From positions 1,550,001 through 1,614,000 of the forward strand of contig JACZZP010000011.1 in assembly GCA_015183035.1 (NCBI GenBank): DNA of 64,000 nt, read 5' to 3'. Positions 1 through 64,000 of the stretch are shown piece by piece. Made by a program: the position numbers and the translations under genes. The notes beneath the pieces are model-generated. The model saw nothing but the letters and a program-made list of their open reading frames with translations. It was not told the origin of the DNA and made no database searches. Source of the stretch: Meloidogyne chitwoodi. Its lineage: Eukaryota > Nematoda > Chromadorea > Rhabditida > Meloidogynidae. Every line of letters starts with the position of its first letter. Position 1 is the first letter of the stretch.

Positions 1-287
1 ATATAATAATAATTTTAAAAAAAAAAGAAACAAAAAATTATTATTAAAAAATATTTAAAAAACGATTATTTATTATAAAACAATTTTTGTTTTATTCTGC
101 CAATTTAAAAAAAAAAAGAATTTCTTTAAATAAAAAAAAGATAAATAATCTGTGCACTCATTCGTTTGTTCTCCTTATACTTTTTCTCTTTGCTTGAAAT
201 GGGGATTTTTTGGCGCAGTGAATTTTGGCGTAGCAATAATTAAAAAGGGATTATTAAATAAACTTTTTATTAAATTTTATTAAATAT
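1..287. other. AT-rich flank, no gene seen
   Basis: A/T-rich sequence before the first transposable element. I see no splice-able coding segment or RNA gene. Positions 280-287 read TTAAATAT and are the left target-site duplication of the element that follows. Confidence 0.6.
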
Positions 288-1292
288 TAGAGAGCGAACC
301 CGGACCGGGCCCGGACCGGTTTTTTCCGGGCCCGGTGGCCCGGAACCGGGTATTTTTGGAAAATTCCGGTTTTTCCGGGCTAACCGGTTTTCCCGGTTTT
401 ATCCGGAAAAACCGGCCCGGGTGTGGTTCTGAGAAAAAAAAACCGGGTACCGGGCCCGGCAAATTTTCTCCGGGCCCGGCGTTCAGATTTTTAATATTGA
501 TGACAAACTAACATTTTCATAAAATGTAATTTTATTGCATTTTTGGCGTTTTGTTCATTTCCTTTCTTTCTCTAGCTTCTTTCATATTAATATCTATAAC
601 TCTAATAGGACAATAAGGACAACAATATCCATCTTTTTTTGAAGCTAAATAATATATAAGTTTAACTTGGAAAGTCTTTTTAAAAAATATCAAATTCGAA
701 AGCAGAATGTATTGAATTTAAGGCTAAAGGAAATAAACATGAATTTGAATTGTCTAGGAGCGGTCATCTCTTTTTCTAACTCAGATTATGCTTAAAAATA
801 CTAACATAATCATTAGAAGAAAGAAAGGAAATCTAAGGAAAAACAGCAAATTAATTGATTATTTGCCTTTATCTAACGATTAACGAAAGAGCTCCATCTG
901 GTTCCGATCCTTTGGATATTTGGTGAAAATATGAAAAAAGTTGGTGTCAATAAATATTTCCAAGGAGTAGCCTCTTAAAATTTTCTTTGGGCAATAAAAG
1001 GGTGAAGTTTTGACAACTAGAGGGGAAAAAATTAAAAATTTTTGCCTGAGGCGCTAAAAAGTGTGAATTTTTGGCAACTAGTTTTCAATTTATTTCGAAA
1101 ATTTGCGCCTGCGGCGCTGAAATTTACTAGCAAAAAGTTTTAAAAAACCGGGTCCGGGCCCGGGTCAGAAAAAACCCGGTTTTTCCGGGCTAACCGGTTT
1201 TCCCGGTTTTATCCGGAAAAACCGGCCCGGGTGCTAATCAAGGGAAAAAAGTCCGGGTACCGGGCCCGGCTTTTTGAAAAGTTCGCTCTCTA
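288..1292. mobile_element. hAT-type non-autonomous element with GC-rich subterminal repeats
   Basis: Perfect 12-bp terminal inverted repeats TAGAGAGCGAAC lie at 288-299 and, reversed, at 1281-1292. They fit the hAT terminal pattern Y-A-R-N-G. The flanking octamers TTAAATAT (280-287) and TAAAATAT (1293-1300) differ at one base, so they look like an 8-bp target duplication. Both subterminal zones are CCGG-rich islands in an otherwise A/T region. A 58-bp block is repeated exactly and in the same orientation at 366-423 and 1176-1233. An internal unit with GGCGCTAAAAA and GAATTTTTGGCAACTA (about 1045-1080) recurs in the element at 46518-47093, so the two families are related. No transposase is complete here. 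Confidence 0.75.
532..717 (-). pseudogene. Short CxxC-containing ORF remnant inside the hAT element
   Basis: On the minus strand an open frame of about 60 codons runs from just after a stop at 718-720 to a TAA at 532-534. It contains KKDGYCCPYCPIRVIDI followed by a charged stretch, KEARERKEMNK. The C-C-x-x-C spacing suggests a metal-binding knuckle, possibly part of a zinc finger. There is no convincing start and no neighbouring exon was found. It may be a captured or decayed exon carried by the transposable element. I do not recognise the family. Confidence 0.3.
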
Positions 1293-1300
1293 TAAAATAT

Positions 1301-4300
1301 ATTTATTATTATTAAATTATTTAATTCTTTTAAAAAAATATTTAAATATTTTTTTAGTTAATCGTTAAATAATTTTTGGCCAAAAATATTAATTATTCAG
1401 AAAAATGTTGATTTACTTACTTTTTTTAATTATAAATTGATAATTTATAATTAAAAAATGAAAAATTTTAGAGAAATTAGAGAAAACAATTTAAATTAAA
1501 ATTTATAAAAAATTAAAAGTAAATATTTAAATATTTATAATTGTTAGCGCCGTAAGTGTTTGCGTACAAATATACCCTAATCCCCCTCTTTTATTTCTTT
1601 TATTTTTAAAAAGCTAAAATAAATTGATGGCTAAGGATTAGTGAATGAGGTGAGATATGTACGTTAATATCAGTTTTCTTTTTTATTTTATTTTTATAAA
1701 AATAAATTCCACTGTTCTATTTACCCTTTTCTCTCAATTCGATGGCACAAAATAAAAAAACAAAAAACAAAAATAATAATAATATTCATCGATAAAATGC
1801 AAAAATGGTTTTTTTGTAAAAAAGGTATTAATAAATATTACTAAAATAAATTTAAAAAAAAAAGAAAATAATTTATTATTCAAAAATTAAAAAAATTATT
1901 AAATAATTTATTTATTTAGAAAAAATAAAATACTTTTTTTTTAATAAAATATTTTTTATAAATTATTATAAAAATAAATAAATTATTTTTATTTAAAAAT
2001 ATTTATAAAAGTGCAGAAGAATGCCAATCTTTTTTATTTTTTTTATTTTAAATATTCCCATTGTTTGACTTTTATTTTTCTATTCATTTTTTTGACTTTT
2101 TTTGACCTTTTTTATTTTGGTTTTTACCCTTCAAATAAAAATATTTTTTTTAAAAAAGTCAAATAAATCCTTTATTTTTATTTTTTTAAATAATAAATAA
2201 ATAAATATTATTTATTTGAAAAAAAACTTTTTTTATTTTTCTTATAAATATTTACACTTCAATAAAAAATAAATAAATTTATTTATTTAAAAATATTTAA
2301 TAAAAATTAATATTATTCAATATTAAAATAAAAAAATAAATTTTATTTTATTTTTTAATTCTGAGCACTTAATAAATTATTTTTTTTTATTTTAAAAATA
2401 TTTTAGAAAATTAACAAAAATACGTCAATAAAATATATTTAAATCATTTTTTTAATTCTTAAGGATTAATATTTTTTAATAAATTTATTATTCCCTTTTA
2501 AGTCATTTTAATATTTAAAAAAAAAAAATTATTTAAAAATTAAATATTATTTTTAATTTTTTTTGAATTATAATGATGATTTTAATTTTTAAATAAAATT
2601 TAAAAAATTATTTAATAAAAAGAAAATAAAAAATAAATTAAATTTATTTTTTCAAAAATAAAATATATTAAATTATAAGATAAAAGTAACATTTAAATAT
2701 AACAATTGTTTTTTTTATTAAATTAAATTTAATTTTTTTATTTAAAAAAAATTAAAATAAAATTTAAAATAATAATAAATAAAAAGAAAATTAAATTTAA
2801 TTTATTATTTATTTTTATTTAAAATAAAATTAATAGTTTTATTAAAAAATAAATAAATATATTTATTTATTTTTCATAAAAATGTAGTAAATAAATAAAT
2901 AAAATAAAAATAAATTTAATATTAAATTTAAAGGATGAAGAAAATAAAAAAAATATTTTTATGTACTTTTAAGTGGGAAATAATAAATATTATATTTAAA
3001 AAAATATTTATTTATTTTTTGAAAAAGAAAATAAAATTTAATTTTTATTTATGCAACAAAATAACTGAAAAAATCTTTAGAAAAATAAATTAAATATTAA
3101 TTTAATTTATTTTTTAATTAATTATTTATAAAAAATAATATAATTATTTTTTAATAAAATTATAATTAATTTAAATAATTAATTAAAAATATAATATTAA
3201 TTTATTTAATTTATTAATTTATTTATTAAATTAAATAAAATTAAATTAAAATAAATTAAAGGAGTATTTTTTAAAATAAAAAAATAATATTATTTAAATA
3301 ATTATTTATTTATTTTATCCCTTAATTTGTATATAAATTTAATTTATAAAATTAATTATTTTAATTTAAAAAAATAAAATAAAAGGTCATTTTAATTAAA
3401 ATAAGAGCTTTTTTTAAAAAATAAAATAAAAAATAATTTATTATTAATTTAAATATTTTAAAAATAAATAAATATATTTTTATAATTACCCTTAGGAATT
3501 ATTTTTTTTTTGAGTAAAAAAATATTAGATTTATTAAAAAATATTAAATTAATTATTTATTTATTTTTATTTGTATTATATTTATTTATTTAGTACTAAA
3601 AATAATTAAATAATATATTTTAATTTTTATAAAAATAAATTAAATATTTAAAAAAATGTTTAATTTTTATAAATTAATTTTTTTAAATATTTGGAAAATA
3701 AATTTGTTTTATTTCTTCTACAAATGTATATTTTAAAATTTAAATAAAAAGTAACCAACAACATTAAAAATTAAATTTATAAAATATTTAAACAAATTAA
3801 TTATTATATTTTAATATATTTTAATTAATTAATTAATTATATATAAATAGGTATTATTTATAAAAAATATTAATTTTAAAAATAAATAAATATTTTCCCC
3901 ATCATTAATTAATTTATAAAATATTTATTTATAAAAAAAAGGCAAAGAAAAATATAAAAAAGGAAATAAAAAAAAACTTTTTTATCTAAAAAAAAATCTA
4001 AGACAATTAAAAAATATTTTTCTATAAATAAAAAAAATTTAAAATGCTAAAATATTTTTTTTTAATAAATAAAATAAAAAATAATATAATTGTTCTCTCA
4101 TTAAAAATAAATAAAAAAATTTCTTTCTTTTTTTTATTTAAAAAAGCATCAGAATTAAAAAAAAATTAAATAATTAATTGGATTGGAAAAAAAAGATTTT
4201 TAATTTTTTTTAAGAAAATAAAAAATAATGTGATAATTAAATATTTTATTTATTAAAAGAAGAAGACGAGCAGCTAACAATTGTTTTATAACAATTGTTT

Positions 4301-5818
4301 AAAAGAATAGTTTAATTTTAAAATAATTTTTAATTGATTAGAATAAATAAATATAAATTTAAAAAATAAATTTTTAATAAAATAAATTTATTTAATTTAT
4401 TTTATTCTCGCGCAAATTTAATTTAATTTAATTTAATTTAATTTTTCATTAAATATAAGCATTTTCTTTATTTTTAAAAAAAGTTAATTTTGTTTTTAGA
4501 ATATTCTATTTGAATATATTTTTAATAAAAAAAAGAGAAATAAAATAAAATAAATAAATATAATTAATTATTTTTTAAATAATGAATGACAGGATATATT
4601 TATTTAAATAAATAAATTAATATTATTAAATATTTATTTATTAAATAAAATAAAAAGGTTTGCCAAAATTAATTTTTAAAAATTAAATTGAATTAAAAAA
4701 AAATACAAAAAAATGTTTTTTTTTATTTTTAATTAATTTAAATATTTATTTTAATAATAAAAATTAAGGGAACGATTTAAAATAATTAAACAAATAAAAA
4801 TATTTTTAAATAAAAATACTTGTTTATTTTAATTTAAAAAAATAAAATAAATATAGTATTTTTTTAAATATTTATTTCTTTATAAAATATATCAAATCAC
4901 TCCTTTGGGAATTGTTTAAAGTTTCTTTTCTTTTTTTTTGAATTTTTAAAAAAAATATTTTTTTTTTAAATTCATGTGCTAAAAAAATATAAAAAATAAA
5001 TAAAATTAATATTTTTACTAAAATAAAAGAAAAAAGATCAAAAAATATTGTTTTGTTTAAAAATAAAAAAAAAGAATTATTATAAGAATAAATAAATAAA
5101 TAAATTAATTAAAATAATTGTTTTAATAATATCAAGTACTCTATATAAACAATTATTTTATAAAATTATTCTTTTAAATATTTGGACTTGTTATATATTT
5201 AATAATATCCCTTTACCTATTATTCATCAAAAGTTCCAAAAGTCTTCTTTTCTTTCACTAAAAGTTTTTATTTTTAAATTTAAAAAGTAAAATATTTATT
5301 CTAAAATAAATAATTATATTTTATTTATTTATTATTTAATTATATTAAAAATATTTTTATAATAAAAAAATTCCTTTGGTCATTAATTAATTAATTATAA
5401 TTTTTAAAGAGAGGAGGTCAAGGTTATTTTATATAAAAATATATTTATTATTATATATCTTTAATTAATATCTTTATTTATTAAATATATATTTTTATAC
5501 AAAATATATATTTAATAATAATTTATTTATTTATTTTTTATTTTTAAATTTCTTAAAAATAATTCCTTTTTTCAATCAATTTTTAGCTTTATTTTAAATT
5601 TATTTTAAATTTTTATAAAATAAAAAATAAAAAATATTTATTTTTTATTTTTTTAAATATTAATTATATCCTTTTCTTCTTATTTTTCTCTCTTCTTCTC
5701 TCTAAATCTTAAAACCAAATAAAATAAAAATATCCGTATATTTATTTTAATAAAAAAACTGTAAAAAAGAAACACGGTTCAGTGAAGAAAAGTCTTTTTA
5801 AAGATGATTGAATTTTTT

Positions 5819-5849
<31 letters not shown>

Positions 5850-6868
5850 ATTTTTAGATTTATTCTTTTTATTTTCTCATTTTTTAATTTAAAAAAAAAA
5901 TATTTTTTTCTTTTTATTTAATTATTTTTTTACAAATTAATTAATTAACCTCTACATACCCTTCCATCAATTATTGTTTTTCTTTTATTTAATAAATTTA
6001 TATTTTATTAAAATTAATTTTAGAAAAATTAAAAAAATAATAATAAATATTATTTAAATTAAATATATTTTAAATATAATATTATTTAATAGAAAATTAA
6101 ATTAAATTAAATTTAAAAAATAAAAATAATTAAAATATAGGTAAAATAACTTCTTTCCCCTTCACTCCCAGGAAATTAAAAATTCATCCAATCCATCTTT
6201 ATTTTTTTTAAATTTTATTTCTTATATAAAACCATCGCAATAAACATTACTTACTTACTTATTCCCCCAAAAGTCAAATAGCGGCATCTGACCCAAATAT
6301 TTATTTATTTATTTTTGTGTTCAGCGTTAAAATCCATTTTTATTTTTTAAATAAAATAAAATATAAATGAATTTCTTAATAATTTTTAAAAAGAGATTAT
6401 TTAATTAATTAATTAATTATTTATATTTAATTTTTTAAATATTTTAATTTTTTAAAAATAAACATCAAAATTAGCTTTAAGAAAAAGATTAAATAATTTT
6501 TTAATAAATTATTTATTTATTTAATTTATTTAATAAAACCTCAAAAATAGAGCCCTTTTTAGAAGAAAAAAAAATAAAAATAAATAAAAGACCCAGGGCT
6601 TTATTTTAGAAAAATATATTTTTATATTTTTGTTTAAAGTTTTAGTGTTTTAATAATTAATTATTTTAATATAAATAATAAAATCCCCTTCTTTTAATTA
6701 AATAAAACTCTTTTTCTTACTCCCAATTTAAGTCTTTTTTAAAATTAATTAAAATAAATTAGATAATTTAAAAGATTAAATAATTAATTAATTAATTATT
6801 ATTTTTATTAATTTTATTTTTTTAGAATAAATAAATTAATTTGGCCAATTAATTAATTTAAAAAGAAA
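1301..6868. other. 5.5 kb of extremely A/T-rich gene-free sequence
   Basis: Almost pure A/T with runs of TTTATTTA, AATTAATT and long poly-A/poly-T. Small simple repeats include TTAC units near 6247-6260 and TTTA units near 5820-5850. I see no open frame longer than noise, no tRNA-like B box and no convincing inverted terminal repeats. The stretch just upstream of 6869 should hold the promoter of the next gene; a TTTTTTTAG near 6820 could be a spliced-leader acceptor, but this is weak. Confidence 0.7.
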
Positions 6869-9800
6869 ATGTTAAAAAATAATATTAATTTATTATTATT
6901 ATTATTTTATTTAATAATAATAATAATTAATTATGTAAATTCAACATTTGAATGTGCTTCACATGAAACAGCAACATTTATCAGAATTTCTCGTGCTCGT
7001 TTAGATGGGACTCCTTTAGTTGTTTCTACTGCTGGACATGACTTGACATGTTCTCAATATTGCCGAAATAATATTGAACCAACCACTGGTGCACAAAGAT
7101 TTTGTGCTTCTTTTAATTTTGATGGAAGGGAAACTTGTTATTTCTTTGATGATGCTGCAGCGTAAAATTTAAAAATAAAATAAAAATTAAAAATAATTTA
7201 ATTTTATTTTTAAAGTCCATCAGCAGGCTCAGCAGATTTAAATCCAAATCCATCAGCTAATAATTTTTATTATGAAAAGACTTGTTTACCAGCAGTAAAT
7301 GCTCATGAAGCCTGTAATTATAGATCTTTTAGTTTTGAAAGAATTCGTAAAACTTCGCTTGAAGGTTTTGTTAAAAAGAGTATTCAGGTATAATTTTAAA
7401 TATTTAAATATTAATTTATATAATATTATTATTTTAAGCACTAAATATTAAAAAAGTGCAATTCCAAAATTAATCCATCTTTTAAAAGAGGATTTATTAA
7501 TTAACCTTTTTATTGGGTAATTAAACCAAATTAATTATTTAATTAAAAAATAAATATTAATTTTAATATTAAATATTTTAAATGAGAAGTATTTTTAAGA
7601 GAGAAAGGAGCGAAAGAATGTAATTTCTTCTAAAATATTTACTAACCTTTTCTCTCATAAATTTATTTAAAATTAATTTTTTTTTATTAGGTAATTGAAA
7701 TATTAAATTATTTAAAAATAAAAATAAATCCTAATAATTAATATTTAATTTAATTTTCTAATTAATTTTTTTATTAAAAATTTTAATTTTAATAAAATAA
7801 TGTATTAGATGTTCTCTTCTCTCTTCTTTTTTTTAATAAAATTAAAATAGTACTTCTCATTTAAAATATTTAATATTAAAATTAATATTTATTTATTATT
7901 TAAATAATTAATTTGGTTTAATTACCCAATAAAAAGGTTAATTAATAAATCCTCTTTTAAAAGATGGATTAATTTTGGAATTGCACTTTTTTAATATTTA
8001 GTGCTTAAAATAATAATATTTTGACAAATTTATATTATTTATTTAAAAAAAGGCAGCAACAAGAGAACAATGCCTTAGTGCTTGTTTAAAAGAAAAAGAA
8101 TTTGTTTGTCGTTCAGTAAATTATAATTATGATACTTATGCTTGTGAAATAAATATTGAAGATAGAAGATCTAAACCAACACATTTAAGAATGAATATAG
8201 ACCAACCAGTTGATTATTTTGATAATAATTGCTTAAATCGTAATTAATTAAGAATTAATTTAATTTATTTTTAAAAAAAAGGTCAAAATCGTTGTAGTCA
8301 ACAAGGAGGAAATTTAGTATTTGTTAAAACAACACAATTTGAAATTAAATATTATGATCATACACAATCAGTAATTAAATATAAATTAAAAATAATATTT
8401 AATTTAATTATTTAAAGGTAGAACCTCAAGAATCTAATTGTTTACAAAAATGTTTAGATTCATTAAATACATTTTGTCGTTCTGTCGAATTTTCTCCAAA
8501 CGAGAAAAATTGTATAGTAAGTGATGAAGATACATTTTCAAGAGCTGATCAACAAGGAGCTGTTCAAAATAAAGATTATTATGAACCTATTTGTGTTTCT
8601 GGTATTTTTTAAAATATTTTTAAAAATATATTTTTAATTTTAAGCTGATCTAAGTTCTTCAACTTGTCGTCAACAAGCAGCATTTAATCGTTTTATTGGT
8701 GTTTCAATAGAAGGTCAACCTGTAGCAACAGCCCAAGGGGTAACTATCGCAGATTGTGTTTCCCTTTGTTTTCAAAATTTAAATTGTAAATCTCTCAACT
8801 TTGATCGAACACAAAGTACTTGTCATATCTTTGCTGTTGGTCAGGCAAATGCTAATGTTAAAAAGAATCCTTCAGTTGATTTTTATGAATTTAATTGTGG
8901 TAAATTTATTTAAATTTTAAATTTATTTATTTTAAAATTTAAATTTAAAAAGAATCACAGTTTGGAGGTATGGCATTATGCACAAATGAAGGAATTCGTT
9001 TTATTGTGAATACAAAAGAACCTTATACTGGAGCTATTTATGCAGCAGAAAAGTTTAGTACTTGTTCACAAGTAGTTGAAAATGCTAAACAAATATCTAT
9101 TACTTTCCCTCCTCCTAATATTTCACCTAATTGTGGAACTATTATTAAGGTATTTTTAATTAAATAATAAATATTGTTATAAAGGTATAATTAGATTTAT
9201 TTTTTATAATTAATAAACATCTTTTAAATCATTAAAAAAATCTTTAAAAATAATTAACTAATTATTTAAATTAAAAAGGATGGAAAATTAGAAGCTTTAG
9301 TAGTTGTTTCATTAGATGGAGTACTTCCACATCAAGTAACTACAGAATGGGATCGTTTTTATAGAGTATCTTGTGATGTTAATATGAATATAGATAAAAT
9401 GGTTGGAAAAAGAGAACAAGGAATTGAAGGAACAGTTTTGGTTACTACAATCTTTGAAACAAAGTAAAATACCTAATTTAAATAATTAAATTAAAATTAT
9501 ATTATATTTATTTAAAGAGAAGTAGAACCTCAAATTCTTGATGCTGGTACTCCCCCTCCAATTACAGCAACACTCGCATTTTTGGATTCTAATGGTCATC
9601 CATTAGAAAAGGCTTCAATTGGAGATCCTCTCTTTATGGTTGTAAATAGTGAACAAGCTGGTCCACATAATATGGTAATTAAATAAATAAATAAATATAT
9701 ATTTATTTATTTATTTTAAAAAAGATGTTATCTGAATGTACAGCAACAAGAGTTGGTGGAGAAGGAGAAGCTGTTCCTTTTACTATTATTGATAATGGGT

Positions 9801-10671
9801 AAATAAAAATAAATTTATTTTTAATATTTTTTATCTCTTATTAGATGTCCACGTTATCCAGCTTTATGTGGTCCAGTAGAACAAGACTTTGAAAAAAATA
9901 GACTTAAGGCAGATTTGAAGGCTTTTCGCTTAGATGGTTCTTATGACGTACAAATTCAATGTACTGTAATGTTTTGTGCTGGACCTAGTGGCTGTCCCCC
10001 TGTTCGTAATTTTAATTTTTTAAATAATTTATGACATAAAGTTCAAGCAGTACACTTCTCTAAAATGTTCATCTACATTTTGTACTGCTTGAACTTGAGG
10101 AATTTTATTACAAAATTATTTAAGAATTTATAAGTTAAACTCTTTAGAGTAATTGTCTCGATTCTGGTACTAACGATTTATTTATTTCTCATGGACGTAA
10201 AAAGAGAAATAGTAATAATAATTCAATTAATTCTTCTAATAATGAAGCAAACAGTGAAGAAACTCTTTCAGCAATAATTCGAGTTTTAGCAGATGGAGAA
10301 ATAGAAGAAGAAGTTGAAAGATTTTATAATAAAACAATTGAAGGAAAAATAATTAATAATAAGTAAATTAATTAATTAATTTAAATTAATTTTAATTAAT
10401 TTTAAATTTAAATTTAGTCAAAATAATAATTTAATAAATAATTATTTATTACCTGAAAAAGAAGAAATTGATAATAATCTTGTTTGTATGGCAGATTCTC
10501 TTTTTCTTTCAATTGTTGCTTCAATGTCTTTGGTTTATTTTAATTAATTTATTTTATTTATTTTATTAAAAAAAGGTTTGTTTATTATTATCTGCATTAA
10601 TTGTTATTTGGGGTTGTTATTGGTTACAAAAAGAAAATAAAGAAGAAAATGATGAAAATAAAAAATCTTGA
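6869..10671 (+). CDS. PAN/Apple and ZP-domain apical matrix protein, NOAH-2-like
   Basis: Fourteen exons with consistent phases give 791 aa: 6869-7161, 7216-7387, 8053-8239, 8282-8370, 8418-8601, 8645-8899, 8953-9149, 9279-9463, 9518-9674, 9725-9798, 9845-10001, 10148-10362, 10418-10532, 10576-10671. Residues 1-25 are a strongly hydrophobic signal peptide. Four Cys-rich PAN/Apple modules follow (about 28-400), then a zona pellucida domain (about 400-670). A basic site GRKKR near residue 665 is where a furin-like protease would release the ZP ectodomain. Near the C terminus is one membrane helix (SLFLSIVAS to LIVIWGCYW) and a short acidic tail. Four PAN modules plus ZP and this length match nematode NOAH-2 / insect NompA, which build the transient apical matrix under the cuticle and around sensory endings. 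Introns 2 and 11 carry a foldback repeat and a small hairpin, listed separately. The orthology call is by architecture, not by alignment. Confidence 0.85.
7422..8020. repeat. Foldback repeat (about 170-bp inverted arms) in intron 2 of the NOAH-2-like gene
   Basis: The left arm (about 7422-7593) starts AATATTATTATTTTAAGCAC. The right arm (about 7850-8020) is its near-perfect reverse complement. Between them are about 250 bp of A/T sequence. No clear target duplication was found, so element boundaries are uncertain. It looks like a long-inverted-repeat MITE and makes this intron about 665 bp, against 40-100 bp for its neighbours. Confidence 0.75.
10040..10095. repeat. Small perfect hairpin in intron 11, repeated elsewhere
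   Basis: AGTTCAAGCAGTACA (10040-10054) pairs perfectly with TGTACTGCTTGAACT (10081-10095) across a 26-nt loop. The loop and right arm (AATGTTCATCTAC then TTTTGTACTGCTTGAA) recur near 19474-19503, where the left arm is missing. This points to a dispersed repeat rather than a unique regulatory stem. Confidence 0.65.
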
Positions 10672-11519
10672 TTTTTAAATGTTTTTTTAATTAAATTAAA
10701 ATTTGAGAAATTAAATAATAATATTTTTTAAATTATTTTTAAATTATTTTGCTAAATATATTAATATTTTTAGATAATATTTTATTTAAAAATAAATAAT
10801 TTATTTAGCAAAAAATACCAATTAATTAATTATAATTAATATTTTAAATTCCTCCAATCTCAAAAATATATTTTTTTAAATTTAAGGTAAATTCACACAT
10901 TTTTGTTTAGAATATTATTTTTTAATAATATAATATACTCATAAAATATAACCAAAATATTTTTTAAATATTTTTTAAAAAAATAAAAATTTGTGAATTT
11001 AAAATTAATTAATTTTCCCTTTATTCTAATAATTAATTAATAATATATTTATTTATTTATTTATTATTGTTTTTATTGGAAAAATAAAAAATAAAATGAT
11101 TTTTTCTTAAAATAATTATTTTATAAATTTATTACTAAATATAAATATTTAAAAATTAAAATTTAAATCAAAAAAATTTTAAATTTACGTGGCTTTAAAC
11201 AATCTAACAGTTAATTAAATATTAAAATATTTCTTAAATATTTTATCTATTCTTCGATATAATTTTTAATAAATTTCACGAGATTTTAATTAATTTATTT
11301 ATTAAAACATCTAACTTTTTTAAAAAATTAATTTTCTCTAATCTTTTTATAAAATAATTTATTTTAATGTTTTAAAAAATCAACGTGTCACATTGGTTAA
11401 ATAAATAAATTTAAAATTAAAAAGGGATATTTAATAAATTAGTTTTCAGTAATAAAAATTAAATTATATTTTCCAAAAAATAAATAAAATAAATTAATTA
11501 ATATTCTTCTTTTTAAAAA
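10672..11519. other. Intergenic A/T sequence upstream of the small secreted peptide gene
   Basis: No coding signal seen. The last 180 bp are similar to the 180 bp upstream of the pseudogene at 12781, including a shared TTGGTTAAATAAATAAAT tract. The tandem duplication therefore included the probable promoter. Confidence 0.55.
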
Positions 11520-11768
11520 ATGTTTAAATTAATTAAAAATAATTATAATATTATTATTATATTTTTTATTATTTTAATTTTAATTGAATCAATTGTTTGT
11601 CCAAAAGGAGACCCTGTTCGTAAAAGTGGACCTGCACCGGATATTCCATGTCATGTTAATCCAAGTGGAGCAGAATGCAGAAATATATGTACTAAAAATA
11701 TAAATGGTCCACATTGTGATGAATTTTGTGATGCAAATAAACACGACCCTTTATGTAAAAAACATTAA
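11520..11768 (+). CDS. Small secreted cysteine-rich peptide (82 aa)
   Basis: Single-exon gene. Residues 1-26 form a signal peptide with a long Ile/Leu core (NIIIIFFIILILIES). The predicted mature part of about 56 residues has seven Cys (C-P-K-G, I-P-C, A-E-C, N-I-C, P-H-C, E-F-C, P-L-C), Gly/Pro turns and a basic end, CKKH. I recognise no named family. Small secreted Cys-rich proteins of this kind are common among effectors and surface or gland secretions of plant-parasitic nematodes, but nothing in the sequence shows where it is expressed. A decayed paralogue lies 1.0 kb downstream with the same upstream region. Confidence 0.65.
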   Translation: MFKLIKNNYNIIIIFFIILILIESIVCPKGDPVRKSGPAPDIPCHVNPSGAECRNICTKNINGPHCDEFCDANKHDPLCKKH

Positions 11769-12780
11769 TGAATTGAATTGATAATATACTATTTAAATTA
11801 ATATTTTAATATTCTATTCTCTATATTCTTCTTATTCTCTTTTATAAACACTTTAATTAAAATTTATTTTTCTATTTACTTAAATTTAAATTTTTAAATA
11901 TTAATTAATGTGAAAATAAAATTGTCAGGGAATATTTTTTATTTTTTTTAAAATTAAATTTTAAAACATAAAAATTAAATAATTTTAGAAATATTTAAAA
12001 TAAAAAGATGATAAAATGAAAATAAATAAGTAAAAAAAATAAGATAAATATTAATATTTTATAATACTTTCAGTCTACCGATATAATTTTTAAAGAAAAT
12101 TTAAATTATTTATTAAATAATTCTAACCTCTTTCTGTTCCTCTATTGGATAAAGTAACAGGTACAAATTTTTGTAATTGATTCGTACTTATATCTTTTAC
12201 TTTTTTAGTCTTTTTGTTGTACGATTAAAAGAATAACACTACTACCTTACTAAAACTGATCTTAATTTATCTAATTTTGGTCAGATTGGAATTAACCAAA
12301 TTTTGTTAAGAAAAGTAAAAAATTAACTATTTTTTAAGAGAAGAAAAAGTGAAAAATGTTATATTTCAATATTTAATGTTAAATTTCTCCTTGCTAGGAC
12401 TCTTTCAAAATCGAATACTTCCAACGCCCATAAAAATTTTTTAAGCTCTCCTCCGGTTTACTCTTGCCAAATTAAGATATTATATTAAACATCTTTTTAG
12501 CACATCCACTGATTTTTTTGGTATAATAAATAAATAAAAACTTATTTATTGCAAAAAAATAAACAAAATTATATAAATATTTATTAAAATATAAATATAT
12601 TTTTTTAAAACTAATTTTGCAAATTAATTTTTTTAATATAGAAAATATTTAAAATAAAGTCAATGTGCTATATTGGTTAAATAAATAAATATAAAATTAA
12701 AATAGGTATATATTTAAAAACAATGTTTTTAAAAATAAAAATTAAATAAAATAAATTAATTAATATTCTTCTTTTAAAAA
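11769..12780. other. Spacer between the tandem peptide gene copies
   Basis: No coding signal seen. Includes a less A/T-biased patch near 12120-12480 with no open frame that I could link to a protein. The final 180 bp are the duplicated upstream region of the pseudogene. Confidence 0.5.
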
Positions 12781-12957
12781 ATGTTTAAATTAATTAAAAA
12801 ATATAATAATATTATTATTATATTTTTTATTTTAATTTAATCAATTGTTTGTCCAAAAGGACATGTTCCTCCAAGTGCACCTTCAATGCCAATAAGAGAA
12901 ATTTGTCATGAAATCCAAATGACCCTTTATGTAAGAAGAATTAAATTAATTGAATGA
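12781..12957 (+). pseudogene. Decayed tandem copy of the 82-aa secreted peptide gene
   Basis: Starts ATGTTTAAATTAATTAAAAA, like the functional copy, and encodes the same Ile-rich signal core. A short deletion makes an in-frame TAA after about 19 codons (near 12838). After the stop, S-I-V-C-P-K-G is recognisable, followed by a diverged segment that has lost most Cys before a TGA at 12955-12957. Confidence 0.75.
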
Positions 12958-13792
12958 TGATATTAAATATTTAAATTAATTTTAACACTTTTTTTTTTAA
13001 TAAAAACTATCCTTTTCTCTTTTATTTATTTTTTAATATATCTTCCTTTTCTTATAAAATTTTTAAATAATTAATATATTTAAATAAAAATATCAGAGAA
13101 TGTTTTTTAATTTTATAAGTTAAATTTTTAAGCTATCGTCTTTTTCTAATATCAATTTTAAATCTTTTTTATTTACTTCACTAATATTTATTTATGTTTT
13201 GTTATTCCAATAAAATAATAAAATTTATGTAACACTTTCCTCGTTTTCTAAAAATTATTTATTTATTTAAAAAATAAATAGAAGAATATAAACATTTTAA
13301 ATCAACGTGGAACAATTAAAATAACAATTTGAGAATAATAATATTTAAAAATTTATTACTATTTTACAAAAAATAAATGTAATAATAAATGCCCATTTAT
13401 TCGCAAGTCTTTTTTTTTATTCAATTTAAATTTTAAATATTTATATCAAAATAGAGAGATAAAGAAATGCTGGATTTAACGGTTTTAGGGCAAATTGGTA
13501 ATATTAATAAATATAAATAAATATAAAATATAAAATATAAAATTAAGAGAGTTGATTGTATTGTTTATATTAATATAATAATTTTTATAAATTTTTTAAT
13601 GATTTATATGTAAATAAATGTGGAAACAAAAAATATGTTAAATTTTACTAAGATATTTTTTTAATAAAAAATTATCAAATGATTATAAAGAAATAAACAA
13701 ATTTTTATGAAAATATAAGTTTATAAAAGAGAATAAATTTAATTAAAATTTATTATTTAAAAATTATTTTATTTAAAAAAATAATTCCAAAA
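12958..13792. other. Intergenic A/T sequence upstream of the galectin gene
   Basis: I see no gene here. It should contain the galectin promoter. Confidence 0.5.
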
Positions 13793-15462
13793 ATGAAGGT
13801 ATTTAATAAATACCATAACTTTTTATATTTTAAAAATAAATTTAGTTGATAACACTAATTTTGTTAATTTTATGGTTGAGTACAATCAAAAGCCAAAATT
13901 GTACCTCTCCAATTGATATATTAAATAAGGTTATAGAGAATTAATAAATCTCCTATAATTAATTAAAATAATTAAGGCAGTACCGCAAATAATTGATTTG
14001 GAGAAGATTGGATTTGGAAAGGGATTTACACATTATAAAAAAATAATAATAATTAGTGGAACACCTACTAATCAAACAGACCAATTTGTCATTAATTTGG
14101 CAGATGATGGAGAATTATTCAAAACTGCAGATGTTCCTTTTCATTTCAATGCACGTTTTGATTATGATGATGATGAAAATGTTGTGAGGAATTTAATAAT
14201 AATTTTAATATATTAAAAAATATTAATATTAAATAAATGTTAATTACTCAAATATTTTAAATAAAATATTATTTAAAAGGTTGTTCGAAATAGTTGGACA
14301 AAATCAAATGGATGGGCAATTGAAAAACGTTCTGGTGATTTTCCATTTGAAATTGGTCAGCCATTTGTTTTGGAATTCAGACCTTATTCAGTTAAGGGAA
14401 ACATGAGAATAAATGTAAAATTTTTAATTAAAGATTTCCGAAAGGTTTATTTTTAAAATTTTAAAGTCTTTTGAAAAGAATGAATTTTTATTAAATAATT
14501 ATTTTAATAAATTCACCTATTTAAATCTTATAAATTTAATTTTATTTTTTATAGATCTACATCAACAATAAATTTTTTGTAGATTATAGTATTTCAAATC
14601 ATCGTTTTTCTTTGTATGGAATAAGTCAATTACAAATTACTGGTGCAATTAAATTGAATTATATAAAATTATGCGGAACTCCTCCCAAACCAGCTCTCCC
14701 AACATGTGAACAGCCAATTATTTTTCCAAATGTGGTAAGATAAAATTTTAAAAATATATTAATATAATTTTTATTTTTAAATAAATTTTTATAAAAATAT
14801 AATTTTAGTCAAGTTATCAATAACAAATTCTTTTTTTAAATAATTAATTGACAAAAATAAGGATTTTAATATTTTATTTTAAGAATGTACCAGTAAATTA
14901 TGATTTTGTAAAAATTGGACTTGGTCTTGGTTTTCTACCAAAAAAGATGATTACAATTATTGGAACACCTACTTATAGTGAGGAATATGGACCAAAAGAT
15001 TTTGTTGTTAATATTGGAGAGGATGGTGTTATGGAAAAGAATTCTTCTATTTTATTTAGTTTCAGTCCCCGTTTTGATGTAAAAGAGGTAAATAAGTAAT
15101 TATTAAATAATAATTTATTTAAAATTTAAAAAGGTTGTTAGAAACTCTTGGACAAAGGAAAAAGGATGGGAAACTGAAGAACGTTATGGTCCATTTCCAT
15201 TTTCAGTTGGCCAGCCATTTGTTTTGGAAATTTATGCAAAATATAATAATTATATATATGTAAGATTTATTAATAAAATAACGTTTATTTACCCTCAGGC
15301 ATAAATATTACATAAAATTTAAATATTTTTTAATTTTAGGTAGATGTCAATTACAAATATTTTACCTCATTCTACCGTCATGATTTAGCTAAAGTAAGCC
15401 AAATTGAAATTTTTAGAGCAGTTCAAGTTGGCTCTGTTGTTTTTTGCAAAAAATATAATTAA
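13793..15462 (+). CDS. Secreted tandem-repeat galectin (two CRDs)
   Basis: Eight exons with consistent phases give 354 aa: 13793-13798, 13846-13929, 13977-14183, 14280-14414, 14555-14734, 14884-15087, 15134-15259, 15340-15462. The first exon encodes only Met-Lys. The signal peptide (LITLILLILWLST) is completed by exon 2, which is unusual because most galectins lack one. CRD1 (about 35-190) keeps the beta-galactoside residues H-F-N-A-R, V-V-R-N and W-A-I-E-K-R. CRD2 (about 205-350) has S-F-S-P-R in place of H-x-N-P-R but keeps V-V-R-N and W-E-T-E-E-R. The exons of the two CRDs match in position (junctions before V-V-R-N), so the gene arose by internal duplication. A galactoside-binding secreted lectin is the likely product, with CRD2 probably weak or altered in specificity. 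Confidence 0.85.
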
Positions 15463-15574
15463 TTAAAGAGAATATTTAATTAAAAATAATATAAAGTTCA
15501 AAAATTATGTAATAAAAAAATTCAATTATAAAGTATTTAAACTTAAACATTTAAAAATTTTTCTTTCTCCATTC

Positions 15575-18500
15575 TCAAAGTGATTTCCATTCTTCATTTC
15601 GCTTCTGCAATAACTTAAATTTAAAAAAAATAAAAAGTAACAAAGTTTAAATAATTATACAAATAAAATTGTAATCGTTAAAAATAAACAAACATCTTTT
15701 TCAAGATCTCCTTCCAAATACTCCAAAAAATGTACTGGATCAAAAATTTTAGCATTATTAATTTGATAGATAATATTACAAAACACTTCACATGCAATCA
15801 AAAAGTCATACACATGATGTAAATTACAATAATTATTGTAGCTGTTTGAGTGTGCCCTGAAATATAAATGAAATTTTATTAAATAAAAAATAAAGCTTTT
15901 AGATAATACAAAGGTAACTTTTTTCATGAAAGTGCTAAATGCTTTTCCAATGGAAGGGTTATAGAGTAATTGTTTTTTGGAGACTAACCAGTAGAGTAAA
16001 AGTATTCTAACAATAAGGCGACTTTTTTAAGTTGAGATTTGCATTATTAGGTTTTGAAAATTTTAAAAACGAGGTATTTTATATTGAAAATAAAAAATTA
16101 CGCTTGTAAAGTATCCCATTTAGATATAAGTTTTTGTGCAAGATCTTCATCAGTGCTCAAACAAACACATTTGAGATAGTATGCAATCTCATTTGTAATT
16201 CGATGTGACTTAGGATCTAGATCAAATTGAAGCATAAAATTTTTGATTTGAAGACATCCTGCGTGCCAAGCATCGTCAGACGCCATTTCACCGTTTTGTT
16301 TTTCAACATGATAAACTCCAGAATCCAAATATTGCTGAACAGTAGTAGGAGAATTCTTTCTAATTAAAACATGTCGCCTAAGTTTAACTTGTTTTACCTA
16401 GAAAAAATAGAAAAGTGAGTAAAGTCTATGAAACAAAAGTTGAGTCACAAATCTGAAAATTTCCCCATTTATCAAAATTAATGTGACCTTTTTTGTAAAA
16501 ATCGTAATTATTTGAAAAACAAAATTTTGGAAAATATTTTAAAACAATTATGCATAAAATAAGAATAAAATTACCGTTCTGTCCTCTTCAACTTCAAAAG
16601 TTTTAGTTTCCAATTCAAAATCATTTCTAAAAATTTGTTTGACCAAATATTTAAAGAGAATGTCAAACCTTTTATCCTCAGGAATCAGATTCATCACTAA
16701 CTTTATCTGTTGATCAACAGACAATCCATTAAACTGAGGATCCGTAATAGTAATTTTTGTACCTAAATTAGGGTATAAAATTAAAAATATATATTAAAAT
16801 TTTACATTCTTTGACATCCATAAATTTTTCTTTTAAGACTTTAATAAAATCCAAACTCGAAGATCCAGATTGTGAACCATTAATTAGTTTACGCTTTCTT
16901 TTATTTAAATTCGTAACTTTATGGAAGACTAGCATAGACATTTCAAAACCTAAAAAATTATTGAAAGACTAAAAAATAAAAAATTTTTAACCTTTAATCA
17001 CAGTATTAGAGGTACACAATTCCTGACATTCAACAAAACCAACATCATTAATTAAATAATCTTTAAATTGATTAGGTTTAAATTTAATATTCTCGTAAGT
17101 CTCAAGCATGTCTGGCTAAAAAAAGAAAAATTTAATATTTTATAATAAAAGTAATAGACTATTTTTTTGCTGCTTTGTGATATTTTGACCAATCCTGAAT
17201 TTCAAGTAGTAGACGACCTCCTAAATTAATATTAAAATAAATAAATTTTATAAAATGCACGTGAAGATTTTTGAGGGAAGAATAAAATTATTACTTTTAA
17301 AATAAAAATTTGAGTTAAAAATTGTAAAATTTATGTGAATTTACTCTTTTTCCAAAGTTTTTTACAAAAGTTATCAAATTCATTTTCTTTTATAACTTAT
17401 CATGTCATGCTTAGAAAAATGTTTGGACATCTAATGGATAGAATCAGAGAACAACATCGAAACATAACCGACTCCACCATGAAACACTATGTATTCCATT
17501 TTTTATTCGCATATAATTTTTTTAAGCATATGGAAATTAAGAGCAACAAAAAAAATCCGCGCAACTTTTTTCCACATTTTAAACCTTTTTTATGCCTTCA
17601 AAATAAATTCTTTTCATCTATTTTCATAATAGTTTCTAAGAAAAGTTACGCAAACTTTTGATCTTGCAATAAAGGAAAGAAAACCCTAAAAAATTAACTC
17701 AGCAACTCAATTTTATTTTTTATGGATTAAAAAAGTAAATTAAAAAAACCTTGCTTTAAATGTTTCCAAATTTTCTTAAAAAATCGTTTAATTCCTTCAT
17801 CTCCCCAATTTAAATGTATCCATTTTGAAATACTTAAAGCCAAAATTATATCATATTCTTCCTGTATCATTTCAAGATCTTCATCTGATTCAAGTACATA
17901 ATTTTCATGAGAAAACCTTACATTATATTCTTTTTTTGATGCTGAGAACTTTCCGATAATCTGGAAAAAAATTCTTTAATAGTTAAAAATAAATTGTAGA
18001 ATTCGAAGGCACATCAGATGAATAAAAAAATTTATTAATAAGAAAATTTGCGGATATAATTTGCGGACTTTTGTCGCCAGAGTAGAAAATTACAGCCTTA
18101 AAAATCTTAATTTTCAAACCATTTTGGGCTATTTATGGATTGATCGATTTTGTAGTGAATTATAAGAAATACATTTATTAAAAAATAGGAAAATAAAAAA
18201 AGCTAAAGAACAAAATTGCAATAATTAAATATTAACTACTCGTATTAAACGTTTAAAAAACAAAAAAGGACTGGATATATTATGTAGGTGTATAATGAGT
18301 GAGAACAATGAAACTAAATTGCTTTCGATACGTAAAATGTTAGATACTTTAAAAATAAACCTTTTGTCCGTTATCAAAACCAAAATAATGTTTAATATTT
18401 TTTTTAGCAATATCAATAAGATTATCATCAATATCAATACCCAAAATAAGAGAAGGGCTTAACTTCTTTGCAATTACCAAAGTTAAATGCCCTACATTAC

Positions 18501-18799
18501 AACCAATATCAAGAATTCTTTTATTAGTAAACCATTCTTTTGGTAATAAATCAAGACGCCTAAAAAATTATTTTAAAAAAATAAAATAAAACTAACGGAT
18601 CATAAAGTAATCCTTTTTCTATAGAATAACGATTAAAATTTCCATAACGAAAACGTTTATTTCTAAATAAAATTAATTTAAATTAAATTAATTTAAATTA
18701 AATTAAAAAAAACCTCTTCTTTTTCGTTGAAGTTAAACTAGTTGAAGCATAAGGAGAGGAAAGACCAGATTCGGACGAAGAAGAACACTCCTCACTCAT
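15575..18799 (-). CDS. Bin3/MePCE-type RNA 5' cap methyltransferase with a novel C-terminal module
   Basis: Exons, minus strand: 18799-18714, 18662-18597, 18559-18361, 17960-17750, 17220-about 17160, 17115-16992, 16949-16806, 16762-16575, 16397-16102, 15856-15694, 15613-15575. The N-terminal half is a Bin3 methyltransferase: [11 protein letters not shown]-binding [13 protein letters not shown], acidic GIDID, the family hallmark [12 protein letters not shown], then [11 protein letters not shown] and [12 protein letters not shown]. MePCE/BCDIN3 enzymes methylate the 5' phosphate of 7SK-like or other small RNAs. About 250 further residues follow in frame; this extension is shared with genes at 23624 and 36573. 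Key parts are [31 protein letters not shown] and AAHSNSYNN. The exon 5/6 join is off by one base: in a 7-A run near 17162-17168 one extra A would restore the frame. This is either an assembly error or a real lesion. All later exons are in phase. Confidence 0.75.
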
Positions 18800-20137
18800 T
18801 TTGTGAAGTGTTTTTTTAAACTAGTGAACAAAAAAATTAATCAATAAAAATTAAAAAAGATAAATGTAATTGTTAAAAACAAATAGTAAAAAAAATTATT
18901 TTCAATAAAAATTAAAACATTTATTTATATAACAACAAACGAATGCATTAATTAACAAAACTGAGCATCTTTTTTTATTTTAAAGCTTTTAAAACAAGAA
19001 TAACCCAATAATCTCTAAGATTATACCCTCTTCCTTCTTCTTTGAATTATGATGATTAAAATTTAATTTTAAATTAATAAAAATAATTTTAAGCTATTCC
19101 AATTTTCAATAATAAGTTTGAGAAACCAAAACTTATTTCTTGTGATTAAAAACCAAAATTCAATTAATAAAAGCATTAATTTATATAATTTTTAATTAAA
19201 AAAATTTTTTTTATAAGTATAAAAATTAAAAAACATTTTTAAAAGCATTATTTTTGCATACATTTTTAAAAAACCCAACAATAATAAAACAAAAAAAATG
19301 AGAGCATATAAAAATCTTTAATGTCATTAGAATTAAATAAAAAGCTGATTCGAAGAGGCGGCTTTTTACCAAGCAGCAAATAGGTAATTGAAAAATAAAA
19401 TTACCAAAGTTAGAAAATTGATGAAAATTATATTAATTAAAATAATCACATATTCAAACTGTACAATCAACAAATGTTCATCTACTTTTTGTACTGCTTG
19501 AAATTGTAGAATATTTTTAATTTACTAAAAAGTGACAAAAATTAATTTTTGATGAAAAGACAATCAGTACAAAAGAAAATTTTTGATTATTTTCTAAACA
19601 AGTATTTTTAGTTATTTAATATAATTTTACTTTTGGAATAAAAATTTCCTATATCATTGGTAAAAAAAGTAGCTATAATAATATAAAATTTTGTATAAGC
19701 AAAAGAGAAATGTGAGAGTGAAAGAACATAATTAAATGATTGCATAATAACAAAGAATGTCTACAAATATTTTTAAATAATTTTTTAAATTAATTTTTAT
19801 TAATTAAAAATTATAATTTTTTAGAGACATTCTTAGTAAAATAAAATATTTAAAGTCAATTTAGGTAGAAAAACAATTATTTTTATTTAAATGCATTATA
19901 TTTTGTAAAAATACACAAAGTTAACATATATTTATATGATCAAAACAACTTAACAAAAAACTGGTCGGTAAAGAAGAGATGCATTTTTTTAATTTTGGGA
20001 AGAAAATGAGGTCGTTGAAAGCGTTCTTTTAATATATTTTAATTTAACATATTTTAAATAATTTAAAAAAGAACACTTTAAATTAGTCAATTAAATATTT
20101 TACGGATAAAACAGCATATTTATACATTTTGTTTTTT
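18800..20137. other. Spacer between the methyltransferase start and the G alpha 3' end
   Basis: No coding exon recognised. Holds a partial copy of the 10040 hairpin repeat near 19474-19503 and A/T sequence. The divergent promoter of the minus-strand methyltransferase should lie just above 18800. Confidence 0.5.
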
Positions 20138-22613
<2,476 letters not shown>

Positions 22614-23179
22614 AATTGAGGGCGAAAACAAAAATTAAATATAAAACAAGGCAAAAAAGTGTTTGCAGAAAATCTAAAATTATAAAAATGGTTTATAAAA
22701 TAAATTTGATTAAAATATTGAAAAATCACAACAAGCAGAAAAAGATAAATATCAGCAAAAAACAAACAAAAATTTTGCAAATAAAAATTATGGCAAATCC
22801 CACATTGTCGCGGGCAAGTTTGTCGCGAGACGACTTTGTCTTAAAATTTTTAATATAAAGTTTTAAGTCTGAGTCGGATCGGCTGGATTTTTCCGGATTC
22901 CTGATCCTTGGTATTCCCGCTTTTGCTTCTTTGGGGATGGTATTCAGTTTTGGCATTTGTTCTTTAGCTAATATTAATGCATGGTTTATTTTTTTAAAAC
23001 TTTTTAATTTTTTTATAAAGGTTTTATGGATATTTGAACACTACTCAGCCGAACACTTTATTTTTAATCATTTGGAAATGGCTGGCGAACCTTTATTTGA
23101 AAACGATAAAGACGATAAATTGCAGCCAAAGAAACCAAAATTAATACAATATTGTTTATTAAACATTTCATTTTTGCAG
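22614..23179. other. Region upstream of G alpha, with unassigned coding-like stretch
   Basis: Contains a short GC-richer patch (22800-22935) with repeated TGTCGCG and GGATC motifs that I cannot assign. From about 23013 to 23150 an open plus-strand frame reads as charged, protein-like sequence (AEHFIFNHLEMAGEPLFEND, then DKLQPKKPK). It may be another relic exon of the duplicated zone that begins here. No firm gene call. Confidence 0.35.
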
Positions 23180-23400
23180 GAGATTGTTTCTGTCAACTGA
23201 TCACTCTAACATAAGTGTTGCCTCTGAGCGGCTTGAGGTTTTTTTATAATAAACTTGGAAATCATTTAAAATGATTTTAAGGTTCGTGCGTCTGCGCGTG
23301 CTGGACTTCGAGAATTGCATGACAAAGGATTGATAAAAGTTGTAGTGAAGCACGGCTCAGTTGGTGTATACCCGCGCTATCAAAGCGGAAAAAACAGAAC
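23180..23400 (+). pseudogene. Relic of ribosomal protein eS25 gene (rps-25), copy A
   Basis: After an intact acceptor (TTTTTGCAG), the exon reads as eS25 E-I-V-S-V-N-L-I-T, then is broken by an insertion/frameshift near 23205-23215. S-E-R-L-E resumes and an intron follows. The last exon (from 23282) reads VRASARAGLRELHDKGLIKV and further eS25-like residues, but runs on past the normal end. The 5' exon is missing. Matches copy B at 33699-34160, with shared downstream non-coding sequence. Confidence 0.75.
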
Positions 23401-23623
23401 TGATTGCAACTCAGTTTTGTTATTTAATGCGTTCATTTATTTGTTGATAAATATAAAATGTTTCGGTTTTTTTTAATGTAAATGTTTCAGTTTCAACCTT
23501 TGTTAATTTTTTAATTTCTTTCATCTTAACCTTCAAAAAAAAAACGCTTGAAATCTTGTGATTGATTTTTATTTTTACCTTACAGTTTACAAACATTTAA
23601 TATTAAAAGCACTGTGTTTAAAA

Positions 23624-25315
23624 ATGAGCACTGTTTATGTTGGTAATCTTTCGGCTCGTGCGTCAGAGCGTGACATTAAAGAATTCTTTAGAGAGTTTGG
23701 TCAGATTAGCAGCATTTCTCTCAAAATTAATTATTGTTTTGTGGTATTCATTTACCTTATGGTTATTCTAATTTAAAATTTAGAATTTTTGTGACCCGGC
23801 AGCTGCTGAGAACGCTATTTCCGCCAAAAATGGATCTGTTCTTTGTGGACAACGTGTAAATGTTAAAGTTCCTCATCGATCGTATCCTGGTGGTGATCAA
23901 AATTATCAACTCGGAGAACAAATTGCTGGTTATAGCGGTAGCGGAGCAATTCGTCAAGTAGCGTAAGTATCATTTTTATTCAATTCAAATTATTCATCTT
24001 GACTTATTAATTTACATTGTTTCCAGTTATGATCCTTTAATTCAATCTCGCGATCAAAACTTACCTGACAAAGATCGTATACTGAATCGTTTAGTCGAAC
24101 ATAGTTTTTCTCAGTATATGTTAGAAGGTTTTTTTTAATTTTATTTTTTAAAATTATTTTTAGGACCGAAATTAAAATTAACAATATATGATTCTCAATT
24201 CAATGCAATATCAGTTAAAAAACAGAGGGACATGATTATGGATATTTTGCCGATGGATGTTAAGTATGTTTCTTTTATATTTTTTAACTAATAACTTAAA
24301 TCTAGAGAGAATTTAATCATCGAAACAAAACGTATTCCAACCACAGCAGACAACAGTAATTTTTTTTATTAATTAAGATTTATATTTTGTTAATTTGCTA
24401 TAATTTTTCAAATTTTCGATATTATTGAAAAATAATCTTTTATGCAAATTGGGTCGAACCCTAAGCGTATAAATTACTAAAAAGTAAAGGACAAATGATT
24501 AACCTCAGATATTTTTCATATAAATTAATTTGTTATAAACATGAAATCCATTGTTTTTATTTTTGAATCAATTATTTCCAGTAAATATTTTTAGATTCGA
24601 CTGGTATCTTTAAAAAACAACATTAGAGTTGGCCAGAATCTTCCTGAATCTCCGCAAAGCTTTATGGATAGTGCGGTTTCGAACTTTGAGGATGGACGGG
24701 GTGCTATTGCCTCTGAACTTTGTTGGGCTGCAGCATCTCTGCAATTGCGTTATTTGTTGTTGGCCGAAAATATCGAAGTGAATAATCTTGATATGAAAAA
24801 AGTCGTGGTATATTATCTGAGAAGTATCCTTGGCGGAAGGATGGCCACCCAACTCAAAAACAGCTGGAAAGATTTGGAACGGTTTCATTTTTATATTAAA
24901 TTTACTTGAAAGCTTAAATTTTAATTTTTCGATTTTGCTCAATTAGATTTTATTAATTTTTATTATAATCAAATATGATTAAATTTGATATTTTTTAACT
25001 TTAGTGGTGCCCTCGCTAATTTCTACGATGGTGGGAGCGATGATCTGTTTATTGTTTTTGATTATCTGACTGCTGCGAGAGATTTCTGCAACATTATTTT
25101 TTCTGTAAAGGACAAAAATCTATTCAACCGCATTTCTTTTCTTAAATGGCTTTCTCGTGTGTATTCGGAAGAGGTTCTTATTTTGTATTAAATTTTTATG
25201 TTTTTTTATAGTTAGGAATTATTTAAATTTCTATAAAATTATATTTTAGTATTTTGATTGTTTTGATGGTACATGGAAGCAAGTGAACCCTGCGCCTAGA
25301 CATTTTCCGGTATAA
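23624..25315 (+). CDS. SR-type RRM protein fused to the shared C-terminal module (possibly frameshifted)
   Basis: Exons: 23624-23743, 23784-23962, 24027-24127, 24164-24263, 24306-24355, 24595-24881, 25005-25173, 25250-25315. The first two exons are one RRM of the SR splicing-factor type: VYVGNLSARASERDIKEFF, RNP1-like INYCFVNFCD, then LCGQRVNVKVPHR. The rest aligns part by part with the module at 15575 and 36573: LKLTIYDSQFNAIS, ILPMDVK, AIASELCWAAASLQLRYLL, ALANFYDGGSDD and a last exon with D-G-T-W-K-Q. Phases agree except at the 24355/24595 junction, which is one base out and makes the canonical splice run into a stop. The upstream sequence matches 33990-34368, so this is half of a segmental duplication. 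It may be a recently damaged gene or there may be an unseen splice choice. Confidence 0.6.
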
Positions 25316-25515
25316 TAAATGGTGATATGAATGAGAATGATGCAATATATAAAAATTATATCTTTTTTGTTATTTTCAAATATTTCAAACATTTTTAATT
25401 CGAGATAGCAGATTATAAATAAATAAATGATTCTACAATTCTTTTTTTATTCGATTTTATTTTTATTAAATTATAACTTTGTTTTTAATTTTAAAATATT
25501 TTTGATTCTTTTTAA
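25316..25515. other. Spacer in the duplicated zone
   Basis: A/T-rich sequence without coding signal between the module gene and the UTP6 relic. Confidence 0.5.
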
Positions 25516-25680
25516 ATGGCAGTTTGTAGAAAAATCATTAGAAGAATTGATTCCAGTCTTTAAACAGCTTATATTGGTTTAAATATTTTCTCCAGAAGAA
25601 GTCTGTGAATTTATAAAGGATTGCCGTAATTTTGAATACAAACTGTGAACAGGTTTTTATTCTTTTTGGTTATTTTATTT
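25516..25680 (+). pseudogene. Relic of the first exon of UTP6 (SSU processome), copy A
   Basis: Reads F-V-E-K-S-L-E-E-L-I-P-V-F-K-Q-L, then SPEEVCEFIKDCRNFEYKL, the N-terminal pattern of the U3 snoRNP protein UTP6. It is frameshifted directly after ATGGCAG and has an in-frame stop between the two stretches. Copy B is at 38227-38360. Identification rests on memory of the UTP6 N-terminus. Confidence 0.55.
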
Positions 25681-26095
25681 ATTCAGACCTTGAAAGTTAG
25701 TATTGAATTATTTTAACTTTTTATTTTAGTCATATGTTTCTTTATGTTTGTAAAAGAAATCTCTTTTTTAAATAGCGCGTATAATTAAAAGACTTACTCG
25801 TTTGCATATTCTTTCTTTTTCATAGTTTCTTTTTATTTCACTGATCTCCATCTGGCTTTTTTAATAAATGTTTCAAACTTTTTTGTAATATTTTTATTAA
25901 TTTGTTGATTCTTATTTAATTTTATTTTCTCGTTTAAATATTAAAAAAAAATTTTTTGATTTAATAAATATTGATTAAAAATGAATGAAATTAAGAAGCA
26001 ACAAAACTTCAAAGAAAATCATTTATAAAGTTTTTCTAATGGCAAGAAAAAAATTTTTCATCTCAAAGAAATTTTCTTCCTAATTATTTGGTTAG

Positions 26096-26290
26096 AGGAA
26101 AAGCTGATCCAATAATTGTTGGTGGAAATTTACTTGGTGTAGTAACAATGTGGTCACCAAATAGTCAAAAACCTTTAATTGAAATTTTTGCACATAAAGG
26201 TCCAATTCTTGGAATTGATATGGATCAGACTGGACATTATATGGCAACAAGTGGATTGGATAATAAATTATGTATTTGGGACTTGAGAAA
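26096..26290 (+). pseudogene. Orphan WD-repeat exon of WDR46/UTP7
   Basis: Follows a TTGGTTAG acceptor-like site. Reads VGGNLLGVVTMWSPNSQKPL, then FAHKGPILGIDMDQTGHYMA and NKLCIWDLR, the penultimate WD repeats of the ribosome-biogenesis protein WDR46 (UTP7). No neighbouring WDR46 exon is found on either side. The next conserved block of the same protein is at 34369-34574, beyond intact gex-3. It is therefore a gene fragment, not an exon of gex-3. Confidence 0.65.
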
Positions 26291-26506
26291 TAGTTTTAAT
26301 GAATTGTTGTTTATTCTTCTCTTATTGAATTATAAATTTTGTTAACATTTTTGATTTATCTAAAATGAAAAAAAAATATGCAAAATTTTATTTATAAAAG
26401 TTTATAAGTTTATGAATCACGGCCTCATTTTTATTTTTTGTCTTAATTTGCAAATTTTTATCATAAATTTTTTATGAAAAAGTTTTAATAGTAAATTCAC
26501 AGAAAA

Positions 26507-29500
26507 ATGAGTTATAAAATGGTTAACGACTCTTCACAGCTCAAATTTGCCGAGAAACTTGTAATTCTTAATGATCGTGCACTTGGAATGTTAACAAGAA
26601 TTTATAATATGGTTTGGAATAAATTAATATATTAAAATTAAATTTAGAACAAATTAATTTTTTTTTAATTAAATTATAATAAAATAAACAGAATTTAGTT
26701 TTTAAAATAAAATATTCAGAAAAAAGCATGCGCTGACCCAAAGTTGCGGCCTCAATTTCTTACTGACAAAACACTTGAAACGGCTATTACTTATGTTGTT
26801 AAACGCTTTCCTATTATTGATATAAAACGAAATTCAGTTTGTTAATAAATGTAAAATATTAAATTAATTTATTTTAATTAAATTTAAAGACAGTTTTTTC
26901 CTCTATTAATGAAATGAAAGCAAATATTATCAAAAAATTATCTTTATATTATTATACATTTGTTGATTTGTTGGAATTGAAGGATGCTATTTTGCAGCTT
27001 TTTACTGCAATGGATGCTAATCAATGTCGTTTAAATATTGTTAGTTTATTTTTTTTTATAAAAATTGTTTTTTAATTAAGGTTGAAACTTTTATAAAATA
27101 AATTAATAAAATAATTTTATTTGTCAAACAATTTTTCCAAATTATTATTTTTTATAAAAAATATATTTGTAAATACTTAGAATCAAAATCTCGACTTAAC
27201 AACAAGCTTTTTAAATTTGTTAGTCAATTTTTGTTCTCTAATGATTCTCCTTTCACGTATAGAAGATCGTAAAGCAGTTTTAGGCCTTTATGCTGCTGCT
27301 TATGATATATTACATACAGGCAGTGAAACTTCATTTCCAAGGCTTGGTCAAATGATTGTAGATTATGAACAGCCTTTAAAAAAACTTTCTGAAGATTTGG
27401 GCCTTTCATATAGAGTTTGGAATTTAATTTATTTAATCCTTTAATTAAACGATGATTTTTTGAAAATATTTTTAAAAAGTTATAAAGATTTCAATTTTAA
27501 GGTAATCGGTTCTGCTCTAGAATCTTTAAAAGAAACATATTTTAGAAGAAATATTTCTGCCGAACAACAACGAGATTCATCAATGATTTCACTTACTGCA
27601 AATCCTCGACATATGTTATATGCTGCACAGACTAATACGGTTACATTGATAATAAAAGATTTTGTAGATTTTTTAAATGTATACACAAAATACTTTTCCT
27701 TTCCAATCCTCTAATATTTTATAATAAAAAAAGACAACGAGTATTATTTAAAAGTTGTCATAAATTTCCTCTTAATTTTTTGTTCTGATTTAAAAAATTG
27801 GTTTTTATTTTTTTAATTTAAAAATTAATTTTAGATAGCCTGTGAATATATGTCTCTTGACACAATGGATCGATGGATTATATGTTAGTTAAAAAATAAT
27901 TTCTAAATAATTTTATAAAAATTATTTAAAGTTGGAATATCTTTTTGTCATCGTCTCCTTTCTGATCATTCACTACTTCCACTCTTTCAGCGGGCAATGC
28001 AACATTCATTAGTTGTTCGTCTATTCAGAGATGAATCTATTTTTACATTTTTAATGATTTCAACAGTTTTGGAACCTTTAAAAGCACAAAGCAAACTTTT
28101 AAATGAATTAAAGGAATTTAATAATAATGCTATTCATACTTGGTACTTAAAAATAATTTATTTCATAAACTTTTTAGTGGTCATTTGCATGCACACAGAC
28201 GGCATTTTTTACGAATGGCATTAAAAGAATTATATTTATTGCTTGTAGATGAACCTGGACTTTTTGGCCCAAAAATTCTTTTTGTTTGGATGGGCCTATC
28301 TATGGCTAGAGATGAAATTCAATGGCTACTCCGTCATTATGATGTTTGGCAACAACTTTTATCACAATATTCTCCAGCAAATAAAAAGGCATTACAAAAA
28401 AGTGGTCTTCAAAATATTGTTGTAGACAAGTTAGAATTTTTAATTTTTTTGAAAATTTATTAATTTTTTTTTCAGATTTCTTCCAGAATTGCTTTATTAT
28501 TTAACGGAACTTCGAAATTTAGTTTTGAAAAATTCTGATTTAATATCTAATTATTATATTCAATATATTGCTGGTTATGATGCTCCTTTACTTGCTGAAC
28601 TTGCGCAGCATTTTAATGGTGGAAATGGATTATCAGAGTATGAACAATTGTTAATTCATTCTTGTATTAATTCAATGTCTAATATTTCTAGTTTGTTTTT
28701 TTAATAATACAAAGCTAAAAGCTCTATAATTATTATAGATGGAATAGATTCTCGTGGTGTTCATTTAGATTGGTTTCGTTTTCAATCATTAACAAGTATT
28801 GGACGTTCAACTTTTAAACTTCAAGTTCATGCAAATTTTGCTGTTGCTATGAATACTGCACTTTTTCATTTAAAACATATTGGGAATGGTTTGGATGAAT
28901 TAATAAGAGAAACTAGTGATTTAAGCATTTATTGGTATAAAATACTTTTTTGTTTTTAATAAAAGATTGTCTTTATTAAAATTATTATAAATATTATTTA
29001 ATTTTATACAGTTTCTATCCTCGAATTTTTGACTTACATTTACGCAATTGTTTGGATTTTCCTCTTCAATCACGTTATTCCATTACATTTGCTCACATTT
29101 GTACTCATTTTAATAGTTCATTACATGAATTATGTCCTGAAGAAAATGATTCTATTATTGAAAAAGGTATTATTAAAAATTAATATATATTTTTTTAACT
29201 TTTATTTGTTTTTATGACTCAATTCTTGCAACATTGTACTAGAGGAGATTGTCAGAAAAACTATTGAAATTTTTTCTAAAGTATGTGCTGATTGCCAACA
29301 ACTTGTTTTAAGCACAGAACCTAGAGCTTGTGCAAATATGTTTGCTTTAGAATTTCAAGGTTTTATTTAAATTTATTTTTTATTTAAATTTAATATTTTT
29401 TGGGCAACATTATTTTTAACCCTTTCATTTAATTTTCAATTTAAATTTAATATCTATATTATTTTTAAATTTTAACAAATTTTAAAGGCAAAAATGAAAT

Positions 29501-32071
29501 GAAAATGCCTGGATTTGAAAGTATTCGTCAATATGGACAGTCAATTTCCTCGAGTGATTCAAATTGTCTTTACCTTGGAGAATTATGTCAATCTCTTACA
29601 AATACAAAAGAATTAAATATTTTAAGACATATTTTTGTTCCTCGAGAATTTCTTTTTCAACAATTAGAAAAGCATTTAACTATTAGCCTTTTACGTTATT
29701 TAAATCCAAATAATGAGCAACAACAACAATTAGAATGTCCAAGAAGACCTTCTGAAATGTTATCATTTTTAAGTGCTCAACTGAATGCTTTACAACAATT
29801 AGATATTTTTTGTTAGTTTAATTTTATTTAAAAACAATTTTATTTGTTATAGATAATTTTGACTTAGCTCGTCTTTTTAATGACACTCTTTTACAACAAT
29901 CACAGAGAGCAGATGCTCAAGGGAATGAAACTCTTGCAGAAATATATTCAAAATGGTTAGAAGATTATTTAATTTTAATAGCTTTTTTTATGTTTAAACT
30001 TTAAATAAAATTAATTTAAATTTAATATTTTAAAAGGTATTTGGAAGTTTTGCTTAGAAAAGCAAGTACATACCATTTTCTATATTCTGAACATATGCAG
30101 TCTTTTGTTAATAATCCTAATTTGGAAGTCTCTGGGATTGCACATGGTAATAACTCTTCGACACAAATATTCCGTGCTGAAAGATTTACTGATCCTAGAG
30201 GTTATTATTACATTACTAAAAAAATTAATCAAAATTTTCTTTAGAACTTCGTTATCTAGCACAACTTATTGGTCCATTTGGAATTAAATTAATTGAAGAA
30301 AAACTTGTTTGGCATATTGCAAGTCAAATTACTGAACTTTTCAAAATTGTTCGAGAAAATAATGAACAATTACATATTGCAAGAGTTAATTATGACAAAC
30401 CTGAAAAACTTAAAGAGGTTTTCACTTTCAAATTTGTTTTTTTTTTATTATTTTGGTAAATTCTTTGATATTTTAAAAATTTGGATCTTTAAAAAATTCA
30501 TTTTTCTCCTCTTTTTCGATGATATTCTTGTAAATAATAATTTTTATATAATTATAAAAAGTTTTTTTTAGATTGTTACTTCATTAGGTAGTTCACTTGA
30601 AATTCAAAGTGGAAACAGCCACAAAAATGAAAAGCGCAATACGACCACAACTCTTGGAATTTCTCCTTTGGATTCAATGCTTCAACGTGTTATTGTAATT
30701 TTTTTTCAAAATTAATTTAAAATTTTTTTTAAATAAATTTAAAATTTCCTCAATTTTATTTTAGATTATTGGTGAAATTTGTGCTTTTCGTGATATGTTA
30801 TTTATAGCATTAAATGATGTTTTAAAACAAAGAGCACCTTTTCTTGTTCGTTCTTTGGCATCTTTAATTAATTCTCCTTTGGATGAAATGCAAAAAATTG
30901 TAAAAAAATTAATAAAATTTTAATTTATTTTTTTTAATTTTAGAATATTGGTGAAGCTTGTGCTGCTTCTGGGTTTAAATTAGATGTTGATTTAGCTTTG
31001 GCAAATGCTATAAAACAGCAGGCAAATACAAATGGATTAGATGATCCAAATGAGGTTTCTAAAAAATATTTAATTTAAATTTTTAATTTTTTTAGCACTA
31101 CAAAATTTCTTGTCTGCTTATTGTTTTTATTGCAATTTCTTTGCCCCATTTGGCACTTAACCCTCAGTCTTTCTTTAGAGCATCACTTTCTGGTATTTTT
31201 GAAAATATTATTTAATATAATTAATTTAATTTTAATATTAGTCTCAAAGAATAATTCTCACACTCTCCCTCTCGCTGTTAATACAATTACTGGAGCTCTA
31301 TTTTTTCTACATCAACGTGGAGATACTGCGGAAAGGATGCATGAATTTTTGGCGGTATTTTTTACAAAAAAAGAATTATTTTTTTATAAACTTTAATAGT
31401 TAGAGTTGTTAAAATATAATTTTGGTATTTCAGTCTGTGGTTAAGTGGATTTGTTCTTTGTTGAGAAATGAGTAATGTTGGTTTTAGTATAGGTTTCCAA
31501 TGACTTGTTGCTTACAATCTAGTGGCGTATAGGAACCAGTCAGGACATTTCAAAGTCTTGGATGGGCCGAAAATCGCCTAAAATATAGAAGAGTTATGGT
31601 CGCATTGAAGAAAATTAAATTCTATTAGTGCATTTACCCAACTCTTGTACAAATATATTTGTTTTTTAACTTTTTGTTCAAAAATTTCAAAAAAAATTTA
31701 CAGATTTGAACTTAAAACCTATATACCTTTTTAAGTTTATTATTTTAATAAATATTTTTTCAGTTAGCTTCTAGTAGTTTACTTCAAAACATTAATGGAA
31801 GTAATAATCCAACATCTTCTGATAAAATTAAAGGAGGACAACGACAACAATTTCAATCTTCTGTATATTTATTATTGGATCAATTGGCTAGAAGTTCTCC
31901 ATGGTTAAATTATGGTTTATTAGAAAAAGTAAAAAAATATTTTTTTTTTAATTTTTTAAATCTCTTTTTCAGTGTTTTCCTTTTGCTTTAATTCGTTCTA
32001 CACTTTTACATTGTCATAAGCGTGAGAATGATGAAACTAGTGGAAATAAAAAACAGACAATAAAAAACTGA
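26507..32071 (+). CDS. gex-3: GEX-3 / NCKAP1 (Nap1, HEM family), WAVE regulatory complex subunit
   Basis: Twenty-three exons sum to an intact 1181-aa frame (NCKAP1 is about 1130 aa). It starts [18 protein letters not shown], then [16 protein letters not shown], close to the family N-terminus. Other conserved stretches include [60 protein letters not shown] and [11 protein letters not shown]. First and last exons are 26507-26611 and 31973-32071; most introns are 35-80 bp, the longest (31355-31763) about 410 bp. The protein is entirely helical and, with CYFIP/GEX-2, WAVE, ABI and HSPC300, relays Rac signals to Arp2/3 actin assembly in morphogenesis. The family is usually essential and single-copy, so its survival inside a zone full of pseudogene fragments is worth noting. 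Confidence 0.93.
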
Positions 32072-32185
32072 AAAAAGGTTAGACAAAAAGTGATTCTTAT
32101 AAATTTATTTTGTTAGAACTTAAATTTTTGATTTAATTATAATTTCTAACGTTTTTTATTATAATCATTTACTCCAAAATTTATG

Positions 32186-32893
32186 TAATTACAAGTAGCA
32201 ATAACTTATAAATGGATGTGATATCAAAATAAATTTAATTCGGATTTTTAACTGTTTTTATTTTGATCTCCATATCCATACTTTTGACTTTCGTTTCTAT
32301 TGTTCTTGTGCCTATTTTCCATTTTTTCAATAATATTTTTTATATTTTTTGCCTTTTCTCCATTGAATCTTTTTGAAATTATTTTATTTTCTCAATTTCT
32401 ATGGCTCCCAGCTTTTTTAAAAAATTATTTATAAAATTCTTGCCATATTTTTATCTATTCACTTTTTGTATAATAGCTTAAAGTTATTATGATTCTTTAT
32501 ATTATGTACTACTTTAATGCATTTAAATTATTCAAATAAAATTTAAAAAATAATTTATAGAATTAATTATGTTTTAAATTAATCACTAAAATATTTAAGA
32601 ATATTTTTTTAGATATGAATTATTTTTTTAGATAAAATGATTAGAACACAACCTAAAAATATAGTTCGAGGTCAAAAAAGAAGTTTTAGCAATGAACAAT
32701 CAACTTCAGATGAAACAAGATTGCATGAATCTCAAAATGATGAAATTGATGTTGAAAAAAATGGAGACACACAACCACAAATTGTACAATTTGAAACAGG
32801 AAAAACAATTAGAGGAAATTTGTGTCTTTGGCATGAAGGTTTTTTTTTAATTTATGAAAATAGAAGAGAGAATTTATCATTTATAAGTTCCTA
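32186..32893 (+). repeat. Segmental duplicate (copy A) with orphan first exon of the FLYWCH/MULE gene
   Basis: About 700 bp nearly identical to 38456-39215, except for about 110 bp present only in the second copy (about 38521-38625). Contains an exon at 32637-32840 starting M-I-R-T-Q-P-K-N that is almost identical to the first exon of the gene at 39001. It ends at the same E-G donor but has no FLYWCH exon downstream, so it is an orphan. The few differences imply recent duplication or gene conversion. Confidence 0.8.
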
Positions 32894-33171
32894 ATAATTC
32901 CCCTTGTAGAAGAGAGAAATTTCTCTCATTGACCATTTTGTCTTTTTCATACTTGACCATTTTCCAACTTCTACGCTGCTGACCATTTCTCATTCTCTCT
33001 TTTTTTCTTTCCATCGTACCTCACCGTTGCTTAACTTACCAGATTGAATTAGCACATAGACACTTTTCATCTGTTTGCTATGTCCGCTCTTTCAACGGAA
33101 TGTAAGCACTGTGTGTTAATCTTTGTGAAAATTCGATTTTTTCGTGATTATGTTTTTTTAATTATTTTTTA
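32894..33171. other. Spacer upstream of the first Merlin-like element
   Basis: A pyrimidine-rich stretch (TCTCTCATTGACCATTTT, TGACCATTTTCC) near 32920-32990, otherwise nothing assignable. The octamer ATTTTTTA at 33164-33171 is the target duplication of the next element. Confidence 0.5.
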
Positions 33172-33612
33172 GGTAATCTTCACCAATCTGGGCGCCACCC
33201 CAAATAATCGCACCGGGATAGTAAAAACGTGTTTTTAGGGGTTATCGAGGTCGCTGATTAAGAATCTGATATCAGTTTTTTCTTATCACTAATCCTTATC
33301 ATTTTATCACTAATTTTAAAAATCACAGATTTTATCATGAATATTTTCCAAATTACTCAACTTATTAATACACAAGAATCTGCTATTCGATTTTTACAAC
33401 AACGTAACATTTTACGGTCTGTACCCCCACTATGTTCATCATGTAATCAGCAAATGAACGTAAATCGTGATAAAATCTGTGATTTTAACAATTAGTGATA
33501 AGAAAAAACTGATATCAGATTCGTAATCAGCGACCTCGATAACCCCTAAAAACACGTTTTTACTATCCCGGTGCGATTATTTGGGGTGGCGCCCAGATTG
33601 GTGAAGATTACC
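33172..33612. mobile_element. Merlin-like foldback element with transposase N-terminal remnant
   Basis: Begins GGTAATCTTCACC and ends with its reverse complement; inverted arms extend about 120 bp with few mismatches. It is flanked by exact ATTTTTTA duplications at 33164-33171 and 33613-33620. An internal plus-strand ORF (33337-33495, ending NN-stop) reads NTQESAIRFLQQRNILRSV, then C-S-S-C and a Met. This is the start of Merlin/IS1016-family transposases: the A-I-x-F-L-Q-x-R-G-x-L motif followed by a zinc-ribbon CxxC. Merlin elements have 5'-GG termini and 8-9 bp duplications. The DDE catalytic part is absent, so it is non-autonomous. Confidence 0.8.
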
Positions 33613-33698
33613 ATTTTTTATTTGTCTTAATTTGTTTATATTATTATTTAGATTTATTTATCTTAATTTTTTATTATTTAGAAAAAAGTTATTAAGAT

Positions 33699-34160
33699 AT
33701 GCCACCAAAAACATCTATTTCCGGATGAGGTGGAAAGGCAAAGAAGAAGAGTGTTCGAAAGGAAAGGTTCGTGACAAATTGCAAAACATGGTTCTTTTTG
33801 ATTCGTCTACATATGAAAAGCTTCATAAGGTTTTTATTTTTATAAAACTGAGATTGACAAGTTTGGTTACACTGCTTATTTTAATGTTTTATTTGAAAAT
33901 CGAGATTGGAATTTTAAATAAAGACAGTTTACTAGAAACTGAAATCACTACAATATTGTCTTTCAATTTTTCTTTTTTGCATTCTGTCAAACTAATCACT
34001 CCAAGCGTTGTATCTGAGCGGCTTAAGGTTTTTTCTATAATAAACTTGGAATTCATTTAAAAAAACATTAAGGTTCGTGCGTCTGGCGCGTGCTGGACTT
34101 CGAGAATTGCATGACAAAGGATTGATAAAAGTTTTAGCGAATCACTGCGCTCAGTTGGTT
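33699..34160 (+). pseudogene. Pseudogene of ribosomal protein eS25 (rps-25), copy B
   Basis: Exon 1 (33699-33829) begins M-P-P-K and contains GGKAKKK, but has a premature TGA near 33726 and a small insertion before SKGKVRDKLQNMVLFD and YEKLHK. Exon 2 keeps VKLITPSVVSERLK but has lost the splice acceptor through a 9-bp deletion relative to copy A. Exon 3 begins VRAS and is frameshifted. eS25 is an essential small-subunit protein, so the functional gene must be elsewhere. Introns are retained, so this is a DNA-level duplicate, not a retrocopy. Confidence 0.85.
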
Positions 34161-34368
34161 TAGACCCGCGCTTCCAAAGCAAAGGAAGCAGAAGTGTCTG
34201 GAACTCAATTTTGTTAATTAATGATTCATTTATTTGTTGATAAATATATAAATGTTTTTGACGTTTTTTTACTAAATGTTTTAATCTTTGTTATTTTTTA
34301 AATTTCATCTTAACATGAACGCTTGGGATCTTGTGGTTGATTTTATACCTTATAGTTTACAGTTTTAG

Positions 34369-34574
34369 ATCATTTAAAACGTTATGCACCATATTTAGTT
34401 CATAAATTTGTAGGAACAATTACAAATTTACAATTTTGTCCATATGAAGATGTTTTGGGTGTAGGACATACCTGTGGATTTGAAAGTCTTTTAATACCAG
34501 GAGCGGGACAGGCAAATTTTGATTCATTGCGTGCAAATCCATTTGAATCAAAACAGCAAAGAAAAGAACAATAA
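34369..34574 (+). pseudogene. Orphan C-terminal exon of WDR46/UTP7
   Basis: After a TTTTAG acceptor the frame reads [52 protein letters not shown] and stops at 34572-34574. This is the highly conserved C-terminal block of WDR46/UTP7, cut short before its usual basic tail. It is joined upstream to sequence homologous to the leader of the RRM gene at 23624, which marks a rearrangement junction near 34368. Confidence 0.7.
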
Positions 34575-34620
34575 TGTCGAACAAAAACTGGACTTTAAGA
34601 AGATTGTTTTGGAAGATACT

Positions 34621-36416
34621 GACCTAATGATAGAACAATTCTTTTGGGCTCTAGAACAGATGTTTCTAGATTAGCTAGTTGTGATGTTTGGTTTTTTGAC
34701 GGAACTTTTAAAAATGAATAATGCTCAACAATCTTTGTATCATCTTTGGGTATTATTTTTTAAACAATTCTTTGACTTTGTTCATTAAAGATTGTTCATG
34801 GTCGTTTTGGTCGAACATTTATTTTTCCCTTCATTTACGCATTAATTCCATAAAAAACTTGTGATTCATATATCAAATATTTGGAACTTTTGTTTGTTAA
34901 AGTTGAAGAAATAAATCCTGGTTTTCGTCCACAAACAATAATTATTGGGTACTTTTCCTTTATGGTTACAAAGTCCGCGAGTTTTTGTCTGCAAAAAATT
35001 TAATATTTTTCTCAAAAAGGATTATTTTAAAAAATATTTATGTCCATGAGCATAGTTTCCACGACTATTATAAAGATTATTTATAAATTTTTTGGTATAT
35101 AAAAGGTATTAAGTTTTTTGAATCTATAAAATTCTAATTTTAAAAAATGAGTTACGAAACCCATACAGCAAAATTTCTTCAAGATTGTGGAATTCTACAT
35201 AAGGAACGAGTTTGTTGTGGTAATAGAATGGTTCCGTTTGAGTAACTCATTTAAGAGTGAACCATAGCAGAAATTTTGTTAATCCAGAGGATGGTTCTCA
35301 CACTCAGAACACAGAGAGAACTTGGCGGACGGCAAAATGGCGGAATAAGAAGCAATTTGGAACACACCGACAAATGATTGACAGCTATTTATGCGAATTT
35401 TTATGGAGTTGATGATTTGATGATATTTTAGCAAAAATTGTTGATTTTATGCCTCCAAAATAAAAAATAAATATAAATTTTTTGCAGACAAAAACTTGCG
35501 GACTTTGTAACCATAAAGGAAAAGTACCAATTATTGAATTTGAAAATATTGAAGAACAAGCTTTAAGAGCTGCTTTCCCTTTTGTAATAATTCAAGGATT
35601 CTTTTTTCACTTTAAGGTTTTTTAAATTTTAGAAACTTTCTTAATATTTATAGGAATCAATATGGAAAAAAATTCAAGAACTTGGTTGGGAATTAAAATA
35701 TAAAGAAGAAGATGTCTTTAATAATTATCTGAAAATGTTTGTTTGTTTAACTTTTGTTGATCCAGGTTTATTTTTACTTTTATTTATCTAAAAATTTTCA
35801 GTATATATTCGTGCATATTTTCGTCAATTGGCTCAAATATTTCTTGAAGTATTTAGCAATGGTGATTCAGAAAGTTCATATTTTTCTTTTATTGATTATA
35901 TGGAAAATTGGGTTGTAAGAGATTTAATGCCACCAAGATATCCTTCAACTATTTGGAACAATAAAGTTATAACACTTGAACAACTGCCTAAAACTTCAAA
36001 TTCTGTTGAATCTTGACATAATACTTTTGCTGGAATATTTCTTAGGCATTCTTCATATCCTTACAATCTTGTTAGGGCACTTTTGGATAAACAGGTTTCT
36101 TTTTAATTGAATAGTAAATCAGTTTTTGGGAACATTTTGACGAGAGAATTGTTGTCCCGACAAAATGTTAATCTGATTTTGTCTGTGGCAAAGTACTTCT
36201 TACATGATTTAGACATTGAATTCTATTTAATTTCATTAAATTAAAGCTCGTTTTGATACAATTGCTATTCGTATCTCTGGTGCTGCAGTTCAAATGTTTA
36301 GTAGACCTGAATATAGACGTGACAATCAAAATCTTTTGAATATTTTGAGAAGCGTTGGTAGACCTAGAGATCCTATTGAATTTTTAACTGCTTGTTCCCA
36401 TTTTATTAATTTTTAA
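34621..36416 (+). pseudogene. Dead MULE transposase interrupted by a Merlin-like element
   Basis: Recognisable Mutator-like transposase pieces: SCDVWFFDGTFKN (first catalytic D in D-G-T-F), R-P-Q-T-I-I-I-G, then IEEQALRAAFPFVIIQGFFF (the FP-x-x-x-x-G-x-F-F-H region), DYMENWV and a C-terminal Arg-rich part. At least three in-frame stops occur (about 34720, 34850 and 36014, the last replacing the usual Trp in S-V-E-x-W-H-N). A 582-bp element splits the frame exactly between G and E-F-E. Confidence 0.8.
34948..35529. mobile_element. Merlin-like element nested in the MULE pseudogene
   Basis: Terminal inverted repeats of about 52 bp begin GGTACTTTTCCTTTATGG and include AAAGTCCGC(G/A)AG. Exact 8-bp target duplications AATTATTG lie at 34940-34947 and 35530-35537. 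The interior near 35150-35245 reads ETHTAKFLQDCGILHKERVC, the same transposase N-terminal motif as in the 33172 element, followed by C-G-N-R-M. Removing it restores continuity of the host MULE frame, so it is younger than the MULE insertion. Confidence 0.8.
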
Positions 36417-36572
36417 ATTTTTTTAATTCAGTTTAATGGTTGATTTTTTATATAAATATTTTCTTTAATTAATTGATTTTAAAATGTTTATTTTTCATTT
36501 TTATATTTTCACTTCATAATTTCACATAATGTTTATTTTAGAATTTTTGTTTACATTTATTTCAAAAACAAT

Positions 36573-37727
36573 ATGAGACTTTCGATTTTTGTAATGGCTA
36601 ATGGGGTTAAAAATATGGTTAGTTTTATTTTTTCAATAAATTGATTTGTGGAAATTCAATTTTAATTTTTTTAATGTTACAGATTGTCGATCACGAAATG
36701 ATTCGCAAATGTCTTAGTGGTTTTAATTCTGTTGACTTCGGAAGTAAAAATTTAATGATTTTAATTTTCATAATTTGTTTTAGAAACAAAAATAGTTATA
36801 AAAGATCCGACATTCCACGCTATGCCATACTTTAAGCAAGAAAAATTAGTATTGGAAAAGCTACCAAGCGATATCAGGTTTGTTTTTTAATTTTTGTGAT
36901 TAATTGAAAAACTAAAATTTCGAAATGAGATCGAGTTAGAATTGGTACCAATGGCGGATGAAGATGATAATACCGTTAATTTTTTTATATTTTTCTTATT
37001 TTAAATCTCGTTCAGATTAAATGCTTGGAACTTAAAGATATTAAAAATTTGGAGCTGGGAGATAAATTGCCTATTACTGCCCAGTGGCATCTCGACTATG
37101 CGGTGCATTTCCTAAAAAAAAAAGAGAGTGTCTTAGCAAGTGAAGCTGCTTGGAAGTCAGCGAGTTTAGTTCTACAGAACTTTCTTTTGTTTTATGGATA
37201 TATGTCAAAGAATCACTCAGTCAAATCCGACGTTGTATCTTCACTTGCATTTTTTTCCAAAGAAATTCTGAAAGACGAAGTGTTCTCAAAGAATATTGCA
37301 ACTTCATGGAGTGCTTTAGAGTAATATTTTAACTTAAAATATTTCAATTTTGATTAGATTTATTTTAAGCATTTATTCAATTGGATATGATTTTTAAATT
37401 TTATATTCTTTACAATTTTAGAGCATCGCACGCAAATTCGTATAATAATCAGTATTCATTAATTTTTGTCGTGAACTGGATACAACTTGCTGTGTCGTTT
37501 TCTCAATACATTGTACAAATCCACACTAGCAAACATTTCAAGAAGGAATACCTCGACAAATGGATGCAAAAAGGCTATAAAAAAAGGGTTATTATTTTTA
37601 ATATTTTTTACATTATCATTTGGCTATTTTAATTAATTTCAAATTTATGTTTAAATTTTAGTTGTGCGTTATGTATGAAGGTGAATGGACGGAAAGGCAA
37701 AAATTACCTAAGAACTTCAAATTTTGA
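36573..37727 (+). CDS. Stand-alone copy of the shared C-terminal module (261 aa)
   Basis: Seven exons with consistent phases: 36573-36617, 36683-36743, 36784-36881, 36930-36974, 37016-37320, 37422-37587, 37662-37727. No premature stop. Order of blocks: TKIVIKDPTFHAMPYFKQEK, L-P-S-D-I-R-F, an acidic linker ADEDDNT, ITAQWHLDYAVHFLKKKESV, LASEAAWKSASLVLQNFLLF, a helical middle, W-S-A-L-E-A-S-H-A-N-S-Y-N-N, and a final exon with E-G-E-W-T. Predicted mostly helical, with no signal peptide or membrane segment. Homologous part by part to the C-terminal halves of the genes at 15575 and 23624, with the same intron phases. The start is uncertain: the RRM of the paralogue is missing and may have been replaced when the MULE inserted upstream. 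Function unknown; a helical PaREP1/HEPN-like fold is my inference. Confidence 0.65.
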
Positions 37728-38226
37728 GAACAGTGAGTTAGAAGATAACGAAAAATATTCTTTTTTGTGTGCATTAGAAAAGTATGGGTTTAAATAATTA
37801 TTTTTCAAATATTTTTGTTGCTTCTATAATTTGTTCTTTCATTCGCCTATACAAAATTTTATATAATACCATTGCTCGAAATTTTTTTGTTCCAAAGAGT
37901 TAGACTTAATTAATATAATTTATATACTTTGATTGTTTTCTTTTACATTTTTTTTGTAAAAACCGCCTCCCAAATAAGATTTTTTTAGATCTCTAGACTT
38001 TAAAGTGTTTTACCAACAACTATATTCTACATTTTTTATTATTGTTGAGATTTTAAAAGCAAAATGCTTTTTTAAAAATGTTTTCAAATTTTTATAAAAA
38101 ATAAATTTGATAAATATATATAAATTTAAATAAATGTTTATCAACTCTGTTTTTATTCTAAAAATGTTTTTATTTAAACAAAATATTTTTTACAATTTAT
38201 TAAATAAATATTTTTGATTTTTTAGG
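37728..38226. other. Spacer in the duplicated zone
   Basis: A/T-rich sequence without coding signal; parts resemble 25320-25515 downstream of the paralogous module gene. Confidence 0.5.
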
Positions 38227-38360
38227 AATGATTGAATTTGTAGAAAAATCATTAGAAGAATTGCTTCCAGTCTTTGAACAGCTTAAATTGGTCTTAAGAG
38301 GAAGTCTGTGAATTTATAAAGGATTGTCATAATTTTGAATACAAACTTTTTAAACAGGTT
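38227..38360 (+). pseudogene. Relic of the first exon of UTP6, copy B
   Basis: Opens with a good ATG: M-I-E-F-V-E-K-S-L-E-E-L-L-P-V-F-E-Q-L-K-L-V, then a deletion shifts the frame to a TGA; the nucleotides of the E-F-I-K-D-C block still follow. Copy A (25516) keeps the deleted part but has lost the frame near its start. Each copy is broken at a different place, so they decayed independently after duplication. Confidence 0.55.
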
Positions 38361-38455
38361 TTTTCTTTTTGGTAATTTTGTACTCATTCCAGATGGTTCG
38401 ATTCCATCTCCCATCCATCATTTTTCCGCAACATACGAACACAATATTTATATAA

Positions 38456-39215
38456 TTACCTGTAGCAATAACTTATAAATGGGTGTGATATCAAAATAAA
38501 TTTTATTCGGATTTTTAGCTTAGATAAAAACTGGCAACCTTTATTTTTGTATAAACAATTTTTTGATAAAATAATTATTCCCCAAATTACTTTAAGTTTC
38601 CACAGAATTTTTTTTTAATTTTTTATTTTGATCTCCATATCCATACTTTTGACTTTCGTTTCTATTGTTCTTGTGCCTATTTTCCATTTTTTCAATAATA
38701 TTTTTTATATTTTTTGCCTTTTCTCCATTGAATCTTTTTTAATTATTTTATTTTCTCAATTTCTATGGCTCCCAGCTTTTTTAAAAAATTATTTATAAAA
38801 TTCTTGCCATATTTTTATCTATTCACTTTTTGTATAATAGCTTAAAGTTATTATGATTCTTTATATTATGTACTACTTTAATGCATTTAAATTATTCAAA
38901 TAAAATTTAAAAAATAATTTATAGAATTAATTATGTTTTAAATTAATCACTAAAATATTTAAGAATATTTTTTTAGATATGAATTATTTTTTTAGATAAA
39001 ATGATTAGAACACAACCTAAAAATATAGTACGGGGTCAAAAAAGAAGTTTTAGCAATGAACAATCAACTTCAGATGAAACAAGATTGCATGAATCTCAAA
39101 ATGATGAAATTGATGTTGAAAAAATTGGAGACACTCAACCACAAATTGTACAATTTGAAACAGGAAAAACAATTAGAGGAAATTTATGTCTTTGGCATGA
39201 AGGTTTTTTTTAATT
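38456..39215 (+). repeat. Segmental duplicate (copy B), promoter and first exon of the FLYWCH/MULE gene
   Basis: Partner of 32186-32893. Holds the upstream region and first exon of the 39001 gene. About 110 bp at about 38521-38625 are absent from copy A. Confidence 0.8.
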
Positions 39216-42206
39216 TATGAAAATGAAAGAGAGAAAGAGTTCACCAATTTAGGAATTTTTGAGTTGTAAAAAAAGATTGGTTTTAGACAAAAATTAAAAC
39301 ATTGTCTACTAAATTGGTCAACTTATTGTTAACTTCTTTGAGAAAAACTGACTAAAAATGATACAAAATTTAATTTTTATATTTTTGGTACTTATGCCCT
39401 TATTCCACCCCCCTCCTTCTTCAATGCCGCGCCCTTTTTTTTACTGCACCGAAAAAATATTCTAGACTGCTTGATTGAAATTGCCTTAGGAAAACTTTGA
39501 TGTGTAAATATGTATATATTTATAAATTAATAAAAAAAGAAAACAAAACAGAAATTAAAAAGGAAGCATAAAATTGTTAATCCCATTCAAAATATCATCA
39601 AAAACAGATTTGTTGTTGATATTGGACGAGCGACGGAACAAAAATTCATCAATATATCCACAAAGATGATAGCTTCAGTTGAAATTCGCATTCCTGTTAC
39701 ACATTTCACACAATTACGCTCTTGATGCAAAATCCCACGTCGTTGAAAGAATCTAATGCTTCCTAATTCATGATCACCGTTTCCAAGTTAATTAATATTA
39801 CGAATTAATTGATCATAGTTCATTTTAATAATGTTTTTATTTTTTAAAATGATGGCACAAATAGTAACGCTATCATTTTAAATTTAACATGCCTTTACAC
39901 ATCAAAGTTTTCCTAAGGCAATTTCAATCAAGCAGTCTAGAATATTTTTTCGGCGCAGTAAAAAAAGGGCGCGGCATTGAAGAAGGAGGGGGGTGGAATA
40001 AGGGCATAAGTACCATATTTTTTTTTAAAATTAAATTAAAGGTTATTGTTATACTCGTAGTCGTGGAACAAATGTAATAAATTTTCGTTGTGATAAAAGA
40101 AATTGTCCAGCTACTTGTAAAATAACAATTAATAAACAAAATAATGAATTGTTACAATTTATTGAAGGAACTTTAGGAAATAATGAACATAATCATTCGC
40201 CAAATCCTCAAAAGAAATTAGAAAAAGAAAAAAGAGACGAAATTTTACAAAAAATTGTACAAATGCCAAAAAAGAAGCCTTCTTTATTACTTGCTGATGT
40301 TAAGGCTCATATTTCTGATAATAATAATAATGTTAATATGGGAAGTGATCATGCTCTTGGACATTTAATTTATAGGTTTTTTTATTTTTTTATTAAAGGG
40401 ATTTTGTGGACCAATTATTTATTTATTATTCTATAGCAAATTGATTGTTTTTGAAAATTTTTATACTAAAGGGGTTTATGTTTTTAACAATTATTTTATT
40501 TTTAGTTTTTTGAAATTACAAGTGTTTTATTTTCTAAATTTTTTAACCCAAAATTATTCAAAATTGTTTAGCTAGATATAGTTTTATATAAAATAATTGT
40601 TCAGTTTTAACAAATTTTATTTTAAAAAATAATTTTAAAGGCACAAAAAACGTCTTTTTGGAAATGTAGACACAGCAAATAATATATTAGATATTGAATT
40701 CCCTGAATTTCTTATTACTTGTAAAGGACAAAGTATTTTATTATATGATAGTAGACAATACAGAGAAGGTGAAGATGATGTTGTTTTGGCATTTTCACAT
40801 CCAACGGTTTTTTAAATTAATTTTTTTTTTAACTTTTCTAAACTTTTTATATCTTTATCAGCTTCTTGATTTACTAGAAAAAAACAACGAATGGTTGCTT
40901 TATGGAAATTCTTGTGTACCCTCAAAATGGTCTTATAATTTTATTATTTCTACTGAAGTTGACAAAAAGGCTGTTGTTTGTGTTCAATGTCTTTTGCCTA
41001 AAAAAAGCATTAAATATTACATTGAGTTAGTTTTTGTTAAATATATTTTTGTATTATATTAAAAATTTGATTTTTATTATTAAAATATGCAAAGAAATCA
41101 GAAAAAATTAAACTTTTATTTTTTATTTATTTTAGAGCTTTAAATGCTTTAAAAAATGCCATTGAACCTTTAACTCCTCACAAATTTATTTCTGATTTTG
41201 ATTATTATGCATTAAAGGCAGTCAATCAAGTAAATTAATTTTTCTTTAAATTTAAATTATTTTTTTAATATTTGTTTTAGGTATTTCCAGAATTTGAGAT
41301 TTTTGGTAATATGTTTTATTTAAGTAAAAATCTGTTACGAAAATGGCGATTATTGGGAATGCATTGTCTTTATTCTGACCAAATTCTTGGAAAAATTGCT
41401 ATTAAAATATTTAGGTTAATTTAAAACTTTTTTTTACCTTAAATTTTTTTTTTAAAAAAAAAGAAATATTTTAACTCTTTCTCTTATTCCTCCTCAACAA
41501 ATTCGTCGAGCATTTTATTTAATTATTCAAAATTCTCCAATTGAATTAATTTCTTTTTTGGAATATTTTGCTAAAAATTATATTGGATTAACTGATTTAC
41601 AGCAACAAAATGGTTTTAAATATTTAAAAGAAGAAGAAGATTTGAATTTACCTATTATTTGTCCTCCAAAATATTCTTTTGAATTTTGGAATATAAATAA
41701 AAGATTAATTTCTGATATTATTAGAACTAATAATTATGTTGATGCATCTAATTTAATTGGGGTAAAAAATTTAAATAATTTTATTTAAAATATATTTTTA
41801 ATAAGAAAAGATTAATTTATTTAAAAATTAATAAACAATTTTATTAAAAAATAATAATATTTTTTTAAAGAAAAGTTCTTCGTTTCGTCGTCCTCCACTT
41901 TCTGAATTTTTGACAACATTTATTAAAAATATTACTAAACAATTAGAAGAAATAATTTTATTACAACAACAACAGTCAATTAATATTTTACAAAAAAAGA
42001 AAATTAAAAGAAAACGTTTGTATATAATACAAGAAGAACAAATATTATATACATTAGAACAAACAAATTATGAAAATGATCAAAATTTATTAGATCTTAT
42101 AACTTTACTTGGATTACAAATACAAGGTTATGTTAGTGGATTAAGAGATGATAATAATAATGATGATGAAAAGGGAAATTCTGATAATGATGAAATTGAA
42201 GAATAA
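39001..42206 (+). CDS. FLYWCH zinc-finger protein derived from a MULE transposase, catalytic residues lost
   Basis: Eight in-phase exons give 575 aa: 39001-39202, 40042-40375, 40641-40806, 40862-41025, 41136-41229, 41281-41414, 41464-41761, 41871-42206. An N-terminal Ser/Asp-rich tail (1-50) leads to a FLYWCH finger (about 60-125: G-N-L-C-L-W, G-Y-C-Y-T-R-S-R-G, F-R-C-D-K, C-P-A-T-C-K, E-H-N-H). A MULE-like core follows (about 180-390), ending in a Lys-rich and Asp/Asn/Glu-rich tail. In the core the usual D-G-T-F is replaced by Y-G-N-S and the G-C-x-F-H motif by G-N-M-F-Y. The fold is kept but the transposase active site is gone, while the frame stays open. This suggests a domesticated DNA-binding protein, or a lineage in decay before stops have accumulated. 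Intron 1 carries a Merlin-like insertion. Confidence 0.75.
39387..40014. mobile_element. Merlin-like foldback element in intron 1 of the FLYWCH gene
   Basis: Starts GGTACTTATGCCCTTATTCC and ends with its reverse complement; inverted arms are about 125 bp. Exact 8-bp duplications ATATTTTT at 39379-39386 and 40015-40022. On the minus strand near 39600-39790 it reads SIRFFQRRGILHQERNCVKC, again the Merlin/IS1016 transposase N-terminus, then a CxxC pair and a Met. Confidence 0.8.
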
Positions 42207-43020
42207 ATTTTTTAAAAGATATTTAAATTGTAAATTACATTTTGGAAGAATAAATTTAAAAATAATTTTTATTTTTTCTTGATTTTTAATTCAAATTTAA
42301 AATAACATTTCTAAATTTTATTTTTTTTTTTAATTTTAATAATTATTTAAATTAAAAATTCAATAATATATTTTTCATAAAAAATTTCCCTTTAATAATT
42401 CTCTCTATTTTTTAAGTCTTTTTTAATTTTAATTTTTTTCTTTCTCTAATTTAAATTGGCAGCTAATTTATATGAGTTGGAAAATCAAAAATTATTCGCA
42501 AATAAATATAAAAATTGCGGATTATTAAAAATTAATAAATTAAAATAATATTTTTTTAAATAAAAAACTTAAAAAATTAATTTTTTAATAAAATTAATTT
42601 AATTGTATTTTAAGAGAATTATAATTAATTGTTTAAATTTTTAAAGCTTCAAACTTTGAAATTTTAAACAACAAAACTTTATCTTCTATTATGAATACAA
42701 AGTTTTTCTAAGTGTCAACACCCTCAGCATTAAATAATTAAAATATATTTTATAAATTAAAATATAATTTATAAAATATATTTTTATTTTTAAATTTGTC
42801 CGCAATTTTTAAAATTATAAATTTTATAAAATTAATCAATACAGTGTATTTAAGTGCATGTAAAGGTATGCGAAAGTTGGATTTAATGATTACGTGTAAA
42901 AATGGTAGTGGATAGAGAGGAAAATTTAATTTTATTTAAATAATTCAATAATGCCTAAATGATTAATTCATTTTAATTTTTTAAAATATTTTTTAAATAA
43001 AAAATATTTTATTTTAGAAA
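42207..43020. other. Intergenic A/T sequence
   Basis: No coding signal seen. Should contain the terminator of the FLYWCH gene and the promoter of the glycosyltransferase gene. Confidence 0.55.
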
Positions 43021-46000
43021 ATGTTTTTAAAATTAATTTTTTTAATTTTAATTTTAATTAACTTAATTGAATGTATGATAGAAACTAGAGGAATAAAAAG
43101 GCAAAGAGAAAGTGAAGTGACAAATAAGGATTTTAAAAACAGTAAAGGTAAACTGGCTAAAACAGAAATTATTAATGAAGACAATGATGTTGTTGCTAAT
43201 TCAAAGAAGAAAATTTTATATATTTGCGATAATACATTTTATTCACATATACAATTTAATGTAAAATATATTTATTCAAAATATTTAAAATTATTAAATA
43301 TATTTAATTTTTTATTTAATTTTTAGGAAATTTTGGCAGACATTTTATCAGAATATTTCATCGTTGTAAGTAATTTAAATTATTTTTAATTTTAGAATAA
43401 TTAAAAAATAATAAATTGTCGCAATTGAGGAGTATTTAATGGCTTTTTAAGGATAATTAATCTGTCCTAAATTTATTTAAATTAAAAAGGATATGCTTGT
43501 CTACACTGACAAAGAAAAAGGAAATATGCCCAAAGGAAAGTTTAATATTATTAAAGTTCCAGTAGATCAAAGTAAATATGATGAAAGAGTATGTTATTTT
43601 CTACCTCCAATTTAATTTGAAGCAATTTATGTCATTTGAAAGATCTCATCGATCTCTTCAATTATGAGCCACCACCCTTCATAAGAAAACAAAAACAGTT
43701 TTTCAAATAAACTTCAATCGTTAATAACTTTGTTTAAAGTCAACCAAATTCATTAATTTTTGTGTAATTCGACTCTGCTCGATGAGATCTTTCAAATAAA
43801 TTTAAAAACTGAAAATTACCTAAATATTTAAGAGCATCAGAAATAAAATAACAAATTTCAAACATAGATACGCTGAAGCATATAATGTTGGAATTTATGA
43901 AGGTATTATATTATATTTATTTTACGTTATGTAAAATAATTTGTACTCCTCTTTATTCTTATTACAAAGGAGATTCTAATATTAAATTAAATTGTTTTTT
44001 AAATAAAATATTTATTTTAATTATCATAGAAATAATTAAAAACAAAGAAATCGAAATCCCTAATATTGGCAATAATAAAATATTTGACTGGCTTTCTGTC
44101 CAAAATTATATTTTTGGAATTGCCGAGTTTGAAATAATGGCTGGATCTTTTGCTGTTTTTGAAGCTTTAGGAATTGAAAAAACTTTTGATGTTATGAATA
44201 CTGCATTTTATACAAGTTTTGTTCAATTTTATGATGTTGATCTTGCAAAATTAAGTGTTCCCGGTTAGTTAAATTTAAATAAATTTTGAGTATAGTATCT
44301 ATCAGTATATCGTATTTTCTATAATAAAATGACTTTTCAATACCGATAAAAATATTTTCATATCAGAAAACTTAATTGGAAATGTTTGTTCCCTTTCCAT
44401 TACTTATAGGCTGGAAGGAACATAGGTATCCGTTAAATATCGTTAAACATTAAGGGAACTCAGGATAATTTTTTGTTTTTTTATTATTTATTTTTAAAAT
44501 AACTAAAAAAATTTTAATTTAACAAATAATTAATTATTAAAGAAAATCGTTTCGCCGCCCCAGGAGATTGGAATCCTGAAAATGGGATTTGTAACAAAAA
44601 TTCTAAAAGATTTAAAAAAAATGCGTTTGCGCATAAAAAGGCAAATACGAAAATACAAAAATCTTTTGCTAAAGCTTATGGAATTTATAAAAAATTATAC
44701 AAAAAGTATCCATTAAATATTGTTGAACCTTCTAAATTGGATCTTTTATATAAAAATATTAATTTTCATTTTATGAATCAACACCCACTTGGAGTATTTA
44801 AAGAATTTCCAAAGTTGGAAAATAAAGTTATGTATATTGGAGGAATTGTTGCTGAAGAACAAGGAATTTTGATAAAAGATAAGAAAGTAATAAAGAATGT
44901 AAGGATTTTTAATTATTTTGAGTAAAATAAAATTACTCAATAGAAAATTACTCAACAAAAAAATTTTTTTAGAAATTTTTTTTCAAATTTATTAAAATTA
45001 TTATAGAAAAAATTAAATAAAAATTAATAATTATATAATTTAATTAATTTAAATAAAATTATTTTAATTAAATATTTAAAGCCTAAATGTGTTGTTTATG
45101 TTTCATTTGGGACTGTTTATATTGATGGAGGATTAAATAATAATGATAAACTTGAAGGAATGTTAAATATTTTTAAAGAATATAAATTTTGTAAATTTAA
45201 AATTAGAATAGATAAAAAAAATTCTTTAATAAACAAATATAAAGCAAATAATATTAAATTCTTAAAAGAATTTGTTAATCAACAAGAAATATTAGGTAAT
45301 TGAATTTGTTTAATTTTAAGGTTATTACCAGGGTTGACCAAAACATGCACGAACAAATTGTTATCTAACAATAACTAACCACTGTCTCTCCGAAGGTTAA
45401 CTTAATCTCTCGTTTGTAAGAGTGGAAGAAAAGAAGTGGTCAGCAGAGAAAATATTTAAAATTCTTTTTGTACAATTCCTTTTCATTTTATACAATTTTC
45501 TCTGCTGACCATTACTTTTCTTCCACTCTTACAAACGAGAGATTAAGTTAACCTTCGGAGAGACAGTGGTTAGTTATGGTTAGATAACAATTTGTTCGTG
45601 CATGTTTTGGGCAACCCTGGTTATTAACAGTGTAGAGAACGATAATATCATTCAAACACGGTTATTAGAGAAAGAATTTAATCAAAAGAATTATTTTTAA
45701 TAAAAATTAAATAATTTTAAATTTTTTAATTTTTAATAAGTAAATCCAGAATTTATTAAAATGAGGCAAACATTTAAAATAATATTTCCTGCAAAAGTTT
45801 AATTAAGAATATTTGAATCAATGTTTGGCGTGACTGGGCTCTTTGTTTGTTTATGACCGAAAAAGGGCAATCACGCAAACACTGATTTGAATATATACAA
45901 ACGACTAGAAAAAAGAAAATATTTCACAATCTGTCGTTATTGTCAAATTTATCAGACATGACTTTTGAAATTTTAAGCAAAAAACTAGCTAAATATATAA

Positions 46001-46498
46001 AATATTTTAAAATAAAAAAACAAAATTCTTATTCTTTAATTTCAATAAAAATTTAAAATTTTAGCTCAAACAAATACAAAATTATTTATTTCACATTGTG
46101 GGCAAAATAGTTTAAATGAAGTAAAAGATTTATTTTTAAATTTATTTAAATTAATTTATTTAAAAGGCAATGTATGCAGGCATTCCTTTAATTTGTATTC
46201 CAAAATTTGCTGATCAATTTTACCTTTCTTCTCTTGTTGAACATTTAAATATTGGAATTTTTGTTAAAAATAATAAAAAATTTCTAAAATCTATAGAAAA
46301 AGCTCTTGATCAATTTTTTGAAAAAAATGAAAAGTAAATCAAATAAATATTTATTTTAATTATTTAAAATATTATTTTAGTTTATATCAAAATAATGCTG
46401 ATGAAATGAGACAAAATATTTTAAATATTTTCAAAGAAAAATCATTTAAAAATAAATTTGTCGAGAAGATTTTAGAAGTTATTAACGAAGAGAAATGA
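43021..46498 (+). CDS. UDP-glycosyltransferase (UGT family)
   Basis: Exons: 43021-43260, 43327-43365, 43490-43588, about 43868-43902, 44030-44263, 44564-44898, 45082-45295, 46065-46120, 46167-46333, 46381-46498. A signal peptide ([17 protein letters not shown]) sends it to the ER. The donor half contains [15 protein letters not shown] and the UGT signature block [20 protein letters not shown], then CIPKFADQ. UGTs attach sugars to small hydrophobic compounds in detoxification. The protein ends soon after the signature with no obvious C-terminal membrane helix, so it may be soluble in the lumen. The exon 3/4 join is one base out of phase for the expected R-Y-A-E-A-Y reading, so either an unrecognised splice or a lesion is present there; all later joins agree. 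Two introns contain inverted repeats. Confidence 0.75.
43634..43797. repeat. 18-bp perfect inverted repeat in UGT intron 3
   Basis: ATTTGAAAGATCTCATCG (43634-43651) is the exact reverse complement of the sequence at 43780-43797. The 128 bp between them include ATGAGCCACCACCC. Probably a small MITE; it lies at the splice join that is out of phase. Confidence 0.6.
45329..45619. mobile_element. hAT-type foldback MITE in UGT intron 7
   Basis: Both ends begin CAGGGTTG(A/C)CC and continue AAAACATGCACGAAC; arms of over 100 bp are almost perfectly complementary. Flanking octamers GTTATTAC (45321-45328) and GTTATTAA (45620-45627) match at seven of eight bases. The C-A-G-G-G end fits hAT. No coding content. 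Confidence 0.8.
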
Positions 46499-46517
46499 GA
46501 GAATTAATTATATACAC

Positions 46518-47093
46518 CAGGGTTGCATCGGGTTACCCGAAACCCGACCCGAGAAATTTTGGAAAACCCGACTCGGAAACCCGACCCGACCCTTTCAGTA
46601 TTACCCGATACCCGACATTTAAAAAATTTTTCCTTCTTTCTCTTTACTTCCCTGAACCTTTTGCATGGAGGAGAGAAAAATAAATAAATGAAAAATTTAT
46701 TCTTATTTTAAACAGCTTTATTATAGGTGCGCTTGTGGTTGAGTGGTTAGTAGCGTAGTCTATCTAGGAAATGTGGGTTCGATTCCTAAAGATGGATGAA
46801 TAATTTCGTGTACATTAATGACCGTCTGCTTTTATTTTTCGCTCGTTTTTCAATTTTTTAAATAAATTAAAATTCCTAAATTTTCGCCTGTAGCGCTAAA
46901 AAAGGTGAATTTTTGGCAACTAAGGTGGAATAATTTTTTAAAAATTTTCGCCTGCGGCGCAAAAAAACGGAATTTTTGGCAATTAAAGAAAAAATATGCA
47001 AAATTTTCGCCTGTGGCACTAAAACTACCCGAAACCCGAAATTTATGAAAATCTACCCGACCCGACACTCGAGGTCAACCCGGTGCAACCCTG
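46518..47093. mobile_element. hAT-type non-autonomous element carrying a tRNA-like segment
   Basis: Ends CAGGGTTGCA(T/C)CGGGTT in inverted orientation, with exact 8-bp duplications ATATACAC at 46510-46517 and 47094-47101. Subterminal zones are rich in ACCCGA units. The interior holds three degenerate copies of a CGCCTG-x-x-GCGC-AAAAA-GAATTTTTGGCAA unit (46876-47020), also present in the 288-1292 element. It lies 11 bp after the UGT stop. Confidence 0.82.
46727..46797 (+). other. tRNA-derived sequence (SINE-like) inside the hAT element
   Basis: Contains a pol III A-box-like TGGTTGAGTGGTTAGTAGC (46735-46753) and an exact B box GGTTCGATTCC (46776-46786), spaced as in a tRNA. A T-stem/loop can form, but the anticodon stem and acceptor stem are poor, so it is not a functional tRNA gene. 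Could be a SINE head or an acquired pol III promoter. Confidence 0.55.
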
Positions 47094-47101
47094 ATATACA
47101 C

Positions 47102-47500
47102 TTGGGAAAAAATTAAAAAAAAAACAAAAAAATTAGAAAAATAGGATATTTTAACAATTTTATATATTAAATAAATTTATTTAAAAGGAAATTTTTAAAT
47201 AGAGAATAAATTAAAAATTATTATTAATTTATTTAAAAATTTACTTTTTTAAATTTATAACAAATTCTAACATTTTTTAATCATTTTTTATATTAAAAAT
47301 ATATTTTCTCTTAAAAAAAAGAAATAATATTATTTTTTTAAATTTATTTAAAAAATATTTTTATTTATTTATTTTTACATTATATTAATGTTAGTTATTT
47401 TATTTTAATTTAGCATTTTATTATCATTTTTTTAGATAAAAACGATTTTTGGGAAATTATTCATTTTTAATTAATTTAAAAGTAATTAATTTAATTTATT
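47102..47500. other. Intergenic A/T sequence between convergent genes
   Basis: No coding signal. Lies between the 3' ends of the UGT (+) and the receptor-like gene (-). Confidence 0.55.
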
Positions 47501-50119
47501 TTAATTTTTATAACATTTAGAATTAGCAACAAGTAACCATAATAATACCATTTGACCAATAAATACCTAAAAAATAAATTAAAAAATAATTTATAAAATT
47601 ACTAAATTAAATAATTGCTGTCCAATTCTATGAATTTGAATTCCTTCAATTCTTTTAATTAAATTTTTAGTACGATCACATAACTATATAAAATTAAATA
47701 AATTTATTTTTTTTATTTTAAAAATAACATTTTATCCAAATTAATTAAATTAAAAAAAAATAATAATTAAATACCTTTAATTTAATTTCATCATTATTAT
47801 TATTAATCCAAATATTTTCAGATAATAATAATTGATCTTTTATTTCATGAATCTAATTAATTTAAAAATTAAAAAAAAATTAAAAAAATTAACAAACAAT
47901 AGAATGAACAGCATAAGGTCCTTTTAAAATATAAATTAATAAAATAATACTTAATAAACTCCAATTAATATTATTTATATGAAAAAATATATTGTAAAGA
48001 AGAGATGAATGATGTCCTTTAAAAAATATTATTAATTTTAAATTTTTGTAAAAAGTGGCACAATTTAAGGGAAATAGTCTTAGGTATTTTAATGGTATAT
48101 TTTTATATGTACCTATTGGTTTTATAAAATAGTGTCTTATTAGTGCTATTCATGAACGTTTTACCGAGGTATTTTCTGTTATTTCAGGTTTGTTATTACA
48201 GCTATAGGTCAACTTTTTAAAAAAAAACATAAATTTACTTGAAATAAATATATTTTTTAAAGTAAAATTAAAATAACAATTGTCCTTATTATTAGAATAA
48301 TATTTTTTTACCTATTCTACCATTAAATATAATAAATTAATTAAAAACCTTCGCCCCCATTTCCTTCTCCACCCCCTCCAGTAATAAAGCCTGCAGCAAG
48401 ATTTAAAAAAATAGCATTAATAAAAAGGCTATTTCCTAAAGAAGCTAAGCAATCACTTGTAAAATGTGATAAACGTAATAATAAACTAATTGAAATTTCA
48501 ATTTGATTAAAAATTTGTAAATTCTTAAAATAAAAAAATAAAAAAATTATTTTATTAAAAAAAACCATAATTTGTCCATTATTTAATAATGGAATAAATA
48601 ATTCTTTTTTAAAAATTTCCCAATTTAAAAAAACATTTTTAAATGAAATATGAAAAATACAAAGAGTAATAGCACCAATATAAGCAGTTAATAATGAAGG
48701 AAATAAATTAAATAAAATATATAAAAATATTTTTATACCCATTAAATAACTAAAAAATATTTTTAAAAATTATTAGAAAATTAAAAAAATATATTTTAAC
48801 TAAAAACAAGGCTTTCCCAAAGATTAAAAGGTAAGAGGAGTACCTTAAACAACAATTTTTGTTTTAAAATTCAAACTCAGCATCATTTATTAAATAATTT
48901 TTAGTGTCCAAAATTTGAACTTAAATCCCAATAGATCAACTCTAAAATATAGGTCAACCTTTGGATTTTTTTATTAAAATTAAGGTAAAATAATGTGACA
49001 AATAAACAGTTTTTTTAAAGAAAAACTAAAATTAAATAAATAAAATTTTAATTTTTATAAAAATAATAATAAAAAAAATACCTAATTCTTGTATCATTTT
49101 CTTCTTCTTCTTTTTCCATTGTAATATTTACTAATCCCTTTTGTTGTTGTATTTGTATAATTTGTAATGAACACCAAATAATACTTGTAAAAATAAATAT
49201 AAATAAAAAAATAAATGGACGAATAAATAAATAATTTTTATTTAATTGTTGTAATTGTTGCTAAATTTAAAAAAATATATAATATTAATTTTATTTATAT
49301 TTTTTTAAAATTATTTATTTATATTGGTTGAGAATGTTTGTATTATAATTACTTATTTGTTAGGCAAAGTTTTATAAAATTGTAATGTATTTTAAATCTT
49401 TAAATTTTGTGAATATACTCTTTATACGGTTTTACAAATTTCAGAAATTTAATTAAATTATTTCAGAAATTCTGGTTAAAAAACAGAATTTAAAAATAAT
49501 TTTTGAGTTTTTTTATATTTTGAACAAATAACTTTCATGCCCCTTAACCTCTATTCTTTTTATTTAAATATTTTTTAATTAAATTTATTTAATTAAAAAA
49601 CTTACAATATTTACATTTTTAATAAAATTATTTAATTCAAAAATAAATTTATTAAAATATTCACTTCCATTTTTATAAAGCCAAAAAAACGAACTTAATC
49701 CATTTAAGGTAATTGTTAATTGTATACTTGTTTTAGCCCAAGTTATTGTTAAATTCTTTTAAAGGGAAATTATTTTATAAATAAATTAAATATTTTTTTA
49801 AATAATACCTCTGTTCTAAATAATAATTCAAAAATATAATAAATACTTCTAATAATAAGTAAAAATAAAATTAAAAGTAAAATAATTTTTTTAAATTTAT
49901 TTCTTTCATTTCCAATATCTTTTTTAATAAAAAATTTAGATGAACGATAAAAAGGACCAAAAACCTTGAAAAATAAAATAATAATTGATTTTTCTTAATT
50001 TTTAATTAAAAATTAAATACTTGGGGAAGTGAAATTGTTTGAGATAAATCATTAATATTATTATTTGTGTTATTAATTTCCAAAATAGATTGAGAAGAAT
50101 TAAAAGATGACGAAAACAT
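47501..50119 (-). CDS. Multipass membrane protein, gustatory-receptor-like
   Basis: Nine in-phase exons give 442 aa: 50119-50021, 49964-49809, 49755-49606, 49260-49082, 48749-48349, 48016-47898, 47852-47775, 47683-47603, 47566-47501. No signal peptide; an Asn/Ser-rich cytoplasmic N-terminus is followed by about seven hydrophobic segments (such as IILLLILLLIIRSIYYIF, IRPFIFLFIFIFTSII, ILFNLFPSLLTAYIGAI). A polar loop with QIEISISLLLRLSHFTSD follows, then a Gly-rich stretch, and the last segment is FIGQMVLLWLLVAN. Length, topology and the conserved C-terminal helix fit the insect-type gustatory receptor family of nematodes (GUR/EGL-47 group). Sequence identity to a named member was not established, so another seven-helix family remains possible. 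Confidence 0.55.
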
Positions 50120-51271
50120 TATTCGAAGATAATTCTATTTTTAAATTAAATATTTAAATTTTTTTTAAATATCGGAATATTTCATAATGTCAAATTTTCA
50201 TTTGGGTAAATTTTTTTTATATTTAAAAGAAATGAGTCAATAAAAGAGTTTTCTCTTACCTTAAAAATAAAGTTATATCCAAATTGAGAATAATTGATTA
50301 TTTTAAATTATTTATTTTAAATAATCAATTAATATAAAATTTAAAAAAAAAAAAATAAAATAGAATGAAAAAATCTTCTAAAATATTGAATTGTGTATTT
50401 TATTGTTTGTTAAAGTCCTCAAATGTTTTTATTGATTTTTCCTTTATTTATTTAGCAATTTTTATAGGTAAAAATAATATTAAATAATTTTACTCATATT
50501 TTGAATTATTTTTCAAAATTTTATTAATTTTTTGATTTTATAGATTTTGTTATAAAATGATAAAATAATTTATAAATTTTACTGATAAGAATTAAAAAGC
50601 TTCATTTAGAAGAACAACAATTTAAAAAACATCAATTTGTAGAGAAAGGTGCAATAAATTAAATATTAATAATCTAAAATTATTTTTTAAATTTAACAAA
50701 TTTCTTTTTATTAGAAAAATGTGTATAAATATATTATTAAATCACAAAATATTAAAAGTTAAAAAAACTTAATTTTCTTTAAGTTTTAAGTAAATATTAT
50801 ATTTTTATAAGTAAATTAAATGTAAAATAATATATATTTAAAAACAACAAATAATAATGCGAAAAGATAAAAATATTTTACTAAAATAAAAAGGATAAAA
50901 ATTAATTTTTTTTTTAATTTAATTCCTTTTAATTTTTAACAAAAAATATTTAAACAATTTTTTGGTATTTTAGAAGTAAAAAATGCATGTATAAAAATAA
51001 ATAAAATAAAAAAATATTTAGTGAATCGTAGTGAAATATATTTTAAAATTAAAAAAAAAATACTTTATTTATTTAAAATCTAAAAGATAAAAAAACATTC
51101 TAATAGACAGACAAATATTTAGAGGGAACATAAAAAAGAATTAGTTATCTACATATAACAAATTAAATAAAGTATTTCAAAATGTTAACAAAAATTGTAG
51201 ACATTTGAAAATATTTTAAAATATAAAAAAATCAAAAAAATAAATAGTTAATAATTTTAAAAAGAGGAATG
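50120..51271. other. Intergenic A/T sequence
   Basis: No coding signal seen; contains the promoter side of the receptor-like gene and the 3' end of the STAT gene. Confidence 0.55.
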
Positions 51272-54200
51272 TCATCCATTATTATTGTTTTGTTGTTGTT
51301 GTAACATTCTTTGTTCTGATTTCATTATTTGTTGCTGTTTTTGTTGTTGATTTAAAAAATTATTTTGTTGTTGAAATTGTGAATTTGAAGAAGAAAATAA
51401 ATCAAAAGTATTATTATTATTTATTAATTGTTGTTGCTGTTGAACTAAAAGATTATTAGTAGTATTTGATTGTTCTATTATACCATTCCCTGTACTTATT
51501 CTTCTTCCATTTCCTCCACTAATAATACCTGAAGTAACACAAGGGTCTCTATAAATACTTGGGGCACGAGAAGAATGATTAGAATTGAGGGAAAGTGTTG
51601 CAAATTGTTCTTCTGCAGCTTGTTCAAGTAAAACAGTTAAGTCCTTTTTAAAAATAAATTAAATTATTCAATATTTTGAAATATTTTTTTACTTAGAAAA
51701 AAAATGAGTTATAGCCAAGAAACGATTTAGAAAATATAAAATCAGAATTTTTCAGAAAATAACCATAAATTCACTCATTAGTTCCTCCATTCAATACCTG
51801 TTTAGATTTCCCCCAAAAATTGCATAATTGTATCACTTCTCGAACAAAATCATCATTAGCACAAGGTGCGGAAGGAAGACGATAATTTGTTGGATTATTA
51901 TTATTATTACTTCCACCAAAAAAGTATGGATTAAAAGGTGAATAACTACTGCTACTTGGAACAGGTGAAGTACCCTTTGGTTGTACAACATCATCAAATT
52001 CCATATCAGCACTAGGAGGTTTTACTTTGCACGTAACCACAGCTATACGCATTGCAGTAAATCTAAAACAAAAATATTTATTGTTGGTATTTAGATCTTT
52101 TAAAATTATATTTAATGTCCTCAGAATTTTTAAGGTCTAGAAATTCAAAAAAAAAAATATTTCAAACGTTATTTGCTGCATTGCTCCAACATCTCCGCTA
52201 TGTGTAACATTAGAAGAAATACATCTACTTGTTTCCAATTCTCCAACACCACCAGCACTTTTTTCATTAAATTGTTCAAGTAAAAGTTCACCAATTTGAA
52301 GAGGTTCTCCACTAGCATTAATTAAATATTTTATTTTTTCAGTTAAAGCAATATCTCGTAAATATTCAACAAGACTTTTTGCTTGCAATTTTTTCAAGTC
52401 TAAAGGTTCTAAATGCATTGGTTCTACATAAGAAATTGAGGTAGGAATTGTAATCTATAAAAATAATTAAAGCTTATTTATTAGAGTTAATAAAATTAAA
52501 AAAAATTACTTGTTCATCATTTTCTATTATTGTAGTATTATTAGAATCAATTAATGGTGAATGTTGATGTACTGTTGATTTTAAAGTTATACAAATTGTT
52601 CCACCAGTTACAAATGAAAGGCGCATAATTAATGCAGATGGATAAGGATCGAGAAGTGTAGCAACCTTTCCGAGTTAATTGTTAAATTAATTTATAATAT
52701 GATAAAATATTTATTTACCTGATCAAATTCCATAAAACCCATCAATAAATTCTTTTCCCACAATTTTTTAACACAAGTTTTATTGTCCTATAAATGTTTG
52801 ATTTAATATTAGAGTAAAATTTAAAGTATAAATGTTCCGAAAAAATATTTACTTGAAAAAGTTGTAGCAGTTCAAGAAGCCCTCGCCACACGCTAAAACG
52901 TACATTTGTTGAACCGCATTCATATCGCAAATGTGGGCATAAAATATTTTTAAAAGTAATTCTACCTGTAAATTTAATTTATTTTAAAAATAATATTTTA
53001 ATAAAATATACGTTCATCTCTTGTTCCTTGAATGTTTGAAGGAGGTGAACAGTCGTTACATTGAATTTTATACTAAAAAATTTATATAAATTTTTTGTTA
53101 ATCAACCTGTAATAAATCAAAATCACTGTTTTGTAATCCTCTATCAACTTCAGCATTAACACGAAAATATTGCATAAAGAGGTACTTAAATCGTTCCCAT
53201 CCCATTGCTGTCTCCTCAACCCATTGAAGTAATAGGCCATCCTGAACATTATTTCCATAAAGCCAAAAACAGGTGGCTGTGTAAGAACTCATCATTCGCT
53301 GAACTTGATAGTCCTATAAAGTTTTTTTAACTTACTTAATAACATTTTATGTATACCTGATTTCGTCTTGTTGCAATAGTAAATGGAAGTGAAAGTGTAT
53401 GTGCATCAGCGAAACGCCCGGACGGACTAAACATTGTTGCACGTATATAAAAATAAAATATTGGTCTTTTCCCGCTCATTAATTTTGTCGGGTCTACACC
53501 ATTTGGTGACAAATCCTTAAAATATAATGTTTTAAATATTAAATTGATATTAATTTTTATTAACCTGATAGGAGTTGTTGGTTGAATGCCGACCTTTTTG
53601 ACGTGTTGTGCATAACAAATGTGGATAAATGGCAGCCCAATAACGGTTTTTACTAAAATATAAAATTATTTTTGCAGTACTACTTTTTTCAATGTTTTAT
53701 CAATTTACTAAAAAAAAAATAACCAATTAAATGCCGGATAAATTGTAACAACTTCTTTACTGTTAATATCACTTTTCTTGTGTGCAGTCGCTGTGTTTCC
53801 ACTTGCATCTATTTATTATATTTAATATTTTTAATATAAAAATAACTTTTATTATTACCATTCATTGTTTGAGCATTTGAACGTTTAGTTCCACTTGTTG
53901 GTTTCATAGCTAACAAAGCAGCAGAAGGAACTTGTGCTATAGGTGAGGGTTGTTGCAGTAAACGTTGTCTACGCATTTCAGACTAAAAAATTAAAATAAA
54001 TATTTTAAAATAAAATTTTAATCCAAAATCTGCTTATTTTTGATCTTTAGGGTCAAAGTTTCGAGTTTATTTTTCGAAAATGCTATTTAATAAATTTTAA
54101 GTAAAATTAATAAATTAACCTGAATGTGTTCAGCCGTATCTTCACTAACCTGAAAATAATCCAATAAGAGTAATTAACTTCAATAATAATAAATATTAAA

Positions 54201-55911
54201 AAAAATAAAAGTGAGAATTAGAAAAAATTTTCAATTAAAAAACCCACAACTTGAACGTTGAATTTTTTGAAAACAACACCCCTAGCTAAAGCACCACAAT
54301 AAATTGAAAATAAATTGTTTGTGACAAGAATTGGATTCATTGAAGGCTCAGTTGCGAGTACTAATTATTTGAAGTTAAAATAAGTTTAAAAATCAAAAAA
54401 ATTAAATTATCAAATATTTATAATAAATTTACCCTTCTGTAAAGAAAAAATTAAATTTAAAAATGTATTTCACAAATAAAAAAATAATAATTTTTAAAAT
54501 TCCTACCACAATCAGCCATTAACAGCTCCAAAGCAGAGAAAACACTATCAGACAAAGGTCTTACTGGATCATAATCTCCGAACATTTGACGATGATTTAC
54601 CGTTAATTCATATCGAAAACCCTGTCATTTAATATTTTTGGTTTTAATTAAAATTTAATAGGTATAAACCTGTAATCGAGCTGCTAAAATAGCCAATCGA
54701 TGCATTTGAAAAGAGTAAAAGCTGACTAATTTGATTACAGGTTCCACCGGGAGTGTTATTTTGTTCATCAGACTGAAAATCATATAATTTCTAATTTAAA
54801 ATATTTTTAAAAATTTTCATGTATTTTTTAAATAAAAATAGAATATTTATAAATTTATAAATACCAATGAACCTACCAAGCGATTTGAATATCTCGCAAG
54901 TCCTGCCACAAACGGACAGTTTGCTCATTACAATAGGACTAAAGCGAGATGTGGATGTGTATTTAAAAATGCACACCGCGCATTGCGGTGGCTAATTAAT
55001 AAAAGAAAAATAAAGAAAAGGAAAAACACCTTGAAAAGTTCCACGAATGGGTTCAGGTATTCATCAGAAAATGATTGTAATCTGATAAAAATTAAATTAA
55101 ATATTTTAAGTATTTATACCTCTGAGCAAAATCCTGAACTTCGTCAGGATTCATTTGTCTATTAGATTTTAATGTTCGGTAAAGTCCATGCAATATATGC
55201 ATAGTTTCGCCCAAAGAATTTGCTAATAAATCAAATGTTGCATCAATATGAACAGAAGATGGATTTAACGCTGCTCTGAAAATAAATTTAAAAAAATATA
55301 AAAATATTTTCATAATTAACCGAGAATTATTTACAAGATCAACTAATGCCATATTCAACTTGTTAAAAATCACTTTATCTTCCTGTGATTTAACTGAAAC
55401 TTGTAGCTCATTCTGCAGACGACTGGTAATACAAAGAACATTCCAAGTCAATAATGACCATTCTTCTATAAATTCCTGCAATTTAAAATTGAAATAATAA
55501 AAAAAATTTTTCAATTTAAAATATTTATTTATTAGTTTTTAAAAAATAAAACTTGTTCTAAATCAGGAGTTGTTGCTAACATTGTTTGAAGACGTTTAAC
55601 TCTTCCATCAATTTCTCCTAACAACTTGCAAATCATTTGCTTCACCTTATATTTTTAAAAAAAGATTATTTCTCGATTACATTTGTATATAAACCTTTTG
55701 CATTTTTTCTTCCTCTGAGTGTGTAATTGGCGGATCATAATGTCGCTTAAAAGAATAGAATTTATTGTAAAATCAAAAGTAAAAAATTTAACAAAATTTA
55801 TTAAGCCTGATTTTTCTATTTTTTTATAAACAAAACCTGCACATCATGCCATACACAAAGAAGGTCAAATAATAATTTTTGAAACGCCTCATCATTTAAT
55901 AATTTTGCCAT
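51272..55911 (-). CDS. STAT transcription factor, nematode STA-1-like
   Basis: The first six exons (55911-55837, 55745-55695, 55645-55553, 55475-55321, 55275-55120, 55081-55030) and those at 54938-54877, 54772-54670, 54621-54507, 54360-54251 and 54149-54120 join in phase. The N-terminal part is a helical coiled-coil ([45 protein letters not shown]). The canonical STAT N-domain is absent, as in nematode STA-1. Next come a DNA-binding/linker region ([38 protein letters not shown]) and an SH2 domain: [10 protein letters not shown], then [20 protein letters not shown] with its phosphotyrosine-binding Arg. The C-terminal tail has Tyr in [11 protein letters not shown], one of which may be the activating phosphosite, and ends in a Gln/Asn-rich activation-like region. 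Some middle exon edges are approximate. Confidence 0.82.
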
Positions 55912-56663
55912 TATTAAGCAGAAATATTTAAAAGTTAAATTTCTAGTAGTTTTGTTGTCAAATACTATTTATATGTAGTAAATTTATTAATTAAATGTCC
56001 AATTCACCATAGTCAATTAATAGTTAGCATGAATCTAATAAATATTTACTAATTAACGATAAAATTTCAACATAAACAATATAAAACAAATAAACTTTCA
56101 CATTTATACCTAAAGATTCTATCTAAATTTTTTATTTCATTATCGATTTTATTAACGATAAAAATCAATGAACTTTGACAGGATAAATAAAATTGTAATA
56201 CATAGTTGTGCTAACTAATTATTTTTAAATGCACAATTAATCATAAAAAATACATATTTTCAGGTTTACTTAAAAACTATTTTTAGTTTTCGACATAGAT
56301 AAGCCTAACTTATACATAACAGCGATAAGAATTTTGGTGTCGGTCGATGCGTTCAAATTCTCTTATCTTTTGATGATAACCTATATGTACATACTAGATA
56401 CAAAATATTTACTGGTAAAGAGAGGACAGGTGAATTAACAAAAATTTACAATTTTCATGAATGTCCAAGGTCCGTGAAATAAAAATATTCCTTAATTTTA
56501 ATTTCTCTGAGTAACCCCAAAAATATTAATCTTCCATTAGAGTCAGTAAGATGAATAAACACACTTCTCAAATTCAGTGACGGTAATGATGATATTTTTG
56601 GTTAAGTAAAGTTGGTTATCGTCAACTTTCTATGTATTAGAAAAGAAGGGCAATTCAATCAAC
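55912..56663. other. Region upstream of the STAT gene
   Basis: Less A/T-biased than most spacers but no open frame found. Should contain the STAT promoter. Confidence 0.5.
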
Positions 56664-56894
56664 CGTGCGCCGACACTTACGGCCGAGACATTTGCGGACC
56701 CGACTTTTGCGGTCGAGACATTGATAACAAAAAATTACTAATACCCGATACATAATGATCATGGGCCTTCAAAACGATTAAATTATTTACATTCAGAGAT
56801 TCAAAAAGATTTTACAGAATTTTTTTTTTATTTTTGTATAAATTTTTTTTAGTCATTGGTCCGCATGTGTCGGATCCGCAAATGTCGGGTAGCC
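56664..56894. mobile_element. Small MITE with 8-bp target duplication
   Basis: Exact duplications CAATCAAC at 56656-56663 and 56895-56902. Ends CGTGCGCCGACACTTACGG and, reversed, GGCTACCCGACATTTGCGG are imperfect inverted repeats. The CATTTGCGGACC / TTTGCGG units recall the TIR of the Merlin-like elements at 34948 and 59632 (AGTCCGC, TTGCGGAC). Probably a diverged relative. Confidence 0.6.
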
Positions 56895-56902
56895 CAATCA
56901 AC

Positions 56903-57159
56903 ATAGTTTAATATTTTTAATATTATAGGATTTTTTCATGTTTTCAAGTGTGAATATAATAAAAGTTCATATGTAATTTAAAGAATATTTATTTTTATGT
57001 TAAAATAATTTTTACTCTAAAAATAAATTGGACAAGATTAAAATAGTAGGAAAATTTAATCATGCAAAATCGAAATACACTTACATAAGCAAATTATCAA
57101 GAAAATATCTTCTTTATTAAAATGCAGACTTATAATCTTTTTGCATAATTTCACATTTA
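56903..57159. other. Spacer downstream of U1-70K
   Basis: A/T-rich, no coding signal; should hold the U1-70K 3' UTR and poly(A) signal. Confidence 0.5.
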
Positions 57160-58803
57160 TTAACGACGTTCTCTTTCTTTTGATCGGCTTCGACGATCTC
57201 GACTTCGTTTATGTTCTCTGCTGTCTCCTCTCGAATCACTACCATTAGCGATAGATTCTTCCATTTCCTTTGCCGCCAATGCTGCTTTAGATTCGCGCGT
57301 TCGCCGCGTCTCCCCTTTACCTCCACCTAGACGACGCGGAAGCCAACTTTTTTTGGTGCGCCCGCGTTCATAATCAACAACCACTCGACGACCATCAACT
57401 TTTGTTCCATCAGCTTTTTTATAGGCAGCTGTAAATAATTGTCTGAGGGTTTTCTATCCGGTTTTATTAAAAAAAAATCAATTGTTAAAAATAAATCTCT
57501 CAGTTAAACCATATGGTTTTACTTTCCAGAATAATTTAAAAATCTGCAAAAAATAGCCCCTAGAAAGAATATTTTCAATAAAAAATTATATCAAAAGGTT
57601 CCTCTTAAAAATAATTTTCAGTAAATATCGGAAATGTAAAATAAAATTGTTTTAAAGCAGAAATGGTACCATTCATCGAAACTCACAGATTTTCCTGTTT
57701 GCTTCGATTTTAGAGGTGGCGCTGTTTAATGTAATGTAAGTAAAGTAAAAGATAGAAACAAAAAATTTCATACTTGTTATTCTATTTAAATAATTCTAAT
57801 GACGGTTCACTTTCTTACATTACATTTTTACCTTTATTAAATGTTTCCAAGGAGTTCGGGATTCATCTGCCATTCTTGCTATTACTCTTAACCAGACTTA
57901 CACACTAATTACTTACCCGCTTAAACAAAAAAATCAAAAAAAAATCCAAAAATTTTACCGCGCCTTTACAAACCTACGAATTGAAATAAAGAACTGAGAA
58001 TCAAAATTTTCCCGTCGAGAGATGGGCTCTCGTTTCCCAAACGCTGCAAATTTGGGGCATAAAACGAGAACTTATAGAAAAAGCTAAATATTTCATATTT
58101 TTTCGAAAAACCCTGTCTTACCGCTGCGCCAATATTCTTGTAAATTTTGAAAAAGAACCCAGTTAAAATACAAAAATAAAATATTTTACCAGACATATCA
58201 GATTTGTGCTCATACTCGATAAAGGCATAACCACGAGGCTTTCCTGTTTTGTCATGCACTAACGCTACCTTTAATTTAATAAAATTAAATACCAAAATAT
58301 ATTTAAAATTTGAATACCTTTTTGACCTTGCCATACTTTTCAAATTCACGGCGTAGTTTATTTTCCGAAGTTTCATAGTTCTAAAATTTTAAGTACATAG
58401 AATATACATAATAAAGAAAAAGATTATTCCCACAATTCTAGCAACAAAAAGCGTCTTGTATGGATCACTCGTGGATTTTGGATTCTCTGTAGGTGTCCAA
58501 GTAGCTATTCCTTGTTCGATTTTATATGCCATAAGTTCTTGTTTTTCTTTTCTTTTACGGATACGTTTTTCCTCACGCGTTTCAACACGAACTTTTGGTG
58601 GAGTGTCTTTAGGATCCTTAAAAAACTTTTATAAATATTCCTTTAAAAATAAAGAAAACCTCAAATTCTTGCACATATTCGGCAATTCCAGTCAATAGTA
58701 TATGCTTACGACTAATAAAAAGATCATCAGGTGGTGGCTTGTATTGAATAGGAGGACGTGGTGCAAACAATGCTAGTAAATTATCAGGGAGAAATTGTGT
58801 CAT
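57160..58803 (-). CDS. U1 small nuclear ribonucleoprotein 70 kDa (U1-70K)
   Basis: Five in-phase exons give 245 aa: 58803-58660, 58616-58434, 58380-58318, 58268-58190, 57428-57160. The N-terminus [19 protein letters not shown] is the conserved Sm-core contact. Next is a charged helix, then the RRM ([55 protein letters not shown]) that binds U1 stem-loop I. A short Arg/Ser/Glu tail with [15 protein letters not shown] ends the protein. It is much shorter than vertebrate U1-70K (437 aa), mainly in the RS tail, as in other small nematode forms. The last intron (57429-58189, 761 bp) is unusually long here; in U1-70K genes intron retention or alternative splicing is a known mode of control, but no poison exon was identified. 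Divergent neighbour: TMEM129 342 bp away. Confidence 0.92.
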
Positions 58804-59145
58804 CTTCTGATTAACTGGACAAATTTTTAAATTAATAATTAGTTAAAAATACAACTCTTTTTTTGTTATTTAATTTGCAAAACCAAACTAACAAAATCAC
58901 GAAAACTAGAAAATTAGTCAAATGAAAAATCAATCAATATCTATTTTTAAATTAATTTTGGCGAACTGTTTTATTACGTCATTTTGGGACGTATCGGTTG
59001 TTCGTGAACTGTTGAGCGTGATTTTTCACTGAAAATGTAATTGTATTTATTTTACTTGTTTAACGTCTTAATTTTTTGTTTATTTATTAATAACATTTTG
59101 ATTATTTAAAATTTTATAAAATTTTAGCCTATTTAACTAAAAACT
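58804..59145. promoter_or_regulatory. Probable shared promoter region of U1-70K (-) and TMEM129 (+)
   Basis: 342 bp between the two divergent start codons. Contains a GC-richer core near 58966-59030 (ACGTCATTTTGGGACGTATCGG), including a CRE-like TACGTCA. No individual element can be assigned with confidence. Confidence 0.45.
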
Positions 59146-61458
59146 ATGGAATTGGGCTTGTCATTTTCTGAATTTCTTTTCTTTTTAATTTTATCAGCAT
59201 TTTTATGTTTATTTGTCATACTTCCGTCAGATGCAATGCAATCAGCAGGATTTACAATACCAAAAGTATTTGCACCATTGTTGGGTGACGAAAGGTTTTT
59301 TATTTGCTAAAATTTAAAACTATTTTTTATTTATAGATTTAATTTTGTGGAGTATCATTTAAGAAGAACATTACTAACAATTATGGTGCATGCTACTCTG
59401 CCTTTTGGTTCGTAAAATATTTTTATATTCTAATTAGAATAAAAAAATTAGATACAACATTTTTATCCTGAGTTTATTAATTTTTTATTTTACAAATTAT
59501 AGTATGTTTCCTTGGTCTTGAATTATGTGTGCCTCAAACTATATTTGCTCCTCTTCCACAAAATTTTATTCAATTGTTGGCTTACTTGTCTTCCGCTTTT
59601 TCTGCTGGTAAAAATTTTAAGAAATTTTAAAGGTACTTACGTATTATCCCCATACATTGCGGACAAAGTTTTTGCGGACAAATATATTTATTTATATAAA
59701 ACAATTACAAAAAAATCAATCAAAAAGCCAATATTTTCCCCAGGCAAGCATAATTTCTTCAAAGACATCTCCATCACCAATCATTTTCCTCCACATAAAT
59801 TCTGCAAAATAACTTTCCAAATGATGACTTGCTGTTCCTCGATGTTTCTTATTACGCCATTTTGCACTGCCCCACATTCTTTCCACTTTTTGAGTATTAC
59901 ATCCAGTTTCTGGATCAATGAAGTTGGTGACATTTGCTACATTGCCAAACTGGACGTTGATAGTAATGAATTTTCATTTCATCCCCATTGCGACAAACTC
60001 TCGTTTTATGTAGAAGACCACGATCTTGTAAGAATTCGATGGCATCTTTTTCCGTTGTTGGCAAATCCCAAATTTTCATTATAAATTAAATAGAATGCTA
60101 AAATCGAATAGAAAATAATAAAGAATGTACTTTATTCTTAGTTTCCATGTTTATTATACACCAAACAAAATTTAAACTGTTGATTGATTGCCAAAGGCAA
60201 ATGGAAGAAAAGGAAAATTAATATATTTGTCCGCAAAAACTTTGTCCGCAATGTATGGGGATAATACGTAAGTACCATTTTAAATTTTCTAAAGTAAATT
60301 CTTAAAGCAACTGCTTGCTTTCTATCTGTTCTTTATTTAAATGAGTGGGAACGTCATTACATGGTTCGCCGTTTGAGACTTTTGAATGATCCACAAGATG
60401 GTCCATGGCGTGAATTAGCAATACAAATTAATATTGAAGTTAGACGACCATTGCTTTTTACTATGACAAATAAAGGTTTTGAATTTCTTTAAAATATTAA
60501 TTTTGTTTAAATTATAGATTGTTCTCGAACAATAATAACAGATGAATGGATTTTAAAAATTACCAATTATAATGTAAATTTTGCTAGAATAGCTGATTCT
60601 CAATTAGTTATTGTTCGTTCTAGTCCTTTACATCAAGTAACTTTTTTTTTAATTAATTTTCAAAAAAATTATTTTTAGAGTGTTCCAGGTCCGGATGGGC
60701 TAGTTTCTTCTTCTACTGAACATTTAATTGATTTACGTGTTAGAAGTAGGAGTGGATGTTTTGAGACATTTCACATTCGGTAAATAATTTTATAAATATT
60801 ATTTTACAATTGACAAAATTTTTCAAATTAAATTTAAGAATCCGAAACCAACAAGAACTTAATAATCTGAGAGATCAAATAAATCGTCCAATTGAAGTTC
60901 TCGATTCTTTATCACTGCCACAGCCCTTGCATGAACGGTTTCTTATATTTTTAAGAATTTAAACTTACTATATTAAGTATATTTTAGTTTTGTCGATGCT
61001 TTTATTAAAGAATTAGAACGAAATCCACGATATAACTATACAAAGAGAATGGTAATTTTTTATAATATTTTAAATTTAATTTTTAAAAGGAGTTGGAGCC
61101 TTGTTTAGGTTGTTCTCAACAACAAGCACAAGTCAAATTGGTCAAAAAATGTTTAGATTCTCCAGGAATTCAAGCTGGGGGAGATGGTCAAAGCTATGAA
61201 AATTGTCATAATTGTCAATGCCGACCAATGTGGTTTATTTTTAATTTTTTAAATTAGTTATGTAACTTAAAAAACCAAAAAACTAAACATAATATTCTCT
61301 ATTGGTTTTTTAGGTGTGCCAGATGTATGGGGAGAATTTTTGCTTCAAAACAAAATCAAAATAGACCGGAAATTTGGATGGCCGGACGAGCACCATGCCC
61401 TACATGTCGTTTACCTTTTTGTGTTTTGGATGTTTGCTTTCTGTCGGAGGAGGGTTGA
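59146..61458 (+). CDS. TMEM129-type ER membrane E3 ubiquitin ligase
   Basis: Ten in-phase exons give 387 aa: 59146-59294, 59337-59407, 59503-59607, 60308-60475, 60518-60636, 60679-60779, 60839-60937, 60988-61051, 61090-61232, 61314-61458. Three hydrophobic segments lie in the first 125 residues (EFLFFLILSAFLCLFVI; MVHATLPFVCFLGLEL; LAYLSSAFSAATACFLSV). A soluble middle follows, and a C-terminal atypical RING: C-L-G-C near residue 298, CHNCQCRPMWCARCMGRIF, then P-C-P-T-C-R and F-C-V-L-D-V-C. This Cys-only RING and topology are the mark of TMEM129, which ubiquitinates ER substrates for degradation. Length is close to the human protein (362 aa). Intron 3 is about 700 bp because of a Merlin-like insertion; the remaining introns are 38-95 bp. 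Confidence 0.9.
59632..60276. mobile_element. Merlin-like element in TMEM129 intron 3
   Basis: Terminal inverted repeats of about 58 bp begin GGTACTTACGTATTATCCCC and continue with TGCGGACAAAG, essentially perfect. Exact 8-bp duplications ATTTTAAA at 59624-59631 and 60277-60284. On the minus strand an ATG near 60079 opens M-K-I-W-D-L-P, then EKDAIEFLQDRGLLHKTRVC, the same Merlin/IS1016 transposase N-terminus as in the other elements. Later sequence is broken by stops. The plus-strand frame across it is a shadow. Confidence 0.82.
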
Positions 61459-61791
61459 ATTTTATGAAAATTAAAAAAATATTATATAACTGCCATTTGT
61501 ACATAATTATATTTATCAATATTATTTTTTAACAAGCGGGCTATTTTAAAATTTATCTTTAAGTGCATCGTAAACTCTCTAGTATATAAATTTATTTAAT
61601 TTTTAAAATATTTATTTTTCTTTAAAAATTCCATTATTGTTTTGATTAAAAAAGGTTATAAAATAATTCAATTTTTCACAAAAATACAACTAAAAGAGAT
61701 TTTCTGGACTACTATTTTTAAAAAGGGATTTACTATTTAATTATACAAAAAAAATATTTTACAATTTTTAATTTTATAAAATAAATAAATA
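61459..61791. other. Spacer between TMEM129 and the Helitron end
   Basis: A/T-rich, no coding signal; ends at the host T that flanks the Helitron 3' terminus. Confidence 0.55.
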
Positions 61792-64000
61792 CTAGCGGAG
61801 TAGGCCGCCTATCGGCGGCCTTCTTCGCTAGCAAAAACACACAAACTTTAAATCTTAACAATAAAAATATACAAACATTTGCAAAGAATAAAACAAAAAC
61901 TCAAAAACATACAAAACACAAAACATCAATAAGAACATTCGAACATCAAAAAATCTATAAACTTAGACAAAAATAAGAATCTATTAAAACTTTAAACAAA
62001 ACCTTAATAAACTTAAATTATAAAGTTGAAAAAAACAAATACAAAAACATTTTATTCAAAACAAAATAAATATACAATTAAAGTGATACAATAATAAAAG
62101 GTATAAACAAAAGGAAGGTATATATATGTTGTAAATGTATAATAAATATATTAAATAAAAAAATTTCAATACTTCTAATCTTTATCTCTATAACTCGCGT
62201 ATGAAAATACGCCTATTTTTCTCAAAAAACTAAGCTCAGTCTCTTTCATCTAAAATTTCTTTATAAACTACATTCTTGACCTTTCGATCACTATTACTAT
62301 TATCTAATTTAACTTTTATCATATTCCAAGATCTAGCTCTCGAAAGAGCCACATACAATTGTCCATGTCCGAAGACCTCTTTTCTTAAATCTATTCCAAC
62401 TCTCTCAAGGGTTTGTCCCTGAGCTTTATTAATCGTCATAGCAAAAGCTAGCACCAATGGGAATTGGTGTCTATGCAAATCAAACGGGTATTCCTCGGAA
62501 CAACAAAGTGTTATTCGAGGTATATACGCAGTTTGACCTGCCTTATCTCCAGTCAGAATCCTACAAACAATTAAGTTTGTATTCATCTCCTCAACTCTCA
62601 TTCTTGTCCCATTACAGAGACCTTTTTCTATATTCAAATTTCTAATTAACATAACAACTGCATTTCTCTTTAACTTTAGCTCATGCACTGAAAAACCATT
62701 AGGTCTCAGCGCATTCAAATACTCATCTAAATACTCATTAACACGCTGTCGATTTTCATCTTCAGCGTGGTCAATGCTAGTATACAAAATCTCTTTTCCA
62801 GGTAACATTTCTAATACTTTAGTATTTATCTCAAATACATCTATATTCTTTGGTGCTAAAATGGCACTATTGGCCATTTCATCAAAATTCTCAGAATCAA
62901 TACTATGAGCAAAAATCTCTTCGGCTAAATCACCGAAACTAATACACTCGGATGGTAATATAATGGAATCATTTTCATCATTCCATTTACCATTCCCTAT
63001 TTCTATCAAATCTCTTGCAAATTCTTGCTCTGTTTCCAGAGCTCTCATATTTCTAGATAACTTGTATTTCTTTGAAATACTCCAATACTCGCTTCTCTTA
63101 ATGGTCGAATTGACCACCTCTGATCTCGTGGCATGTTTCTGAATTGGTAGGGTTTGACGAAAGTCACCCGTCCAAAGCATTACTTTACCACCAAATACTA
63201 TATCATTATTCATGATCTCTTTTAACTTTTCATCTAGTGTTCTCAATGCACGCTTATTTATCATAGGCGCTTCATCGCATATGAACACCTCGGTTTCTTT
63301 CAATTCAATCCATGCCTTATTTCTAGGGCCAATGTTCGAATTGCTCATATCTAATGCTAATCCAAATCTATTATGCAAAGTCCTACCGGCAGGCATCAAA
63401 GTAGCTGCCATACCAGTAAAGGCCATAGTACAAATTTTCTTGTTTTCTCCTCTAAGCATATGAACAATTGTATTGTTCACATGGGTCTTACCTGTTCCAC
63501 CTGATCCACTTAAAAAGTAGAACGCAGGCTCAAGAACAGGTCTATTAACTCTATTCATAATCTCATCAACTATTAATCTCTGCTCATCATACATAACATT
63601 ATATGCAGATAAGCCTAATTCTTTTTCTTCTTTAGCATTGAATGCAGCTTCTACATCCTCCGCTAAATCTATTTGTTCCATGGTAGGAAAATCAGCAAGT
63701 GACTTCCCACCCTTTACAATACTAATAGCTATTTCTCTATATGCTTTCGCATATGCTAAATCTACAGAAAAATTTCTAATGAAATCTTCTGCTAAAGAAT
63801 CTCTAAACATCAACCAAAGCTCCTCCGGTTTTGCCGGATTGCAATGGACTAATATCAAAGCAAAAAAATCTCGCAATTTTCTAGGCATCTCAAAACTAAT
63901 TGCCTCTTCCAAGGCTTTTTTCCACTCTTCATCATTTCTAATTAACCCGCGTTCAAGACATGCTTCAGAAAAAGTCGTACAGACCTTAACTAAGCCATCT
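61792..64000 (-). mobile_element. Helitron, 3' half (continues past the window)
   Basis: On the minus strand the element ends in CTAG (61795-61792), followed by host T. Eleven bases upstream of the end is a perfect hairpin, GGCCGCC-4-GGCGGCC (61803-61820). Hairpin plus CTRR-T is the Helitron 3' signature. The transposase/helicase gene is on the same strand. The 5' TC end lies outside the window. Confidence 0.88.
62236..64000 (-). CDS. Helitron PIF1-like helicase (C-terminal part of Rep-Hel transposase, 5' end off window)
   Basis: Intronless frame open to the window edge (588 codons visible), in contrast to the intron-rich host genes. Upstream residues ACLERGLIRNDEEWKKALEE are the typical Helitron region before the helicase. 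PIF1/RecD motifs: Walker A SGSGGTGKTHV, Walker B FICDEAPM, motif III GDFRQTLPI, motif V TINKAQGQTLERVGIDL, motif VI YVALSRAR. Ends ILDERD. No stop interrupts the visible part, so this copy could be recent. The Rep nuclease domain would lie beyond 64000. Confidence 0.93.
   Translation of the reverse strand, partial: DGLVKVCTTFSEACLERGLIRNDEEWKKALEEAISFEMPRKLRDFFALILVHCNPAKPEELWLMFRDSLAEDFIRNFSVDLAYAKAYREIAISIVKGGKSLADFPTMEQIDLAEDVEAAFNAKEEKELGLSAYNVMYDEQRLIVDEIMNRVNRPVLEPAFYFLSGSGGTGKTHVNNTIVHMLRGENKKICTMAFTGMAATLMPAGRTLHNRFGLALDMSNSNIGPRNKAWIELKETEVFICDEAPMINKRALRTLDEKLKEIMNNDIVFGGKVMLWTGDFRQTLPIQKHATRSEVVNSTIKRSEYWSISKKYKLSRNMRALETEQEFARDLIEIGNGKWNDENDSIILPSECISFGDLAEEIFAHSIDSENFDEMANSAILAPKNIDVFEINTKVLEMLPGKEILYTSIDHAEDENRQRVNEYLDEYLNALRPNGFSVHELKLKRNAVVMLIRNLNIEKGLCNGTRMRVEEMNTNLIVCRILTGDKAGQTAYIPRITLCCSEEYPFDLHRHQFPLVLAFAMTINKAQGQTLERVGIDLRKEVFGHGQLYVALSRARSWNMIKVKLDNSNSDRKVKNVVYKEILDERD

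Follow-up and report, generated by a model that had tools for sequence, protein, structure and literature searches.

A candidate BolA-like and PaREP1-type HEPN module joined to RNA-handling domains in Meloidogyne chitwoodi, with exons that changed more than introns among several copies

The window, a 64,000-nucleotide stretch of Meloidogyne chitwoodi DNA (GCA_015183035.1, contig JACZZP010000011.1, positions 1,550,001 to 1,614,000 of the forward strand), carries three genes, here called A, B and C, that share a multi-exon protein module. The module follows a Bin3/MePCE methyltransferase in gene A and an SR-type RRM in gene B. The features are as follows:

Gene A
16992-18799, minus strand: Bin3/MePCE part, assigned by Pfam Bin3 and paralogue comparison (exons 18714-18799, 18597-18662, 18361-18559, 17750-17960, 17160-17220 and 16992-17115)
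16806-16949, minus strand: fusion exon with the last Bin3 residues, a linker and the first module helix
16669-16762, minus strand: module exon 2, BolA-like core
16575-16626, minus strand: module exon 3, BolA-like end, with a 42-base intron upstream
16102-16397, minus strand: module exon 4, first helices of the predicted HEPN (PaREP1-type)
15694-15856, minus strand: module exon 5, end of the predicted HEPN with H-x-N-x-Y
15575-15604, minus strand: module exon 6 with stop

Gene B
23624-23962, plus strand: SR-type RRM (exons 23624-23743 and 23784-23962; Pfam RRM_1, 1.2e-14)
24027-24127, plus strand: linker and first module helix
24164-24263, plus strand: module exon 2, BolA-like
24306-24354, plus strand: module exon 3
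24595-24881, plus strand: module exon 4, predicted HEPN
25005-25173, plus strand: module exon 5, predicted HEPN
25250-25315, plus strand: module exon 6 with stop

Gene C
35529-36541, plus strand: 5' flank, duplicated beside copies C3:1899, 1909 and 1915 kb
36573-36743, plus strand: leader exon (36573-36617) and first-helix exon (36683-36743)
36784-36877, plus strand: module exon 2, BolA-like
36923-36974, plus strand: module exon 3, acceptor CG
37016-37320, plus strand: module exon 4, predicted HEPN
37422-37587, plus strand: module exon 5, predicted HEPN
37662-37727, plus strand: module exon 6 with stop
37812-38379, plus strand: 3' flank, with duplicates beside copies 1909, 1915 and, in part, 1899

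Each of the three genes carries one lesion in this assembly. In gene A the reading frame shifts by one where exon 17160-17220 ends, within a run of A; in gene B the phase is off by one base at the junction of exon 24306-24354 with 24595; and exon 36923 of gene C is preceded by CG, not by the AG found in its paralogue 1909. Gene A has an extra, in-frame intron of 42 bases (16627-16668), which a single long exon would swallow; the exons on either side of it, module exons 2 and 3, measure 94 and 52 bases, the same lengths as in gene C. The 5' flank of gene C probably comes from the end of a MULE-like transposase gene: in the 1915 copy, the Pfam MULE match (1.2e-6) falls on the piece next to this flank and not on the flank stretch itself, for which the 1899 copy matched no Pfam family. 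Gene C's 3' flank is related to the sequence behind gene B from 25414 on.

Read across the frame slip, the N-terminal part of gene A matched the full Pfam Bin3 domain (1.5e-36, profile positions 1-109 of 109), but, in distinction to a plain Bin3/MePCE gene, it continues into the module. Its Bin3 paralogue stops within the exon that corresponds to the fusion exon and lacks the module (C3:1956-1958 kb); the two genes are alike at 560 of 661 bases over five exons (paralogue coordinates C3:1956017-1957605). The dN/dS of the Bin3 part is about 0.17-0.40, and this part of gene A looks to be under purifying selection.

The initial annotation had the module segments of genes A, B and C aligning in the same order; they align end to end, and its motifs are found among the 29 invariant columns. 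In the three-way alignment, whose A row still includes 14 residues coded by the short intron, both B and C have 28% identity with A. When the 47.5-Mb genome was searched in six frames with the central exon of A, B and C were both retrieved at E 1.1e-6, together with 11 further places at E<=1; the exon of C retrieved A (3.2e-6) and B (9.9e-4), and the exon of B retrieved A (1.7e-6) and C (4.6e-4). Judged by these searches, the similarity of the three modules exceeds chance. The intron phases, read by hand and previously said to match, are identical in A and C (1, 2, 0, 2, 0) and alike in B except for the third, which is not judgeable. The restriction to three genes proved too narrow, since the genome searches placed the module in many more: the count of HEPN exons reached 15 clear and 4 weaker ones, with the BolA-like segment preceding the HEPN in 8 of the 15 copies. 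In a tree with 19 rows, 9 of the 16 inner branches are open. Searches of a collection of 5.8 billion proteins gave no match for gene C, for the 14-member HEPN alignment or for an exon of the genome's own BolA; because all three queries came back blank, the own-BolA exon included, this collection says little on nematode relatives. A phage tblastn search with the gene A exon gave no match. The single weak NCBIfam match was set aside as irrelevant, and weak PADLOC matches to Csx20/DndD were judged to be noise.

The second half of the module (exons 4-6) is identified by its sequence as a HEPN domain. A consensus of 14 copies passed the Pfam cut-offs for PaREP1 (26.7 versus 24.4 bits, E 5.6e-6, profile positions 8-113 of 115) and for HEPN (24.1 versus 22, E 4.1e-5, positions 12-114 of 117), and none of nine reversed or shuffled consensuses passed any Pfam cut-off. 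Two other Pfam families, both unrelated, also matched the consensus but did not reach their cut-offs (0.0045 and 0.0046). In a profile-profile comparison by hhalign with 28 archaeal PaREP1 sequences, this half of the module scored 38.2 (probability 79, P 1.6e-5, 99 columns), and the best of 40 block-shuffled control alignments reached 13.7. Single natural copies score weakly, under the Pfam PaREP1 cut-off; for those at C9:1838 kb (4.3e-4), C9:631 kb (0.0017) and C10:1426 kb (0.0012), PaREP1 was nevertheless the top Pfam hit. Against the PDB, the HEPN profile retrieved unrelated entries only, at E 0.7 or worse.

The Rx4-6H ribonuclease motif is absent in 13 of the 14 copies, whereas H-x-[NS]-x-[YF] is kept in 12, the motif histidine having been lost in gene B and in copy 1870. 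According to a 2013 survey, PaREP1/8 proteins are without the R, PaREP1-type HEPN domains occur in Caenorhabditis, and the inactive nematode proteins were proposed to serve as receptors of RNA, possibly for germline defence (PMC3710099). As far as its sequence goes, the module HEPN displays the traits given there, a conserved H and a lacking R, and resembles PaREP1/PaREP8-type HEPN (Pfam PF05942) in matching the profile over its full length. The description of the module as undescribed was therefore half right: the domain type was already known from Caenorhabditis, and a literature search for HEPN in Meloidogyne found no paper. Because the catalytic motif is missing in all but one copy, the HEPN is read as an RNA-receptor adaptor rather than an RNase, and its identity fits the earlier idea of an RNA-linked adaptor.

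The BolA fold is KH-like, and the histidine that follows FxG in BolA is an iron ligand. A profile of eight copies of the segment encoded by exons 1-3 had a sole match in the PDB, RP812 (E 0.0061), which we take to be a BolA-type protein; an earlier profile of three sequences had found RP812 at 0.032 along with two unrelated entries. Comparison by hhalign with the genome's own two BolA genes gave P values of 1.2e-4 and 8.3e-6, and comparison with 10 BolA sequences gave a score of 26.5, with at most 17.1 in 60 shuffles (hhalign P overall 8.3e-6 to 0.0027). In Pfam, nothing scored above cut-off for this segment, and a single-sequence model of 62 residues, a single exon with the 14 intron-coded residues included, had no strands (pTM 0.38). 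As in the BolA family (Pfam PF01722), the core motif of strand, FxG and helix aligns without shift to that of the two BolA genes in this genome. Those genes have QRH and KQH after FxG, but the histidine is replaced in all eight module copies; in further distinction to BolA, the stretch between the first helix and the core strand is short, and a HEPN follows in all eight. The BolA-like reading of exons 1-3 is supported but not proven.

The partners had been described as different and RNA-related, and this holds for most of them: Pfam finds Bin3, two kinds of RRM and CCHC zinc knuckles. Besides gene B, the module is joined to a second SR-type RRM copy (1.6e-16), to another RRM gene (3.6e-10) and to CCHC zinc knuckles (7.7e-15, with a degenerate copy at 0.0011, below cut-off); the order of RRM then module is kept in two copies. 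These joins are established at the DNA level. Tudor-SN-like exons lie upstream of copy 1872. Exon shuffling, suggested as the mode of spread, is compatible with gene B, whose junction lies at an intron, but not with gene A, where Bin3 and module meet without an intron inside exon 16806-16949. Moreover, several copies are carried in duplicated stretches together with flanking gene fragments.

Comparison of the copies showed an inverted pattern in several of them: change is greater in the exons than in the introns, whereas introns usually change more. In six of seven pairs picked because their flanks are alike, identity is 55-58% in the exons, 70-85% in the introns and 83-93% in the 3' sides. 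Exon 4 of gene C is 59-60% identical to those of its paralogues 1909 and 1915, whose introns are 85-86% identical to its own, and one intron of 45 bases, lying between exons that are 57-60% identical, is conserved in 45 of 48 aligned columns. Third bases at same-amino-acid codons agree at 41-50% in the six older pairs, where codon use predicts 41-47%, and 44-48% of amino acids are kept; dN/dS between old copies is unusable, as dS is saturated or undefined. In a wider set, introns were alike beyond shuffles in 8 of 14 pairs, and the intron exceeded the exons in all eight. The inversion is not universal, the exon 4-5 intron being no better than shuffles in the other six pairs (1870/C, 1870/1909, 1863/1870, 1899/1909, A/B and B/1863), and blastn of 1899 against 1909 matched the flanks while leaving the module itself unmatched. 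The 5' sides of the C10 pairs, which contain unannotated leader exons, are also low (0.49, 0.50, 0.62 and 0.73). As a control, the Bin3 part of gene A and its paralogue show the normal exon/intron pattern. The recent pair 1909/1915 has identical sides, with differences in module exons 2-5 and their introns (26 of 612 exon bases and 9 of about 337 intron bases); it was rejected as a case of exon-only change, given that exon and intron differ together between exons 2 and 5.

The overall explanation that we put forward, and rate at slightly better than an even chance, is that the module is a cassette of two parts: exons 1-3 encode a BolA-like segment, and exons 4-6 a PaREP1-type HEPN domain. The HEPN would be an originally archaeal RNA-associated domain that underwent lineage-specific expansion in nematodes, and would serve as a C-terminal, RNA-binding and probably dimerising receptor or adaptor, supplying new RNA targets or partners to the RNA-handling domain that precedes it (Bin3 cap methyltransferase, RRM or CCHC). 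Segmental duplication and local fusion of genes would produce new copies, whose coding sequence would diversify much more quickly than the sequence around it, in the manner of conflict-driven families such as those that defend against the RNA of transposons or viruses. What we infer for the module is that it binds RNA, acts as an adaptor and belongs to a defence context.

The same copies might instead be mainly selfish or decaying, gene fragments carried by MULE-like elements and tandem duplication whose fusions are not expressed as proteins. The lesion in each window gene and the MULE, RPS25 and BING4 fragments near copies speak for such decay. We nevertheless consider it unlikely, because exon 4 is free of stops in all 15 copies, the six old pairs keep their amino acids to the extent given above although their exon DNA is only 55-58% alike, the Bin3 of gene A looks purified by selection, the RRM-then-module arrangement persists in two copies, and decaying exons would drift like introns, not faster. 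Still less likely, in our estimate, is that the module works as an active HEPN ribonuclease by means of other residues and is delivered by its partner to target RNAs (capped small RNAs for Bin3, mRNA for RRM or CCHC). A suitably placed histidine is present in 12 of 14 copies, and according to the survey another conserved H might contribute to activity in some HEPN proteins with D for H (PMC3710099); against this stand the missing Rx4-6H motif, the description of PaREP1/8 as lacking R and the loss of the histidine in gene B and copy 1870.

For the inversion itself, we give an even chance to ordinary diversifying selection on the protein combined with gene conversion that homogenises introns and flanks of neighbours. 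The copies are clustered and have alike flanks, and the differing block between the identical sides of 1909 and 1915 resembles a patch left out of conversion. However, the near-complete conservation of the 45-base intron needs very short conversion tracts, and third-base agreement in the six older pairs is close to that expected from codon use. Diversification might also act on coding sequence as such through spliced RNA, with amino-acid and synonymous positions changing together, for example by error-prone cDNA copied back into the locus or by mRNA selected to escape small-RNA silencing. This route strikes us as a long shot; if true, it would mean that a defence-like gene family in a eukaryote has an RNA-linked system of diversification.

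To our knowledge, inverted exon-intron conservation is otherwise known mainly from venom genes. Snake three-finger toxin genes are the closest precedent among those we found: in the viperid genes (ASSET, PMC2474615), introns are more than 85% alike, exon segments far less so, and exon order is kept. Unlike in those genes, whole exons and not short segments diverge here, synonymous positions are near chance, and the module genes look intracellular and RNA-linked. Such inversion in an apparently intracellular, RNA-linked family points to strong conflict or to diversification by an unusual process. The parallel with the Caenorhabditis PaREP1-HEPN proteins of the survey (PMC3710099) lies in a lineage-specific nematode expansion and in fusion to RNA-related domains, and the present copies indicate that nematode PaREP1-HEPN is not limited to Caenorhabditis. 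The repeated pairing with RNA-handling domains, including one cap methyltransferase, makes an RNA-receptor role testable. The Meloidogyne family differs in the BolA-like segment ahead of about half its copies and in its partners, which are Bin3, RRM and CCHC here versus a LAF-1/Vasa-like ATPase domain in Caenorhabditis.

Three genes of the window (A, B and C), whose models were built by hand from the sequence and then checked, carry one lesion each and end in, or consist of, a common module:

15575–18799, minus strand: gene A, Bin3/MePCE methyltransferase followed by the module
23624–25315, plus strand: gene B, SR-type RRM followed by the module
36573–37727, plus strand: gene C, the module

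The module comprises about 240 residues in six exons, of which exons 1–3 form a BolA-like segment and exons 4–6 a PaREP1-type HEPN domain. The proposal of the initial annotation that the three segments align as one module was confirmed, since identity to A over the aligned modules is 28% for both B and C, 29 columns are invariant, and genome searches with the central exon of each gene recovered the other two (E 1.1e-6 to 9.9e-4). The matching intron phases that it described were found throughout the six module exons, with the third phase of gene B not judgeable.

A consensus query of the assembly that contains the window at C3:1550001–1614000 (47.48 Mb, 30 contigs, 22–25% G+C) returned at least 15 HEPN exons, each with an E value of 2.1e-9 or better, and four more divergent ones lie on contig C9; both counts are lower bounds. 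Copies other than A, B and C, whose exon ends were placed by eye using open frames, are named here by their kb position, on contig C3 unless stated; the name 1899 denotes the copy starting from C3:1898726 rounded to kb.

HEPN exons in the Meloidogyne chitwoodi assembly
C3 (n = 10, consensus search): 1566, 1574, 1587, 1863, 1870, 1872, 1899, 1909, 1915, 1947 kb
C10 (n = 5, consensus search): 1420, 1426, 1436, 1542, 1545 kb
C9 (n = 4, more divergent): 512, 631, 1802, 1838 kb

The HEPN exon of C9:512 is 92% identical to that of C9:631. The best Pfam PaREP1 score among natural sequences was that of C9:1836539–1839652 (4.3e-4), which clusters with archaeal rows in a tree of weak resolution. At copy 1870, two open stretches, both resembling module exon 3, precede the HEPN exon.

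A PDB search with an eight-copy profile of exons 1–3 gave RP812 as its sole match (0.0061), and the two BolA genes of the genome itself aligned in register with that profile (P 1.2e-4 and 8.3e-6). A ten-sequence BolA profile scored 26.5 against the module profile, with 60 shuffles reaching at most 17.1, and eight bacterial BolA sequences alone scored 22.5 (P 0.0027). Because Pfam placed no BolA above cut-off on this half, BLASTP returned no match, and the histidine following the FxG motif is absent from all eight module copies, we use the term BolA-like for the first half without assigning it to BolA proper.

The partners are mostly RNA-related, as had been suggested: Bin3 in gene A (Pfam 1.5e-36), an SR-type RRM in gene B and copy 1863 (1.2e-14 and 1.6e-16), an RRM of a different kind about 200 bases ahead of the HEPN exon in the C9:631 gene (3.6e-10), and CCHC zinc knuckles in copy 1947 (7.7e-15), with a counterpart below cut-off in copy 1872 (0.0011). 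No BolA-like part was seen where the zinc knuckles stand in these two copies. Tudor-SN-like nuclease exons (SNase 6.1e-7) lie upstream of copy 1872 and may belong to its gene. Gene C and copies 1870, 1899, 1909 and 1915 comprise the BolA-like and HEPN parts with a short leader at most, and no BolA-like exon was seen in the five C10 copies. Short frames upstream of C10:1436, 1542 and 1545 (e.g., MRFYST..., MCRLFST...) may be mitochondrial leaders, which they resemble in motif. Along C9:629500–632613, RRM exons are followed by a PaREP1-like HEPN exon and then by an SR-type RRM gene; the latter is 62% identical to the RRM of gene B over 42 residues and may be the source of that partner.

A paralogue of the Bin3 part of gene A, located 390 kb away (C3:1955849–1957957), has exons and protein words (10 letters) in common with it and lacks the module. 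It stops within the exon equivalent to the fusion exon of gene A, which instead continues into the first module helix. The junction thus lies inside one exon, which fits a fusion formed locally, through deletion or read-through. Shuffling via introns, initially put forward as the means of spread, does not fit gene A, whereas the junction of gene B stands at an intron and is compatible with it. A third Bin3 sequence was observed at C5:473830–474247.

Several module copies were duplicated together with their surroundings, and 3' flanks were likewise carried along.

Stretches duplicated with module copies (window coordinates, then C3 position)
23130–23879, to 1862076–1862801: RPS25 and RRM stretch, 78% identity
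35529–37002, to copies 1909 and 1915: MULE-like flank and start of gene C, 83% identity

A fragment resembling ribosomal protein S25 lies near gene C (33605–34380), similar to stretches adjoining copies 1863 and 1915; the S25 gene itself seems, by eye, to occupy about 23.1–23.5 kb. Between B and 1863, 49 of 72 RRM residues are kept, against 17 of 63 in the BolA-like segment and 38 of 143 in the HEPN domain, so either divergence is far more rapid in the module than in the RRM partner, or the module was swapped.

Comparison of gene C with 1909 and 1915 revealed exons less alike than their introns and flanks: introns are 85–86%, the 5' flank 91–92% and the 3' flank 87% identical, while each of the seven exons reaches merely 55–64%. 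The drop falls at splice sites, and one 45-base intron agrees in 45 of 48 aligned columns between exons at 57–60%. Among seven pairs picked for long common stretches, six showed this inversion (exons 55–58%, introns 70–85%, 3' sides 83–93%), although these six (C/1909, C/1915, three among C10:1420, 1426 and 1436, and C10:1542/1545) come from three gene groups and are not independent. Their 5' sides, where unannotated leader exons lie, range from 0.49 to 0.81. When introns were re-aligned singly in five of the six, identities were 69–84%, in every case higher than any of 20 shuffles (shuffle means 50–57%, highest 67%), and exon and intron identity differed with Fisher P values of 0.0015 to 2.7e-14. 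At same-amino-acid codons the third base agreed in 41–50% of cases in the six pairs, against 41–47% expected from codon use (exons 4 and 5, five of these pairs); synonymous positions are therefore near chance, whereas introns are not.

A wider test on 14 pairs not chosen by result compared exons 4 and 5 with the intron between them. The intron exceeded all of 10 shuffles in eight pairs (C/1909, three C10:1420–1436 pairs, C10:1542/1545, 1872/1947, 1863/1899 and A/1947), in every one of which intron identity (60–84%) was above exon identity (49–59%); in the other six the intron gave no signal. The greater A+T content of introns raises the identity expected by chance, so that weaker cases weigh less, among them A/1947, at 0.60 where its shuffles reached up to 0.51. 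As a control, the Bin3 part of gene A and its paralogue have exons at 0.85 (560/661) and introns at 0.84 (37 bases), 0.48, 0.46, 0.61 and 0.60. The recent pair 1909/1915, the seventh of those picked for long common stretches, was considered as a case of exon-limited change and rejected, as its differences hit exons and introns alike, between module exons 2 and 5 (exons 682/708, introns 401/410, sides 500/500 and 498/498).

Diversifying selection combined with homogenised non-coding sequence is in our view the likeliest explanation of the inversion, but the conservation of such short introns and the near-chance synonymous positions are both hard to accommodate under it. An exon-directed process may be responsible instead. 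The closest printed case that we found is that of viperid three-finger toxin genes, for which PMC2474615 reports segment switching confined to exons.

The Rx4-6H motif occurs in one of 14 copies and H-x-[NS]-x-[YF] in 12 of 14. In this the module resembles PaREP1/8, which a 2013 survey describes as lacking the R and conserving the H (PMC3710099). The same survey proposes that inactive nematode PaREP1-HEPN proteins are receptors of targeted RNAs, perhaps germline guards (PMC3710099). The module would accordingly be a putative receptor for RNA, its RNA binding, expression and part in defence all being predictions. The Bin3, RRM and CCHC partners agree with this proposal, and rapid change in the module and not in its partner fits a recognition role.

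Elsewhere in the window, exons resembling, by eye, the U1-70K snRNP protein lie at 57163–58388 (minus strand), and others resembling PAN/apple-domain proteins and a galectin at 6857–8910 and 13959–15304.
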